A stretch of DNA of 64,000 bases from NCBI GenBank assembly GCA_028554795.2, contig CM068826.1, positions 102,488,346-102,552,345 of the forward strand, written 5' to 3'. This document shows positions 1 to 64,000 of this stretch, piece after piece (within the stretch, counting starts at the first letter, position 1; the number at the start of each line of letters is the position of its first letter). A program made the translations under genes and the position numbers. Below the pieces are notes generated by a model. That model ran no database searches. It was not told where the DNA came from and was given only the letters and a program-made list of their open reading frames with translations. The DNA is from Sinohyriopsis cumingii (lineage: Eukaryota > Mollusca > Bivalvia > Unionida > Unionidae).

Positions 1-1239
1 GAGTTCTGTTTATCTTTGTTGCTGAGGCTTTTCCGATTTTCGAATACACTCCCATTGTCTTTTTTTTCATTTCACGGTTTTATTTTTGTCGGCGTATGTT
101 CGATTCACGGCTGTGACCCGTAATAAACACACCTGGTCTTCTAAGTTGTCATCATGGGCAATAATGTGTTTGGTGCTGTTATTTTCATCCACCAATAACT
201 CATTTCTGCCTCTGTTATCTATACGAGGTGAAATATGGATCGTGTGAAGAGTGGCTTTTTCATCGGACATTTTAAACGCGTCGTCACATTGTTAGACGTG
301 TTGAATTTTGTAGATGACTCTTGATGGTGTTAATTATGTCTTTTGCAAAACATGATCCAGATAGAAGTTTTAAAACTGGATGAATAAAGAGTCTATAACA
401 TATAATCCCAAAATCTGTAATAAAACTTTCTCGGACGACACGTTTCACACGTGAACTCTTTCAATGTCATCCTGTAGGAGTAAGCCGTGGTTCTAAACGT
501 TCTAAAAGTCCATTGTCGCTTCTCTTGTAGTAAACTAAATACTCAGGATCTACTGAACAACGCCGTCATCGCATCTTATGTTACTCTGGTTTCTTCTCAG
601 CAAAGAGTGATCGTATCGTCTTGATTGTTGATTCAGATATGATATAACTAAGACAGTTCTCTCTATAAATATCCCTACATCTACCTGTCCGATAATTATT
701 TACTAAAGTGTACATTTGCCAAGGTAGAATTGCCCACGAGCAATAGAAAGCTATGCGATTTTAGTTTTGAATCTTGCAATGACTCTCAACTTTACACGAG
801 TCACGAGAAATAATTATCTCCACTGTTTAAGTGTCAAAACATTTTCAAACAGCGAAATAATACGATACACTTCAGTAGATAACGTTTCGATAAAAATGGT
901 TCAGTTCGCGAATTCATAACAAGATTCCAAAATCACTATCGTCTGCCTGCACTAAATTTATAAAAAGTCGCATAATAGATATTATTTTATCAAACTGCCT
1001 GTCTCGAATTTTAAACAAAACACTTCATTTTATATCAATAACAAAATACAGGATTTCAAGAACAATTACATATTAACGCTGATACATCGTGGGACGAATT
1101 GAGAATAAAATAAGAAAAGATACTTAGTTATTCTGAATCTGCCGATGTTGAAATCAAGGATATTTATTATGAAAATATTTAAAAATCAAAAATGTCATCA
1201 GCATCAACGTTCTGTATATGATCCTGTTCCCAGACATAA
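1..1239. other. Left edge, no recognisable gene
   Basis: AT-rich DNA. A 67-codon open frame on the minus strand (67-270) has mixed, protein-like composition, but I recognise no family in it. It lies next to a decayed virus-like element and could be another relic of it. Nothing else here is supportable. Confidence 0.4.
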
Positions 1240-2250
1240 GACTTTTTCGTTATGGACCGGGAGGTTCTGGTAAAATAACACGTGTGATCGAATAATTGCA
1301 TGGATTTGATATAATGGTGTTGACCCCTACACATAAACTCGCCAGGGAAATGAACGGACGAGGAGTTTAATCGCATACTTATCATAGCTTTTTCTAGATG
1401 GAAGGGAGATACATGGACGCCTAAACGAATGGGTGAAAAATATATTCCAAAGATTATTATTTGGAACGAAATACTTACAGTGTCGCTGAAGACATTAAAA
1501 ATATTTCTTGATTGGTTACGGACAAAACATACTGCTGTTATAATGTGTGGTGATCATGGTAAACCGCCTCCTTTTGCTAGATTGTCTCCCTATGAATGGT
1601 TAAAAACACGTGTTGAATATTATGAGGAGAAAACTGATGCTCATAGAGAGCTTGGTCCAGAATTAAGAGAGCACAAGAAATTAATCATGCTACAACCAAA
1701 TAAAATTCAGTGTGAAATAATGCGTGAGATAATTTCAGAAACTCCTATGAACAATTTTTGAAATTTATAGAGACCAGATGATTTGATAGTTGCACGTAGA
1801 AAGATAGTGCGTGATTCATTTCAACAACAATTGTTTCTGTTACATAAAGTAAAGTTTTGAACTGTACCTGTACCATTGTGTTATCCCCCAGCAGTTTCTC
1901 GACGACAAAATTTCGACGGTGAAATTTCAGGTTGTGGTAGTAAACAAAATCTTGAGCTAAATGATATTATTTTAGTTCCTGTCAGTGTTATTGAGAGCAC
2001 GTTAACGATGGACAAAACTCCATGGACGCTAGGATATGCTATAACGATTAATTCCTCACAAGGATTAACTATTTCTGATACTAATATTTGGATTGTGGAT
2101 GATCGTATTGAGTGGTCAAGTTTAGTTTTATCTCGAGTCAGAAGAATATCTTATCTGCAGAGGGTTATCATAAACTTCACAGAAAATAATAATCAAACTG
2201 CTAGGAATGGAGACGATATACTAAGAAAAAAATTAACTGGTTATAAATAA
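1240..2250 (+). pseudogene. Decayed superfamily 1 DNA helicase of a virus-like element
   Basis: Pieces of one helicase lie in order on the + strand with stops and frame breaks between them. A Walker A loop (GPGGSGK) sits at 1254-1274, followed within about 20 bases by a stop. Next come the Ia-type motif VLTPTHKLA and the frame 1429-1761, with a degenerate motif II (IIIWNE) and a GDHGKPPP motif III. The last frame, 1876-2250, carries the C-terminal ATPase motif GYAITINSSQGLTI and a conserved SRVR near its end. The family is the Pif1/UL5-like replicative helicases found in some integrated viruses and fungal or animal mobile elements. The gene is clearly dead. Family assignment is secure at superfamily level only. 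Confidence 0.7.
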
Positions 2251-2477
2251 TGTGACAAAATGAAATAAACTCGACTTTGATCTCGATGCTGAATTTAACT
2301 GACATTGAAACAACGACAGAATAATAATTGTGCAAGGTGTAACACAGTAATGTTGTGGCAATATTCAAATAATAATCCAAGACCGTTTACCGTATATAGA
2401 ATTGATAGCATTCTTGGTCACACACGCGAAAATGGGATTTGACCTGTCTTGAATGTAATCGATGTCGAGGCGCTAGT

Positions 2478-3260
2478 TCACAAAAGTGAAAGCGGTTGTA
2501 TTTGTGTATCATCAGGAATTACTTGTAATTGTTCGAGTATAAATCCACGCTGAGGAGCAGTTGAATCTAGTCTGTAGATTGCATTTCTACCCGTGGATCT
2601 TACCACGCTGGACATTTTATGTGTCGTCACACTCCAAATAGGATCAGTTGCTCTTTTTTTACCATGTTCAACCTCACCAGGTTCATATAAATATCTTACA
2701 GTCACATTACCTAGCACTGGTTGTTTTGAAAAGGTGTCATGTCATTGTATTACTAGATTCTTTATTTCTGATCGCATTGGTAGGCTTCATAGAAATTACA
2801 CGAGGAATTTCATTATTTATCGCGGGTATTACACTTGGTAGTCTTGCAACCCATTCACGAGATCTCATATCTTTCTGAATTATTTTCTTGGCATACTGGT
2901 ATCAAAACAATCGCTCAGCATGCGTTCGATTTAATTGTGTTATGTCCGCGTCTGATTTTGACGTTATGGGCTTTCATCAGAGATAATGCTGCACCAAGAA
3001 ATACCTTGCCATCTTCGACCACCTTGTGGTCCGGATCCTCGTTGATAAATTCGTTCAAAAGCAAATGCAACTTCTGTTGTTGCTTTAGTTGACAGTGGTT
3101 CTGCTTCTTTATACTTATTTGCAACGTCAACGACAGTCAACGCGTATTTGTATGTTTGCGATTGAGTCTACCAATTTTAATAGTATCGTGTGGTAAAAAA
3201 GTATCTGCTTGATGAACTTTATTAGAAGTGCTTACATCAAAATGTGCATACTGAAGTTTT
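2478..3260 (-). pseudogene. Decayed retrovirus-type (rve) integrase
   Basis: Reading the minus strand, a relic of the catalytic-core start contains HQAD and FLPHD near 3210-3235. It is followed by traces of the second strand of the fold and a piece with GKVFLGA and KAHNVKIRRG around 2950-3050. The C-terminal frame (2478-2717) has the KKRATDPIWS pattern typical of the integrase C-terminal SH3-like domain. Several frame changes and stops separate these parts. The order and orientation match one gene. It is a different lineage from the intact integrase at 54-55 kb, judged by the unlike core and C-terminal motifs. The enzyme would have inserted the element's DNA into the genome. Confidence 0.65.
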
Positions 3261-3640
3261 TCTCTGAGAGATTCATTTTTATGGAATTTAACGAGTGAAT
3301 CAACTTTCCATCTGTCAAATGTCGTTTTTGTAGATTTTTATTTTTATACGCTACATCATGAACGTGACATGCTTGATCAATCGCATTTATTGGTTACTCC
3401 CAGGTCTTGGTTGATCTCGCTCGTCAAGTCTGATGTCGAGTTGGGTTCCAGGACAAAACTAATTATATCCAGGAAGAGGTTTTTCTCCTGGATATTTAGC
3501 CCATGGAGCTCCTGGTAAATTTCCTAATGAAGCGGCGATATCAACACCTGTCTTCATACGAGGCGACATACAATTGTGTGTTTTTTGTCCACATTTCACA
3601 CACTTGCCTGTAAGTGCTCGCTTTTTATTTTTTGTTATTT
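3260..3640 (-). pseudogene. Decayed phospholipase-A2-like protein with zinc-ribbon start
   Basis: The minus-strand reading shows a CxxC motif (GKCVKCGQKT, near 3600) like the small DUF5679-type ribbon. It is followed by NLPGAPWAKYPGEK, then PGYN and CPGTQLDIRLD. After a frame change comes the catalytic-helix pattern DQACHVHDVAY. The glycine-rich calcium-loop-like segment followed by CxxHDxxY is the hallmark of the parvovirus VP1 / viral capsid type of phospholipase A2. At least one stop (after PGYN) and one frame break make it non-functional. It lies directly upstream of the integrase relic on the same strand, so the two belonged to one element. The call rests on motifs, not on alignment. Confidence 0.6.
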
Positions 3641-3769
3641 TTATTTGTTAATTCACTGGTGGGGGTAGATGCCCTGCATCAAACACAATATAAATCCATA
3701 TTATTTATTACATTTGTACAACAAGAATATCATTGATTTCTAATCGACACGAAAGCAACAGCCAGTCAA

Positions 3770-4191
3770 GCATCATCCAGCCATACCAAATTCTATCAGA
3801 GCAATTATCATAGGTCCATCTCGGTCTGGTAAGATGCAATGGTTCCTTAATCTGATAATGAGATGGCTCAAGTACTGAGCAATCAAATCCAGCACGTATA
3901 TTCTCTGGAGGCAGACACAAAAACACGGATGTGATTTATGTTACTCAGCAATATGCACAAATACCTAAAGTTATCAGAGATAACTGTAATATTTTAGTTG
4001 TGTTTAATGGAGTTGATACACATGCTCTGAGAAATATTCATCAGAATTGGTGTTCAGGGGATATGGATATGATTAAGTTCAAAAACTTCTTTTCACGTGC
4101 GCAAGCTACCCCACACGGATTTATAATAATAAATGTGCATGGACCTCGATCACGATATTGTGTAGGTCTTGATAAAACTGTTGGTTATTAG
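3770..4191 (+). pseudogene. Decayed viral DNA-packaging ATPase (A32/FtsK-HerA type)
   Basis: A Walker A motif (GPSRSGK) is readable on the + strand near 3810-3832 and its frame then stops. The later frame from 3931 begins with VIYVTQQY, the strand after Walker B in this family, and runs on with IPKVIRDNCN and a VVFNGVD strand to a stop at 4191. The segment between, including Walker B, is not readable in frame. It resembles the packaging ATPases of Polinton-like and large DNA viruses but is clearly distinct from the two other ATPase sequences in this window. It closes the cluster of relics at 1.2-4.2 kb. Confidence 0.65.
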
Positions 4192-4198
4192 ACAGCCG

Positions 4199-4430
4199 CA
4201 GGGAGGGTGAGACCAAAAATGAGTGTCCGGGTGGGTAAACAAACACATACGAATTTGAAAACAGGAGCGGCAAACGATAAAGTAACAAAATGAGCTAACT
4301 CAATTAGAGAAAATTTCGGTCGGTTAGAGGTTTCGGTTTGACATTATTGACCGTGTATTTTCATTTTTATCGTATGACGTTTTATTTTCAAAGAAGACTT
4401 GCTCAAAAATTGATCTGTTCACCCTCCCTG
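4199..4430. mobile_element. 232-bp MITE with perfect 12-bp terminal inverted repeats
   Basis: The ends are CAGGGAGGGTGA (4199-4210) and its exact reverse complement (4419-4430). There is no coding potential inside. The CAG start suggests a hAT-like or related non-autonomous DNA transposon. The 8 bases on either side do not match, so no target duplication is visible. It lies immediately downstream of the ATPase relic. Confidence 0.6.
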
Positions 4431-6579
<2,149 letters not shown>

Positions 6580-7088
6580 ACACACAGTTCAGCTGCATCG
6601 TCATAAGCAAACATCACTCAGGGTGTTCTTAATTGTTCAGGGCATATTTGAATTATGGATTTATCTCTTTGACGTTTGACAACACCATTTAATGGCAAGT
6701 CAGGTGGATGGTGTGATGCGCTTAAGTTTTGAGGTGTGTGTATAATCGTTACTATCATGTCATCTACGTGCATACCAAAGCTTTATTTTTCTCCTTAAAA
6801 CATGTTTTCGAAGAAGACATACTACCTTTGACTACTGTTAGGTGTGATCCCATTGTCTTCGCCATAAAATATTAAGACCATGAAATGGACTCTCAATGCC
6901 GTTCTGTGAGTAACATGTATGCCAATTTCCACTCTTTGAAACACCAAAAGAAGACGATCGAACAAAAGTTTATTGTTTTCTATCACAAGTTTGAAAAATT
7001 CGATTTTGCCTGGATCACTTGGTCCAGCAAATAACACGTTAAAGGGATGGCTAAGATACAGTGCCTCCCAGCTTTGACGGTATGACAT
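6580..7088 (-). pseudogene. Decayed packaging ATPase, related to the one at 57.5-58.2 kb
   Basis: The minus strand from 7088 reads SWEALYLSHPFNVLFAGP, then a ruined Walker A (SDPGK in place of SGSGKT). It matches the intact packaging ATPase of the Polinton at the right of this window nearly residue for residue over that stretch. Farther down, near 6600-6640, EQLRTP, a stop and AYDDAAE match the C-terminal part of the same protein (KQLGTP, AYDDA). The middle is scrambled. So an older, dead relative of the right-hand element once lay here. Confidence 0.8.
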
Positions 7089-11505
<4,417 letters not shown>

Positions 11506-11885
11506 TGTTTGTGTATTATTTATGTATATTATTTATATATGTTTATATATTATTTATATTATAAAGAAATGAAAGGGGTTAACTTATTTGGCTCATTTTT
11601 ATCACGATATTTAACCGTTTAATTGATTTGTGTACTGTACTCAGTATTGTAGTGCATTTCCGTTGATATCATCTACAAATAAAGCTGTCAATTGTCAGAT
11701 GGAGAGAACGGTTGCAACCAGCGTATATGTCATTAAATTTTATTAAATCGGTCTTCATATGTTGATAATATTATTTCTTGAAAACTAAAGCATGAACTGA
11801 GCGAAAACAAGAATCGTTTGCAGTTATTTATCAATCGGCTTGCAAGACATGTGTAATCAGCATGATATACAGACTGTTTGTTGAT

Positions 11886-11979
11886 GGCTTCATAACTCAA
11901 TTAGTAGAGCATTGATGTGCCATATTGACGCAACAGGTTCGAACGCCCCATCCTCTGATATCCTCTGTGTGTAAGTGTC

Positions 11980-12043
<64 letters not shown>
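11886..12043 (+). mobile_element. tRNA-like SINE head with (GT)n(GA)n tail
   Basis: An A-box-like segment (TAACTCAATTAGTAGAGCA) and a B box (GGTTCGAAC) are spaced as in a tRNA gene, at about 11894-11940. The acceptor stem does not pair cleanly. The unit runs into a GT then GA microsatellite (11984-12043). A tRNA-derived SINE or tRNA pseudogene fits best; a working tRNA is unlikely. Confidence 0.5.
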
Positions 12044-19287
<7,244 letters not shown>

Positions 19288-19992
19288 AGTAGTAGAATTC
19301 ATTGTGGAACACCGATGTCTCGAATTAAAATCCCCCAAACAAGCAACCAGGAAGAGATAGTAGTAGAATTCATTGTGGAACACCGATGTCTCGAATTAAA
19401 ATCCCCCAAACAAGCAACCAGGAAGAGATAGTAGTAGAATTCATTGTGGAACACCGATGTCTCGAATTAAAATCCCCCAAACAAGCAACCAGGAAGAGAT
19501 AGTAGTAGAATTCATTGTGGAACACCGATGTCTCGACTTAAAATCCCCCAAACAAGCAACCAGGAAGAGATAGTAGTAGAATTCATTGTGGAACACCGAT
19601 GTCTCGAATTAAAATCCCCCAAACAAGCAACCAGGAAGAGATAGTAGTAGAATTCATTGTGGAACACCGATGTCTCGACTTAAAATCCCCCAAACAAGCA
19701 ACCAGGAAGAGATAGTAGTAGAATTCATTGTGGAACACCGATGTCTCGAATTAAAATCCCCCAAACAAGCAACCAGGAAGAGATAGTAGTAGAATTCATT
19801 GTGGAACACCGATGTCTCGAATTAAAATCCCCCAAACAAGCAACCAGGAAGAGATAGTAGTAGAATTCATTGTGGAACACCGATGTCTCGAATTAAAATC
19901 CCCCAAACAAGCAACCAGGAAGAGATAGTAGTAGAATTCATTGTGGAACACCGATGTCTCGAATTAAAATCCCCCAAACAAGCAACCAGGAA
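19288..19992. repeat. 71-bp minisatellite, 10 copies
   Basis: GAATTC recurs at 19295 and then every 71 bp through 19934, giving ten near-identical units. The main variation is CTCGAATT versus CTCGACTT; copies 4 and 6 carry the C form. The near-perfect identity means recent amplification or ongoing homogenisation. No open frame continues through it. Confidence 0.95.
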
Positions 19993-22527
19993 CAACACGA
20001 GCAAACAACGAAAGCTGTCACAGTAAAATATCTGGAAAGCTTTATAAATCTTGCCGGCGACTGATCAAAGTCCAGTTTGTATTGTGTATGCGTGTGAATG
20101 ATAACAATTAAATCAAATGCAACCGGTAATGAGATCGCAGTTAATATCATATAGCATGCATAACGATTGTTCGATGTCGTTCTCACATTTTCGTAAGAAA
20201 GGAAGTATTCTACCATTATAATATAAAAACGTATCTATAACTTAATTGATCAATTTAATAAGAAATGCATTTTCTTGACCTTTTATACATATTATTTAGT
20301 CGTTACACTGCTAAGAAAGTAATGACAATCCAGGCTCATTGAAATATTCTTTAAATTTATCTCTAATTCTCTGGATCTAGCTAGTATTTATTTTATAAAA
20401 AGTATGGTTTCAGTTTAACATAATTGTACGCATTATTAGGAATGTCGGTCTAGTCAAAAATGTAGTTCTCTACCACAAAGGAGATCAGCAATAAACGGCC
20501 AAGTCCAGTGACCTTTCCATTTATCAATCAAATTGCAACTTTCATGTTTGTGAAAGTAAAGCCATCATTCGGAATATAACGCTTTTTTGGTAGCATAAAA
20601 TGCAATGACTGATCTGAAAAGAATTTAAAGAAATAAGCGGGCCTAAAATTCCAATGGTTACCACAAGAAGAATTATATTTTTGGTGCCTGTAGGATCTAC
20701 TGATTATATGAAATATTTTAATTAGATTGATTGGTTCGATCCTTGTCTTTCGTGATCTGGTTTATTCATTGGTAGCATATAGCACATAGTACGGTCGCCA
20801 TAGGACAAACGTCGTGGCATCATTGCGACAATCCTGGCATCCATCAGAGGTACAAGTCAACACTCAATATAGTGGACAGCAAACCTGACCACGACGTTGC
20901 GAAGTATTGAAGGAGTGGACCGAGTAATTAGTACAACAAAATACTATGGATTTTGCTACACCATTATTAATATCATCGTCATAACAATCATCACATGAAT
21001 ATTGCTGAAACAAAACAAACATATAAGTACTGAACTTAAAAGGAAGGAAACAGCTGTTTACTTTCCAAGGGCACTATGTTTTCTGAAGAAGAAAAAATTA
21101 CCCCCAAGAGATAACAGTATTCTTGCTCTGATTTGAGAACAAAATATTGTATTGGAATTTTTGTCTCTTTAACTTAAGAAAGGCACCAACATGGTCGACT
21201 AAACAGTCAATAATCCGTCCCTAACTATAGGTACTTGGCAAAAATTGAGTGCACGTGTATTCCTTTCTGGCGGTTAGCAAGATTTGGAACTTAAACAGAA
21301 AGAATATAACTACATTGGTATTTATTTCAACGTTCCATATTGACTGGTGATTCATAAAGTTTCTTATCTTAAAAGTGTCAGTTTTGTTTGTAAGCCCTCT
21401 AACGAATGGAAATGTCTTGTTGTTGGATTCATGGGTTAAGTGTAGAGGCTTGAGTTTGTTTGCATTCATCTTCATTTCTAAAACAAACCTAGCATCATGC
21501 AACAAATCTCTTAGTTCAACCAGCATCTGGCCACGCTGTTTTACTGCCAATTTACCTCGAAATAATCGCCATCAAATTTTCTATGGGTATTCTGGGGGAT
21601 TGTGTTCTGAAGACACTGCTATTATACAAGATTAGTGGACCCTTGTGTTTATTGTAATGAATATATGCAGCTTCGCTAGAGAGGCTGATCAGACTGTACT
21701 TCAGGTGGAGACCAAGATCTAATCATTTGTAACAACGTCCATCATTTGATAAGCGGCCTTGGTCAATAATCATCGGCATAGTTGAGTTAAGTTTGATTGA
21801 ATTGGATGCGTGGGCTTGTCTATATATTTAATGTTCATCGTTTGTTAGTTCTTTATTTATTATATATGCTATGGATAACTGTATTTTGAACTTGATCGTG
21901 TCCAAAATCAAGGTCATTTTCTACCTGACCTAAATGATTGATATTGGTTTTGTAAACAACATGTTATCTCAATCTGAATCAAGAACATTGGAAATTCCAA
22001 ATGAAATACCGGGACAACCTGTTGTTCACTACTTTTTACATTGAGTAATAGTGTTTCTTAGAAAATGATAATTGTGACCTAGGATCAAGTACAGAACTAT
22101 ATAATTTTGTCTATCTAGAAATGTTTCATTCATACTGTACGATGTGAGCAGAATCAGTTATTGTTTCGTCCAGTATTCCACTTGTGCTGGAATTTATTAA
22201 TTCAAATTATTAATTTAAGTTCCCGGAAATACACAGTGCTTTAAAAACAATCTTTAAGATATATTTAGCTTAACAGTAAAATTTCAAATAAGGATAATTT
22301 CTTGGATTGTATTATTGTGATCCAGCAAAAGACAGTTGGCAAATCACCACTACACGGACCACCACAGGCACATTAACATTTCCATCGATGGATTTATATT
22401 GCAATATCAGTAAGGTTTATTCAAAACGTTAATCTTTAGATATGTGTTAGAAATTCTACAATTATCGGGGGAGGGGGAAATACCGTAAATTCTTTTATAT
22501 CTCCACATGTTATTCTAGGGGAAACAA

Positions 22528-22529
<2 letters not shown>
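19993..22529. other. AT-rich DNA without recognisable genes
   Basis: Short unsupported frames only. The overlapping frames on both strands at 21.2-21.6 kb have no recognisable domain. Confidence 0.5.
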
Positions 22530-22558
<29 letters not shown>

Positions 22559-22762
22559 CATACATACATACATACATACATACATACATGCATGCATGCA
22601 TGCATACATGCATGCATGCATGCATGCATTCATGCATACATACATACATACATACATACATACATACATGCATGCATGCATGCATACATGCATGCATGCA
22701 TTCATGCATACATACATACATACATACATACATACATACATACATTCATTCATACATACATA
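22530..22762. repeat. (CATA)n/(CATG)n compound microsatellite
   Basis: CATA tetramers are interrupted by two blocks of CATG tetramers arranged the same way (about 22588-22632 and 22668-22708). The internal structure is therefore itself duplicated. Met/His/Cys-rich frames on both strands are artefacts. Confidence 0.95.
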
Positions 22763-25210
22763 TATCTGTCTGACTGTCTGTAGACATGCTATATATTAAC
22801 TTCCCTTCGCAAGCTTGATGTAGAATAATGTCGGCGCTCCCTCCTTAATTCCTTAAATACAAAATATACTTGTATCATTAGCCTAAATATACACGTTATT
22901 TCTAAACTTAACGTCAAGAGGAAAAAGAGGAAGAATTAAACTCCCATATTCGCATCAAGATTGATACCAATAATGGAACTATCTGTTGATTCAGTGCGTT
23001 GTAGAATCTGTGCATATCATCTATTTCTCCAGCATAGAACCTCGTGGAAAGGCGTTTTGATGAGTATTGCTGAAAAGAATGCCTTATTCGTTCAAACAGA
23101 TTTTGGATGTGATTGTTTGAGAGGCATGCGTACGTTATTGTCTATTTGATGGACATCTGCAGCTTTTCAGTCTTCTTGCGATTTTGAGGGACTAAAAAAT
23201 GATGTATATTTCAAGAAGTGTAAATTGCATTAGGAAAGATTTATAAGTGGCAGTGTTTATGGAAATTTCTCTCTCTTTCTCTGTCTGTCTCTCTATATAT
23301 CTCTCTCTCTGTCTCTCTCAATTAAGAAGATTTCAAGACACGTATACGCTGATCCTTGTTGTGCGTGTTTTGCATAATTCATAGAATACATTTTATATTG
23401 ACCGTTGGTCTTTGATACTACATACAGGCTGTCATTGTCATAAATTTAATTTGATTTAGTTTAAATTAATACCGTCCATTTCAACTCGCTTGTAAAACCT
23501 ATAAATTAATGCAATGGAAGATTAGAAAGATAAATTGAAAAGACAGTATATATTAAGTACTTCGTGTTTAATTGATCTCAATAACTGTTGTATATACAAT
23601 TCATTGCAATTTTTTCATAATTGTGTAGTTCTTGGATTGTTTTCTGAGAACACTCGAATTTGCTGGTGTAAAATACGAATAAAATTGGACAACATGAATA
23701 ATTAGCAGGTTCACACAAAGGTATTAATTAGAGAAGAATGTCCAGGTTATACATGTTCAGACGTATATCTTTGGAAAAAAACCTGTCATGGTCGTCGGCA
23801 AGTTTACCGAATTATCCATAGTCTGCCACACTCTCCCTTGTATGAAGCGATGCTTTTCTATTATTGTGCAGTTCATAATCAACTTGCCCATTGACGTTAG
23901 TGCTGAATGTGCTCCAATATTCAAAAGATACTGAGGTTGATATTAAATACAATCTGTCACTGTCATTAATTTAATTTGTCTTTACTTTAAAGCAATACCT
24001 TCCAGGTCCGCCCTCTAGTATATCCTCTTTTATGCATAACAGCTAAATATTAGCAGATACTTTTCTACATTTGTGTATTGCTGTTTGTTAGTTTAATATT
24101 TTCAAATTACCTAAATATTTCATTGGCTTCATTCTTTTAATTTACTGTTAAGCATAAAAAATTACACATATATGCAAGCAAGTAAAGAAGATAATATATT
24201 TAGTAGTCAAAATCCAGTTCAATAGTGAGAATCCAAACACGTTTTCTACGTACATCACACTTGAACAGCTGATACCCTGAAATATGTGAAAGATAAAAGA
24301 TGGTATATATTCTTTGGCCTGTATAAGTTATTTTGTATATGTACTTCAGTTGCAATATGTTAATATTTTCTATTTTCTTTCTATTCTGATCTATGTATCT
24401 ATCAAAGCAAGCAATACTCTATTTTTGTACCTTCTTTCTAGAACTTATATATTGGTTTATTGCTATACAATACTGTTGTAGTTCGAGTCTCAATAATATT
24501 GTACTTCGTGTCTATTTCTGATATTTGAGTGACGTTTTCATTATCATTATGACGCAGAATAATTTTTCATTGGCTTGATGGTGCGTTTTACTTCCTATCT
24601 TAATCATAATCCTATGATTTAATAGCACCAGTTAATACCGCAGTACTTTATCCCATTTGAAATTTTCATTTTTTATCATCACGGTGAATTTTGATGGTAG
24701 CATTACATCAGCAGCACCTCCTGCAACACCCTAGCAGACTTATCTATTTCATCCTCCTCATCTTCATTATCTTTCTGTGGCTAATTGTGCTAGTATTAAT
24801 AACATTAGTGCCTTCATTAAAACGGGATAAAATGTTTGTACTTTGTTTAATAGTCATTATTATTCTAACGTTTATTCCATGTAAAGACATGGATAGTAAG
24901 CAAAACAAGAAACAACAGATATATGTTTACTTTGTACATAAATTCAGCATAAATTATGCAATATTTATCTCATATAAACATAACAATGATCAAAGTATGA
25001 TATTCATTTCTTTTCAAATTCTTTTAAAACTGGTTTTGTCTATTTTAAAGAGTGGATCAACAAAGGATCACAAACAAATCACAAAGTTGACGCATTTATT
25101 TTCAATGTTGTTTTGTTTAAAACCAATATTAGTACTATTACATGAACAGAAGAAAAACATGGAACTATTTTAAATTTTGAATAGAAAAAAATCATTTTTA
25201 ATCTTCTTAC
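22763..25210. other. AT-rich DNA downstream of the receptor gene
   Basis: No exon could be supported here. The last exons and 3' untranslated region of the minus-strand gene above may lie in this stretch. The 160-codon + strand frame at 24691-25173 is AT-driven (Leu/Ile/Lys-rich), lies opposite the gene's end, and looks like chance. Confidence 0.4.
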
Positions 25211-25315
25211 CATCAAATATTGGATCTGAGCAAATAATAACTGCAGGCTCTGAAGGACATTAACACGAGCTTGAGTAAATATATAATGATATGCACTGAA
25301 TGACAATTCATTCAA
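25211..25315 (-). CDS. Exon: C-terminal helix of the phosphatase fold
   Basis: Thirty-five codons in phase 0. AYHYIFTQARV is in the place of the conserved QYxFxY helix near the end of PTP domains. The donor GTAAGA lies at 25210-25205, so at least one more exon or a retained-intron stop (open to 25079) follows. Confidence 0.65.
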
Positions 25316-28300
25316 CTTACAAGAAATCAATACAAAATAATTTTGTCCATATGAGAGACGAGTTCTCCCTTGTTTTCTTGACATTGCTATTGCATGTAAA
25401 GAAAATATAAAAAGTTTGCAAACTCTACACCTTTGTTATAACCATATAAGGATGGGATATAATCCAGCATGTCTATAATATAACTCAAAGATTATTATAT
25501 ACTTTTGTTGAGTTTTAATGTCTTGTTATCTTTCGGAAAGACTACTAGAGCTTTCGCAAGAGACAAATTTGATTGACACGATGAATAGAAAGCATATGTG
25601 ATGGATAATGATAAATTGCAGTTGAAGAATAAAATCTGTGCACTGTTCCATACAGCTATGATTATGACATGTGCCACTGTGTTTTAGAAGTTGTTCAAGA
25701 CATTAGAGAATTAGAAACTATTATTGGTTCTTAGTAATTTAAGAAAATATCACTTTTATCTACATTCAGTGTCTGTTATTCTACATAATGACAATAGTTA
25801 GCGATCTCAGGGCCAAGATATTTAGTGACTGAAGGCTAAACTACTTAACTAAACAAATTTCCGGGAAAATGTATTAGGCATGATTTAAAGTTACCAGAAA
25901 CATCTTGCTACAAGTTCGATGACACTGATATCACATACTTACCTCTCATGAGTATAATATATAATGACAGACTACATCGTGTAGGAATTTATATTTCTCC
26001 TGAAAAGATACATAATTAAAATGTGTAATCTTTCCTGGCTTATATTATTTTTTTTAGGACCAAATGGAAATAATAAGTACTGCATGTTAAACTCAGTCCG
26101 CTAAGTTATGTTAATGTTTTAATTCATTTGTTTCTGATTAGTGAGCTTGGTAAGAACAAATAGTGTCATACATGGTGTGTATTCATGTATTTACGAGGTG
26201 TTATATTCAATCATAACAAAACAAAGTATTTATACTAATAAATTCAATACGATACATACGTCATGTACACACTGAATTATACAATGTCAAAATGCATCTC
26301 TGACATGGTTTACTTACAAAGCTATCCACTCTGAATACCCTTTGTATTCTAGCAATCTTTAAAGACAGTTCCAAGTCAAAAAACTCCGTCTCATCCAGAT
26401 GATGAAGCACAGAAAATACGTTGTACAATCGTCCAGCTTGCTCTGTGTTGCACCCTCTGTAATAAGTGACTTGCTTTTAGTGTACGAATTAAGATAAATC
26501 TTAAGCAGTATTTTCACATGTTACACGGATATACATTAATTACTATAAGGTGTCTTTAAATAGTGTTATACATAAATTTAAATGGAAATATGTCGTTCAT
26601 ATGTCATCAGAAGCAACACTGAAGAAGGATACAACTACTGCAAAAGTATTGTTCTTTATGGTTATTTCATTTTCAAAACAAACCTCTTCTTTTGGTATCA
26701 GCAAGATCCTAGGTGAATACAGTATACTTGCATTTATTTCCTACAGTTCTATTTACTTGGTGTGTATTAAAATATTCTGATTCTGTTTTCCGTTCATAGA
26801 TCTGACGCTGCGAACGTAAGTGATGACTAATTTTTGTATATTAGCTGGTATTCCCCTTTCGTCAAGCCCAAGATTAACTGTCACATAAATGACAGTCTTC
26901 CTAGCTTCAAACTGCAAATAAAATTTCAAAATATCAATTTATAATTCATTCTTATCCTCTCTACCTTAAGCATGTTATAATAGTGCTGGCAGTGCAAACT
27001 CTATTTGTGCAACTAATAGTAGATTGTGAGATTTTTCTCTATTCAGATTTCAGCTTTCAAAAGAAACTATAAACACCTCCACAACTTTTGATGCATTTAA
27101 CATTACCTGTTAATATAAAAGCAATTAACTGGACACTAGTATCCTCATGTGAGGCAATGATACTTAAGCATCTGGAAGTACTAATGCAACGTAAATATAC
27201 ATCCACAGTACTCAGCCCTGTTTATTCATTTTGGCTAGATTATCAATCATGAAAGCCACTAATACAAATATACTGAGAATAGACTGTTTAGAGTATTTCT
27301 CAATATTAAAAGATTATGAAAATAACTTGTAGACGCCGTATTCATATATGTTAAGACCTACAAGCGATAAAATTTCAAAATATCAGTTTCGGTTTTTAAT
27401 AATGTCGGTATATTATGTACTCAGTTGCCACTTAAGAATGCTAAAGAATTATCCTACTGAATGAACATGATATCGAATATTAATATGTCAGTGTAATTTA
27501 ACAAACTTCTATTAGGTTACATAAGGTACACAGGTCAAATGATGTATTCCATTGATTGTAACACGTGGACATTAAATATTGGATCCTAGTCTAGAAAAAC
27601 AAATTTACTCCAAACACTGAATCAAATGTGATACAAAATAAAACAGTGGTTTATCCGATACGTTTCATCATTTTGAATATATTTAATAAACATGCTTTTC
27701 TTTGAATATGGTGAAGTACTATTTATTCTATAAACTAGTTCTAAAACAGGGATAGTACATGCACAAATCTGATATGAAGAATCCAACAAAAATGGCCTCT
27801 GGAAACAAGAGCACCTACTACTTACATTTTCTCCATAACAAACTTGAAGCTGCAAAAATCGCATTCCTGACGATACCTTCGTATTTGAAACCTGAACCCG
27901 AAATTGTCTGCATTGAATATTTGTAGTTTCGCCTAGGCATGTTCCTCTCTGAAACAATATAACATTCATAATTATGCGGAATGATACTGGCATCTGACCA
28001 CAATCAAACCGTTTTTTATAATCATTGGGGGATAGTATCTTAGTTTCATGGATATCCTTCACAACAATGAATTAAATCTTTTAGAGGAGAACTACTGCAT
28101 ACTATAACAAATACAAACTGCCAGAAAGAACTATAGCTTTTATAATATACAATTTTCTGATGAATAACGCACCGTTAAACATTTGGGTATACATAGGTAA
28201 TGAAATTCAAATTTTCGTATTTTGATGAGCGTCGATGTTGCTTTCGAGTTTATAAATAGCCGACAAAAATAAGGTATAAATATTCGAACAAATGCTGTTT

Positions 28301-30829
28301 TTACCGTAGACGATGATAATTAAGTGTCAAAGACCAACATCCCAGGAGAAGGAATGTGTTTTGTGGAAAAACCGTCTATACAGATGGGATTAGTTTCATG
28401 AAGGAGATGGAGAAAGAAAAAGTAACAGACACTACAACAGATGCAACGGAACTACACTCTTCAAACAAGCAGCAAATGACTTGATGTATGTTGATACAGG
28501 AGAAAGAAGGGCGTCTCAAACCTACCAATGTTTGTCATTCTACCGAATCATCTAGCTGATAGCTTGACTTTGAATCAATGTGTACATCAAATTTAAATCA
28601 CAACGACAGTTATATATCAGTTGGTAATGGGCATCTATTCGATTTAATGGGATAAGCTCTCGGTACTGGAAATTAACGTGCAGAGTGAAAGCGCATTTAT
28701 CTTTTGGACCTTGATATGATTGCATGACTGCGGTGTGTGCTATCTACATAATCAGATAATATTTCTAGTGTCATTAATGATAACAAAGAAAGTGTATAAT
28801 CAGTGTGTCTGGATACTAGTGTAACATACAAATTCTTCCAAGATTAATCTGCGTGAAACTAGCCTACTAATTGGATGATTTTTTTTTGTAAAGGTTTTCA
28901 GAGCAAGAGATGTCTGTAACTCGGACTCTGCTAGAAGTAGTAGTGATATGAAAACTGGTAAACCTTTGCACATATGAAAGACAATAGTTTTAAATTTGCC
29001 ACTTTCATGGTTCTCATCTGAAGGTCAGAAATAGATAGTAATACATTTGTTTGGAGCTGTAACTTGCACATGTTAGAATGGAATAATAGACATCAAATTT
29101 GGAATAAGTGTACTTCATGACATGCTGTTGGCACTTTCATAGATCTATCTGTTAAGCCAGGTCTTGGGTCTTAGATCGATATATTGTTGTGTGTCCAAAG
29201 TATCTCACATAAGCGTTTGATAACGATTATGGAATCAAATGTTTACATCTGTAAAATCATAGTATCAAGGGTACCTATCGTGTATATCAATAGCATGTTC
29301 AACACAGCAAGATCAAGATCAAACTCAGGTTGTGAACACTAATCTTTATATAGGACTGTAACTCAAAATTCATTGAAGGTAGTTTACTTAAACTTATGTA
29401 TAACTCATAATTTCAGAATGACATTTATTTGAATTGATATTTTCATCAATGTTTTGATCATAGATAAACATTATCTTCTTGTGTTAAGACTCTAGCTCTA
29501 AATTCTCAAAGATAGTGAGATAAAACCGTGTTTATTGATGCATCACGACCTAAGGTTATGCAACATGACACACTTGTGTGATCCAATTTAAACGGTCAGT
29601 ACCATTGGTCATGCTTTTGTCTACAAGCAGTTTAAGTCATGCAAATACAATATTCTGGATAGCGTATCTTGTTCCACTATCAAGATCAGACCTGCAAAGT
29701 TAATGACACACTTACCTTACTTCCGCTGTCATTGCTATTTTTGTAAGCTATTAAAAGTGGTATTCGCAAACATTGTACAGTTGTACATATTGACGTATTA
29801 CAACTTTCACCTAGTAAGCCATACTTGATTCTTTTAAAGTATATTTCACTAACCACAATAAAATTAACTTCAGTTTTTATAAGAGGTCAAGAGTTGCGAC
29901 TGTTCAAAATATTTTATTTCTTTCTTTCGTACTTTCATGTCCATAAGCAGACATTATATGATATTTACTTCATCCATATATGTTTGTGAGTTAATCGGTC
30001 TTCATGATTAAACTCCTGTACAGCTTCACTTATTAGCAGTAAACTTTCGAATATGTGATTAATTTGTTTTTACCATATATATTAACATATAAAGGACTCA
30101 TCCTTTCATTCTTTTATTTTACGAGAGAGATATGTGATAACCTTGTCAATCGGTAACACTTTCAGATGACCCGCACGATCAAACTACTCGGGAAATTTCC
30201 TTGCTTATCCACTTCTATAAAGATGTGTATACAAACTGCTTTATTGCCCGAAGAATACATTACTGTGTATTTAAACTTTTTCGTGATATGGTAGTCAGAA
30301 GTAAAGCCATGCGAAAACATAAAAAATACCCTCGCTTTGCTTGAGCTTTTAATTACCAGCTTGATTTGTCACGTAGCCATATTATGTGTCTACAAGATCT
30401 ATTCTTAGACACAAAAAGCCCAATGTTCGTCGAAGTTTGACTTTCTTTAAACGCGATCTTTAGATCTACTTCAAGGTTAATTTCAACACTTTTCGACACA
30501 TTTAAATCTACCAAAAACGACTATAACAAAGACTAAAACTGAACATTTTTGCTCCCTAAACCTTGCGTTATAAATATCTTGCTACTGTATCATTAACATA
30601 ACTGACAAGAATGAATTTAGATTTGGATGATACTTGTGAAATCAATATCTACGCAATGCACGACTTGATAAATTAGACAACAATGAATTAAATATTGTAT
30701 CCTTATGATATAAATATCTAGGTACTGTATCATTGATATACCAGACGATAAGGAATTTAGATCTTTGATATTTGTGATATAAATATCTAGGCACTGCACG
30801 GTTGATGAACTCGACAGCAATGAATTTAG

Positions 30830-30912
<83 letters not shown>

Positions 30913-33900
30913 TATGTATGTATGTATGTATGTAATCACTCACATTTTTGTGATAAATATATTATCAGCTATAGTTTGACAGCAACATATGTAAAAATAA
31001 GTATTCCTGTGCTTCACATCAATTAAAACAGTCATACTATTTTATACTGAGGTGACTCACCAGGAAACTATGTCTTACCTCTTCGTTGTCTCCAAGGGCG
31101 ATAATGCTCCCAATGTTATTCTCGATTACACAGCTCCAGAACTCAGTACTGAGTACAGGAAGGGTTGTAACAAGGCATAATCTGCCCCTTTCACCAAGCT
31201 TAAAATTTAAGTAAATATTCCAGCATTTTATCAATTTAAGAGAGAATTGATGCAAGTTACAGCTTCATTTATGCTCAAAATTTGAAGAATTCTCATCAAT
31301 AAAATCTAGATCGCACATTTAGCTAACACTAGAGATAGTGTTATGTTACCTTACATTTGTATATGCAAGAGTTTTCATTTCTTAAGTGATTAATATCAAA
31401 TCAATATGACCAGCTGACAAATATTCATATATCGTGACCCTGATATGGAAATCTTAGTATTAGTAAAGATCTGAAAGTGAATAAAAACAAGGGAAACATA
31501 TGCTATGTTCTTTTGTATATCACCCTCCATAATGATTGGGAGACAAATATTATACATACCAATGATTAGGAGACAAATAGTATACATACCAGTGATTGGG
31601 AGACAAATAGTATACATACCAATGATAGGGAGACAAACAGTGTACATACCAATGATGGGGAGACAAACAGTGTACATACCAATGATAGGGAGACAAATAG
31701 TATACATACCAATGATAGAGAGACAAGTATTATACATACCAATGATAGGGAGACAAATATTATACATACGAATGATAGGGAGACAAATATTATACATACG
31801 AATGATAGGGAGACAAATGTTATACATACCAATGATAGGGAGACAAATATTATACATACCAATGATAGGGAGACAAATATTATACATACCAATGATAAGG
31901 AGACAAATATTATACATACCAATCATTGAGAGACAAATGTTGTATATACCAATGATAGGGAGACAAATAGTATACATACCAATGATAGGGAGACAAATAG
32001 TATAATGCCAATGATAGAGAGACAAGTATTATACATACCAATGATAGGGAGACAAATATTATACATACGAATCATTGAAAGACAAATATTATATATACCA
32101 ATGATAGGGAGACAAATACAGCTTGAATATAAGGAGACAATATTATACATTATTATATGCTCATTTTTCCCCGTTAACTTTACCTTGTCAGAATCGTGCA
32201 GTATTACGCGATATTGAATCCGCGCGACAATACACATATATCATTCACGTGCATAAAGGAACTACTTTCTACTGTAAACTAACAATGGACGCAGACGCCA
32301 GCACGTTTTTGATTTGTACACAAATCTTGTACATTCGCGTAAGAGGCTCTTTACGTTGTGGTTGTTTAAATTTGTTTCTGAATGAACTAAAACAGATGTT
32401 TCGTGGACTGTCACATACCATCTGCTTTGGCACATTCCGCGTTGATACAATGTTGCGATTTAGGCAAGCTACAGTATATAACAGACGCAAGATAAGGTCC
32501 TTACAAATAATATACAAGTGACAAGTCATATGCACTGTACTCTCTTCTTTAGCTGGTGATAAGAATGGCAAAATAAAATATACTTACAGTTTTACATCCT
32601 GAATTTCCCCAAAACGTATTTTCGTAATTCTGCAAATCCGAATTATATGAGCCATGTCATAGGTTTTCAATCTGGAGTACACATTTCGAAATTGTGCTGT
32701 AATTTCGATGATAAGTGCAATTGCATCTTTCTTACTGCACTCAAAATGAAATAAGCATTAAATTATATAGCGTCTTTTTGATAATTGCAATTGAAAGACT
32801 TCATATTTTTCCCACATTATGATTTCAAACATTCAATGACAGAAACTGAAACACATTTGCAGATGTCAACACGCTTCTCCCTAGCTCCTTCAATCTCATG
32901 TATTTCATGTGGAATTGTCACCTACAAATCCAGTCCATAATCACGAAACTTCCTAGAATCGAGAAAAATACCAAAATCTAGTCATCCCAGATCAAATGGA
33001 AAAGTTGTTGCAATGCACATTCATTCACAATATGACTCAAAATTTCAATTTTAACTAGACACGCCATTTTCTTTCGAAATTTCTGTCGAGCGCGCGACTA
33101 AGTTCAAATTTATCTGGGCGGAGTTATGTACGCAGTAATAATGTTGATTTGTGTAATGATGAATATGCGCTTGTGTATTTAGTTTGGAATGCGGCATACA
33201 TTCAGTTACGTTGTTTCTTGTAGTGTATTCTGTTTATATAATTAAACCTTAGGTAGAATAAAAAAAATGAGCATATAATAAAAAGGTTACTGCATTTCTA
33301 TGGGAAAATATGAACTCGTTTTGTCGGAAGGATATACTGTACTTTCAAGGTCGTGCAGTATTCCATCAAAAGAAACTTGTTCATATTTTCCCATGCAAAT
33401 GCAGTAACCTATAATTCTGACGATAGGGAGACAAATATTACATATCCTGGCCATAGGAAGACAAATAGTACACAGCTTGACGATAAGAAGACAAGTATTA
33501 TTATACTCACTGAGTGTATGCTTATGATAGCCTCCTCGACTTCTTCAGTTTCTGCTTAAATAAAAATTATATTAATCGTATTGTACGTTAAAGACAATAG
33601 GAATCCACAAAACTTCATCTGACTAAACAAACTCTCAGTGAACCTATAGTTCTTCCTTGTGTTAAATCTTAAGTCATTTAAAACAAAATTATAAATGAAA
33701 ATATCTATATGCATAGATCGTGAAAAGGATCTAATTTACCTGAAATTAATCTGGTATTTTCATACGGCCCAGAGACAAATTCTCGCCTCGTCCGAGAGGT
33801 AAATTTCTGTGGAGAAACAGAATAAAAAACGTTATACTAGCATGTACAGATAATTAACATGTGATACAATCTGCATAAAAACTAGATTAGCTAGGCTTAG

Positions 33901-36900
33901 GGTGAAGAATTTACGACTATGCAACATATAAACATGTATTTTTCAAAGTTCAAAAGCAACGTGAGTACAGCATGGAATCTTTAGGAATAGAAAGTCTAAA
34001 GAATGTTTGCTTATCTTATAACTGATTACGAATCAGAATCGATAACACGAAGAAAGATCAATGTTTAAAAACAATTATCTGCTGCAAATGGCCACCCATT
34101 CTCACTTACACTCTCCAACACAAATGGCTTGTATATAAATCAAGTTAAAATGGGATCCATCTGAATTTAACTATTACGGTGGACAGTTGGTTCTTATAGA
34201 GTCTAATTGGACAAAGTTACTATGTGATGAAGTAAACGAATGATCAAGCTTCAACTGTTATAGGTTTTAATATTTGGTTATTACTGGTCATTTCCAAGAT
34301 AAAGCGTGATCGCCCAATAAATCGTGTAAGGAGAAAAATCAGCCTTTCTGGTCAGCTACCCAAGCTGTCATTTGAGTTTTCAGATATTTTCAAATTGCGC
34401 ATATGCCTCTCATTGCCGATACCTAGACCAAATTTGCCAAGTTACGTCACCACGGTCGTTCTATATATAGTACTTCTACAGTTGTTTGTTTATAATGACC
34501 TGTTTTCGGGATTATACTGTGTGGAGACATCAACCGAACACAATACTTCTAATATTTATTTAAGCAACTTTTACTAAAGTTAAGTTCTTTTATCAACCGT
34601 ATTTGAAGAGTAACTTTTTGTCTTGTATGTACCATATCAAATTTGTTTATTGGCCTCATTGTGATTGAATAAGGCCTCTCTTTCAACCTGTAACAGCAAC
34701 ATCTTATTAAAAATCAAAGTTAATCAAACTCTATTCATTTATTTCGCTTTGATGTTTATGTTTATTTTTCCACCTCTTAATAGAAATAAAAATATGCTAG
34801 ATGATCTCGAAATCAGGATACGTTAGACAAATGCCTGTAGTAATGCCACTTAATGACTGAGCTACGCGACGTGAGTTGCCAAATTTTGCTTAAGTCTCGT
34901 TGATACCAGAAGAAATGGGAGATATTGAAATCTGCAAAAGCTGGTACGATTGCTTGGGTACGTACCTAAAAGGGACATACGAGAAAACGTCACTTTTAGA
35001 CGATAGCTAAACTGAAGATTGACAATTAGGCCTCCTGTGTACTTCATATTTGCCTTCATAACTGTAGGTAAATCCTTAAAACACATTTCACAACAATGCT
35101 AACAATTTTTGTTCTTTGCACATGACTTGTATTCCAAGAAGGAGGAAGCTCGGTCTCAAAACCTGAAGTTAAATTCGCTACAGATTAGGACAAATTACAG
35201 CTACGTGCTCCAAGATTATTAGGTTTTCCTGTTTGAAAAACTACACTGTAAAAATAATTGGTGTCACGGTTGGTCGAGTTGTCTAAATATCTCGACTTTA
35301 CGAAATGCTGCTAACTCTGTCTGCGTCGGTCAAAGTCTCGGGCTCGATCAATGCGGATATGTGAGAAATCTTGCCAGTTACTTCCCGTTAGTAGATGGTT
35401 CTTTTCCCCTGATCTTCTTTCACACGTTGTACTGGATGTCATATAAAACTTATCATAGGCTACATAATAGCGTTAAGACCGAACATTAACAACAATGTAA
35501 AATGTTACCTACCCTTGATAACAAACAAGCCATAAATGTTCCAAGTGGTAATAGTGTTGATACATACCTTTATTCCAATCCGTCAAAATCATAAATTGCT
35601 TTCAGAAGAAAATTATGTGTACTGCGAGAACATTACAAAATATAATTTTTCTGAATTAACGTTTAAATGTCACCTCGAAGTTCAGTAGGAGTTTAGACTT
35701 TCCACTTTCCAGATCAACTTCCATGAGCGTCTTGTAGGTCTGAACGAACTTGCCCCTGGGAATGCGATATTCATTTCTTTCTTTTGATGTATATTCCAAA
35801 CCGATATCTACAATAATGTACATCATATTACCATTAAATGCTTTAAATATAAATAATATCTTCAGGTAGACATAATTCATCGTAATAACTGTAATATATC
35901 TATAGTTTTAGGGAGGAAGCTTCAAATCTGCAGGAGAAGTTAAAATGTTAGAGTATTGCTTGCAATAAAGCAAACACTGTAGTATTTGTCAACTGTAAGC
36001 TAGTGATACTCATAATGAACTTCTCAGCATGTGATACCTGTTAGAGAGCGTGAAGAATATACAAGATTTCTCTTGGGAATCAACGGTGACATGACTTTTG
36101 TGCTCAATTTGTTATCATTAATTTGTATGCCCCCCTTATTTGCAGGTAAGAGGAATAAGACAAAGATAGAGTGGCATATTTATAAGGTGTTTAGTACATA
36201 CAAAACACGAATTTTTCTAAGAAATGAACGCTATACAGTTTAAAGAATTTCCGTCATAAAACAATTCTGCCTCTTTTTATAATGCTCAATGAAATGCAAC
36301 AAGCATATAATCACTTACTTAGAGTGTACGATTTTAAGAATTGTAACAACTTTGCAACATATATGAGTCTCATACTGCTTGCATCTGGAGTAACGTGATT
36401 TGGTTCTGTCATTATATCTGTATTTCCGTCAGTCCGTACTGAGAAGATTGTTAGCAAGATTGCACAAAAACCATTTATTGCATATATATGAAATCAATGA
36501 GATGTTACTGAAATGCATAGGTAAATGACCTGCTTTGTTATTTAGACCACTGCAGTAATTAATTACATGGTTTACAAATTTTTACATATTTTATACTTTT
36601 GTCTTGCATGAAAAATCACTTTTAGCACGATTGTGCAAAGACACCAATTGAGGAAAACAAATGAAATGTATTAGACATATTTGTATTTCTATCTAAATGT
36701 TCATATTAGACTTGCAGACTATTGCAGCAATTTAACATTGTTCTTCATATCCATGAACTGCCTGGTTTTAAAAGCTTTTCTTTCCAACAACCGAGTTAAC
36801 ATAATTTAACGAAAATCACTAGAGATCGATCAACTAAATATTTTTGGTTTATTATTACTTATATGTAGATGAACCGACTAGATGTTCAGGTTTTTCCAAC

Positions 36901-39349
36901 AGTGTTTCGTTTCATAAATGAACTTCAGATTTTGTGGACGCTTTCTTGCAAGATTAAGCAAATCCCACACGAATAAATGAATAAATGAAATTTGGAAGGC
37001 TTATTTTCGGGATATGTAGATGATATAGTGAGATGTGAATAAATTATAGCAATGCATATTCTTTCAAACTATTTTGATTTTATTTTGTGGAATTGAGGAT
37101 GTTGAGTATGGTGTGGGTTATAATCATTGTGTACATTCAATTCTAGCTTATTTTCTGGAACTACATTTTTCCTTTTTAATGGTTTATCCTCCAATAACTT
37201 GTCCTAATTGCTTACTTATACGATTTTACAACCTGCTATTCACTTTGCACTACGTAGCCACGATTGTGCTGATGTGCTTGCTCCATGAACAAATACAAAC
37301 ATGGTTAGCCGACCTTCTGGAATTGATTTAACGCTTGCAATACTATATGATATTATCTATACGAATGATCTATTGATTTAACAATAATGTCCTCTCACTT
37401 TCAGAATGAAACCATCATTTACCAAACCTCCACGCACAGATATTACAGAGATACAGTCCATAAAAAGCTTGTGTCTTGCAAATCACATCACGCAGAAAAC
37501 AATTCTTATCACATCTGAATTTAAGTTTAAACAGTCATGTTGCAGCACTTCAATGAAAATGATTGGAATACCAGGAGGTTATCCAAAGTAAGCAGTATTT
37601 GTAGTCGTGTGTCATGAATTTCAAGCATAGAGACCCAAAGAAATGATCCACAGCTTAGACATGTGTTAGTGCTGTCATTATCCCCCAACTTTAAGAAGAA
37701 TGCAGACAGTTAACTCGCCGACTTCTGTACAGACTATAAATTATGATCACTGATGTGTAAGTTTAACCTAACGTAGAAGAAAGTTAGATTAAAATGTATT
37801 TACAAAATATACAAACTGTCTTGAGCCTATACAATATTTCGTACGCTCTGTGAGTTGCTGAGAAAAGAAATCCTCTTAAACATTTTCTGTCTTGTGTCAA
37901 ATATGTAACCTGTCACAATGAACAAATCACGATGAAGCAAAGCTTGTGTTTATTATATGAACATTTCTTCACATGTCCCAATGTTATTCTGCAGACTATT
38001 GGTGACACTGGGGCAATATATGTTATTGCAACAGATCTTGTTGCCGCAGGATTGAAAGAAATATCAGCTGTCCAGTCATCATGCACATAAACCTATGTAA
38101 ATGGACTGATCCAAAAGGTACAGCAGCTAATCCCACAGCTTTCACTATAGAACAAAATAGTTTATTCAGACGACTCTTTTGGAAGCTTTCCGATATTAAC
38201 GTAGAACTGTATGACACCCCTCTCCTTTATGGAGTTGTTGATACATTGAACTAGTTATAGCTTGATATATTTGATATATGTTTTTATTAATTATATTTTA
38301 GCGTTTTGTTTGTATAGATGTTTGGATGGTGGTCATAATTTATAAAATAGCTCATTGCCTAATTTGTTTTGTGTTAATTTTCTTTTAATATGGTACATTT
38401 CATGGTTGTATTAATTCATTTCCATTGAGTGAATTGGGAATATGCTTCATTCATTCTCGCAGTGTGCATTCATTTGTTTGTTTATGTCGAGTGAGTGTTT
38501 AGAATGTCTTTAATTATTATATACAAAAGTGCACTGCAGAGATGTTTCATATATTTTAATTGCATAGCACTGATGTTGTTATTTATTTTGAGTGCACGAC
38601 AAATGCTTCATTCAGTGTGAAAGAGTGCAGTAATTTAGTACCACAGTGCATTGCATGTCTTTCAAACGTCTATATAGAGTTAATTGCATAGACGGCACAT
38701 ACGTGTTGAAAGCATTGCAGAGATTCTTCATTCAATTACAAATAGCGTTCACTACAAAAAATTTCATTCATTCAAAAAGAGTGATGTGCATACGTGTTTA
38801 ATTACTTTCAACTGAACACACTGCATAGATGTTTTAGTCACTTTCGCAATGCCTTGCATACATCCTTCGAAATGTCTGTAAAATGTATTGATAAAATGTT
38901 TATTTAATTTATAGTCTTCACTGGACTTACCCATCCTGCCTTGTTCGTATACCTTATTAATCTTTTTAATCCGTTTATTTCATCGTGTTGTATACGTGTT
39001 TCATTTCTGGCAATAATTACATTATTTTAACCCTCAAATTCAAATATTTTCGAATATTTATAACTCTCTGTTCTATTATCTTTTTAGTTGTAAAGGGTTG
39101 AAAAATATCAAACAAAACGTGCATCATGCACTTTCTGTATTGCACATTTAATGCAAATTTGCTTAAAACTGTTAATAAATATATAATTATAACTGACTGA
39201 TGAGAGAGACCAACCTCACTTATAAATTCTTCGCTTGAAAATGAGAGAAGCCTTGATTAAACATTTATGGGTACTGTATATATCTCCGAACCAGTTACGG
39301 AAATTGCCTGATTACAACATATCGTTTTGCGTAGATTCACGTATGTATG

Positions 39350-39396
<47 letters not shown>

Positions 39397-41859
39397 TTCA
39401 CATAGTACTAGATTCTTGATACAAAACTAAAAATAGGTATCTAAAAAGACAAGATAATCATAGATTCTACATTAGTTCACATTTCCTGAAGGTATGATTT
39501 ACATATCAAAGTTATCTATTCTATATAACAATTATTATGTGTTTCTGCATAAAATTGATAACTAGTCACCCTGCCGTCACACATTGTATTAGTAATATCA
39601 TCTTTAAATCTTTGCCGAACATATATTTTATGGAATAGAAGCAAACTGGAGGACTGGAAAGTAACCTTCATATTCAAATATGCAAAAACAACCGATTGTT
39701 TAGACTAATACGTTTGTTTTGTATCAGGCAATTAAAACTGGGTCATCTACAGCCAGGTTCCAACATAATGATGGTCTTGTCATAAAAATATCTAATTTGC
39801 CACGATGTAGATTGTTTAAAGTTTCGAGCTTACTGCGTTACGTTTTTATTTCAAAATTTTCTTTGAATATATTGTTCGCTTTTTAAAAAAATCATGGGAT
39901 ACATGATGCCACATGTCTGCGACATGATGTTCCAGTGATTAACATCACTACAAACTGCCACACTGCAGACATCGTAGAGATATGACATAAATTGTTAAAG
40001 CTATGTTAAAAAATAAAAATAAAAAAATATTTTAAAAAAAACCACGGATTTGTATTAAACCAAAAATATTGTATAGCCTCAGGGCTATAATAAAACGAAT
40101 GGTTGCTTATCATCTTAACTGTTATTATAAACGCAAATAATGTTTGATATTATTAACTTCTCAATCATTTGTATCAAACATGTGAAGGCGACTTGAATTA
40201 AGTATGTAAATACTCAGTTATCTTTTCTCCACATTCATTATTTCGTAATATGATGTTATTATATTTAATATTATATCGCCAGCGACGAATGTCGTAAAAG
40301 TCGAAATATTTTTTATCTTAGGCCATTATCGGACAAATCCATTAGAGTAATAACATTAGTACGATTTGTTGTTGTTGTGGGGTTTAATGCCATTTTTCAG
40401 ATGATGATTGGCTATGCATAGCGGCCAGTATTAATGGTGGAGGAAGAACCCGGGAAAACCCCGTGAAGAACCACCGACCCACGAGAATCTACTGACAAGC
40501 TTTCTCACATACCCACATTGGCCGAATCCTAGACTCGAACCCACGCAGAAAGAGGTGAGATGGCAGTGATCCGTAAAGAAGAGCGCTTTAGACCACTCGG
40601 CCACTCGGGGCCCCTACTAGGATTTGTAGCCCGAGGAGTTTAAAGGGAGCAATAGCTTAAATCGTATTCAGCTGAACCGTGGTTAAACACTTCTGACATG
40701 GCAGCAATAGTACCATGGATGGATTATCATACGACATATCAAAAATGTTGACCGTGGGATATAAAATATCGCTTAAGAGTAAAGTTCAACATGTTTAAGG
40801 TCAAGGTCACATTTTCAATTTGTTACAGGTTTTGGACAGATATAGCATCATACGTTTATGTATAGACATATTAGTTTTCACCAGCCATCAAAGGTCATTG
40901 TGACTGGGTGAAGTGATTTTAAGCTTTCGGTGGTGAATAAAAAGTTACGGCGGCTTTATTTTCTATTTCTATATATTGATTGTTATCTGATTTTTTCGAG
41001 TGATGCACTCTCACGCACACGCACATGGAGCGGTATAATTTTAGAGGTCATGTGTTACAATGGCTGCAGTGATTGGTTTATTTCATAAGAGTCATAATCG
41101 ATAACGATTGGGATCGAACTTGGGTCCTCAAAGTTGACTGATGGTTGAAGTATCTTTCAAGACTTGACCTTGCCTCAGCTGAACTTATTTGGTCTGTTGT
41201 TACCGGCAAAATGGCTTATTGTGGCCAATGTTTGTAATGTTATGGAAGCCCAGCTTTAACAGATGAAGAGAGTTTTTAATACCATTAGTGTTATTATTAA
41301 TGAAAAGTATTTGGACTAAAGTATGACTCCCAGCCTATACAAATTGTTGAATTATGTCTTTGTGTGTGTGCGTGAGTTAATTATTCACAAAATACATATA
41401 CGTGTGTTTGACAGCTATTACAAAACGTGTTCTGTGCTCAACGCTAAAAACTTTCTTTTTCTTTTTTATGAAATTGTGGAGCTGCAACACTGTAGCATCG
41501 GGTGATGATCATGATGATGGTTCTAATATATCAATGACTTTATATCATTAAAGAGTCGTTATACAGTTTGCGAAGTTTGCCTTACCTTCCAGTGTACTAT
41601 AGTGTTCCTCAAGCTGAACTCTCTCACGAGTACTTTCATAGGTTTTATTTGCAGCCTTCCTGTTGCGATATAAATAATTGATTAGTAATAATAATAATTG
41701 CTAAGATGAATACTGTCCAAAACTGTGCAAACACAATGATTATTCATTATCATGAATAATTATTTTTGTATGCTTTTGCTGATGTAAACGTTCTATAAAT
41801 CGGGCGAATATATATTTCATACAAGGAATATGCGAAAGTGATTGGAAATGAACGCACCG

Positions 41860-41943
<84 letters not shown>

Positions 41944-43379
41944 GTCTCCAAATTATGCATGGTGTTACATACAAGTAAGCTTCTTTTCTTTTAATCATTT
42001 GTACAAGTCATTGCCCTCCTATCGGCATAGTTTTAATGGATTTTCATTTTTCAGTTAAGCTGATACTCACGATTTTATACAAATTTTCCTGTATTACTAG
42101 CATTTTAGTTCATTCAGCCTTGTACACGATATGTTTGAACTTACCATCGTGCGTACGTGATTGCAATCACTGCAATAACAATAGCAGTAACTGGCAGCGT
42201 TATGGAAATGATTATTATTGTGATCCTGCCTCTAAATCCAAGATCCTTATTTATAGTATTGTTGGTTATGTTTGGTGTATCTGAAATAAACAAATGTATA
42301 TGCTACAAAAGTAGATTAGATGGATAATGCACTTATCATGAAACATTCATACATGATACTATTTATTCGTCTTTGGTACCAGCACTATTTGCAATGAGAC
42401 ACTCCACGCATGACAAAACTTACCACATCATTTTGAAAATATTAAAACATATATCTACTTACATAATTAGCTCCCTAAGTTTGTTCATAATGTTAATATC
42501 TCAATATAGAAATTAGTTTTTAAATTCTAAATAATTGTAACTTCATTTGTAAAGAGCATTTTGTTAAGTCATGCTCCCAATAAGTATGACTTCAGTCAAG
42601 GTGTCAATTCCTTTTTTTCTATTTGGGCTATAGCTTTTCAAAGCATAGTAAATTGCTACATGAAATTTCTGGTACTTACTGATGTACATTAAGGTGTATG
42701 ACAATTTAGGCAGAACTAGTTATAGTACTGAAACGATTCACACGACATTTCATAAATACTTCGGATATTAAATTCGAGAAATCAAGTACCAAAAAAAATA
42801 TGTACAGAAAACGTAAGTTTGTTCTATAAGATAGTAAGAATATAGAGAACGCAAGAAACTCTGCTTTCTCATTTGTTTGACTGATTTTCTAACTTAATAT
42901 GTACATACCTAATATGATACACTCCTTAATGGACTTTGCTCCAAGATCTGTCTCTGATGTTCCATTCAAACATTCAGAACATGGTATTTCACCAGACCTA
43001 TTTTGATAAGTCCCCACACCGCATGGAATGCAAAGACCTGGTCCAGATTCAGTCTTGTAACTTCCAAGAGGACAGTCTATACATCTCGATTGGCCAGGAA
43101 GATTCTGATACATGCCTGGCGCGCAAGCTATACATTCATTTGCTCCCTCAGATGACTGGTAAGTTCCGTCGGGACATGGATCGCATTTGGTTTGGCCTGT
43201 TTGGTTTTGGAACGTACCCACGCTACAACTAATGCATGAAGTTTGGCCTGATTGATTTTGATACGTTCCAACAATACATGGGAGACATGAAGTCTGACCA
43301 TTAATTGGTTGATAGCTACCCAGTGGACATTTATGGCAAGTTGAGCTTTGATTTAATCTGTAAGTTCCAGCATTACACT
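25211..43379 (-). CDS. Host receptor-type tyrosine-phosphatase-like gene with dead, truncated phosphatase domain (11 exons)
   Basis: I assembled this gene from splice signals and reading phase. The minus-strand exons are 43379-42909, 42280-42145, 41659-41586, 35807-35674, 33806-33740, 33554-33511, 31198-31079, 27948-27826, 26911-26757, 26456-26318 and 25315-25211. Every junction has AG/GT and the phases match throughout. The product has ephrin-receptor-like (GCC2/GCC3) cysteine repeats outside the cell, one membrane span, a short tyrosine-bearing tail, and then the later part of a protein-tyrosine-phosphatase fold. In that domain the active-site loop is ruined: ILIH is followed by Thr where the catalytic Cys belongs, and there are four extra residues before the Arg. 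The first part of the domain is not found. It is therefore likely a non-catalytic receptor or scaffold. Upstream exons (signal peptide, remaining ectodomain) are not found. Confidence 0.75.
26318..26456 (-). CDS. Exon: remnant of the phosphatase active-site loop
   Basis: It encodes GCNTEQAGRLYNVFSVLHHL, then DETEFFDLELSLKIARIQRV. This matches the position of HCxxxxxRTG and the following helix. The spacing to the Arg is wrong for catalysis and the HC pair is lost. Confidence 0.8.
26757..26911 (-). CDS. Exon: WPD-loop region, degenerate
   Basis: It encodes FEARKTVIYVTVNLGLDERG, then IPANIQKLVITYVRSVRS, and ends ILIHT. The WPD catalytic aspartate motif is absent: NLGLDERGIP replaces the usual WPDHGVP. 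Two bases remain and combine with the first base of the next exon. Confidence 0.75.
27826..27948 (-). CDS. Exon: phosphatase-fold beta segment
   Basis: Forty-one codons in phase 0 beginning RGTCLGETTN. The stretch FRVQVSNTKVSSGMRFLQLQ fits the two beta strands before the WPD loop of the PTP fold. A second frame is open across the exon but does not fit the splice phases. Confidence 0.75.
30832..30933. repeat. (TA)n then (GTAT)n microsatellite in intron
   Basis: TA repeat to about 30909, then GTAT units. Confidence 0.95.
31079..31198 (-). CDS. Exon: phosphatase-fold segment with EFW motif
   Basis: Forty codons in phase 0. LCLVTTLPVLSTEFWSCVIE followed by NN and IIALGDNEE corresponds to the segment of the PTP fold usually written FIVTQxPLxxTxxDFWRM...VMLT. 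It is closer to membrane-distal (D2-type) pseudo-domains than to active D1 domains. Confidence 0.8.
31531..32120. repeat. 30-bp minisatellite, about 19.5 copies
   Basis: The unit is AATGATAGGGAGACAAATAT plus TATACATACC with small variants, strictly 30 bp except one 28-bp unit at 31981. Because 30 is divisible by 3 and the unit lacks stops, several frames on both strands stay open for 60-200 codons. These are artefacts, not genes. It lies in an intron of the receptor gene. Confidence 0.95.
32150..33281. mobile_element. 1.13-kb MITE, complete copy
   Basis: The ends are a 19-bp inverted repeat, TTATTATATGCTCATTTTT at 32150 and its complement ending at 33281. The interior has no convincing gene. 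A second copy begins at 46231 and is interrupted by the Polinton. The element sits between the 30-bp minisatellite and three decayed units of the same minisatellite (33420-33509), so it probably inserted into the array. Confidence 0.85.
33284..33413. mobile_element. 130-bp hairpin element with about 37-bp inverted repeats
   Basis: A segment beginning AGGTTACTGCATTTCTATGG (about 33285-33322) is repeated in inverted orientation at about 33372-33412 with few mismatches. The loop is about 50 bp. It directly abuts the end of the 1.13-kb MITE. It may be a foldback MITE or the outer end of a nested insertion. Confidence 0.65.
33420..33509. repeat. Three decayed units of the 30-bp minisatellite
   Basis: Units beginning GACGATAGGGAGACAAATAT, GGCCATAGGAAGACAAATAG and GACGATAAGAAGACAAGTAT are clearly related to the array at 31531-32120. 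The last ends next to an exon boundary (33511). Confidence 0.8.
33511..33554 (-). CDS. Exon: short acidic segment
   Basis: A 44-nt exon encodes an acidic helix-like stretch (AETEEVEEAIISIHS) with a strong GTGAGT donor. That donor lies at the edge of three decayed 30-bp minisatellite units. Confidence 0.65.
33740..33806 (-). CDS. Exon: cytoplasmic tail with GPYENT tyrosine
   Basis: A 67-nt exon encodes KFTSRTRREFVSGPYENTRL followed by IS. The YENT context resembles an SH2-binding phosphotyrosine site, which is an inference. Acceptor CACAG, donor GTAAAT. Confidence 0.75.
35262..35450 (+). mobile_element. Decayed tRNA-derived SINE (opposite orientation to the one at 40.4 kb)
   Basis: A degenerate A box (GGTCGAGTTGTCTAAA) and B-box-like GGGCTCGATC are followed by TGTGAGAAATCTTGCCAGTT and GATGGTTCTTTTCCC. 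These match, in the same order, the body of the SINE at 40370-40614 read on its own strand. It is about 190 bp and clearly an older copy of the same family. Confidence 0.65.
35674..35807 (-). CDS. Exon: cytoplasmic tail, juxtamembrane region
   Basis: The exon encodes 44 residues beginning DIGLEYTSKERNEY and is phase-compatible with both neighbours. The tyrosine-rich charged composition suits a receptor tail. I do not recognise a domain here. Confidence 0.75.
36091..36145 (+). CDS. Candidate first exon with signal peptide
   Basis: ATG at 36091 begins MTFVLNLLSLICMPPLFA, a classic short secretory signal. It is followed at once by a GTAAG donor (36146). It could be exon 1 of the + strand gene whose later exons are at 37405-38254, but the phase (one leftover base) needs a further exon in between. 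This is weakly supported. Confidence 0.3.
37405..37587 (+). CDS. Candidate internal exon of a small + strand gene
   Basis: The exon is bounded by a good acceptor (CTCTCACTTTCAG) and a GTAAGC donor. It encodes about 60 residues starting MKPSFTKPPRTDITEIQSIK and ending IGIPGGYPK across the junction. Its two leftover bases fit exactly with the next exon. It lies in an intron of the minus-strand receptor gene. The product is unknown. Confidence 0.5.
38050..38254 (+). CDS. Candidate last exon of the same + strand gene
   Basis: The acceptor is TTGTTGCCGCAG. The exon reads IERNISCPVIMHINLCKWTD, then PKGTAANPTAFTIEQNSLFR and so on to a TAG at 38252. Its phase matches the 37405-37587 exon. The even amino-acid composition and lack of stops in AT-rich DNA argue for a real protein, but I recognise no family. 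Confidence 0.5.
38255..40369. other. AT-rich intronic DNA
   Basis: It contains loosely repetitive TTCATTCATT/GTGCATT-rich DNA (38.4-38.9 kb) and a (GA)n run at 39353-39393. No gene is visible. Confidence 0.5.
39353..39393. repeat. (GA)n microsatellite
   Basis: About 40 bp of GA repeat. Confidence 0.95.
40370..40614 (-). mobile_element. tRNA-derived SINE
   Basis: On the minus strand from 40614 there is a tRNA-Leu/Ser-like head: GGCCCCGAGTGGCCGAGTGG with an A box, and a B box GGTTCGAGTC near 40540. A body follows, then a tail ending GGCATTAAACCCC and (CAA)n at 40370. The structure and the long non-tRNA body match tRNA-derived SINEs common in molluscs. It is well preserved. Confidence 0.85.
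41586..41659 (-). CDS. Exon: juxtamembrane tail
   Basis: A 74-nt exon continues the cytoplasmic tail, with tyrosines in the contexts KTYEST and HYSTLE that could be phosphorylated. Phase matches both neighbours. Confidence 0.8.
41862..41936. repeat. (TA)n microsatellite in intron
   Basis: About 75 bp of TA repeat. Confidence 0.95.
42145..42280 (-). CDS. Exon: transmembrane segment
   Basis: The exon encodes a short Asn/Thr-rich linker with NIT and NNT glycosylation sites, then about 24 hydrophobic residues (ITIIIISITLPV and AIVIAVIAIT) ending in Tyr-Ala-Arg. This marks a single-pass membrane span with a basic stop on the inner side. The acceptor is TTTCAG and the donor GTAAGT. Confidence 0.85.
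42909..43379 (-). CDS. Exon: ephrin-receptor-like cysteine repeats
   Basis: The 471-nt exon encodes about 156 residues with repeated CxxCxxGTYQ-type modules (for example CPLGSYQP, CIVGTYQN, CSVGTFQN, CPDGTYQS). These form the four-cysteine GCC2/GCC3 pattern of ephrin-receptor-like domains in extracellular proteins. There are several N-glycosylation sites (NQS, NQT, NRS). It starts after TTTCAG and ends before GTATGT, leaving one base that joins in phase to the next exon. Confidence 0.85.
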
Positions 43380-45553
43380 CTGAAATAATCAAGTATGGAT
43401 CTATCTGTCAATTAACAATTTTACTCCAGAGATATAATGCAAATTACCTGTGAATATAATTTAAGACTTTGCTGGGGTATTTTAAATTCGATGATGACAT
43501 TTGGAGACAAAATTGATAGTGTACTAATGAATATGAAACCGCTCTTATTAATGGCATAGTTCCATTGTGGTAAAATTCGTTTTAAGAACTTAAAGTAAGC
43601 TTCCTTTTTACTGGATATTTGTTGTTTCCCTGCCTAAAAGTCATCTACTTTGCTTCTCGTGGATGCATATTCAATAGTCCTATTTATAATTTGAATACAA
43701 TGTTCGTTGCTTTGCTTGCTCACCGATAACTGTATATATTGATAATTGTTATTGTTTTATGCATTGTAATCCAACAGGGGCGTTTCGGGGGAGGGGCGAA
43801 ATGTTTGGTCCCAACCACCCACCCACACAAATGATACCGAAACAATTGGAACGCATCCTATAGTATCTTTTCTTTACAGTTATATGCTTAAATCATGCAC
43901 TGGACAGGTATGAAATGCACGAGCTTTCAGGGGTTTTTCCCCCCAGCACACACTGTGGGTCCCGTACCACAGACCCATCTCCTACTTGTTTATGCTCCAC
44001 CACAATTCCCATAGATATTTCAGGATTCGCCACTGTTCTACGTTATCAATATTATTACGTAGCATTGCCTAGGTGATAATTATATAAATGAAAAATATGA
44101 GGAGTGCGTAATTGATCCACTTAAATCATATTAATCTACGATGACATCAGATACTTAATCTATTCAGATAAAACTCATTTGTGGTTTTTGTCCGTTCTGC
44201 CAGAACACTGTTACCTGCATGATCTCAGCTGCATCAAACTATTATTGATGTATGATAAGAATTGACTTCACTAAATACGTTTTCTCTTATAAAGACCATA
44301 CACGACTGACTTCATTGAATAATTACTCTATTATTTATGATTTATTATGATGTCAATACATTGCGCTTTAGTGACAAAAATGAGGTCGCTATGAACCAAT
44401 CAAAACCAACAGTTGGAATCACAAACCTTAACTAATTGATGATACGATGTTATTAGTAGCCAATCAAATTTTAGGTGGATGAAATAGTTTCGCTCTGTGT
44501 CATTTAGACGTCTTTGTTGACATTAGTCACCTATCACTCAAGACACGTGCGTTTTGCTTTGATTTTGGATTCTAATCGTGCTGAAGTAAACATTAACATA
44601 AACTGTTCAGCAATTTTCTTTTTCTCCCCGAACCGTTTAACAATATGACATTACTGTGTCATGTTCGTAGAAATACCTACTGTGTTTATTACAGACTCAC
44701 TAGTTATTAATTCGTACAGATTTATGGACATTACAGTGAAGCATTTCATAGTTTGACATAATTCAGCCTGTTAATTTTATGATAGCTACTGAGGATCGCA
44801 GAAGTAGAAGGATTGTTAAATCCGATACCACACCTACTCTACCGTATCGGAATACCATTATGACCTCTCTGTCTGAAAACTGGAGCAGACAAAATATATA
44901 TGAGAGAAGAAAGTATACAACTTGGGATTGCGCACGGCAAAAGATCCATACGATCTAGACCACTTTCTTTATAGAGTCAGTATCCTGTGCCAAACAACGA
45001 CAGAATTACTGACACGAGTTGCCGTGGAAATCAGGTGATCGAGTGTGCACAAGAGTAAGACTCTGCAACGTTCGCTATTTTATTTATCTGGGCTTCAGAC
45101 AGACTGTCCCTGCATTGTTGTCGACAGTTAATATTTCGGAAATAGTCGAGACTTTGGTGGGACTGTGCCAGATGGATATTGTGGGGGCTCTATCTTTAAC
45201 ACCCCTCGTAAGACAAGAGCCTGTACAACATTAAACTGCCTGGGCTTGTTTATGGAGACTTCGAGCAGATATTATAATAAACAGCTGTAGTTTCAACCGA
45301 TATCAGCGATAGTTTGCTCTTGCTCAGAGTTCTTTTACTTCACATCCGACTGTTGTCGGGAATGCTGTCAGGAACAAGAGCTCCGAAACCAGCGTAATTG
45401 ATCGAAACAATTATCTGTGAGCAGCCATTGCATTTAAAGGTCTACAGAACAGTAGATGACAGAGAGAATACAATATTAATCCACTTGCAATATCGATAGC
45501 ACATTGTCCCCGCCCCTCCCCATAAAATATTAATAATAATAATACTAAAAATG

Positions 45554-45598
<45 letters not shown>

Positions 45599-46230
45599 TA
45601 TTCATATTAGTACTAATACTAAAATAATAATATTATTACAATTTAAATAATTACAAACTTAAACAATCTTCGATAGTACATGGCTTCTGAGTGTTAACGA
45701 GTTTACTTCACATATCCATCAAGGGTTAACTAAAGGAGATTTCCCTTGCATCGATCTCGTGTTCGAACAGTATCCATTGCAATAAAATAAGTTATAATTT
45801 TTAAAACAATTTGCCGATTACTAGTTAGATATGTCATATTCTTTGAATGTTTAAGAAAAGAAAATATATTGGGAACGTTGCTTTAAAAAGAAGCTTTGTT
45901 AGAATCCTTCAAATGCTAAACTTGAAGACATGTTTTCGGTCTCCCTGGTTTCAGCAATCAGTTATTTCATGACTGTTCAGTTGATTCCAGCGATAAAGTA
46001 TTATAGATCAGAGGGACCTAATTTTGCTGCAATCAATACATATTTTTGGCAGCACTGAATGAGAAGCAATTCGCCCCTAACCTTGTAAACGAGCGATTTT
46101 GGATACAATACGAACGACTCTGCATCCAGCACTAGCTGGATATGAAATGTAAAATAGCAAACAAACCAAAGAGTTAAAACAAAAGAGAAAAAGAAATCAA
46201 TATAAACCAATACTTTTGCATGATTTAGCA
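43380..46230. other. DNA upstream of the cysteine-rich exon; no further exon identified
   Basis: The missing 5' exons of the receptor gene should be here or beyond the Polinton, but I could not support any. A possible short element with CAGGGGCG...CGCCACTG ends lies at 43779-44033 without target duplication. A (TAA)n run lies at 45553-45597. The minus-strand frame 46001-46231 has a coding-like C-terminal half but no recognised domain. Confidence 0.4.
45553..45597. repeat. (TAA)n microsatellite
   Basis: About 45 bp of TAA repeat. The poly-Leu frame across it is an artefact. Confidence 0.95.
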
Positions 46231-47137
46231 TTATTATATGCTCATTTTTTCCCCTTTAGCTTTACATTGTCAGAATCGTTCAATATTCCCCGATACTGAA
46301 CGCGCGCGACAATACACATATAGCATTCACGTGAACGAAGGAACTACTTTCTATTGTAAACAAACAATGACGCAAACACCAGCACTTTTGATTTGTAAAC
46401 AAATCATATACACTCGCGTAAGAGGCTCTTTACGTTGTGGTTATTTAAATTTGTTTCTGAATGAACTAAAACATGTTTCGTGGACTGCAAAAAAAAAACT
46501 CAGCTGTTTTGGTACATTCCGCGTTGATACAATGTTACGGATTTAGGCTAGCTACATTATATAAAAGACGGACGATTATGTCCTTACAAATAGCATACAA
46601 GTGACAAGGCATATACTGTCTTCTTTATCTTGTGATAAGAATGGCAAAATAAACTATACTTACAGTTTTACATCCTGAATTTCCTCAAAATGTTTTGTCT
46701 TAATTCTGCAAATCCGAATTGCATGAGCCATGTCATAGGTTTTCAATCTGGATTACACATTTCGAAAGTGTGCTGTAATTTCGATGATAAGTGCAATTGC
46801 ATCATCCTTACTGCACGCAAAATGAAATACACATTAAATTCCATAGCATCTTTTTCATAATTGCAGTTGAAAGACTTCATATTTTTCCCACATTATGATT
46901 TCAAACATTCAATGACAGAAACAGAAACACATTTGCAGACGTAAACAAGCTTCTCCCGCGCCACTCCGCTGTATTTCATGTATAATTTGCACAGATAAAT
47001 CCAGTCCAAAATCACAAACTTTCATCGAATCGAAACAAAATACCAAAATATATTCACTCCAGATCAAATGGAAAAGTCGTTGCAATGCGCATTCATTCAC
47101 AATATGACTGCAAATTTCAATTTTAACTAGACACGCC
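46231..47137. mobile_element. 1.13-kb MITE, second copy, interrupted by the Polinton
   Basis: It starts with the same terminal repeat TTATTATATGCTCATTTTT as the copy at 32150 and follows it closely for about 900 bp to ACTAGACACGCC. There the similarity stops abruptly. In the complete copy the same point (33065) continues ATTTTCTTTCGAAATTTCTG. Here it switches to the Polinton end, so the last 0.2 kb of this MITE should lie beyond the right end of the window. Confidence 0.85.
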
Positions 47138-47345
47138 AGTAGTGAAGGGGGTTAGATTAGCCTCAATGGAAAAAAGCATTACAGAACCCCTTGGGTCAGA
47201 TTAGCCTCAATGGAAATTTAACATGGAGAAAAATCGTGGGTCAGATTAGCCTCAATGGAAATTAACATGGAGAAAAAATCGTGGGTCAGATTAGCCTCAA
47301 TGGAAATTTAACATGGGAATAAATCGTGGGTCACTTTACCTACAA
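47138..47345. repeat. Left end of the Polinton with four subterminal direct repeats
   Basis: After the terminal AGTAGTGAAGGGGG there are four copies of a roughly 50-bp unit, each with TAGATTAGCCTCAATGG or CAGATTAGCCTCAATGG. Three carry an AACATGG...AAATCGTGGG tail. A degenerate fifth begins at 47330. This is most likely part of the terminal inverted repeat, whose partner lies outside the window. Subterminal repeats may bind integrase or replication proteins; that is an inference. Confidence 0.7.
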
Positions 47346-47420
47346 GAGAAATGGAATATGGGATTTTTGTTTTTTTAAAAATTAAAAAATAAAAAAAGGG
47401 GTAGGCAATGGAAAGGCTAT

Positions 47421-47458
47421 CTCTTTTCGAGAAATATGGCTGGCCCTGAAAAGGGCCT
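47421..47458 (-). terminator. Histone-type 3' end signal 1 (stem-loop plus purine element)
   Basis: The minus strand reads AAAGGCCCTTTTCAGGGCC with a perfect 6-bp stem and TTTC loop (stem-loop 47457-47442), then AGCCA. A purine-rich CGAAAAGAGA follows about 10-15 nt later. This fits the metazoan replication-dependent histone consensus (GGYYCTTTTCAGRRCC, ACCCA, then a U7-pairing purine element). It lies about 20 nt after the stop of the gene at 47477. Confidence 0.85.
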
Positions 47459-47476
47459 TTGGGTTTTCTTCTGCTT

Positions 47477-47854
47477 CTAATTTCTTCTTTTCCTCCACCA
47501 ACTTCTTATTTTATCTCCAACACTCTTTCTCTTCTTTTTTTTCTCCTCCTCTTCTTTCTTCTCTTCCTCCTCTTCTTTCTTCTTCTTCTCATTTTCTTCT
47601 TCTTTTTCAATTTTTTCGTTCCATGTTCTTATTCTTATCTTTTCCTCTTCATCCTCCTTCTCCTCCTTTATTTCCTTCATCACACCACTAATTTTGTCCT
47701 TTGCTTTTCTTAAGTTGTTAATTTCCATCTTTACACGATGGGGACTATAGGAATAATGGTCTTCAACGAGTCTTATTAACATCTGTTCCATTATTCCTAA
47801 GTTGTCTAAAACGTCTTGCAAGGTTTGTATTTTGTCCATTTGGTTTGACGCCAT
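47477..47854 (-). CDS. Left-end small gene A, charged coiled-coil protein
   Basis: The start is the ATG at 47854 (MASNQMDK), about 45 nt after a TATA-like box; the longer open frame upstream runs through the promoter and is not used. The 125-residue product has a helical N-terminal half (LQDVLDNLGIMEQMLIRLVE). A long Glu/Lys low-complexity coiled coil follows, then a basic amphipathic end (KIRSWWRKRRN). No known family is recognised. It shares its layout with genes B and C: promoter module, short 5' leader, short charged helical protein, histone-type 3' end. Function unknown; an early or regulatory role is only a guess. Confidence 0.75.
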   Translation of the reverse strand: MASNQMDKIQTLQDVLDNLGIMEQMLIRLVEDHYSYSPHRVKMEINNLRKAKDKISGVMKEIKEEKEDEEEKIRIRTWNEKIEKEEENEKKKKEEEEEKKEEEEKKKKRKSVGDKIRSWWRKRRN

Positions 47855-47900
47855 CTTCTTTTTATTCTTTGCAGAATGGTTTGAACAACTAACACTGTGG

Positions 47901-48011
47901 GTTCTTATAGTGAAAGCGCGGACGTGAAGGAAAACATCCCCTAAAAACATAAAATTCATCTTACCTAGATCATGACCGAACATCGCGCGTACGTGAAGGA
48001 AAACATCCCCC
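47901..48011 (-). promoter_or_regulatory. Promoter module of gene A (two copies of the shared motif plus TATA)
   Basis: On the minus strand a distal copy (48011-47984) and a proximal copy (47941-47912) of GATGTTTTCCTTCACGT(C/A)C plus GCGC are separated by a 40-bp spacer containing ATCTAGGTAAGAT. The proximal copy is followed at once by CTATAAGAAC (47910-47901). The same arrangement precedes gene B. Confidence 0.75.
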
Positions 48012-48236
48012 TACTTTTCTCATTTCATATAATATAACCCTAACTATACTCTCTACATACGCTAAGAAACCCATAATCTACTATTCACACTAAGTTACTT
48101 CAGCATTTACAAACACACAAACTTACTTCAGCATTTCCAAACACAAACACACAAACACATACACTTCCACTATTAATAAAGAGTTAGTGTTTATATTCAC
48201 ACTACTCTACCTACACACATTGGCAAATCTATAGTT

Positions 48237-48278
48237 ATTTCTTTTCTAGAGTATTGGGGTAGCCCTGAAAAGGGCTGT
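48237..48278 (-). terminator. Histone-type 3' end signal 2
   Basis: The minus strand reads ACAGCCCTTTTCAGGGCTAC with a perfect stem (48276-48261) and TTTC loop, then ACCCC and, 12 nt on, TAGAAAAGAAA. It lies about 27 nt after the stop of gene B. The surrounding 80 bp are nearly identical to signal 3. Confidence 0.88.
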
Positions 48279-48302
48279 TTTTTTAACTCCAGATGCACCT
48301 AT

Positions 48303-48611
48303 CTAATGGTTGCACCTTCCATGCCTGGCACCGCACACGCATCTTTGACTCCAGTCTCTTTTTACTTTTTGTCTTGAGAGTGCAGAGGCGGGATGATTCG
48401 CTTCAGCACCCCAATCCTCTGTCTCGGGAATATTGTAAGACATCCTCTCTTCTCTTTTCTTTTCCTCTTCTTCCCTCTCTCTTCTCTCCTCCTCTTCCTT
48501 CTTTATTCTTGCTTCTTCTACGATAGCCTCCGCTGATAGTTCGTTTACTATGCGCCTGGCATATTCCAGGTGCATCTGGAGTTCTAACAGTTTCACTATT
48601 CTGCTATTCAT
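48303..48611 (-). CDS. Left-end small gene B, charged coiled-coil protein
   Basis: The first ATG after the TATA box is at 48611 (MNSRIVKLLELQ); the longer frame begins with TTG. The product is about 102 residues. It has a helical N-terminus (LLELQMHLEYARRIVNEL), an Arg/Glu/Lys coil (KKEEEERREREEEEKKREER), then a tail with CVCGARHGRCNH that might bind metal. It is similar in size and layout to gene A and followed by its own histone-type signal. Function unknown. Confidence 0.75.
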   Translation of the reverse strand: MNSRIVKLLELQMHLEYARRIVNELSAEAIVEEARIKKEEEERREREEEEKKREERMSYNIPETEDWGAEANHPASALSRQKVKRDWSQRCVCGARHGRCNH

Positions 48612-48660
48612 TCTTGTGTTGATCAATCAACAAGGGTAGCTAGACTGCCCAGCGAGTTTC

Positions 48661-48770
48661 AATTTATACTGAAAGCGCGGACGTGATGGAAAACATCCCC
48701 CTAAAAACATAAAATGGATCTTACCTAGATCATGACCCAAAACAACGCGCGGACCTAAAAGAAACACTCA
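48661..48770 (-). promoter_or_regulatory. Promoter module of gene B
   Basis: The proximal copy (48701-48670) differs from that of gene A by few bases. The spacer with ATCTAGGTAAGAT is conserved, the distal copy (about 48770-48744) is decayed, and a TATAAATT box lies at 48668-48661. Confidence 0.75.
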
Positions 48771-49036
48771 CTCACTTTTTATGCTACCCATCACTATTTT
48801 AAATTTTTTTTATAAATCACTTCAATAGACTATCCACATACGCAAAGCAATCCAATTTAACCCTAAATATACACCTCAAACACCAAAAAAAACATCATTT
48901 TAATCTACTATCCATACCAACTTACTTAAGCACTTACTAACACAAACACACAAACACATACCCTCAAAATTTTTTTAAAAAGAGTTAGTCTTTATTTTCA
49001 CACTACTCTACCTACACACATTGGCAAATTGATCGT

Positions 49037-49079
49037 TATTTCTTTTCTAGAGTATTGGGGTAGCCCTGAAAAGGGCTGT
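49037..49079 (-). terminator. Histone-type 3' end signal 3
   Basis: The stem-loop (49077-49062) has the same sequence as signal 2, followed by ACCCC and TAGAAAAGAAA. It lies about 33 nt after the stop of gene C. Confidence 0.88.
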
Positions 49080-49109
49080 TTTTTTGTTTTGCTATGGCAT
49101 TCTTTTTTT

Positions 49110-49466
49110 TTAGTTTCTAAGAATGCGATGTCCTCTGAGGATAGACTTTCTGGCGATAGGTCTGCTTCTTCGGAAAGAGAAGAAGAACTCTTTGGTGTCG
49201 ATACGACAATCGACAAAGCCTCTGTCAGCTTCAGGTTGCTGCTGTTGTTGTTGTTGCTGCTGTTGCTGCTGTCTCTGAAGTCTGTACTTCTCTGTCCATT
49301 CTTCTTTCTCCCTGTTCATTTCTTCTCTGAAGAGCTCTTCGATCAGGTCTTCAGTGATTTTTAACATTCTCACATTCTCTATTTCTTCTGGCTTCGGTAT
49401 CAGACTGTGTCTGACCCTATGCAAATTCACGTAGGCTTCGTTGAGCTTAGCTAGTTTGGAGCACAT
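49110..49466 (-). CDS. Left-end small gene C, polyglutamine coiled-coil protein
   Basis: The first ATG is 49466 (MCSKLAKLNEAYVNLHRV). About 118 residues are helical and charged (LIEELFREEMNREKEEWTEK), with a run of glutamines made of CAG/CAA codons near 49240-49275. After the run a second frame (SLSEEADLSPESLSSEDIAF) looks at least as protein-like, so repeat slippage may have shifted the tail. That second frame would translate straight through the stem-loop, which argues against it ending this mRNA. Function unknown. Confidence 0.7.
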   Translation of the reverse strand: MCSKLAKLNEAYVNLHRVRHSLIPKPEEIENVRMLKITEDLIEELFREEMNREKEEWTEKYRLQRQQQQQQQQQQQQPEADRGFVDCRIDTKEFFFSFRRSRPIARKSILRGHRILRN

Positions 49467-49517
49467 CTTCGTAGGAGGATGAGTCGACAATGGATGGTTA
49501 GACTGGGAACAAACCGG

Positions 49518-49560
49518 TTCTTAAAGTCAAAGCGCGGACGTGAAGGAAAACATCCCCCAC
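49518..49560 (-). promoter_or_regulatory. Promoter module of gene C
   Basis: One copy of the shared motif (49557-49529, reading GGGGGATGTTTTCCTTCACG, then TCCGCGCTTTGA) is followed by the TATA-like ACTTTAAGAAC (49527-49517). I see no distal copy. Confidence 0.7.
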
Positions 49561-49791
49561 ACGGTTTTTCGAGCCTCAACGTTCATGAGAGGGATAGTAA
49601 GAAATGAAAGAGCATCAATCCAACATTCTTATAGCTAAACAAAAGACAAAAGCATTTTTTCAAAACACAACATTTTTTATTCAAAAATCACTTAACACTA
49701 AACAACAACTCTAACATTTTTAACAATAATCCAACAATATAACATCAAACAATTTTTTTCAAATCACAAACATTTTTTCTCATTTTACAAC
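49561..49791 (-). terminator. 3' region of the structural block with AATAAA
   Basis: AT-rich, non-coding. AATAAA on the minus strand at 49681-49676 lies about 110 nt past the protease stop and is the likely poly(A) signal. It is an ordinary end, unlike the stem-loops of genes A-C. Confidence 0.6.
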
Positions 49792-50352
49792 CTACTTTAA
49801 ACAGGGCTGACAACGTTGTGAATGAAATTGTGATTTCCACTGTTGGAAATCATTAGGCCATTGATGGACACTACGTTTCCTAGCTTGAGACAAAAGATAA
49901 GCATAATGGTCACAAAACCATCGATCTACTTTCACATCGTTTCTAGCAGAAGAACGAGGATCAAAATGAGTCACTAAATGTTCTAAGGAATAGCCCAGGC
50001 TGCGATGATGCAGAAAATACACACAGTACTGTCCACACACCAAGGAATCTGTGCCTTGTAATTTCACGTTATTGAATCGGGTGGTTTGAGCATTTCTTCT
50101 CATAAAGTCGATGATATCGTCTTCCAAAGGGGGCAATCCGTACGAATCGAAATATTCCACACATCCTTCTTGAGGAAAGTAGACGGCTACCCAGTGGGTT
50201 CCTGGGAGATGACTGTCGTCCGTGTTGATCACGTAAGCTTGATGGTCTTTAGGTTTGCGATGAGGGAGTTCATCTTTAGCACAGACGACAGGATTCCAAG
50301 AAGCCGTATATGAACTGTGGTTCAAAAGGTAATAAAGTTCCCAAGTATCCAT
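49792..50352 (-). CDS. Adenain-like cysteine protease (maturation protease)
   Basis: A C5-type protease that in adenoviruses and Polintons cleaves capsid and core precursors during particle maturation. Numbering from the first in-frame Met of the long frame (50373), the catalytic set is His60 (GTHWVAVYF), Asp76 (EYFDSYG), Gln106 and Cys113 (LQGTDSLVCGQYC). The spacing from Gln to Cys is as in adenain. The likely start is the eighth codon (ATG at 50352, MDTWELYYLL), giving 186 residues, because the upstream part overlaps the neighbouring gene. The frame is intact, with all key residues present. Confidence 0.92.
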   Translation of the reverse strand: MDTWELYYLLNHSSYTASWNPVVCAKDELPHRKPKDHQAYVINTDDSHLPGTHWVAVYFPQEGCVEYFDSYGLPPLEDDIIDFMRRNAQTTRFNNVKLQGTDSLVCGQYCVYFLHHRSLGYSLEHLVTHFDPRSSARNDVKVDRWFCDHYAYLLSQARKRSVHQWPNDFQQWKSQFHSQRCQPCLK

Positions 50353-50369
50353 TTGTGTTGTTTTCTTCT

Positions 50370-50855
50370 TCACAGGTAATAATAAGTCGTCAATTCGATC
50401 CTGACTTTTTGCTTGAAAATGTCTGACGAATAAACGGTTATTCGTTCTGTTTCCTCACTCTGATTCAAGAGAGCTTCGATACGATGGATCTCTTGAGTGG
50501 TTAATGGTGGACAAGAATGTTCACGCAAGTCTTTATACCACTGGTGCAACACGTCTTTGTTCGAGATGAGACTCCAAGCATCGTCCAGATACTCGTCCAA
50601 TTTTTCTTCTTGACTCAACATCAGGCATTTATCGTGTTGAATTTGACTGGGATGATCGTTTTGACATCCATAACAATTTTTCTTGATCAATTCCGTCATT
50701 TTATCGACCAAGTGTTTGGCAAAACAGGAGACTAAATGGGCTTCTTGTTCTGGCCATCTCGATTTCATCATGATCACTTCTTCTTCTTCCACAGTCTCCT
50801 TACATTCCATGTCCAAAGTTTCTCCACTAGGTAAAGAGGGATAACAGTCTTCCAT
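50370..50855 (-). CDS. Conserved Polinton protein with CYGC/DHPSQ motif
   Basis: 161 residues with an acidic N-terminus. The middle carries ELIKKNCYGCQNDHPSQIQH followed by DKCLML. This Cys/His pattern recurs in many animal Polintons next to the protease and capsid genes. No function is established to my knowledge. Cys-x2-Cys with His and Cys downstream could bind zinc. It overlaps the protease frame slightly and starts 5 nt below the capsid stop. Confidence 0.75.
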   Translation of the reverse strand: MEDCYPSLPSGETLDMECKETVEEEEVIMMKSRWPEQEAHLVSCFAKHLVDKMTELIKKNCYGCQNDHPSQIQHDKCLMLSQEEKLDEYLDDAWSLISNKDVLHQWYKDLREHSCPPLTTQEIHRIEALLNQSEETERITVYSSDIFKQKVRIELTTYYYL

Positions 50856-50860
50856 GGCTT

Positions 50861-52174
50861 CTAGTAATCTAGAATGACTTCTCTCAAACTATTGATTTCT
50901 ATGGTATTATCAAATTCGGCATACAGGATGACGTTCACCGTTACATCAGGGTCTCGGTTTGCAAACTGAATTTCCACACGAATTTGGCCGGATTTTATAG
51001 GGTGGAAATGTCCCTCGTCGTTGCCTTGGTCTGGAGTGAAATCGAAAGCCCACAAAGCATAACCTCCTGCGTAATCCTCGTACGTAATGCCGTGACTGGT
51101 GTTGGTTCCTAACTGGCCGGTGGCTTCGTACAGGGACAAGTACGATCTCAAGTAATTCTTCTTCTCAAAGTCAGGTTCGAAAGGTCGGGTACACAAGGTC
51201 TTGCCGTCGCGACTGACTTCGATCTTGGACACGCCAAAGTGTTGAAAGTAGAAAGGATTTTTTTCGACAGCTCCGTTGAAGGCTGTATTCTCGACGATAC
51301 CAACGATTAAACGTTTGGGTAGCTGTCCTTGGAACAGATGATCTTCGATCATGGATCGCTGTCCCTTGGGAATGGTGAACGTTTTCACTTCCACGCGTCG
51401 TATGGGATACTTGGCGGTCGTTCTGCTCAACGTCTGACTGATGTCGTTTCCCACTTTAGGTAACACTTCCACACGGCGTACGTAGAGCCTGGCTTCCTCG
51501 ATGACAGTTTTGCAAACAGTAGTACCTATCAAATGGAAAGCGGCACTGCTACGATTCAGTCTCAGGCGAACATTCACCCCGTTTAACAAATATTTCTCTT
51601 GCAACCACATGTCCAGATGTAAACGATCCATCAGTTCTAAACTTTGTCCGTTTTTGATTTTGTCTCTTCGTTCTACAAATCCGTCATTGTTTGGTGTTTT
51701 GCTTGCATCAGTTTCGAATCTTTCAAACTGGCCTGCTTCGTCAGCTTCCCATAGCACACAGGCATTGAGATGAGTGTTCTTGGCATCTATTCCGTACGTC
51801 AAGAGATTTTCCAGGTACGCTCGATAAGGGTAAGTATCCATGCTGCTGCTGACCAGTTTGTTGTTCAAGTACAAGTCCACTCCGCTAAACAAGGAATGCA
51901 TGAAATTGTTGACGGGAGCTATTACCTCATCGCCATCTAGGGTCGAATTGTCCTCATCGACAACTTTGACTTTCAAGTACAAGTAACTGCTATTCAGATC
52001 GATGTAATCTTCGGGCTGTCCTTTGATTTAAAACTCGATGGGAGCTGAGGCTGTTAATGAGGAGACGGGGTGAAATTCCACCCATTGGGATTCTTGCATC
52101 GTCATCATGGTGGGGGGCATGGCAAACAGATCCAGTTCCGTCTTGGAACAAGCGCAAGATTCTCGGTGCATCAT
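50861..52174 (-). pseudogene. Major capsid protein (double jelly-roll), interrupted by one in-frame stop
   Basis: It matches the animal Polinton capsid family often annotated as F54H12.2-like. The start at 52174 is followed by the conserved N-terminus (ELDLFAMPPT, then EFHPVSSLTASAPIEF) for 48 codons. Then comes a TAA at 52030-52028, after which the same frame runs 388 codons to 50861. The part after the stop has the expected landmarks (SSYLYLKVKV, HSLFSGVDLYLN, YLNGVNVRLRL near the middle). The total would be about 437 residues, a normal family length. The stop falls in a conserved stretch, so only a truncated peptide or an internally started product is expected. Confidence 0.9.
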
Positions 52175-52186
52175 TTTTTCTGTGTT

Positions 52187-52603
52187 TCAATAATCGAAAA
52201 CGTCTAAGTCTCGAACGGTTCTTCTTTTTTTGGCCTTTCTCGCTTGAAGTCTGGTGAAAGGGTGTTTTCTTCGTCGTCTCTTTCTGCCTTGTCCTTGCTG
52301 AATGCCTGACTCGGTAGCGTGCAGGGCATTTATAGGTGTGTCTCGTCGGCCTAAAATGTCTTTGCCCGTTTGTAACAAGACATTTTTACCTGCCCTCATG
52401 AAGGCTTCTTTAGGGTTTTGTTTGTCGATGATGACATTTTGGAGAAATTCTTTGCCTTGTGTCAGTGCCGCATCTTTCAAGGCGTGCAATCCGCGTGTCA
52501 CCATCGGTTTCAACACCGGAGCCACCGAACGAAAGGCCGATTTTAACATGTCTCCTAAACCGTGTCCTCGCTGTCGAGCCACCCCTCTGTACACTGGATA
52601 CAT
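52187..52603 (-). CDS. pVI-like minor virion protein
   Basis: 138 residues. The N-terminus YRGVARQRGHGLGDMLKSAF has the QRGHGLG motif typical of the Polinton protein next to the capsid genes. An amphipathic helix follows, and a basic stretch (GRKRRRRKHPF, ARKAKKRR) that could be a nuclear signal or bind DNA. By position and layout it corresponds to adenovirus pVI (membrane-lytic cement protein), an inference from synteny. GLG and GIQQGQG could be protease sites. It starts 7 nt after the penton gene. Confidence 0.7.
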   Translation of the reverse strand: MYPVYRGVARQRGHGLGDMLKSAFRSVAPVLKPMVTRGLHALKDAALTQGKEFLQNVIIDKQNPKEAFMRAGKNVLLQTGKDILGRRDTPINALHATESGIQQGQGRKRRRRKHPFTRLQARKAKKRRTVRDLDVFDY

Positions 52604-52610
52604 GACTTAC

Positions 52611-53534
52611 TTACGAGTCGTGAGAAAACCGTTTTCGAAAATGGAGTTTCACCGTGACTTTTCCTTTAGTGAATGGAATAGTTTGTCCCAGATCTCCTTT
52701 TATAGCAATGTTGACCGTGTCCAAATACGACTTACTGACAGGCAAATAGTGAGGATGTACAAATTCGCGGTGGACGTGGTAAGTGTTTCCACCTTCCTCG
52801 TCAGCGTTCGTGGCAGAATCTACTTTGAAAGGAATGACACGCAGTAACGGCACAGAGGTGTGTCCCACCACGTTGTACTCCACCACATCGGAGTACACGA
52901 ACATCAAATTCAGTCCTTGGTTCAGTTCTACCGGGGCACGAAATAACTTGCTAAAAGACTCGTTGTCGTAAACGATGGGTAATTCGTTTTTCTTGAGCAT
53001 GGCCTTTCTCATGTCCATGTCTCCGCCCAACATGTCGTACAATTCAGGACAAAATAAAATGGACACGATTTTACTTCGTTCAAATTTCATCAAGAAGCGA
53101 CGAGCTGCTTTGTGGTACTCCATGGTGATATTTTTGTTGACATGCTCCAAAGCTTTCAGAAACACGACATTAAACCTGGAGGTTATGGTGCTGACCAAAT
53201 GTTGACCACTAAAATAATAGCCTGGGGGAATGAACAAGTGATAGGTGGTGTACTTTTGTGTACGGGTTTTCTTGTCATATTTGACATTGCTATCCATCCA
53301 CTGTTGCATTTGCTCGTCATGAACTTCCACATCAAAAAAATTTTGATTGGGAAGGACATTGAGGACTTGGGTCGGGTGAATCATTTCTACCAAAGCCACT
53401 TCCCAATGGGCTTCGTGATCTAAGGGGATGGCTTGAGGTAATTTAGCCGTGTAACAGCACAACGTGTTGTGGGGAAACACCTCCATGGAACTGTCACTGG
53501 GTAAAGTTAAGTAAAATTGGTTTTGGTGACTCAT
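52611..53534 (-). CDS. Minor capsid (penton-like single jelly-roll) protein
   Basis: 307 residues starting MSHQNQFYLTLPSDSSMEVF. The opening YLTLPSDSS...FPHNT...YTAKLP...WEVALVEM is the conserved start of the Polinton minor capsid protein that forms the vertex. The frame is intact. The start ATG overlaps the stop of the upstream membrane-protein gene (ATGA at 53534-53531), so the pair may be translated from one transcript. Confidence 0.88.
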   Translation of the reverse strand: MSHQNQFYLTLPSDSSMEVFPHNTLCCYTAKLPQAIPLDHEAHWEVALVEMIHPTQVLNVLPNQNFFDVEVHDEQMQQWMDSNVKYDKKTRTQKYTTYHLFIPPGYYFSGQHLVSTITSRFNVVFLKALEHVNKNITMEYHKAARRFLMKFERSKIVSILFCPELYDMLGGDMDMRKAMLKKNELPIVYDNESFSKLFRAPVELNQGLNLMFVYSDVVEYNVVGHTSVPLLRVIPFKVDSATNADEEGGNTYHVHREFVHPHYLPVSKSYLDTVNIAIKGDLGQTIPFTKGKVTVKLHFRKRFSHDS

Positions 53535-53950
53535 AATTCCAGAGTTCTGTGGCTGTCCGAAGGGATATTACTGGACGTCAGAGGCGTGTCTCCGTCTAGA
53601 ATGGGGTTCTGGTTGTGGTTGGAGTGGTGACTGACACTGGCACTGGACACAAGGTTCCCGTGGTTCCCGTTGGAAGAGAATTTCAGGGAGGGATTAGGAA
53701 GCAGGTAACCGATGCAACTGCTCAATAAAATGGTCCACAATTGTTTGTCTCCTTGTTGCAAACTCAAATTGGCGATGGCTGCCCCGATGACACAATACAC
53801 CACGAAGATTTGGCAGAAAAAGACGATTTGCGTTTTAGGCACACGTTCTCCACACCACACCCACAAGGGTTGTTTTTGTAAATCTTGCACAGAAGAACTA
53901 GGTGAAGAAGGAGTGGTCGACGTAGCTGCGTCTGATGTGTGAAAGGGCAT
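53531..53950 (-). CDS. Two-span membrane protein conserved in Polintons
   Basis: The start is the ATG at 53950 (MPFHTSDAAT); the longer frame begins with GTG. A Ser/Thr-rich head is followed by a first span (VFFCQIFVVYCVIGAAIANL), a short loop, a second hydrophobic segment (LWTILLSSCIGYLLPNPSLK), then a Ser/Asn-rich tail. The LLSSxxGYLLPNPxLK motif is widely conserved beside Polinton capsid genes. It may sit in an internal or host membrane. A TATAAAAAG box is just upstream (about 53974-53966). Confidence 0.75.
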   Translation of the reverse strand: MPFHTSDAATSTTPSSPSSSVQDLQKQPLWVWCGERVPKTQIVFFCQIFVVYCVIGAAIANLSLQQGDKQLWTILLSSCIGYLLPNPSLKFSSNGNHGNLVSSASVSHHSNHNQNPILDGDTPLTSSNIPSDSHRTLEL

Positions 53951-54027
53951 GATGGTCACTTCTTCTTTTTATACTCGATGACTTGCGAAGCGTCGATCCA
54001 AGAATCGAAACTGGGTGGATATCCTTT

Positions 54028-55068
54028 CTAACGTACTTTGACTTCTTTGACACGTCGTTTGCCCACTTTACGGGTTCTGCGTTCGAGAATGCTTTCGATG
54101 TCGTACACGTCGTCTTCTTGTTTGGTGACACGTTGTAACTCGGGCAAATAAAACGTTCCTTTGAGTACTTCTCCGTTCATGTCTTCCAATTTATAGACGG
54201 CAGGATGACGGCCATGCACTCGTCCAGTGACGCGAAACAATTCGGTCGTCCAGTTAGGTAAGTAACCTTTGTCGAAAGTGCGTTTGGTTTTGCCAATGCG
54301 CACCCAATCTCCTACGGCCAACATTCCACTTTTCTCGGGGACAGCCCTCGTCGGGGACGTACCGAACAGACGCTCAAACACCAACACTTCGTTCTCGGGA
54401 GTCACGTCTTGCGGGGCACGTCCGATGCCTCGATGGTAAGATTGGTTGTACGCTTGCACCAGGTGCGGTAAGATGTCGATGTACTTCAGAGTGTGGTGAT
54501 GCGTAAAATATTTCCACATGCGTTCTTTCAAAGTGCGTTGAAAACGTTCCACGATGCTGGCTTTGGTTTCGGGATTCTCGGTGGTAAAAAAATGAATGTC
54601 ACGTTTCTTTAATTCTTTTTGGAAAGCTTGGTTCAGAAATTCGGTGCCTTTGTCCGTTTGCCATCGAAGAGGGTGACGACCACTTTGTTTCAACACCCGT
54701 TGTAAGGCTCGCACTAACTCGCTGCTCGATTTGGAAGTCAAGGGCACGACCCAGGCAAATTTGGAAAAGACGTCGATGACACAAAACAAATATTTGTAGC
54801 CACGATTGTAGCTGGCCAAATGAGAGACATCGGCTAAATCGGCTTGCCATTGATGATCGATGCCTTCCACTCGGGTACGACTTCTGGCAAACTTGCGTCG
54901 AATGGGTTTGTGTAAAGTGTAGGTAGCTTGTTCTTGTAACCATCGTTGCACTTGAGGTAAACGGAGACTTTTCAGTCGCGTTTTGGCAGCACGATACAAT
55001 TTTTGAACTCCTGCGTAACCTGCAGGATGCGAGGGATCGTAGTAAATGCTGGCTAAGACTTTTTCCAT
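54028..55068 (-). CDS. Retrovirus-type (rve) integrase
   Basis: It inserts the element's DNA into host chromosomes. The preferred start is ATG 55068 (MEKVLASIYYDPSHPAGYAG); a start at 55101 would overlap the upstream gene. Numbered from 55101, the catalytic triad is Asp88 (WQADLADV), Asp150 (QTDKGTEF) and Glu185 (ASIVERFQRT), a D,D-35-E spacing. The N-terminal helical domain reads HPAGYAGVQKLYRAAK and TYTLHKP. A C-terminal SH3-like domain has WTTELFRVTGR and VLKGTFYLPELQRV. The frame is intact, 346 residues, normal length. It is unusual in being embedded among virion genes on the same strand as PolB. Confidence 0.93.
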   Translation of the reverse strand: MEKVLASIYYDPSHPAGYAGVQKLYRAAKTRLKSLRLPQVQRWLQEQATYTLHKPIRRKFARSRTRVEGIDHQWQADLADVSHLASYNRGYKYLFCVIDVFSKFAWVVPLTSKSSSELVRALQRVLKQSGRHPLRWQTDKGTEFLNQAFQKELKKRDIHFFTTENPETKASIVERFQRTLKERMWKYFTHHHTLKYIDILPHLVQAYNQSYHRGIGRAPQDVTPENEVLVFERLFGTSPTRAVPEKSGMLAVGDWVRIGKTKRTFDKGYLPNWTTELFRVTGRVHGRHPAVYKLEDMNGEVLKGTFYLPELQRVTKQEDDVYDIESILERRTRKVGKRRVKEVKVR

Positions 55069-55085
55069 TTTTTTGTGTTGGTGTG

Positions 55086-55733
55086 TTAATAAGGCACCCA
55101 CTCTTGGAAGAGGCTACTCTTTTTCTCTTGGGGTATTTTCTTGGATTGCAATGCTTTGCGTGTGCGGCCAGCAATAGGTGTTGAAGAGGAGGAGGATGTC
55201 TGAGCGGGGGATATTGGTTCTTGTTTCACTTCTGTCTTCACTTCTGTCTTCACTTTCTTTTTCTCTTGTGAGGAAGAAGGGGTGGTCATCATCTTTTTAA
55301 TCCATCCAATTCTGGAGGTAGGTGGTGTTGTTAACTTGCGTACTTTTTCGGGTGGAGTTTGAAACCCTTCCTCTTCTTCTTCTCCTTTTCCTTTTTCTGT
55401 CTTGGTCACGGGTACTGGTGGTACTGGTACTGGTACTGGTGATGGTGCTGGACTTTTCATCAAGGTCTTAAAATCTTTCAGAGTGGGTAGAGCTGTTTCG
55501 TCTAAAGCTTTCTGGTGAAAGAGTTGTAGTCGTTGCAAGAGTTGACCGTACTTTTGCGATTTTTTTGTTTCGGACAAATCTTGGTGATCCATCAAGGACT
55601 GCAATTCGTGTTGTAACTGGGACATCTCGCTCAAATGGGGATTGGGGGGTAAATGCGGGGTGCGTTGTTCTTGCCACCGATGGTATTCCATCCATCGTTT
55701 GTAAGGCACTAAAGCTAGTTTTCGTCCTTCCAT
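55086..55733 (-). CDS. Conserved Lys/Pro-rich virion-locus protein (VPYKR motif)
   Basis: 215 residues starting MEGRKLALVPYKRWMEY. An N-terminal LVPYxRW/Y motif followed by coiled coil, then a disordered Pro/Ser/Lys-rich middle and an aromatic end (SLFQEWVPY). This is the layout of a common but unnamed Polinton protein found near the integrase. It probably binds another virion component through its ends. Function unknown. A GATAAAAAGG box lies about 45 nt upstream. Confidence 0.65.
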   Translation of the reverse strand: MEGRKLALVPYKRWMEYHRWQEQRTPHLPPNPHLSEMSQLQHELQSLMDHQDLSETKKSQKYGQLLQRLQLFHQKALDETALPTLKDFKTLMKSPAPSPVPVPVPPVPVTKTEKGKGEEEEEGFQTPPEKVRKLTTPPTSRIGWIKKMMTTPSSSQEKKKVKTEVKTEVKQEPISPAQTSSSSSTPIAGRTRKALQSKKIPQEKKSSLFQEWVPY

Positions 55734-55781
55734 GGGGTTGTCAGGGGTCGATTCTGAGATCTTGGGACTTCCGAGGCCTTT

Positions 55782-56192
55782 TTATCTTGCTCCCACCAGT
55801 CCTCCCAACATGGTTCCCAAGACTCCTTTCAGTATGGGGCCTAACAAGAGAGGTAAAATGCCTCCACGTTGGACCAACATCTTCTTTTTTTGACGAATGG
55901 GAATTTTCTTTTGAACCATTTTCCGAAGAACGTGACGATGTTTGCCTAAGCATTGTTTCTGGTGTTTGGACAAAGGGATCGTGCCTTTCAAAACGTTCAA
56001 ACAGCATTCGCACACGGTATCGATGACCTCTTTGGAGGCCGTTTGAATGAGTTTTTTTCGTACGGGTGGAGAAGCTTTGGACAGGACAGATAACAGGTCC
56101 CCATGTTTGGCTAAACGTGGTGGCAGTCCTTTCCTTTTCTTTCCTTGGGGTTTTCTGGAGGGTGACATTTTTGCTTGTGGGTTTCGGGACAT
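55782..56192 (-). CDS. Conserved basic core-like protein with QRGGILPLLL tail
   Basis: 136 residues, or 128 if the second ATG (56168) is used. The segment from PPVRKKLIQTASKEVIDTVC to LVQRGGILPLLL is the typical Polinton protein with a helical basic middle and a glycine/leucine tail. The tail resembles adenovirus core protein X and protease sites. The N-terminus MSPSRKPQGKKRKG parallels the neighbouring 62-residue protein. Probably DNA-binding core material. An upstream GATAAAAGGG box (56240-56231) may drive it. Confidence 0.75.
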   Translation of the reverse strand: MSRNPQAKMSPSRKPQGKKRKGLPPRLAKHGDLLSVLSKASPPVRKKLIQTASKEVIDTVCECCLNVLKGTIPLSKHQKQCLGKHRHVLRKMVQKKIPIRQKKKMLVQRGGILPLLLGPILKGVLGTMLGGLVGAR

Positions 56193-56251
56193 TCACCGAA
56201 CAGACACTAACGTCGATGACTTAACGCACACCCTTTTATCTTTTTTTGGGA

Positions 56252-56440
56252 CTATCGCTTTGTCATAAAGGTGACAATGTTTTTCCCAAAATCGCCAAGG
56301 AATCCTCCCCTTTGTTGACGCCTCTTTTTCTTGGAACGACTGTGTCTTTTCTTAGGGTAACGTCGATGCTTGGCTAAGCGCTTTGTCGGATGACGCGTCT
56401 GCCTTTGTCTCTTTCTTTTGTGGCTTCTTGGAGGTGACAT
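56252..56440 (-). CDS. Small arginine/lysine-rich core peptide (mu/protamine-like)
   Basis: 62 residues, about half Arg/Lys/His, ending QRGGFLGDFGKNIVTFM then TKR. A very basic body plus an RGGFLG element suggests a DNA-condensing core peptide that may be cleaved by the protease near LGDFG (inference). A TATAAAAAA box is at about 56489-56481, 40-50 nt before the ATG. Start MSPPRSHKRK parallels MSPSRKPQGK in the next gene, suggesting duplication. Confidence 0.7.
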   Translation of the reverse strand: MSPPRSHKRKRQRQTRHPTKRLAKHRRYPKKRHSRSKKKRRQQRGGFLGDFGKNIVTFMTKR

Positions 56441-56484
56441 CTTTTACAAGTTCACTGATACCCCGACTTGGTCACAGGCCTTTT

Positions 56485-57444
56485 TTATACTGGAACGCGT
56501 CGCCACTGATTGTCTTTACGTCGTGTCAATTTGAGGACAGGCATGACACGTCGTGCAGGGGTACGCAACGGACTAAATCGAGCCAGTTCTTGCTTGGACA
56601 AATCCAGTAAACTTTGTAACATACCCGATCTTTCATGGACTTTGATTTTGGGAGAAGGTACTTTGTGAGCAGCAGCCACTGCCACTAAATTGGAGGGTCC
56701 TGCTACTGGGGAAGTTCTTTTGGGAGTCATCAACGGAGAAGTTCTTGGTGTGATCAACGTCTCCAAGTACTCTTCAGTTCCTGGTGACATCAACGGAGAA
56801 GTGGACAAACGTGAGGTTGCCTGAGACGCAGTCACCGCTGTGGCAGGTTGTGGTTTGCGAGTGTAAGGTTGCGTCCTGGCCGAAGTGCCTCTCTTGCGAC
56901 TAGTTTTCTTCTGTGGACTTTTCTTTTTCTGAGGACTTTTTCTCTGTTTCTTTTTCTGGCGACTTCTTCTCTTTTTCCGGGGTGGTGTCTGGTAAGAGGA
57001 GGGTCCTGCCACTGGAGAAGTTATTCTTCTTGGGGACCTGGTCTTTTTCTTTTTCTTCTTGGGGCTTCGTTGGACTTTTGTCTTGGGGATAACTTTGGGG
57101 GCATTAGGATCCCATCTTAAGAGTGAGCGAATGATGACCCCTTTTAGAGTACCGCTCCCTCCAGGTTTCAAAATGATTTGTTTTTTGGTTTGAGTGTCGA
57201 TGCGGGGATCGGCCAGTTGGACCAAAGCAACTTTGTTTCGATCGAAAAAGCGTTGGGTTTGATGAGGAATCTGAATGACTCCTTGGAGTAATTGACGTGC
57301 TGTCACCGTGAACCATCGTAAGACTTCTTTGAGACTAGCTTCTAAGACACGAGCTCGTGTTTGTGGATCTTTTTCTCGACTGATGCCATACAAGGCACGA
57401 ATCAATTTGACGGGAAGATGCGACTGAAGGGACGTCATGTTCAC
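56485..57444 (-). CDS. Large basic, disordered core-like protein
   Basis: 319 residues. The N-terminal ~110 are helical (LPVKLIRALYGISREKDPQT, LKEVLRWFTVTARQLLQGVI) and include LKPGGSGTLKG, reminiscent of the GG-containing core proteins. A long Lys/Arg/Ser/Pro tract follows, with SPVAGPS twice and TSPLM(S/T)P twice. It ends in a conserved-looking helix and basic tail. Most likely a DNA-binding internal virion protein. TATAAAAACC lies at 57484-57475, just above the start. Confidence 0.65.
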   Translation of the reverse strand: MNMTSLQSHLPVKLIRALYGISREKDPQTRARVLEASLKEVLRWFTVTARQLLQGVIQIPHQTQRFFDRNKVALVQLADPRIDTQTKKQIILKPGGSGTLKGVIIRSLLRWDPNAPKVIPKTKVQRSPKKKKKKTRSPRRITSPVAGPSSYQTPPRKKRRSRQKKKQRKSPQKKKSPQKKTSRKRGTSARTQPYTRKPQPATAVTASQATSRLSTSPLMSPGTEEYLETLITPRTSPLMTPKRTSPVAGPSNLVAVAAAHKVPSPKIKVHERSGMLQSLLDLSKQELARFSPLRTPARRVMPVLKLTRRKDNQWRRVPV

Positions 57445-57492
57445 ACTGTGTGAGACAGACGAAAAAGGGTCTGAGGTTTTTATAGATTTTTT

Positions 57493-58236
57493 TTATGGGG
57501 AGTGAAATGAAGTCGAGGACGGAGACGTGTACAGGACAGGCCCTCCGTCTTGGCACCAGTGGTGAAACAAGTGGGTACGAAATCGCAAATCCTCTGGGGT
57601 CGTAGGTTTCAAATCGACGAGTAAATAGGCGTGTGGCGTTTGAGTGGCATCGTCGTACGCCTGAGTCAGCCAAGGCGTTCCTAACTGTTTGGCTAAGACT
57701 TGCACTTGCGATTTATCTCGAGGGCTTTTAAACAAGACCACGTAATGCGCATTGAGACTGATGGTGCGATGGGCTTTACTTTGTTGAAACAAATTTTGGG
57801 TGATGTAAACGACACTGGCATTACGGTGATGCCCTTTGCGCGTGAACCACAATTTAATTTCTTCTTCGTCTTCTCCTAACATGTCGTCGAAAATGACCAA
57901 ATGGGTTTGACGGGAGTCAGAGACGATGCCGTCGTCTTCTTTAGGAATGCCTTCCACAAACACGAAGGAATCACCTTGACTTTCTCGCAAGAGGCTGTAC
58001 GCCGATTGCCACTCTTTGTAACACCACACGATCCGTTGAGGGGGCCGATCGATCAAATGATGTTTATGTTCGATCAAACGTTTGACGAATTCGGTTTTGC
58101 CAGAACCGCTAGGTCCAGCAATGAGCATGTTAAAGGGATGGCGAAGATACAAAGCCTCCCAACTGGCACGATCTAAGTGTTCGTCGATGACTTTGACAGT
58201 GGAGGAAGAGGGAGCAGAGACAGTAGAGGTAGCCAT
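57493..58236 (-). CDS. DNA-packaging ATPase (A32/FtsK-HerA type)
   Basis: It pumps DNA into capsids. The start is ATG 58236 (MATSTVSAPSSSTV), 247 residues; the longer frame passes into the promoter. In the long-frame numbering Walker A is 54-61 (GPSGSGKT), Walker B about 125-131 (HLVIFDD), then VVYITQNLF and a C-terminal AYDDATQTP. All motifs are intact. A TATATAAAC box lies at 58291-58283, immediately after the AATAAA of the upstream unit (58312-58307). The relic at 6580-7088 is a close dead relative. Confidence 0.92.
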   Translation of the reverse strand: MATSTVSAPSSSTVKVIDEHLDRASWEALYLRHPFNMLIAGPSGSGKTEFVKRLIEHKHHLIDRPPQRIVWCYKEWQSAYSLLRESQGDSFVFVEGIPKEDDGIVSDSRQTHLVIFDDMLGEDEEEIKLWFTRKGHHRNASVVYITQNLFQQSKAHRTISLNAHYVVLFKSPRDKSQVQVLAKQLGTPWLTQAYDDATQTPHAYLLVDLKPTTPEDLRFRTHLFHHWCQDGGPVLYTSPSSTSFHSP

Positions 58237-58306
58237 GGTGTGAGAAATGTCACTTGTGACACGAAAAACAAACAAGACAAGAGTTTATATACTTTTTCAG
58301 AACACG

Positions 58307-58312
58307 TTTATT
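58307..58312 (-). terminator. AATAAA poly(A) signal of the unit above the ATPase
   Basis: AATAAA on the minus strand 13 nt past the stop at 58325 and about 15 nt before the ATPase TATA box. Transcription units are packed end to end. Confidence 0.6.
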
Positions 58313-58324
58313 GAATGTTTTTTT

Positions 58325-58838
58325 TCAAACATGAATACGAAAGACAAAAATACATAAAAGCCAAAGGCTTAAGTACAAGGATAAAAGGCACATGATAACT
58401 ATGAACGTGGAATAAACACAAGTGTCTGTACAACAACCACATGTTTTGGGTAATGTTCTAACCAGTTCTATAGTAGGGGGTAAAGTCACACAAGTGTCCT
58501 CCCGAAAGGGTCTTTCAGGCCTGTCCACGACAGTCCTGTCCTGGGTGACGGGTTCTTCTGGCACCGTCACTAACACGGGTTGAAAAGTAACTTTTTTCCT
58601 TGAACAACTCTCGTGCATACTGGGCCACTTCTTGGGTCCAAGCCTCAAAACCCCATTCTTTCCAGGCACGGACATCTGTCCAATGGGGATGTAAGTCACA
58701 AGCTACACACACATCGTCATACACGTCTTGGGTAGCTAAAAGTTGACGAATCTTTTTTTCCTGTTGAGGTCGAGAAGTATCCAGATGAAAACGCAAGGCT
58801 TTGAGCAAAAGGAGTTTTTCGTGACCATTTAAGGCCAT
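58325..58838 (-). pseudogene. Small gene with C-terminal membrane span, split between two frames
   Basis: ATG 58838 (MALNGHEKLLLLKALRFHLD) opens a 107-codon frame ending at 58515. From about 58600 a neighbouring frame becomes strongly protein-like (KVTFQPVLVTVPEEPVTQDR and onward). It ends at 58325 after a hydrophobic span (STFIVIMCLLSLYLSLWLLC). A run of six T on the + strand (58592-58597) lies exactly at the changeover, so an indel there is the likely cause. Programmed shifting or sequencing error cannot be excluded. Function unknown; the product would be a tail-anchored membrane protein. The start overlaps the stop of the gene above. Confidence 0.6.
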
Positions 58839-59053
58839 TGAGGTGGTAAGTACTGATCGTAAAGAGTCCACAAAGAATCGGCTGGTAAACGAAATCCCAA
58901 AAAACAAGTCACTAAGACACACACCACTTGTCGTCCCAAATTGAATGGATACAGTTCTTGTAATAATCGATGGTAATGATCCACGGTTTGAATATGGTCA
59001 TTGAGTTCCTTCCACGGAATCTGTTGGATGACATGTGACATAAACCGTGGCAT
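58829..59053 (-). CDS. Small unknown protein (74 aa)
   Basis: MPRFMSHVIQQIPWKELNDH..., ending YDQYLPPQWP. It is preceded by TATAAAAACA (59070-59061) 8-10 nt before the ATG, and its stop overlaps the start of the next gene by 10 nt. I recognise no domain. A hydrophobic stretch (RQVVCVLVTCFLGF) may enter a membrane. If the TATA box is real the leader is extremely short, or the second ATG (59041) is used. Confidence 0.5.
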   Translation of the reverse strand: MPRFMSHVIQQIPWKELNDHIQTVDHYHRLLQELYPFNLGRQVVCVLVTCFLGFRLPADSLWTLYDQYLPPQWP

Positions 59054-59516
59054 GGCAGCCTGTTTTTATATTCTCTTTTTTTTGGATGCAATACACGTAC
59101 TTTCTAGCCAGAGATCTTCGTTCTCCAGTAGGGAATCTAAATCTTGCATACTGTAACCGAAACGTCAGAGTTCGTTTAGAAGTTTCCTCTTCCGCTAAGT
59201 AGATTCCACGTAACAAATGTTGGTAATCCTTTACCTTGTCTTCCTCAATGTATTGCTGTAGGTGAATCTCGAAGTAACCATAATTATGAACATGTCGATC
59301 ATTAGCCACCTCAAAGTGTTGAACAATGTCTGACCACTGAAAGAATTTCTGACGAATCAGTTCTCTTATACCATTCAGGTACCAGTGGTTAAAGATCTGG
59401 TGACGTAACGGATGCAATTGTTCTTTACGTTTCACTTGTATTTTCACCAGCTCTCGGTAAATCCTTTCTCTCAACTCCACAGGCAAGCCCAAAATGTTCT
59501 CTTGTAAAGTATCCAT
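58998..59516 (-). CDS. F-box-like tandem family, copy 3
   Basis: The family start MDTLQENILGLPVELRERIY is at ATG 59516; the open frame extends 26 codons farther up into copy 2 DNA. About 172 residues. LPVELRERIYRELVKIQVKR resembles the first helices of an F-box, which recruits SCF ubiquitin ligase. After it come HPLRHQIFNHWYLNGIRELI and a C-terminal part shared with copy 1 (YQHL, VKEETSERI versus AEEETSKRT). F-box status is an inference from a short motif. No ankyrin or LRR domain follows. Confidence 0.6.
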   Translation of the reverse strand: MDTLQENILGLPVELRERIYRELVKIQVKRKEQLHPLRHQIFNHWYLNGIRELIRQKFFQWSDIVQHFEVANDRHVHNYGYFEIHLQQYIEEDKVKDYQHLLRGIYLAEEETSKRTLTFRLQYARFRFPTGERRSLARKYVYCIQKKENIKTGCHATVYVTCHPTDSVEGTQ

Positions 59517-59751
59517 AAGTATATACACTGTTTTTGGAATCGTTGGGTGGTGGCCAATAGCCTCGTTTAACTTTGTGCCTAATGTAATATCCACTCATAA
59601 TCAGTCTTCTTGTACTTTGGAACAGAGCATAATTTAAAACCGGACGAATCACTTTGAGTTTGCGTTTCACTTGTATTTTGATCAGTTCTCGGTAAATGCG
59701 TTCTCTCAACTCCACAGGCAAAGCACGAATGTTCTCTAGCAAAGTATCCAT
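59425..59751 (-). pseudogene. F-box-like tandem family, copy 2 (truncated)
   Basis: It starts at ATG 59751 with MDTLLENIRALPVELRERIY and is then nearly identical to copies 1 and 3 for about 30 residues. It diverges and, by 59516, runs out of frame into the start of copy 3. Only about 235 bp of own sequence remain, so this is a partial duplicate. It might still make a short N-terminal-domain protein. Confidence 0.6.
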
Positions 59752-59763
59752 AAATAGGTCATA

Positions 59764-60219
59764 CTAAATCCTCTTTGGTCTGACACAAGAAATGTACTGT
59801 TTGCACAAACATGGTTTTACTTCAGTGTCGAATTTAAATCGTTGAGTCACTAATCTACACATTACAATTCGTTCAGAAGTTTCCTCTTTCACCAAGTTGA
59901 CATTGTGTTCAAGATGTTGGTAATTCGTTAACTCTTCCTCTGGAATTCGATGCAGTACGCTTACAATGATGTAGGTAGAATCGTCCATACCAAACCAATC
60001 CTTTTTAAAACTAGAGGATCGTTCATCAATGTCTGTCCGATGGAACACTTTCAATTGAATCAATCCTTGTATAGCCTTCAGGTACCAGTGGTTCAAACAC
60101 CGGTGACGTAACGGATGCAATTGTTCTTTACGTTTCACTTGTATTTTGACCAGCTCTCGGTAAATGCGTTCTCTCAACTCCACAGGCAAAGCACGAATGT
60201 TCTCTTGTAAAGTATCCAT
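59764..60219 (-). CDS. F-box-like tandem family, copy 1
   Basis: 151 residues, starting MDTLQENIRALPVELRERIY. It shares the first ~55 residues almost exactly with copy 3 and its C-terminal half more loosely, indicating duplication followed by divergence or gene conversion at the 5' end. The LPVELRERIY stretch is F-box-like. It lies between the BIR gene and copy 2. Possible host-interaction gene; unproven. Confidence 0.6.
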   Translation of the reverse strand: MDTLQENIRALPVELRERIYRELVKIQVKRKEQLHPLRHRCLNHWYLKAIQGLIQLKVFHRTDIDERSSSFKKDWFGMDDSTYIIVSVLHRIPEEELTNYQHLEHNVNLVKEETSERIVMCRLVTQRFKFDTEVKPCLCKQYISCVRPKRI

Positions 60220-60244
60220 GAACAGATGATGGTAAGAAGTTACT

Positions 60245-60989
60245 TCAATGTCTCGGTCCCACTAAGGGTAAGTAATGACAATTCGGTGACCATCGAGCAT
60301 GTTCTACGTAGGCCGAATCTTGCGGTTCCCAGTGGTGAAGTGACGCACCGCAACTGAAGCACTTGACTTTATCTCCTTCGCCCAAGTAGAAAAATCCGGC
60401 TCTGGCTAATTCTTCGGGGGTCGGTCCTCCCAGATACTTTGGCCATTTTCCTTTGAACGATTGAAGACGATTTTCAAAGTCGCAGTATTCCGACAAACGC
60501 ACAGGAAACGAATATTCGTTTTTCACAGGTTCGTTTCGATGAGGGTTGGGTGACAGGAACAGGAGTTTGCTCAGGGCTGGATGACATCCGTAGGGGGGGT
60601 AGACGTGAAGGTGAACATTCCCCTTTAAAACGAAACCCAGTAAAGTGTCCAAGAGGACGAGCGGCATCACTTTCGCATCCCACAGGTTTGACACGCACAG
60701 CATCACTTTCCATGATAGGGGTAGGGACACTAAAGTTTCCATGATGCTTTACGGCATCGCTCAGGTCACAACGTACAGCATCGGTCCCATCGCAAGGCTC
60801 ACAATCGCACTCGTCTGCAAACTCCGTTACGCAATTACAATGGTAACCACATGGACAATCGCAGTTTCCTTCCGGACATTTTCCGTCGCAATGCCTGGGT
60901 CTTATCCATCCAGTATTAGTCACACTAGAGGAAGATACAACTTTTTTACAATCTCCAAACTGGAACGATCTCTCTTTCAAAGTATTCAT
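60245..60989 (-). pseudogene. Cys-rich N-terminal region plus BIR domain (IAP-like), split between two frames
   Basis: From ATG 60989 a frame encodes a cysteine-rich region (CPEGNCDCPCGYHCNCVTEF), then short repeats built on SDAV/SDAA, ending at 60474. An overlapping frame from 60742 contains, in its last 80 residues, a complete BIR domain: zinc ligands Cys128, Cys131, His148, Cys155 in the exact C-x2-C-x16-H-x6-C spacing. The N-terminal half of that second frame looks like an out-of-frame reading. One gene broken by an indel is therefore likely; a run of seven G (+ strand 60593-60599) sits in the overlap. BIR proteins bind caspases or apoptosis regulators. A TATATAAAAAGG box is at 61054-61043. 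Confidence 0.75.
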
Positions 60990-61021
60990 CTTGTTCGCTC
61001 GGTCTTGGTAGTCCCAATGAA

Positions 61022-63799
61022 CTATCGATCTTGCCTAGGGTTCCTTTTTATATACAGACCAATACCGACGTGACCGTACGGTAAGGTGAAATGATTGGGA
61101 AGTCGAACTCGCTTCTGGTACACGATTTGATAGACTTTTTCCAAGGGCCGACTGACGATGTGATGAGTGGGTAAACGTACAATCTTGTTCGGTTGATAGG
61201 TTGTCACTTTAAAGTTTCCATCCTCTCCCGATTGCAAGGCTTCTTTCAATACCCCAAAATTGACCACTCGACTGGTACGATAATTCAGAGTCAGTCCTTT
61301 CACTTTGCACGTCGTGTGCAGTTCTCCTTGTTTGTCACGGTATCCGTAGCCGTAATTTTTGGGACCGCCACTGACGAAACTTGGAATCTTGTCGTCGGGA
61401 TGCTCGTCTGTCCAGGCTCCTAAACGGTCTCCTTCGATGTTAGGGTGATGTTGACTCGGGTGATGGATGTAAATGCAACTGTCCGTGTCAAAGTACAGGA
61501 CGCGTTCTTCTAACAGTTCTAAAGCTTCGTACAATTTTAAGCGAGCATAGGCTGTCACGTAAGCCGCAATGATGACATTTCCAAAAGGGTCGTCTTGTAC
61601 AAAGTCCAGATCTTCTTCGTAATTGACCAAGATTAAATTCTCTCGAACGACGTCCACGTGTTTCATGTATTTGGTTTTGTCGTGAATCATCTGGAAGTAG
61701 CGGGAAGGTTCTGTCAAATATTCCGTCTTGGGTAAACACGGTCGTTGTGCCATTTTACCCCACAAGCAATTTAACATCACTTTGGCAAACGATCGCCTGC
61801 CTTCGTTTTTCTCGATGTGGTCTAAAGTGATGCCTTCTTGTTCGTAGTATTTCTCTTTGAATTTTATTTGGTCTTCGGGAGTGTGACACCAGGAAGGATA
61901 GCCGCTGGCTTCTTGCTTCAGTTTCAAAAAGACATCCACGTAGTCGGCGAAAATGCCTTTATGAGTAGGGTCACCCTTGCGGTATTGTTGTGTCTTGGGA
62001 AAGTGGCAAATTTCGTACACTTCTAACAGTTGGTATCCCATGTCCAGAGCTTTGAACAATTCTACGCTGACCCAGATTCCCGTCAAGGCACGTTCTTCCT
62101 GGGTGTGCTGACAAGGTTGGTCTTGGTTGCACGTTTCGGCACAAGTACGGCACAAGGGAAACATCAGTTTGCCTTGACAATGGTGAGGTAAGACGGGATG
62201 GTATAGGTTCGTGGGAGGCAAAACTTTGCACTTGATCAAGCCTTCGTATTGTCGAATGTTTTTCAGGTCGATGTGTTCGGTCAACAATTGCGGGTGCCCT
62301 ACAGGAAAGCGACAATATTTGCACACGTAGGGATACAACGAACACACGTCCAAGTATTTGATTTCTTCTCCTTTCTCTTCGTCGGCTTGGTACAGCAAAC
62401 AGGTGGCATTGGTCCTTCCTCCGTACAAACTATCCCTCGGGTTCAGCGGGTCCACGAACTGGTAACTTTCCACGAGGCGTTTAAACTCGGGATCGGTTTT
62501 CATACGGTGATCGTACTCGTGTTCCCACATTTCCACCACTTGGTATCCTTCCTGTTCCAACTTCAGGCGCCGCTGACAAGTGTCCTGGTATAAGTCTTCC
62601 ATGGTTCGTTGTAAAAACTGATTTTTAGTTCTACGATCAGGGTAACAGACGGGACATCCGTGAAATAAGCAACCGTTAAACTCGTACACAATCTTGGGGT
62701 TTTCTAAGTCCCAGCCATCGACCGAATACGTTCCAATGGTCTTTTCGCCCCCTCCGTTGCGGGCATGCTGAATCCATTTGTCTTCCTTGTCGCACAAGTA
62801 ATGTAACCAACGTAGGGCTTTGACCGAGTATTGACGTTTGACATAGTGGGTCGTTTGAGGACTGATGACAGCCACGGTGTTTTGAGGCATGAATCGTTGG
62901 CGGTACACTAAGGAACACGCTTTGGCAATGGTGCAAGCTTCTTTCAAAGGATCGACCCCTCCGTGTTCCATGAACAGTTCTCGAAATTTTCCACAGCAAC
63001 GTCGTAAAATGTCCACGTCGGAACGACAATACTTTAACATTTCTTCCTGAAAGTCGAAAGGGTCCGAGGCGTGAGCCTGGTACCAAGCGTAGAAAGCTTC
63101 TCGTTGTTCGGTACGCATGTTGTCGGGGTCGTAATAGTGAGCCTCAGGTAAATGGGGTAGAACAGCGTGTTGATTGGCTTCCGTGTTGAAAAAGTGTGGA
63201 AAGTACCCTTTAGCCATTTCTGTCATTCCAAACGTTTTAGGCATTCGACTCAAAGGCATGGCCAAATAGCTCATCGAATCTTTAAACTGTACTTGTCCCA
63301 CTTGCATGAAAATGATTTTGGCTCCGTTCAAAGTCACTTTAGGACGCTCGGTGCCTTGTTCCGTATAGTACCTCAAAAGAAACTGTCCATCGTATCCGGA
63401 GAAATTGTGAGCCATCACCGTGGCATGACGATGACAATCTCCGTAACGTTCGATGTCCTCTTGGCTCCACGTCTTCTCGACGGGGTCTAAGACCCATTGT
63501 GCAAAATCGGCTAACGTGTTCGGTCCTCGAAAGATTTTTTCACGCCCTCCAGGAATTTTGCTGCAGTGAGGGCAACAACTGAAGATAGGTTCTTGAATAC
63601 ACTTCTCGCACGCTCGATGAGCCACGCAGAAATTAGGAATGTGAATGCCAGTCTCTTGCATGCATTCGAAATCGAAAAAGATGAAATTGCCTTTCTTCTT
63701 GTGACCGTCCTGTTTCTCTGGTGTGGTGACAAATGTGACATTTTTTCTTTCCTGAACATACGTGTGCCTTGGTATTATTGGTACGTATGACTTGTTCAC
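61022..63799 (-). CDS. polB: Protein-primed family B DNA polymerase (main frame)
   Basis: It replicates the element from its ends. About 925 codons carry, in order (numbered from the open-frame edge at 63799, a GTG), Exo I FFDFE (43-45), Exo II NFSGYD (132-137), Exo III YCRSD (257-261), and the Polinton-type FNGCLFHGCPVCYPDR insert (about 375-389). Then come Pol motif A DVCSLYP (484-490), motif B KVMLNCLWG (673-681), motif C DTDS (771-774) and KxKG (832). All catalytic acidic residues are present. No in-frame ATG precedes Exo I; the N-terminal zinc-finger part is in another frame (see next entry), so translation from its own start is doubtful. Confidence 0.95.
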   Translation of the reverse strand: MNKSYVPIIPRHTYVQERKNVTFVTTPEKQDGHKKKGNFIFFDFECMQETGIHIPNFCVAHRACEKCIQEPIFSCCPHCSKIPGGREKIFRGPNTLADFAQWVLDPVEKTWSQEDIERYGDCHRHATVMAHNFSGYDGQFLLRYYTEQGTERPKVTLNGAKIIFMQVGQVQFKDSMSYLAMPLSRMPKTFGMTEMAKGYFPHFFNTEANQHAVLPHLPEAHYYDPDNMRTEQREAFYAWYQAHASDPFDFQEEMLKYCRSDVDILRRCCGKFRELFMEHGGVDPLKEACTIAKACSLVYRQRFMPQNTVAVISPQTTHYVKRQYSVKALRWLHYLCDKEDKWIQHARNGGGEKTIGTYSVDGWDLENPKIVYEFNGCLFHGCPVCYPDRRTKNQFLQRTMEDLYQDTCQRRLKLEQEGYQVVEMWEHEYDHRMKTDPEFKRLVESYQFVDPLNPRDSLYGGRTNATCLLYQADEEKGEEIKYLDVCSLYPYVCKYCRFPVGHPQLLTEHIDLKNIRQYEGLIKCKVLPPTNLYHPVLPHHCQGKLMFPLCRTCAETCNQDQPCQHTQEERALTGIWVSVELFKALDMGYQLLEVYEICHFPKTQQYRKGDPTHKGIFADYVDVFLKLKQEASGYPSWCHTPEDQIKFKEKYYEQEGITLDHIEKNEGRRSFAKVMLNCLWGKMAQRPCLPKTEYLTEPSRYFQMIHDKTKYMKHVDVVRENLILVNYEEDLDFVQDDPFGNVIIAAYVTAYARLKLYEALELLEERVLYFDTDSCIYIHHPSQHHPNIEGDRLGAWTDEHPDDKIPSFVSGGPKNYGYGYRDKQGELHTTCKVKGLTLNYRTSRVVNFGVLKEALQSGEDGNFKVTTYQPNKIVRLPTHHIVSRPLEKVYQIVYQKRVRLPNHFTLPYGHVGIGLYIKRNPRQDR

Positions 63800-64000
63800 A
63801 CGTAGGGCACAATCTCAGCAGTTGACAAGCGCATTTCTTCTGTGAACCTTTTTTTTCAGATGTTGTTGGTAACAGGTAGGGCTGACAAACGTGCGCAGAC
63901 AAGTTGAACAAGGCACTGGTTCTTCGCTCAGACAGGGTGAAGAGGCCAAACATCCTGAGCATTTCGATCCACAATGCTTGTGTTGCTCTCGATTGTTATA
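63700..64000 (-). pseudogene. N-terminal zinc-finger part of PolB in a shifted frame, cut by window end
   Basis: The frame that is open from the window edge carries CPTCEQVIRTNNTKAHVCSG, then KKKCHIC. This is the Cys/His finger that normally precedes Exo I in Polinton polymerases. The switch to the main frame must fall between about 63735 and 63700, after the second CxxC and before GHKKKGNFIFFDFE. A run of six T (+ strand 63741-63746) is close by. It is a real frameshift, a programmed one, or an assembly error; upstream sequence is outside the window. Confidence 0.7.

Follow-up and report, generated by a model that had tools for sequence, protein, structure and literature searches.

The small genes at the ends of a Polinton in the genome of the bivalve Sinohyriopsis cumingii are very probably expressed in the manner of replication-dependent histone genes. 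The element begins in a 64,000-nucleotide stretch of DNA, here called the window (assembly GCA_028554795.2, contig CM068826.1), and its terminal 3' ends are supported by their sequence as histone-type signals, which would imply S-phase, poly(A)-minus expression of the genes that they follow. The left-end genes also have a promoter element of the host's histone genes and so appear to imitate histone genes at the start and the end alike; for the right-end pair the likeness is limited to the 3' end. We know of no other mobile element proposed to run non-histone genes through the histone expression pathway and, as far as we are aware, processing by SLBP and U7 is commonly regarded as nearly exclusive to histone genes.

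By coordinates the Polinton spans 47138-67317 (20,180 bp, ~20.2 kb), with its left 16.9 kb inside the window. The terminal inverted repeats (TIRs) are 329 bp long and identical at 325 of the 329 positions, the left one at 47138..47466 and the right one at 3363-3036 of a neighbouring 8-kb piece (L076). The element is flanked on both sides by a 6-bp target-site duplication, CACGCC, read from the flanking sequence at 47132..47137 and again directly after the right TIR, outside the window. All genes in the window portion described here are on the minus strand. Pfam identified a DNA polymerase B of the viral, putatively protein-primed kind (DNA_pol_B_2, PF03175, E 6.7e-43; 61022..63799 is the portion within the ORF), a retroviral-type integrase (rve, PF00665, E 2.9e-14; 54028..55101), a packaging ATPase (Pox_A32, PF04665, E 8.1e-8; 57493..58275) and a BIR domain; the match of an adenovirus-type protease (49792..50373) to PF00770 was under the cut-off (16.3 versus 21.3 bits). 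The major capsid protein (50861..51982) is predicted to be of the double jelly-roll type, as its structural model (pLDDT 87.8) matched the capsid proteins of PBCV-1, an iridovirus, Sputnik and mavirus (E 2.5e-11 to 5.4e-8; TM-score 0.44-0.58 by query). The polymerase, integrase, A32-type ATPase, TIRs and 6-bp duplication are common to Polinton/Maverick elements (Adintoviridae in animals), as is a double jelly-roll capsid protein; this element differs from them in its small terminal genes with histone-type 3' ends and in the host-histone promoter elements at its left end.

The terminal genes of the left end are g1 (47477..47854; 125 aa, K/E-rich), g2 (48303..48611; 102 aa) and the Q-rich g3 (49110..49466, counted from its first ATG), and two right-end genes, gR1 and gR2, lie just outside the window in L076. 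g2 and g3 had no match in Pfam, and g1 had a match to TAF4 below the cut-off (18.6 versus 33 bits). Pfam histone families were matched neither by the g1, g2 and g3 proteins (E up to 0.01) nor by those of gR1, gR2 and a further terminal gene type, gX (E up to 0.1). gR2, which had no match in Pfam, contains two conserved stretches, one basic and one acidic-aromatic (NWDFVDFLSSQEFVPEP), the latter resembling an activation domain; our guess is that the terminal-gene proteins are early or regulatory and that gR2 may act as a transcription regulator.

As the preliminary description of this DNA had proposed, each of the three left-end genes has a histone-type stem-loop past its stop, at a distance of 19 nt (g1), 26 nt (g2) or 32 nt (g3), with a perfect 6-bp stem and a TTTC loop in every case. 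The sequences, all on the minus strand and recovered by both Rfam and pattern searches, are GGCCCT-TTTC-AGGGCC for g1 (47442..47457) and AGCCCT-TTTC-AGGGCT for both g2 (48261..48276) and g3 (49062..49077). Against Rfam family RF00032 the g1 stem-loop scored 35.6 bits, above the gathering score of 34 (E 1.2e-6 over the whole window), and those of g2 and g3 scored 29.3 bits each, under the gathering score (E 7.6e-5 for 18 kb). The claim that the stems fit the histone consensus held exactly for g1 (GGYYCTTTTCAGRRCC); g2 and g3 depart from it at the closing pair (A-T), with two mismatches each. A consensus search allowing up to two mismatches returned three matches versus 0.23 expected, with at least three in 1 of 100 shuffles. 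The folding energy of the stem-loops alone is modest (z -1.8 to -3.3). A purine element, corresponding to the histone downstream element (HDE), follows each stem-loop on the same strand: GAAAAGAGAT for g1 (47419..47428, within the left TIR together with its stem-loop, read from the sequence) and AGAAAAGAAAT for g2 (48237..48247) and g3 (49038..49048; sequence and Rfam alignment). Its GAAAAG begins 13 nt (g1) or 14 nt (g2 and g3) past the stem, within the 10-15 nt reported previously.

These signals are not all independent of one another. At the right end Rfam identified two further stem-loops, one of 35.6 bits following gR1 and one of 41.2 bits following gR2. g1 and gR1 have a common signal because it lies in the TIR, and the g1 stem-loop forms a single unit with its right-end copy; g2 and g3 have a common signal because both stem-loops sit in a 112-bp direct repeat (94% identical), so these two are not independent either. 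With gR2 alone, this leaves three sequence settings, between which the first stem pair switches on both sides, from G-C to A-T, and the stem is preserved.

The host's own histone genes form tandem repeats of ~8.3 kb (150 of 662 candidates scored), and our comparison with them is based on one repeat, in which H3, H4, H2B, H2A and H1 follow one another in the same direction. Each of the five stem-loops in this repeat is above the Rfam cut-off (35.0-39.4 bits), with stems of GGCCCT/AGGGCC, or GGTCCT/AGGACC in H1, placed 27-38 nt past the stop; GAAAAG begins at +13 (H3, H4 and H2B) or +14 (H2A and H1). The purine element is CTAGAAAAGA in four of the five genes and CCCGAAAAGG in H2A; in the window it is CTAGAAAAGA for g2 and g3 and CTCGAAAAGA for g1. 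The Polinton signals thus have the stem of the host histone genes in this one repeat and the purine core GAAAAGA at an equal distance, which upholds the original reading of them as histone-type. A 2018 report on another bivalve, Lucina pectinata, describes the stem-loop in all histone mRNAs and a purine element in some (PMC6210712).

In common with the replication-dependent histone genes of metazoa, the terminal genes have the stem-loop, the purine element, their spacing and a short ORF, and those at the left end a 24-bp promoter element; they differ in that their proteins match no histone family in Pfam and that a mobile element carries them. Viruses such as bracoviruses have host-derived histone genes and resemble the Polinton in possessing a histone-type gene; theirs is a captured coding gene, whereas the Polinton has only the control signals, on unrelated viral genes. 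Capture of a whole histone gene by the Polinton was considered and dropped, as blastn of the histone repeat against the element found, beyond short stretches, only simple-sequence-like or weak matches.

Absence of the stem-loop from related elements had been named beforehand as the outcome that would speak against a histone-type reading; instead it recurs on numerous contigs, in copies that follow genes of six types (g1, g2, g3, gX, gR1 and gR2). A search for the Rfam family in the whole host genome (2.9 Gb, 1138 contigs) gave 589,472 first-look candidates, of which 75 were scored, a sample and not a census. By tblastn, 74 of these 75 lie behind g1, g2, gX, gR1 or gR2, and the ORF tail preceding the remaining one (L025) is that of g1. 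None was assigned to a histone gene; the host histone genes, at 35.0-39.4 bits, are not among the 75 although six of these score only 34.5-36.5 bits. Neighbouring genes were also located by their protein and not by their own stem-loop, with the genes of the window and L076 counted. A recognisable stem-loop was present at all such ends of g2 (21/21), gR2 (27/27) and gR1 (21/21); as every one of these genes belongs to an element that has one or more good stem-loops, decayed copies are under-sampled. All six pairs were intact in 17 of 21 (g2), 21 of 27 (gR2) and 20 of 21 (gR1), the rest having one broken pair apart from a single gR2 end with two, and the purine element was found at 20 of 21, 27 of 27 and 19 of 21 ends respectively. 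Single additional ends met by protein were those of g1 and g3, with six pairs, and gX, with five.

Upstream of g1, g2 and g3 is a 24-bp element, GATGTTTTCC[AT]TCACGTCCGCGCT, the exact A form of which is in the host H2B promoter; H1 has it with one mismatch and H2A with four, reversed. On the minus strand of the window it is found at 47915..47938 for g1 (one mismatch to host H2B), with a second, weaker copy at 47984..48007 (three mismatches), at 48674..48697 for g2 (identical to the H2B promoter) and at 49531..49554 for g3 (one mismatch). The g2 promoter also has a 21-bp word, TTTCTTTTAGGTCCGCGCGTT (48744..48764, minus strand), identical to the host H4 promoter. The preliminary description did not contain the promoter element identical to that of H2B, which came to light in the follow-up. 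Three shuffles of the window contained no match to the 24-bp element. Five Polinton upstream regions were compared with five histone regions on both strands (50 comparisons, 200 shuffles each): none of the 200 shuffles reached the scores of g1, g2 and g3 against H2B and H1, of g2 against H4, or of g2 and g3 against H2A, and two did so for g1 against H2A. The divergent promoter of the right end was dropped as a histone promoter, having shown no significant likeness to histone promoters in these shuffle comparisons.

Among the gene copies whose starts were reached by tblastn, the element (up to three mismatches) is upstream of 12 of 12 g1, 8 of 8 g2, 1 of 1 g3 and 10 of 11 gX starts. Its position is 84-86 bp upstream of the start in 10 of 12 g1 copies (-75 and -151 in the others), 86-95 bp in all eight g2 copies, 88 bp ahead of the initial ATG in g3 and 135-209 bp in the ten gX copies; within ~260 bp of the start it was found in none of 49 gR2 and none of 53 gR1 copies. 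TATA-like words, by a loose pattern, precede 12/12 g1, 8/8 g2, 7/11 gX, 42/49 gR2 and 52/53 gR1 starts. Across the genome, exact matches to the 24-bp element number 24,217 (11,961 + 12,256), with none to its reversed control, and the first 100 genomic places often form groups of two or three ~750-880 bp apart, as expected of g1-g3. At two to three elements per Polinton, we infer that the host genome holds roughly ten thousand Polinton left ends.

This abundance, far above the likely share of the histone genes, is what would be expected had the promoter element moved from Polintons into histone genes and not the reverse. We consider that direction unlikely, given that the graded versions in H2B (none), H1 (one) and H2A (four mismatches, reversed) and the additional H4-type word of g2 fit an older histone control system. 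The left-end gene set would probably, if less surely than the histone-like expression of the terminal genes as such, consist of full histone-gene mimics, with H2B/H1- and H4-type promoter boxes and SLBP/U7 signals at these roughly ten thousand ends, through which viral regulators join the histone programme (histone locus body, S phase or egg histone mRNA store).

By its sequence, each left-end gene comprises a short TATA-type promoter with the H2B/H1 24-bp element, a short ORF, and the stem-loop and purine element at fixed spacing. In the mechanism that we propose, SLBP would bind the stem-loop of the terminal-gene transcript and the U7 snRNP would pair with the purine element; the pre-mRNA would be cut behind the stem with no poly(A) added, and the mRNAs would be made and kept chiefly in S phase, so that the terminal proteins are supplied when host replication proteins and nucleotides are abundant. 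At least two other gene blocks of the Polinton reach ordinary AATAAA signals. If true, the terminal genes are coupled to replication of the host's DNA with no need for a factor encoded by the Polinton, it would be worthwhile to find the protein that recognises the shared 24-bp promoter element, and the timing of Polinton activity can be tested directly in eggs, embryos and dividing cells. For histone genes, PMC7614891 describes 3' ends made with SLBP at the stem-loop and the U7 snRNP at the downstream element; CPSF73 does the cutting, no poly(A) is added, and the SLBP level rises ahead of S phase.

Searches for these host factors gave little. For U7 the best RF00066 match in the host was below the cut-off (29.3 bits, E 0.27), with a 5' part that by eye is not complementary to the purine element, and a pattern of anti-HDE plus Sm site returned 23 matches versus 23 in the reversed control; three of seven inspected matches resemble Polinton ends in antisense orientation (by Rfam for one and by eye for the other two). 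A search of the host for the SLBP domain returned nothing at E 0.001, and its controls were likewise empty. A second hairpin taking in the purine element is possible at 8 of 12 g1, 12 of 12 gX, 40 of 53 gR1 and 35 of 46 gR2 ends, and at none of 20 g2 or the one g3 end; in most TIR-type and gR2 copies it might compete with U7.

That two other blocks of the element end at AATAAA, as first described, was borne out by minus-strand signals at 49681 past the protease ORF (49676..49681, by pattern) and at 58312 past the ORF 58325-58699, an arrangement that, for the blocks to which a signal was assigned, fits a split between terminal and ordinary genes. Poly(A) signals also occur near some terminal genes, with AATAAA at 48996 and ATTAAA at 48904, between the g3 signal and the g2 promoter; and AATAAA or ATTAAA lies within 74 nt of the stem at 1 of 12 g1, 0 of 20 g2, 0 of 12 gX, 2 of 53 gR1 and 8 of 46 gR2 ends. 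Some histone genes have both stem-loop and poly(A) signals. The signal past g3 and those near the g1, gR1 and gR2 stems would suit a role of the stem-loop in SLBP-dependent stability or translation, or in egg storage, with many transcripts polyadenylated further on and S-phase coupling minor. This we regard as quite improbable, since most ends have no near poly(A) signal and the conservation of the purine element at a constant distance argues for cleavage through U7.

Retention of the signals was examined by pairwise comparison of ends, with no filter on their own stem-loop. For g2 (20 of the 21 ends, one being too near its locus end), mean pairwise differences across the stem-loop, spacer, purine element and coding stretch were 0.056, 0.280, 0.035 and 0.206, in that order. 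The corresponding values were 0.049, 0.158, 0.025 and 0.049 for gR2 (27 ends), and 0.006, 0.104, 0.050 and 0.172 for gR1 (21 ends), in which the five bases adjoining the stem are variable (0.194). The stem-loop and purine element are thus retained on either side of a drifting spacer; for gR2, conservation of the stem-loop exceeds that of the spacer but not that of the coding stretch. The terminal genes are under purifying selection, with pN/pS of 0.20 for gR1 (44 ORFs), 0.21 for g1 (5), 0.31 for g2 (10), 0.34 for gX (4) and 0.43 for gR2 (27); pS is 0.45 in gR1, 0.44 in g2 and 0.076 in gR2.

These values bear on whether the 3' signals were copied from a host histone cluster and no longer have a role, their likeness being due to recent amplification and TIR conversion. 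The copies are indeed related, the TIR copies are homogenised, and the gR2 copies are young by their pS, with stem-loops varying as much as the coding stretch. However, the stem-loop and purine element change little in gR1 and g2 despite their large pS, and no longer histone stretch was found in the Polinton by blastn, making this explanation very unlikely. It is just as improbable that the hairpin is a TIR DNA element for replication, packaging or integration with an incidental likeness to histone signals: the outer stem-loops do border the interior side of the 329-bp TIR, within it, but those of g2, g3 and gR2 lie outside it, in the sense direction behind a stop, and neither a purine element at 13-14 nt nor a histone promoter element would be expected.

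The evidence for these signals comes from one genome, apart from a read-through protein that is a diverged relative of gR2. The gR2 protein search in other sources gave 20 matches: one with 97% identity, 15 with 58-68% identity across 96-100% of the query, and four partial. One of these (P0133, 65% identical, available as protein only) reads past its stop as ...WPISGPPTSLEKRY, which fits the frame TGG CCC ATT TCA GGG CCA CCC ... GAA AAG AGA and is consistent with a stem-loop and purine element in a diverged element, the sixth pair being broken. A set of genome contigs yielded two Polinton pieces (L077 and L078) with capsid proteins 42% identical; Rfam found no histone stem-loop in them, but the terminal genes seem absent from both contigs. 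A set of viral contigs gave no relative of the capsid protein or gR2, and exact stem-loop patterns matched 0 and 1 contig; the single match was dismissed as chance, since it falls inside a long ORF of a contig that by eye looks phage-like. Among the titles and abstract openings listed by searches of open-licence literature, none mentions histone 3' signals or host-histone promoter elements in Polintons. Among the best 120 of 604 relatives of the capsid protein, the closest are 76-83% identical and the named animal relatives, at 44-54%, are all bivalves (Mercenaria, Saccostrea, Crassostrea and Ostrea); one relative among these 120 is filed under a bacterial MAG.

The small terminal genes gR1 and gR2 at the right end of the Polinton, carried on the neighbouring 8-kb piece L076, lie divergently on either side of a common promoter of 218 bp (L076:2569-2786), which contains TATAAATAA, two CGGATTGG (CCAAT) boxes and TGACGTCA. 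This layout around a common promoter is like that of a divergent histone pair; comparison of the gR1/gR2 promoter with histone promoters of the same host showed no significant likeness. By eye, the tandem histone repeats of the host genome are spaced at ~8.267 kb versus ~8.292 kb on separate contigs (C531, C561 and others in G000).

At L076:1914-1958, and in most 3' ends of the Polinton genes g1, gX, gR1 and gR2, the purine element downstream of the histone-type stem-loop is able to form a second small hairpin with the spacer that separates the two; no such hairpin involving the purine element was found in g2 ends. One pair of the gR2 second hairpin is C-G in 19, T-A in 14 and T-G in 13 of 46 ends, with C-A in none, a distribution that hints at covariation; no covariation was seen at another pair of this hairpin.

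Within the Polinton, three adjoining ORFs (window 58998-60219) carry a near-identical MDTLQENIRALPVELRERIYREL stretch and represent a tandem-duplicated gene. The element also holds a gene encoding a BIR (inhibitor of apoptosis) domain (window 60245-60742; PF00653, E 4.3e-24).

The terminal inverted repeat includes a 45-bp tandem repeat (window 47149-47330; repeat families D2 and D6). Cysteine-rich repeat ORFs that are alike by eye flank the Polinton on both sides (window 42889-43392 and L076:4312-4902), and because of this similarity the element may have inserted inside a duplicated host stretch. Polinton pieces were also present in two contigs (L077 and L078) assigned to bacterial MAGs, of an endosymbiont of Escarpia laminata and of Breoghania; these contigs are probably animal DNA binned as bacterial.
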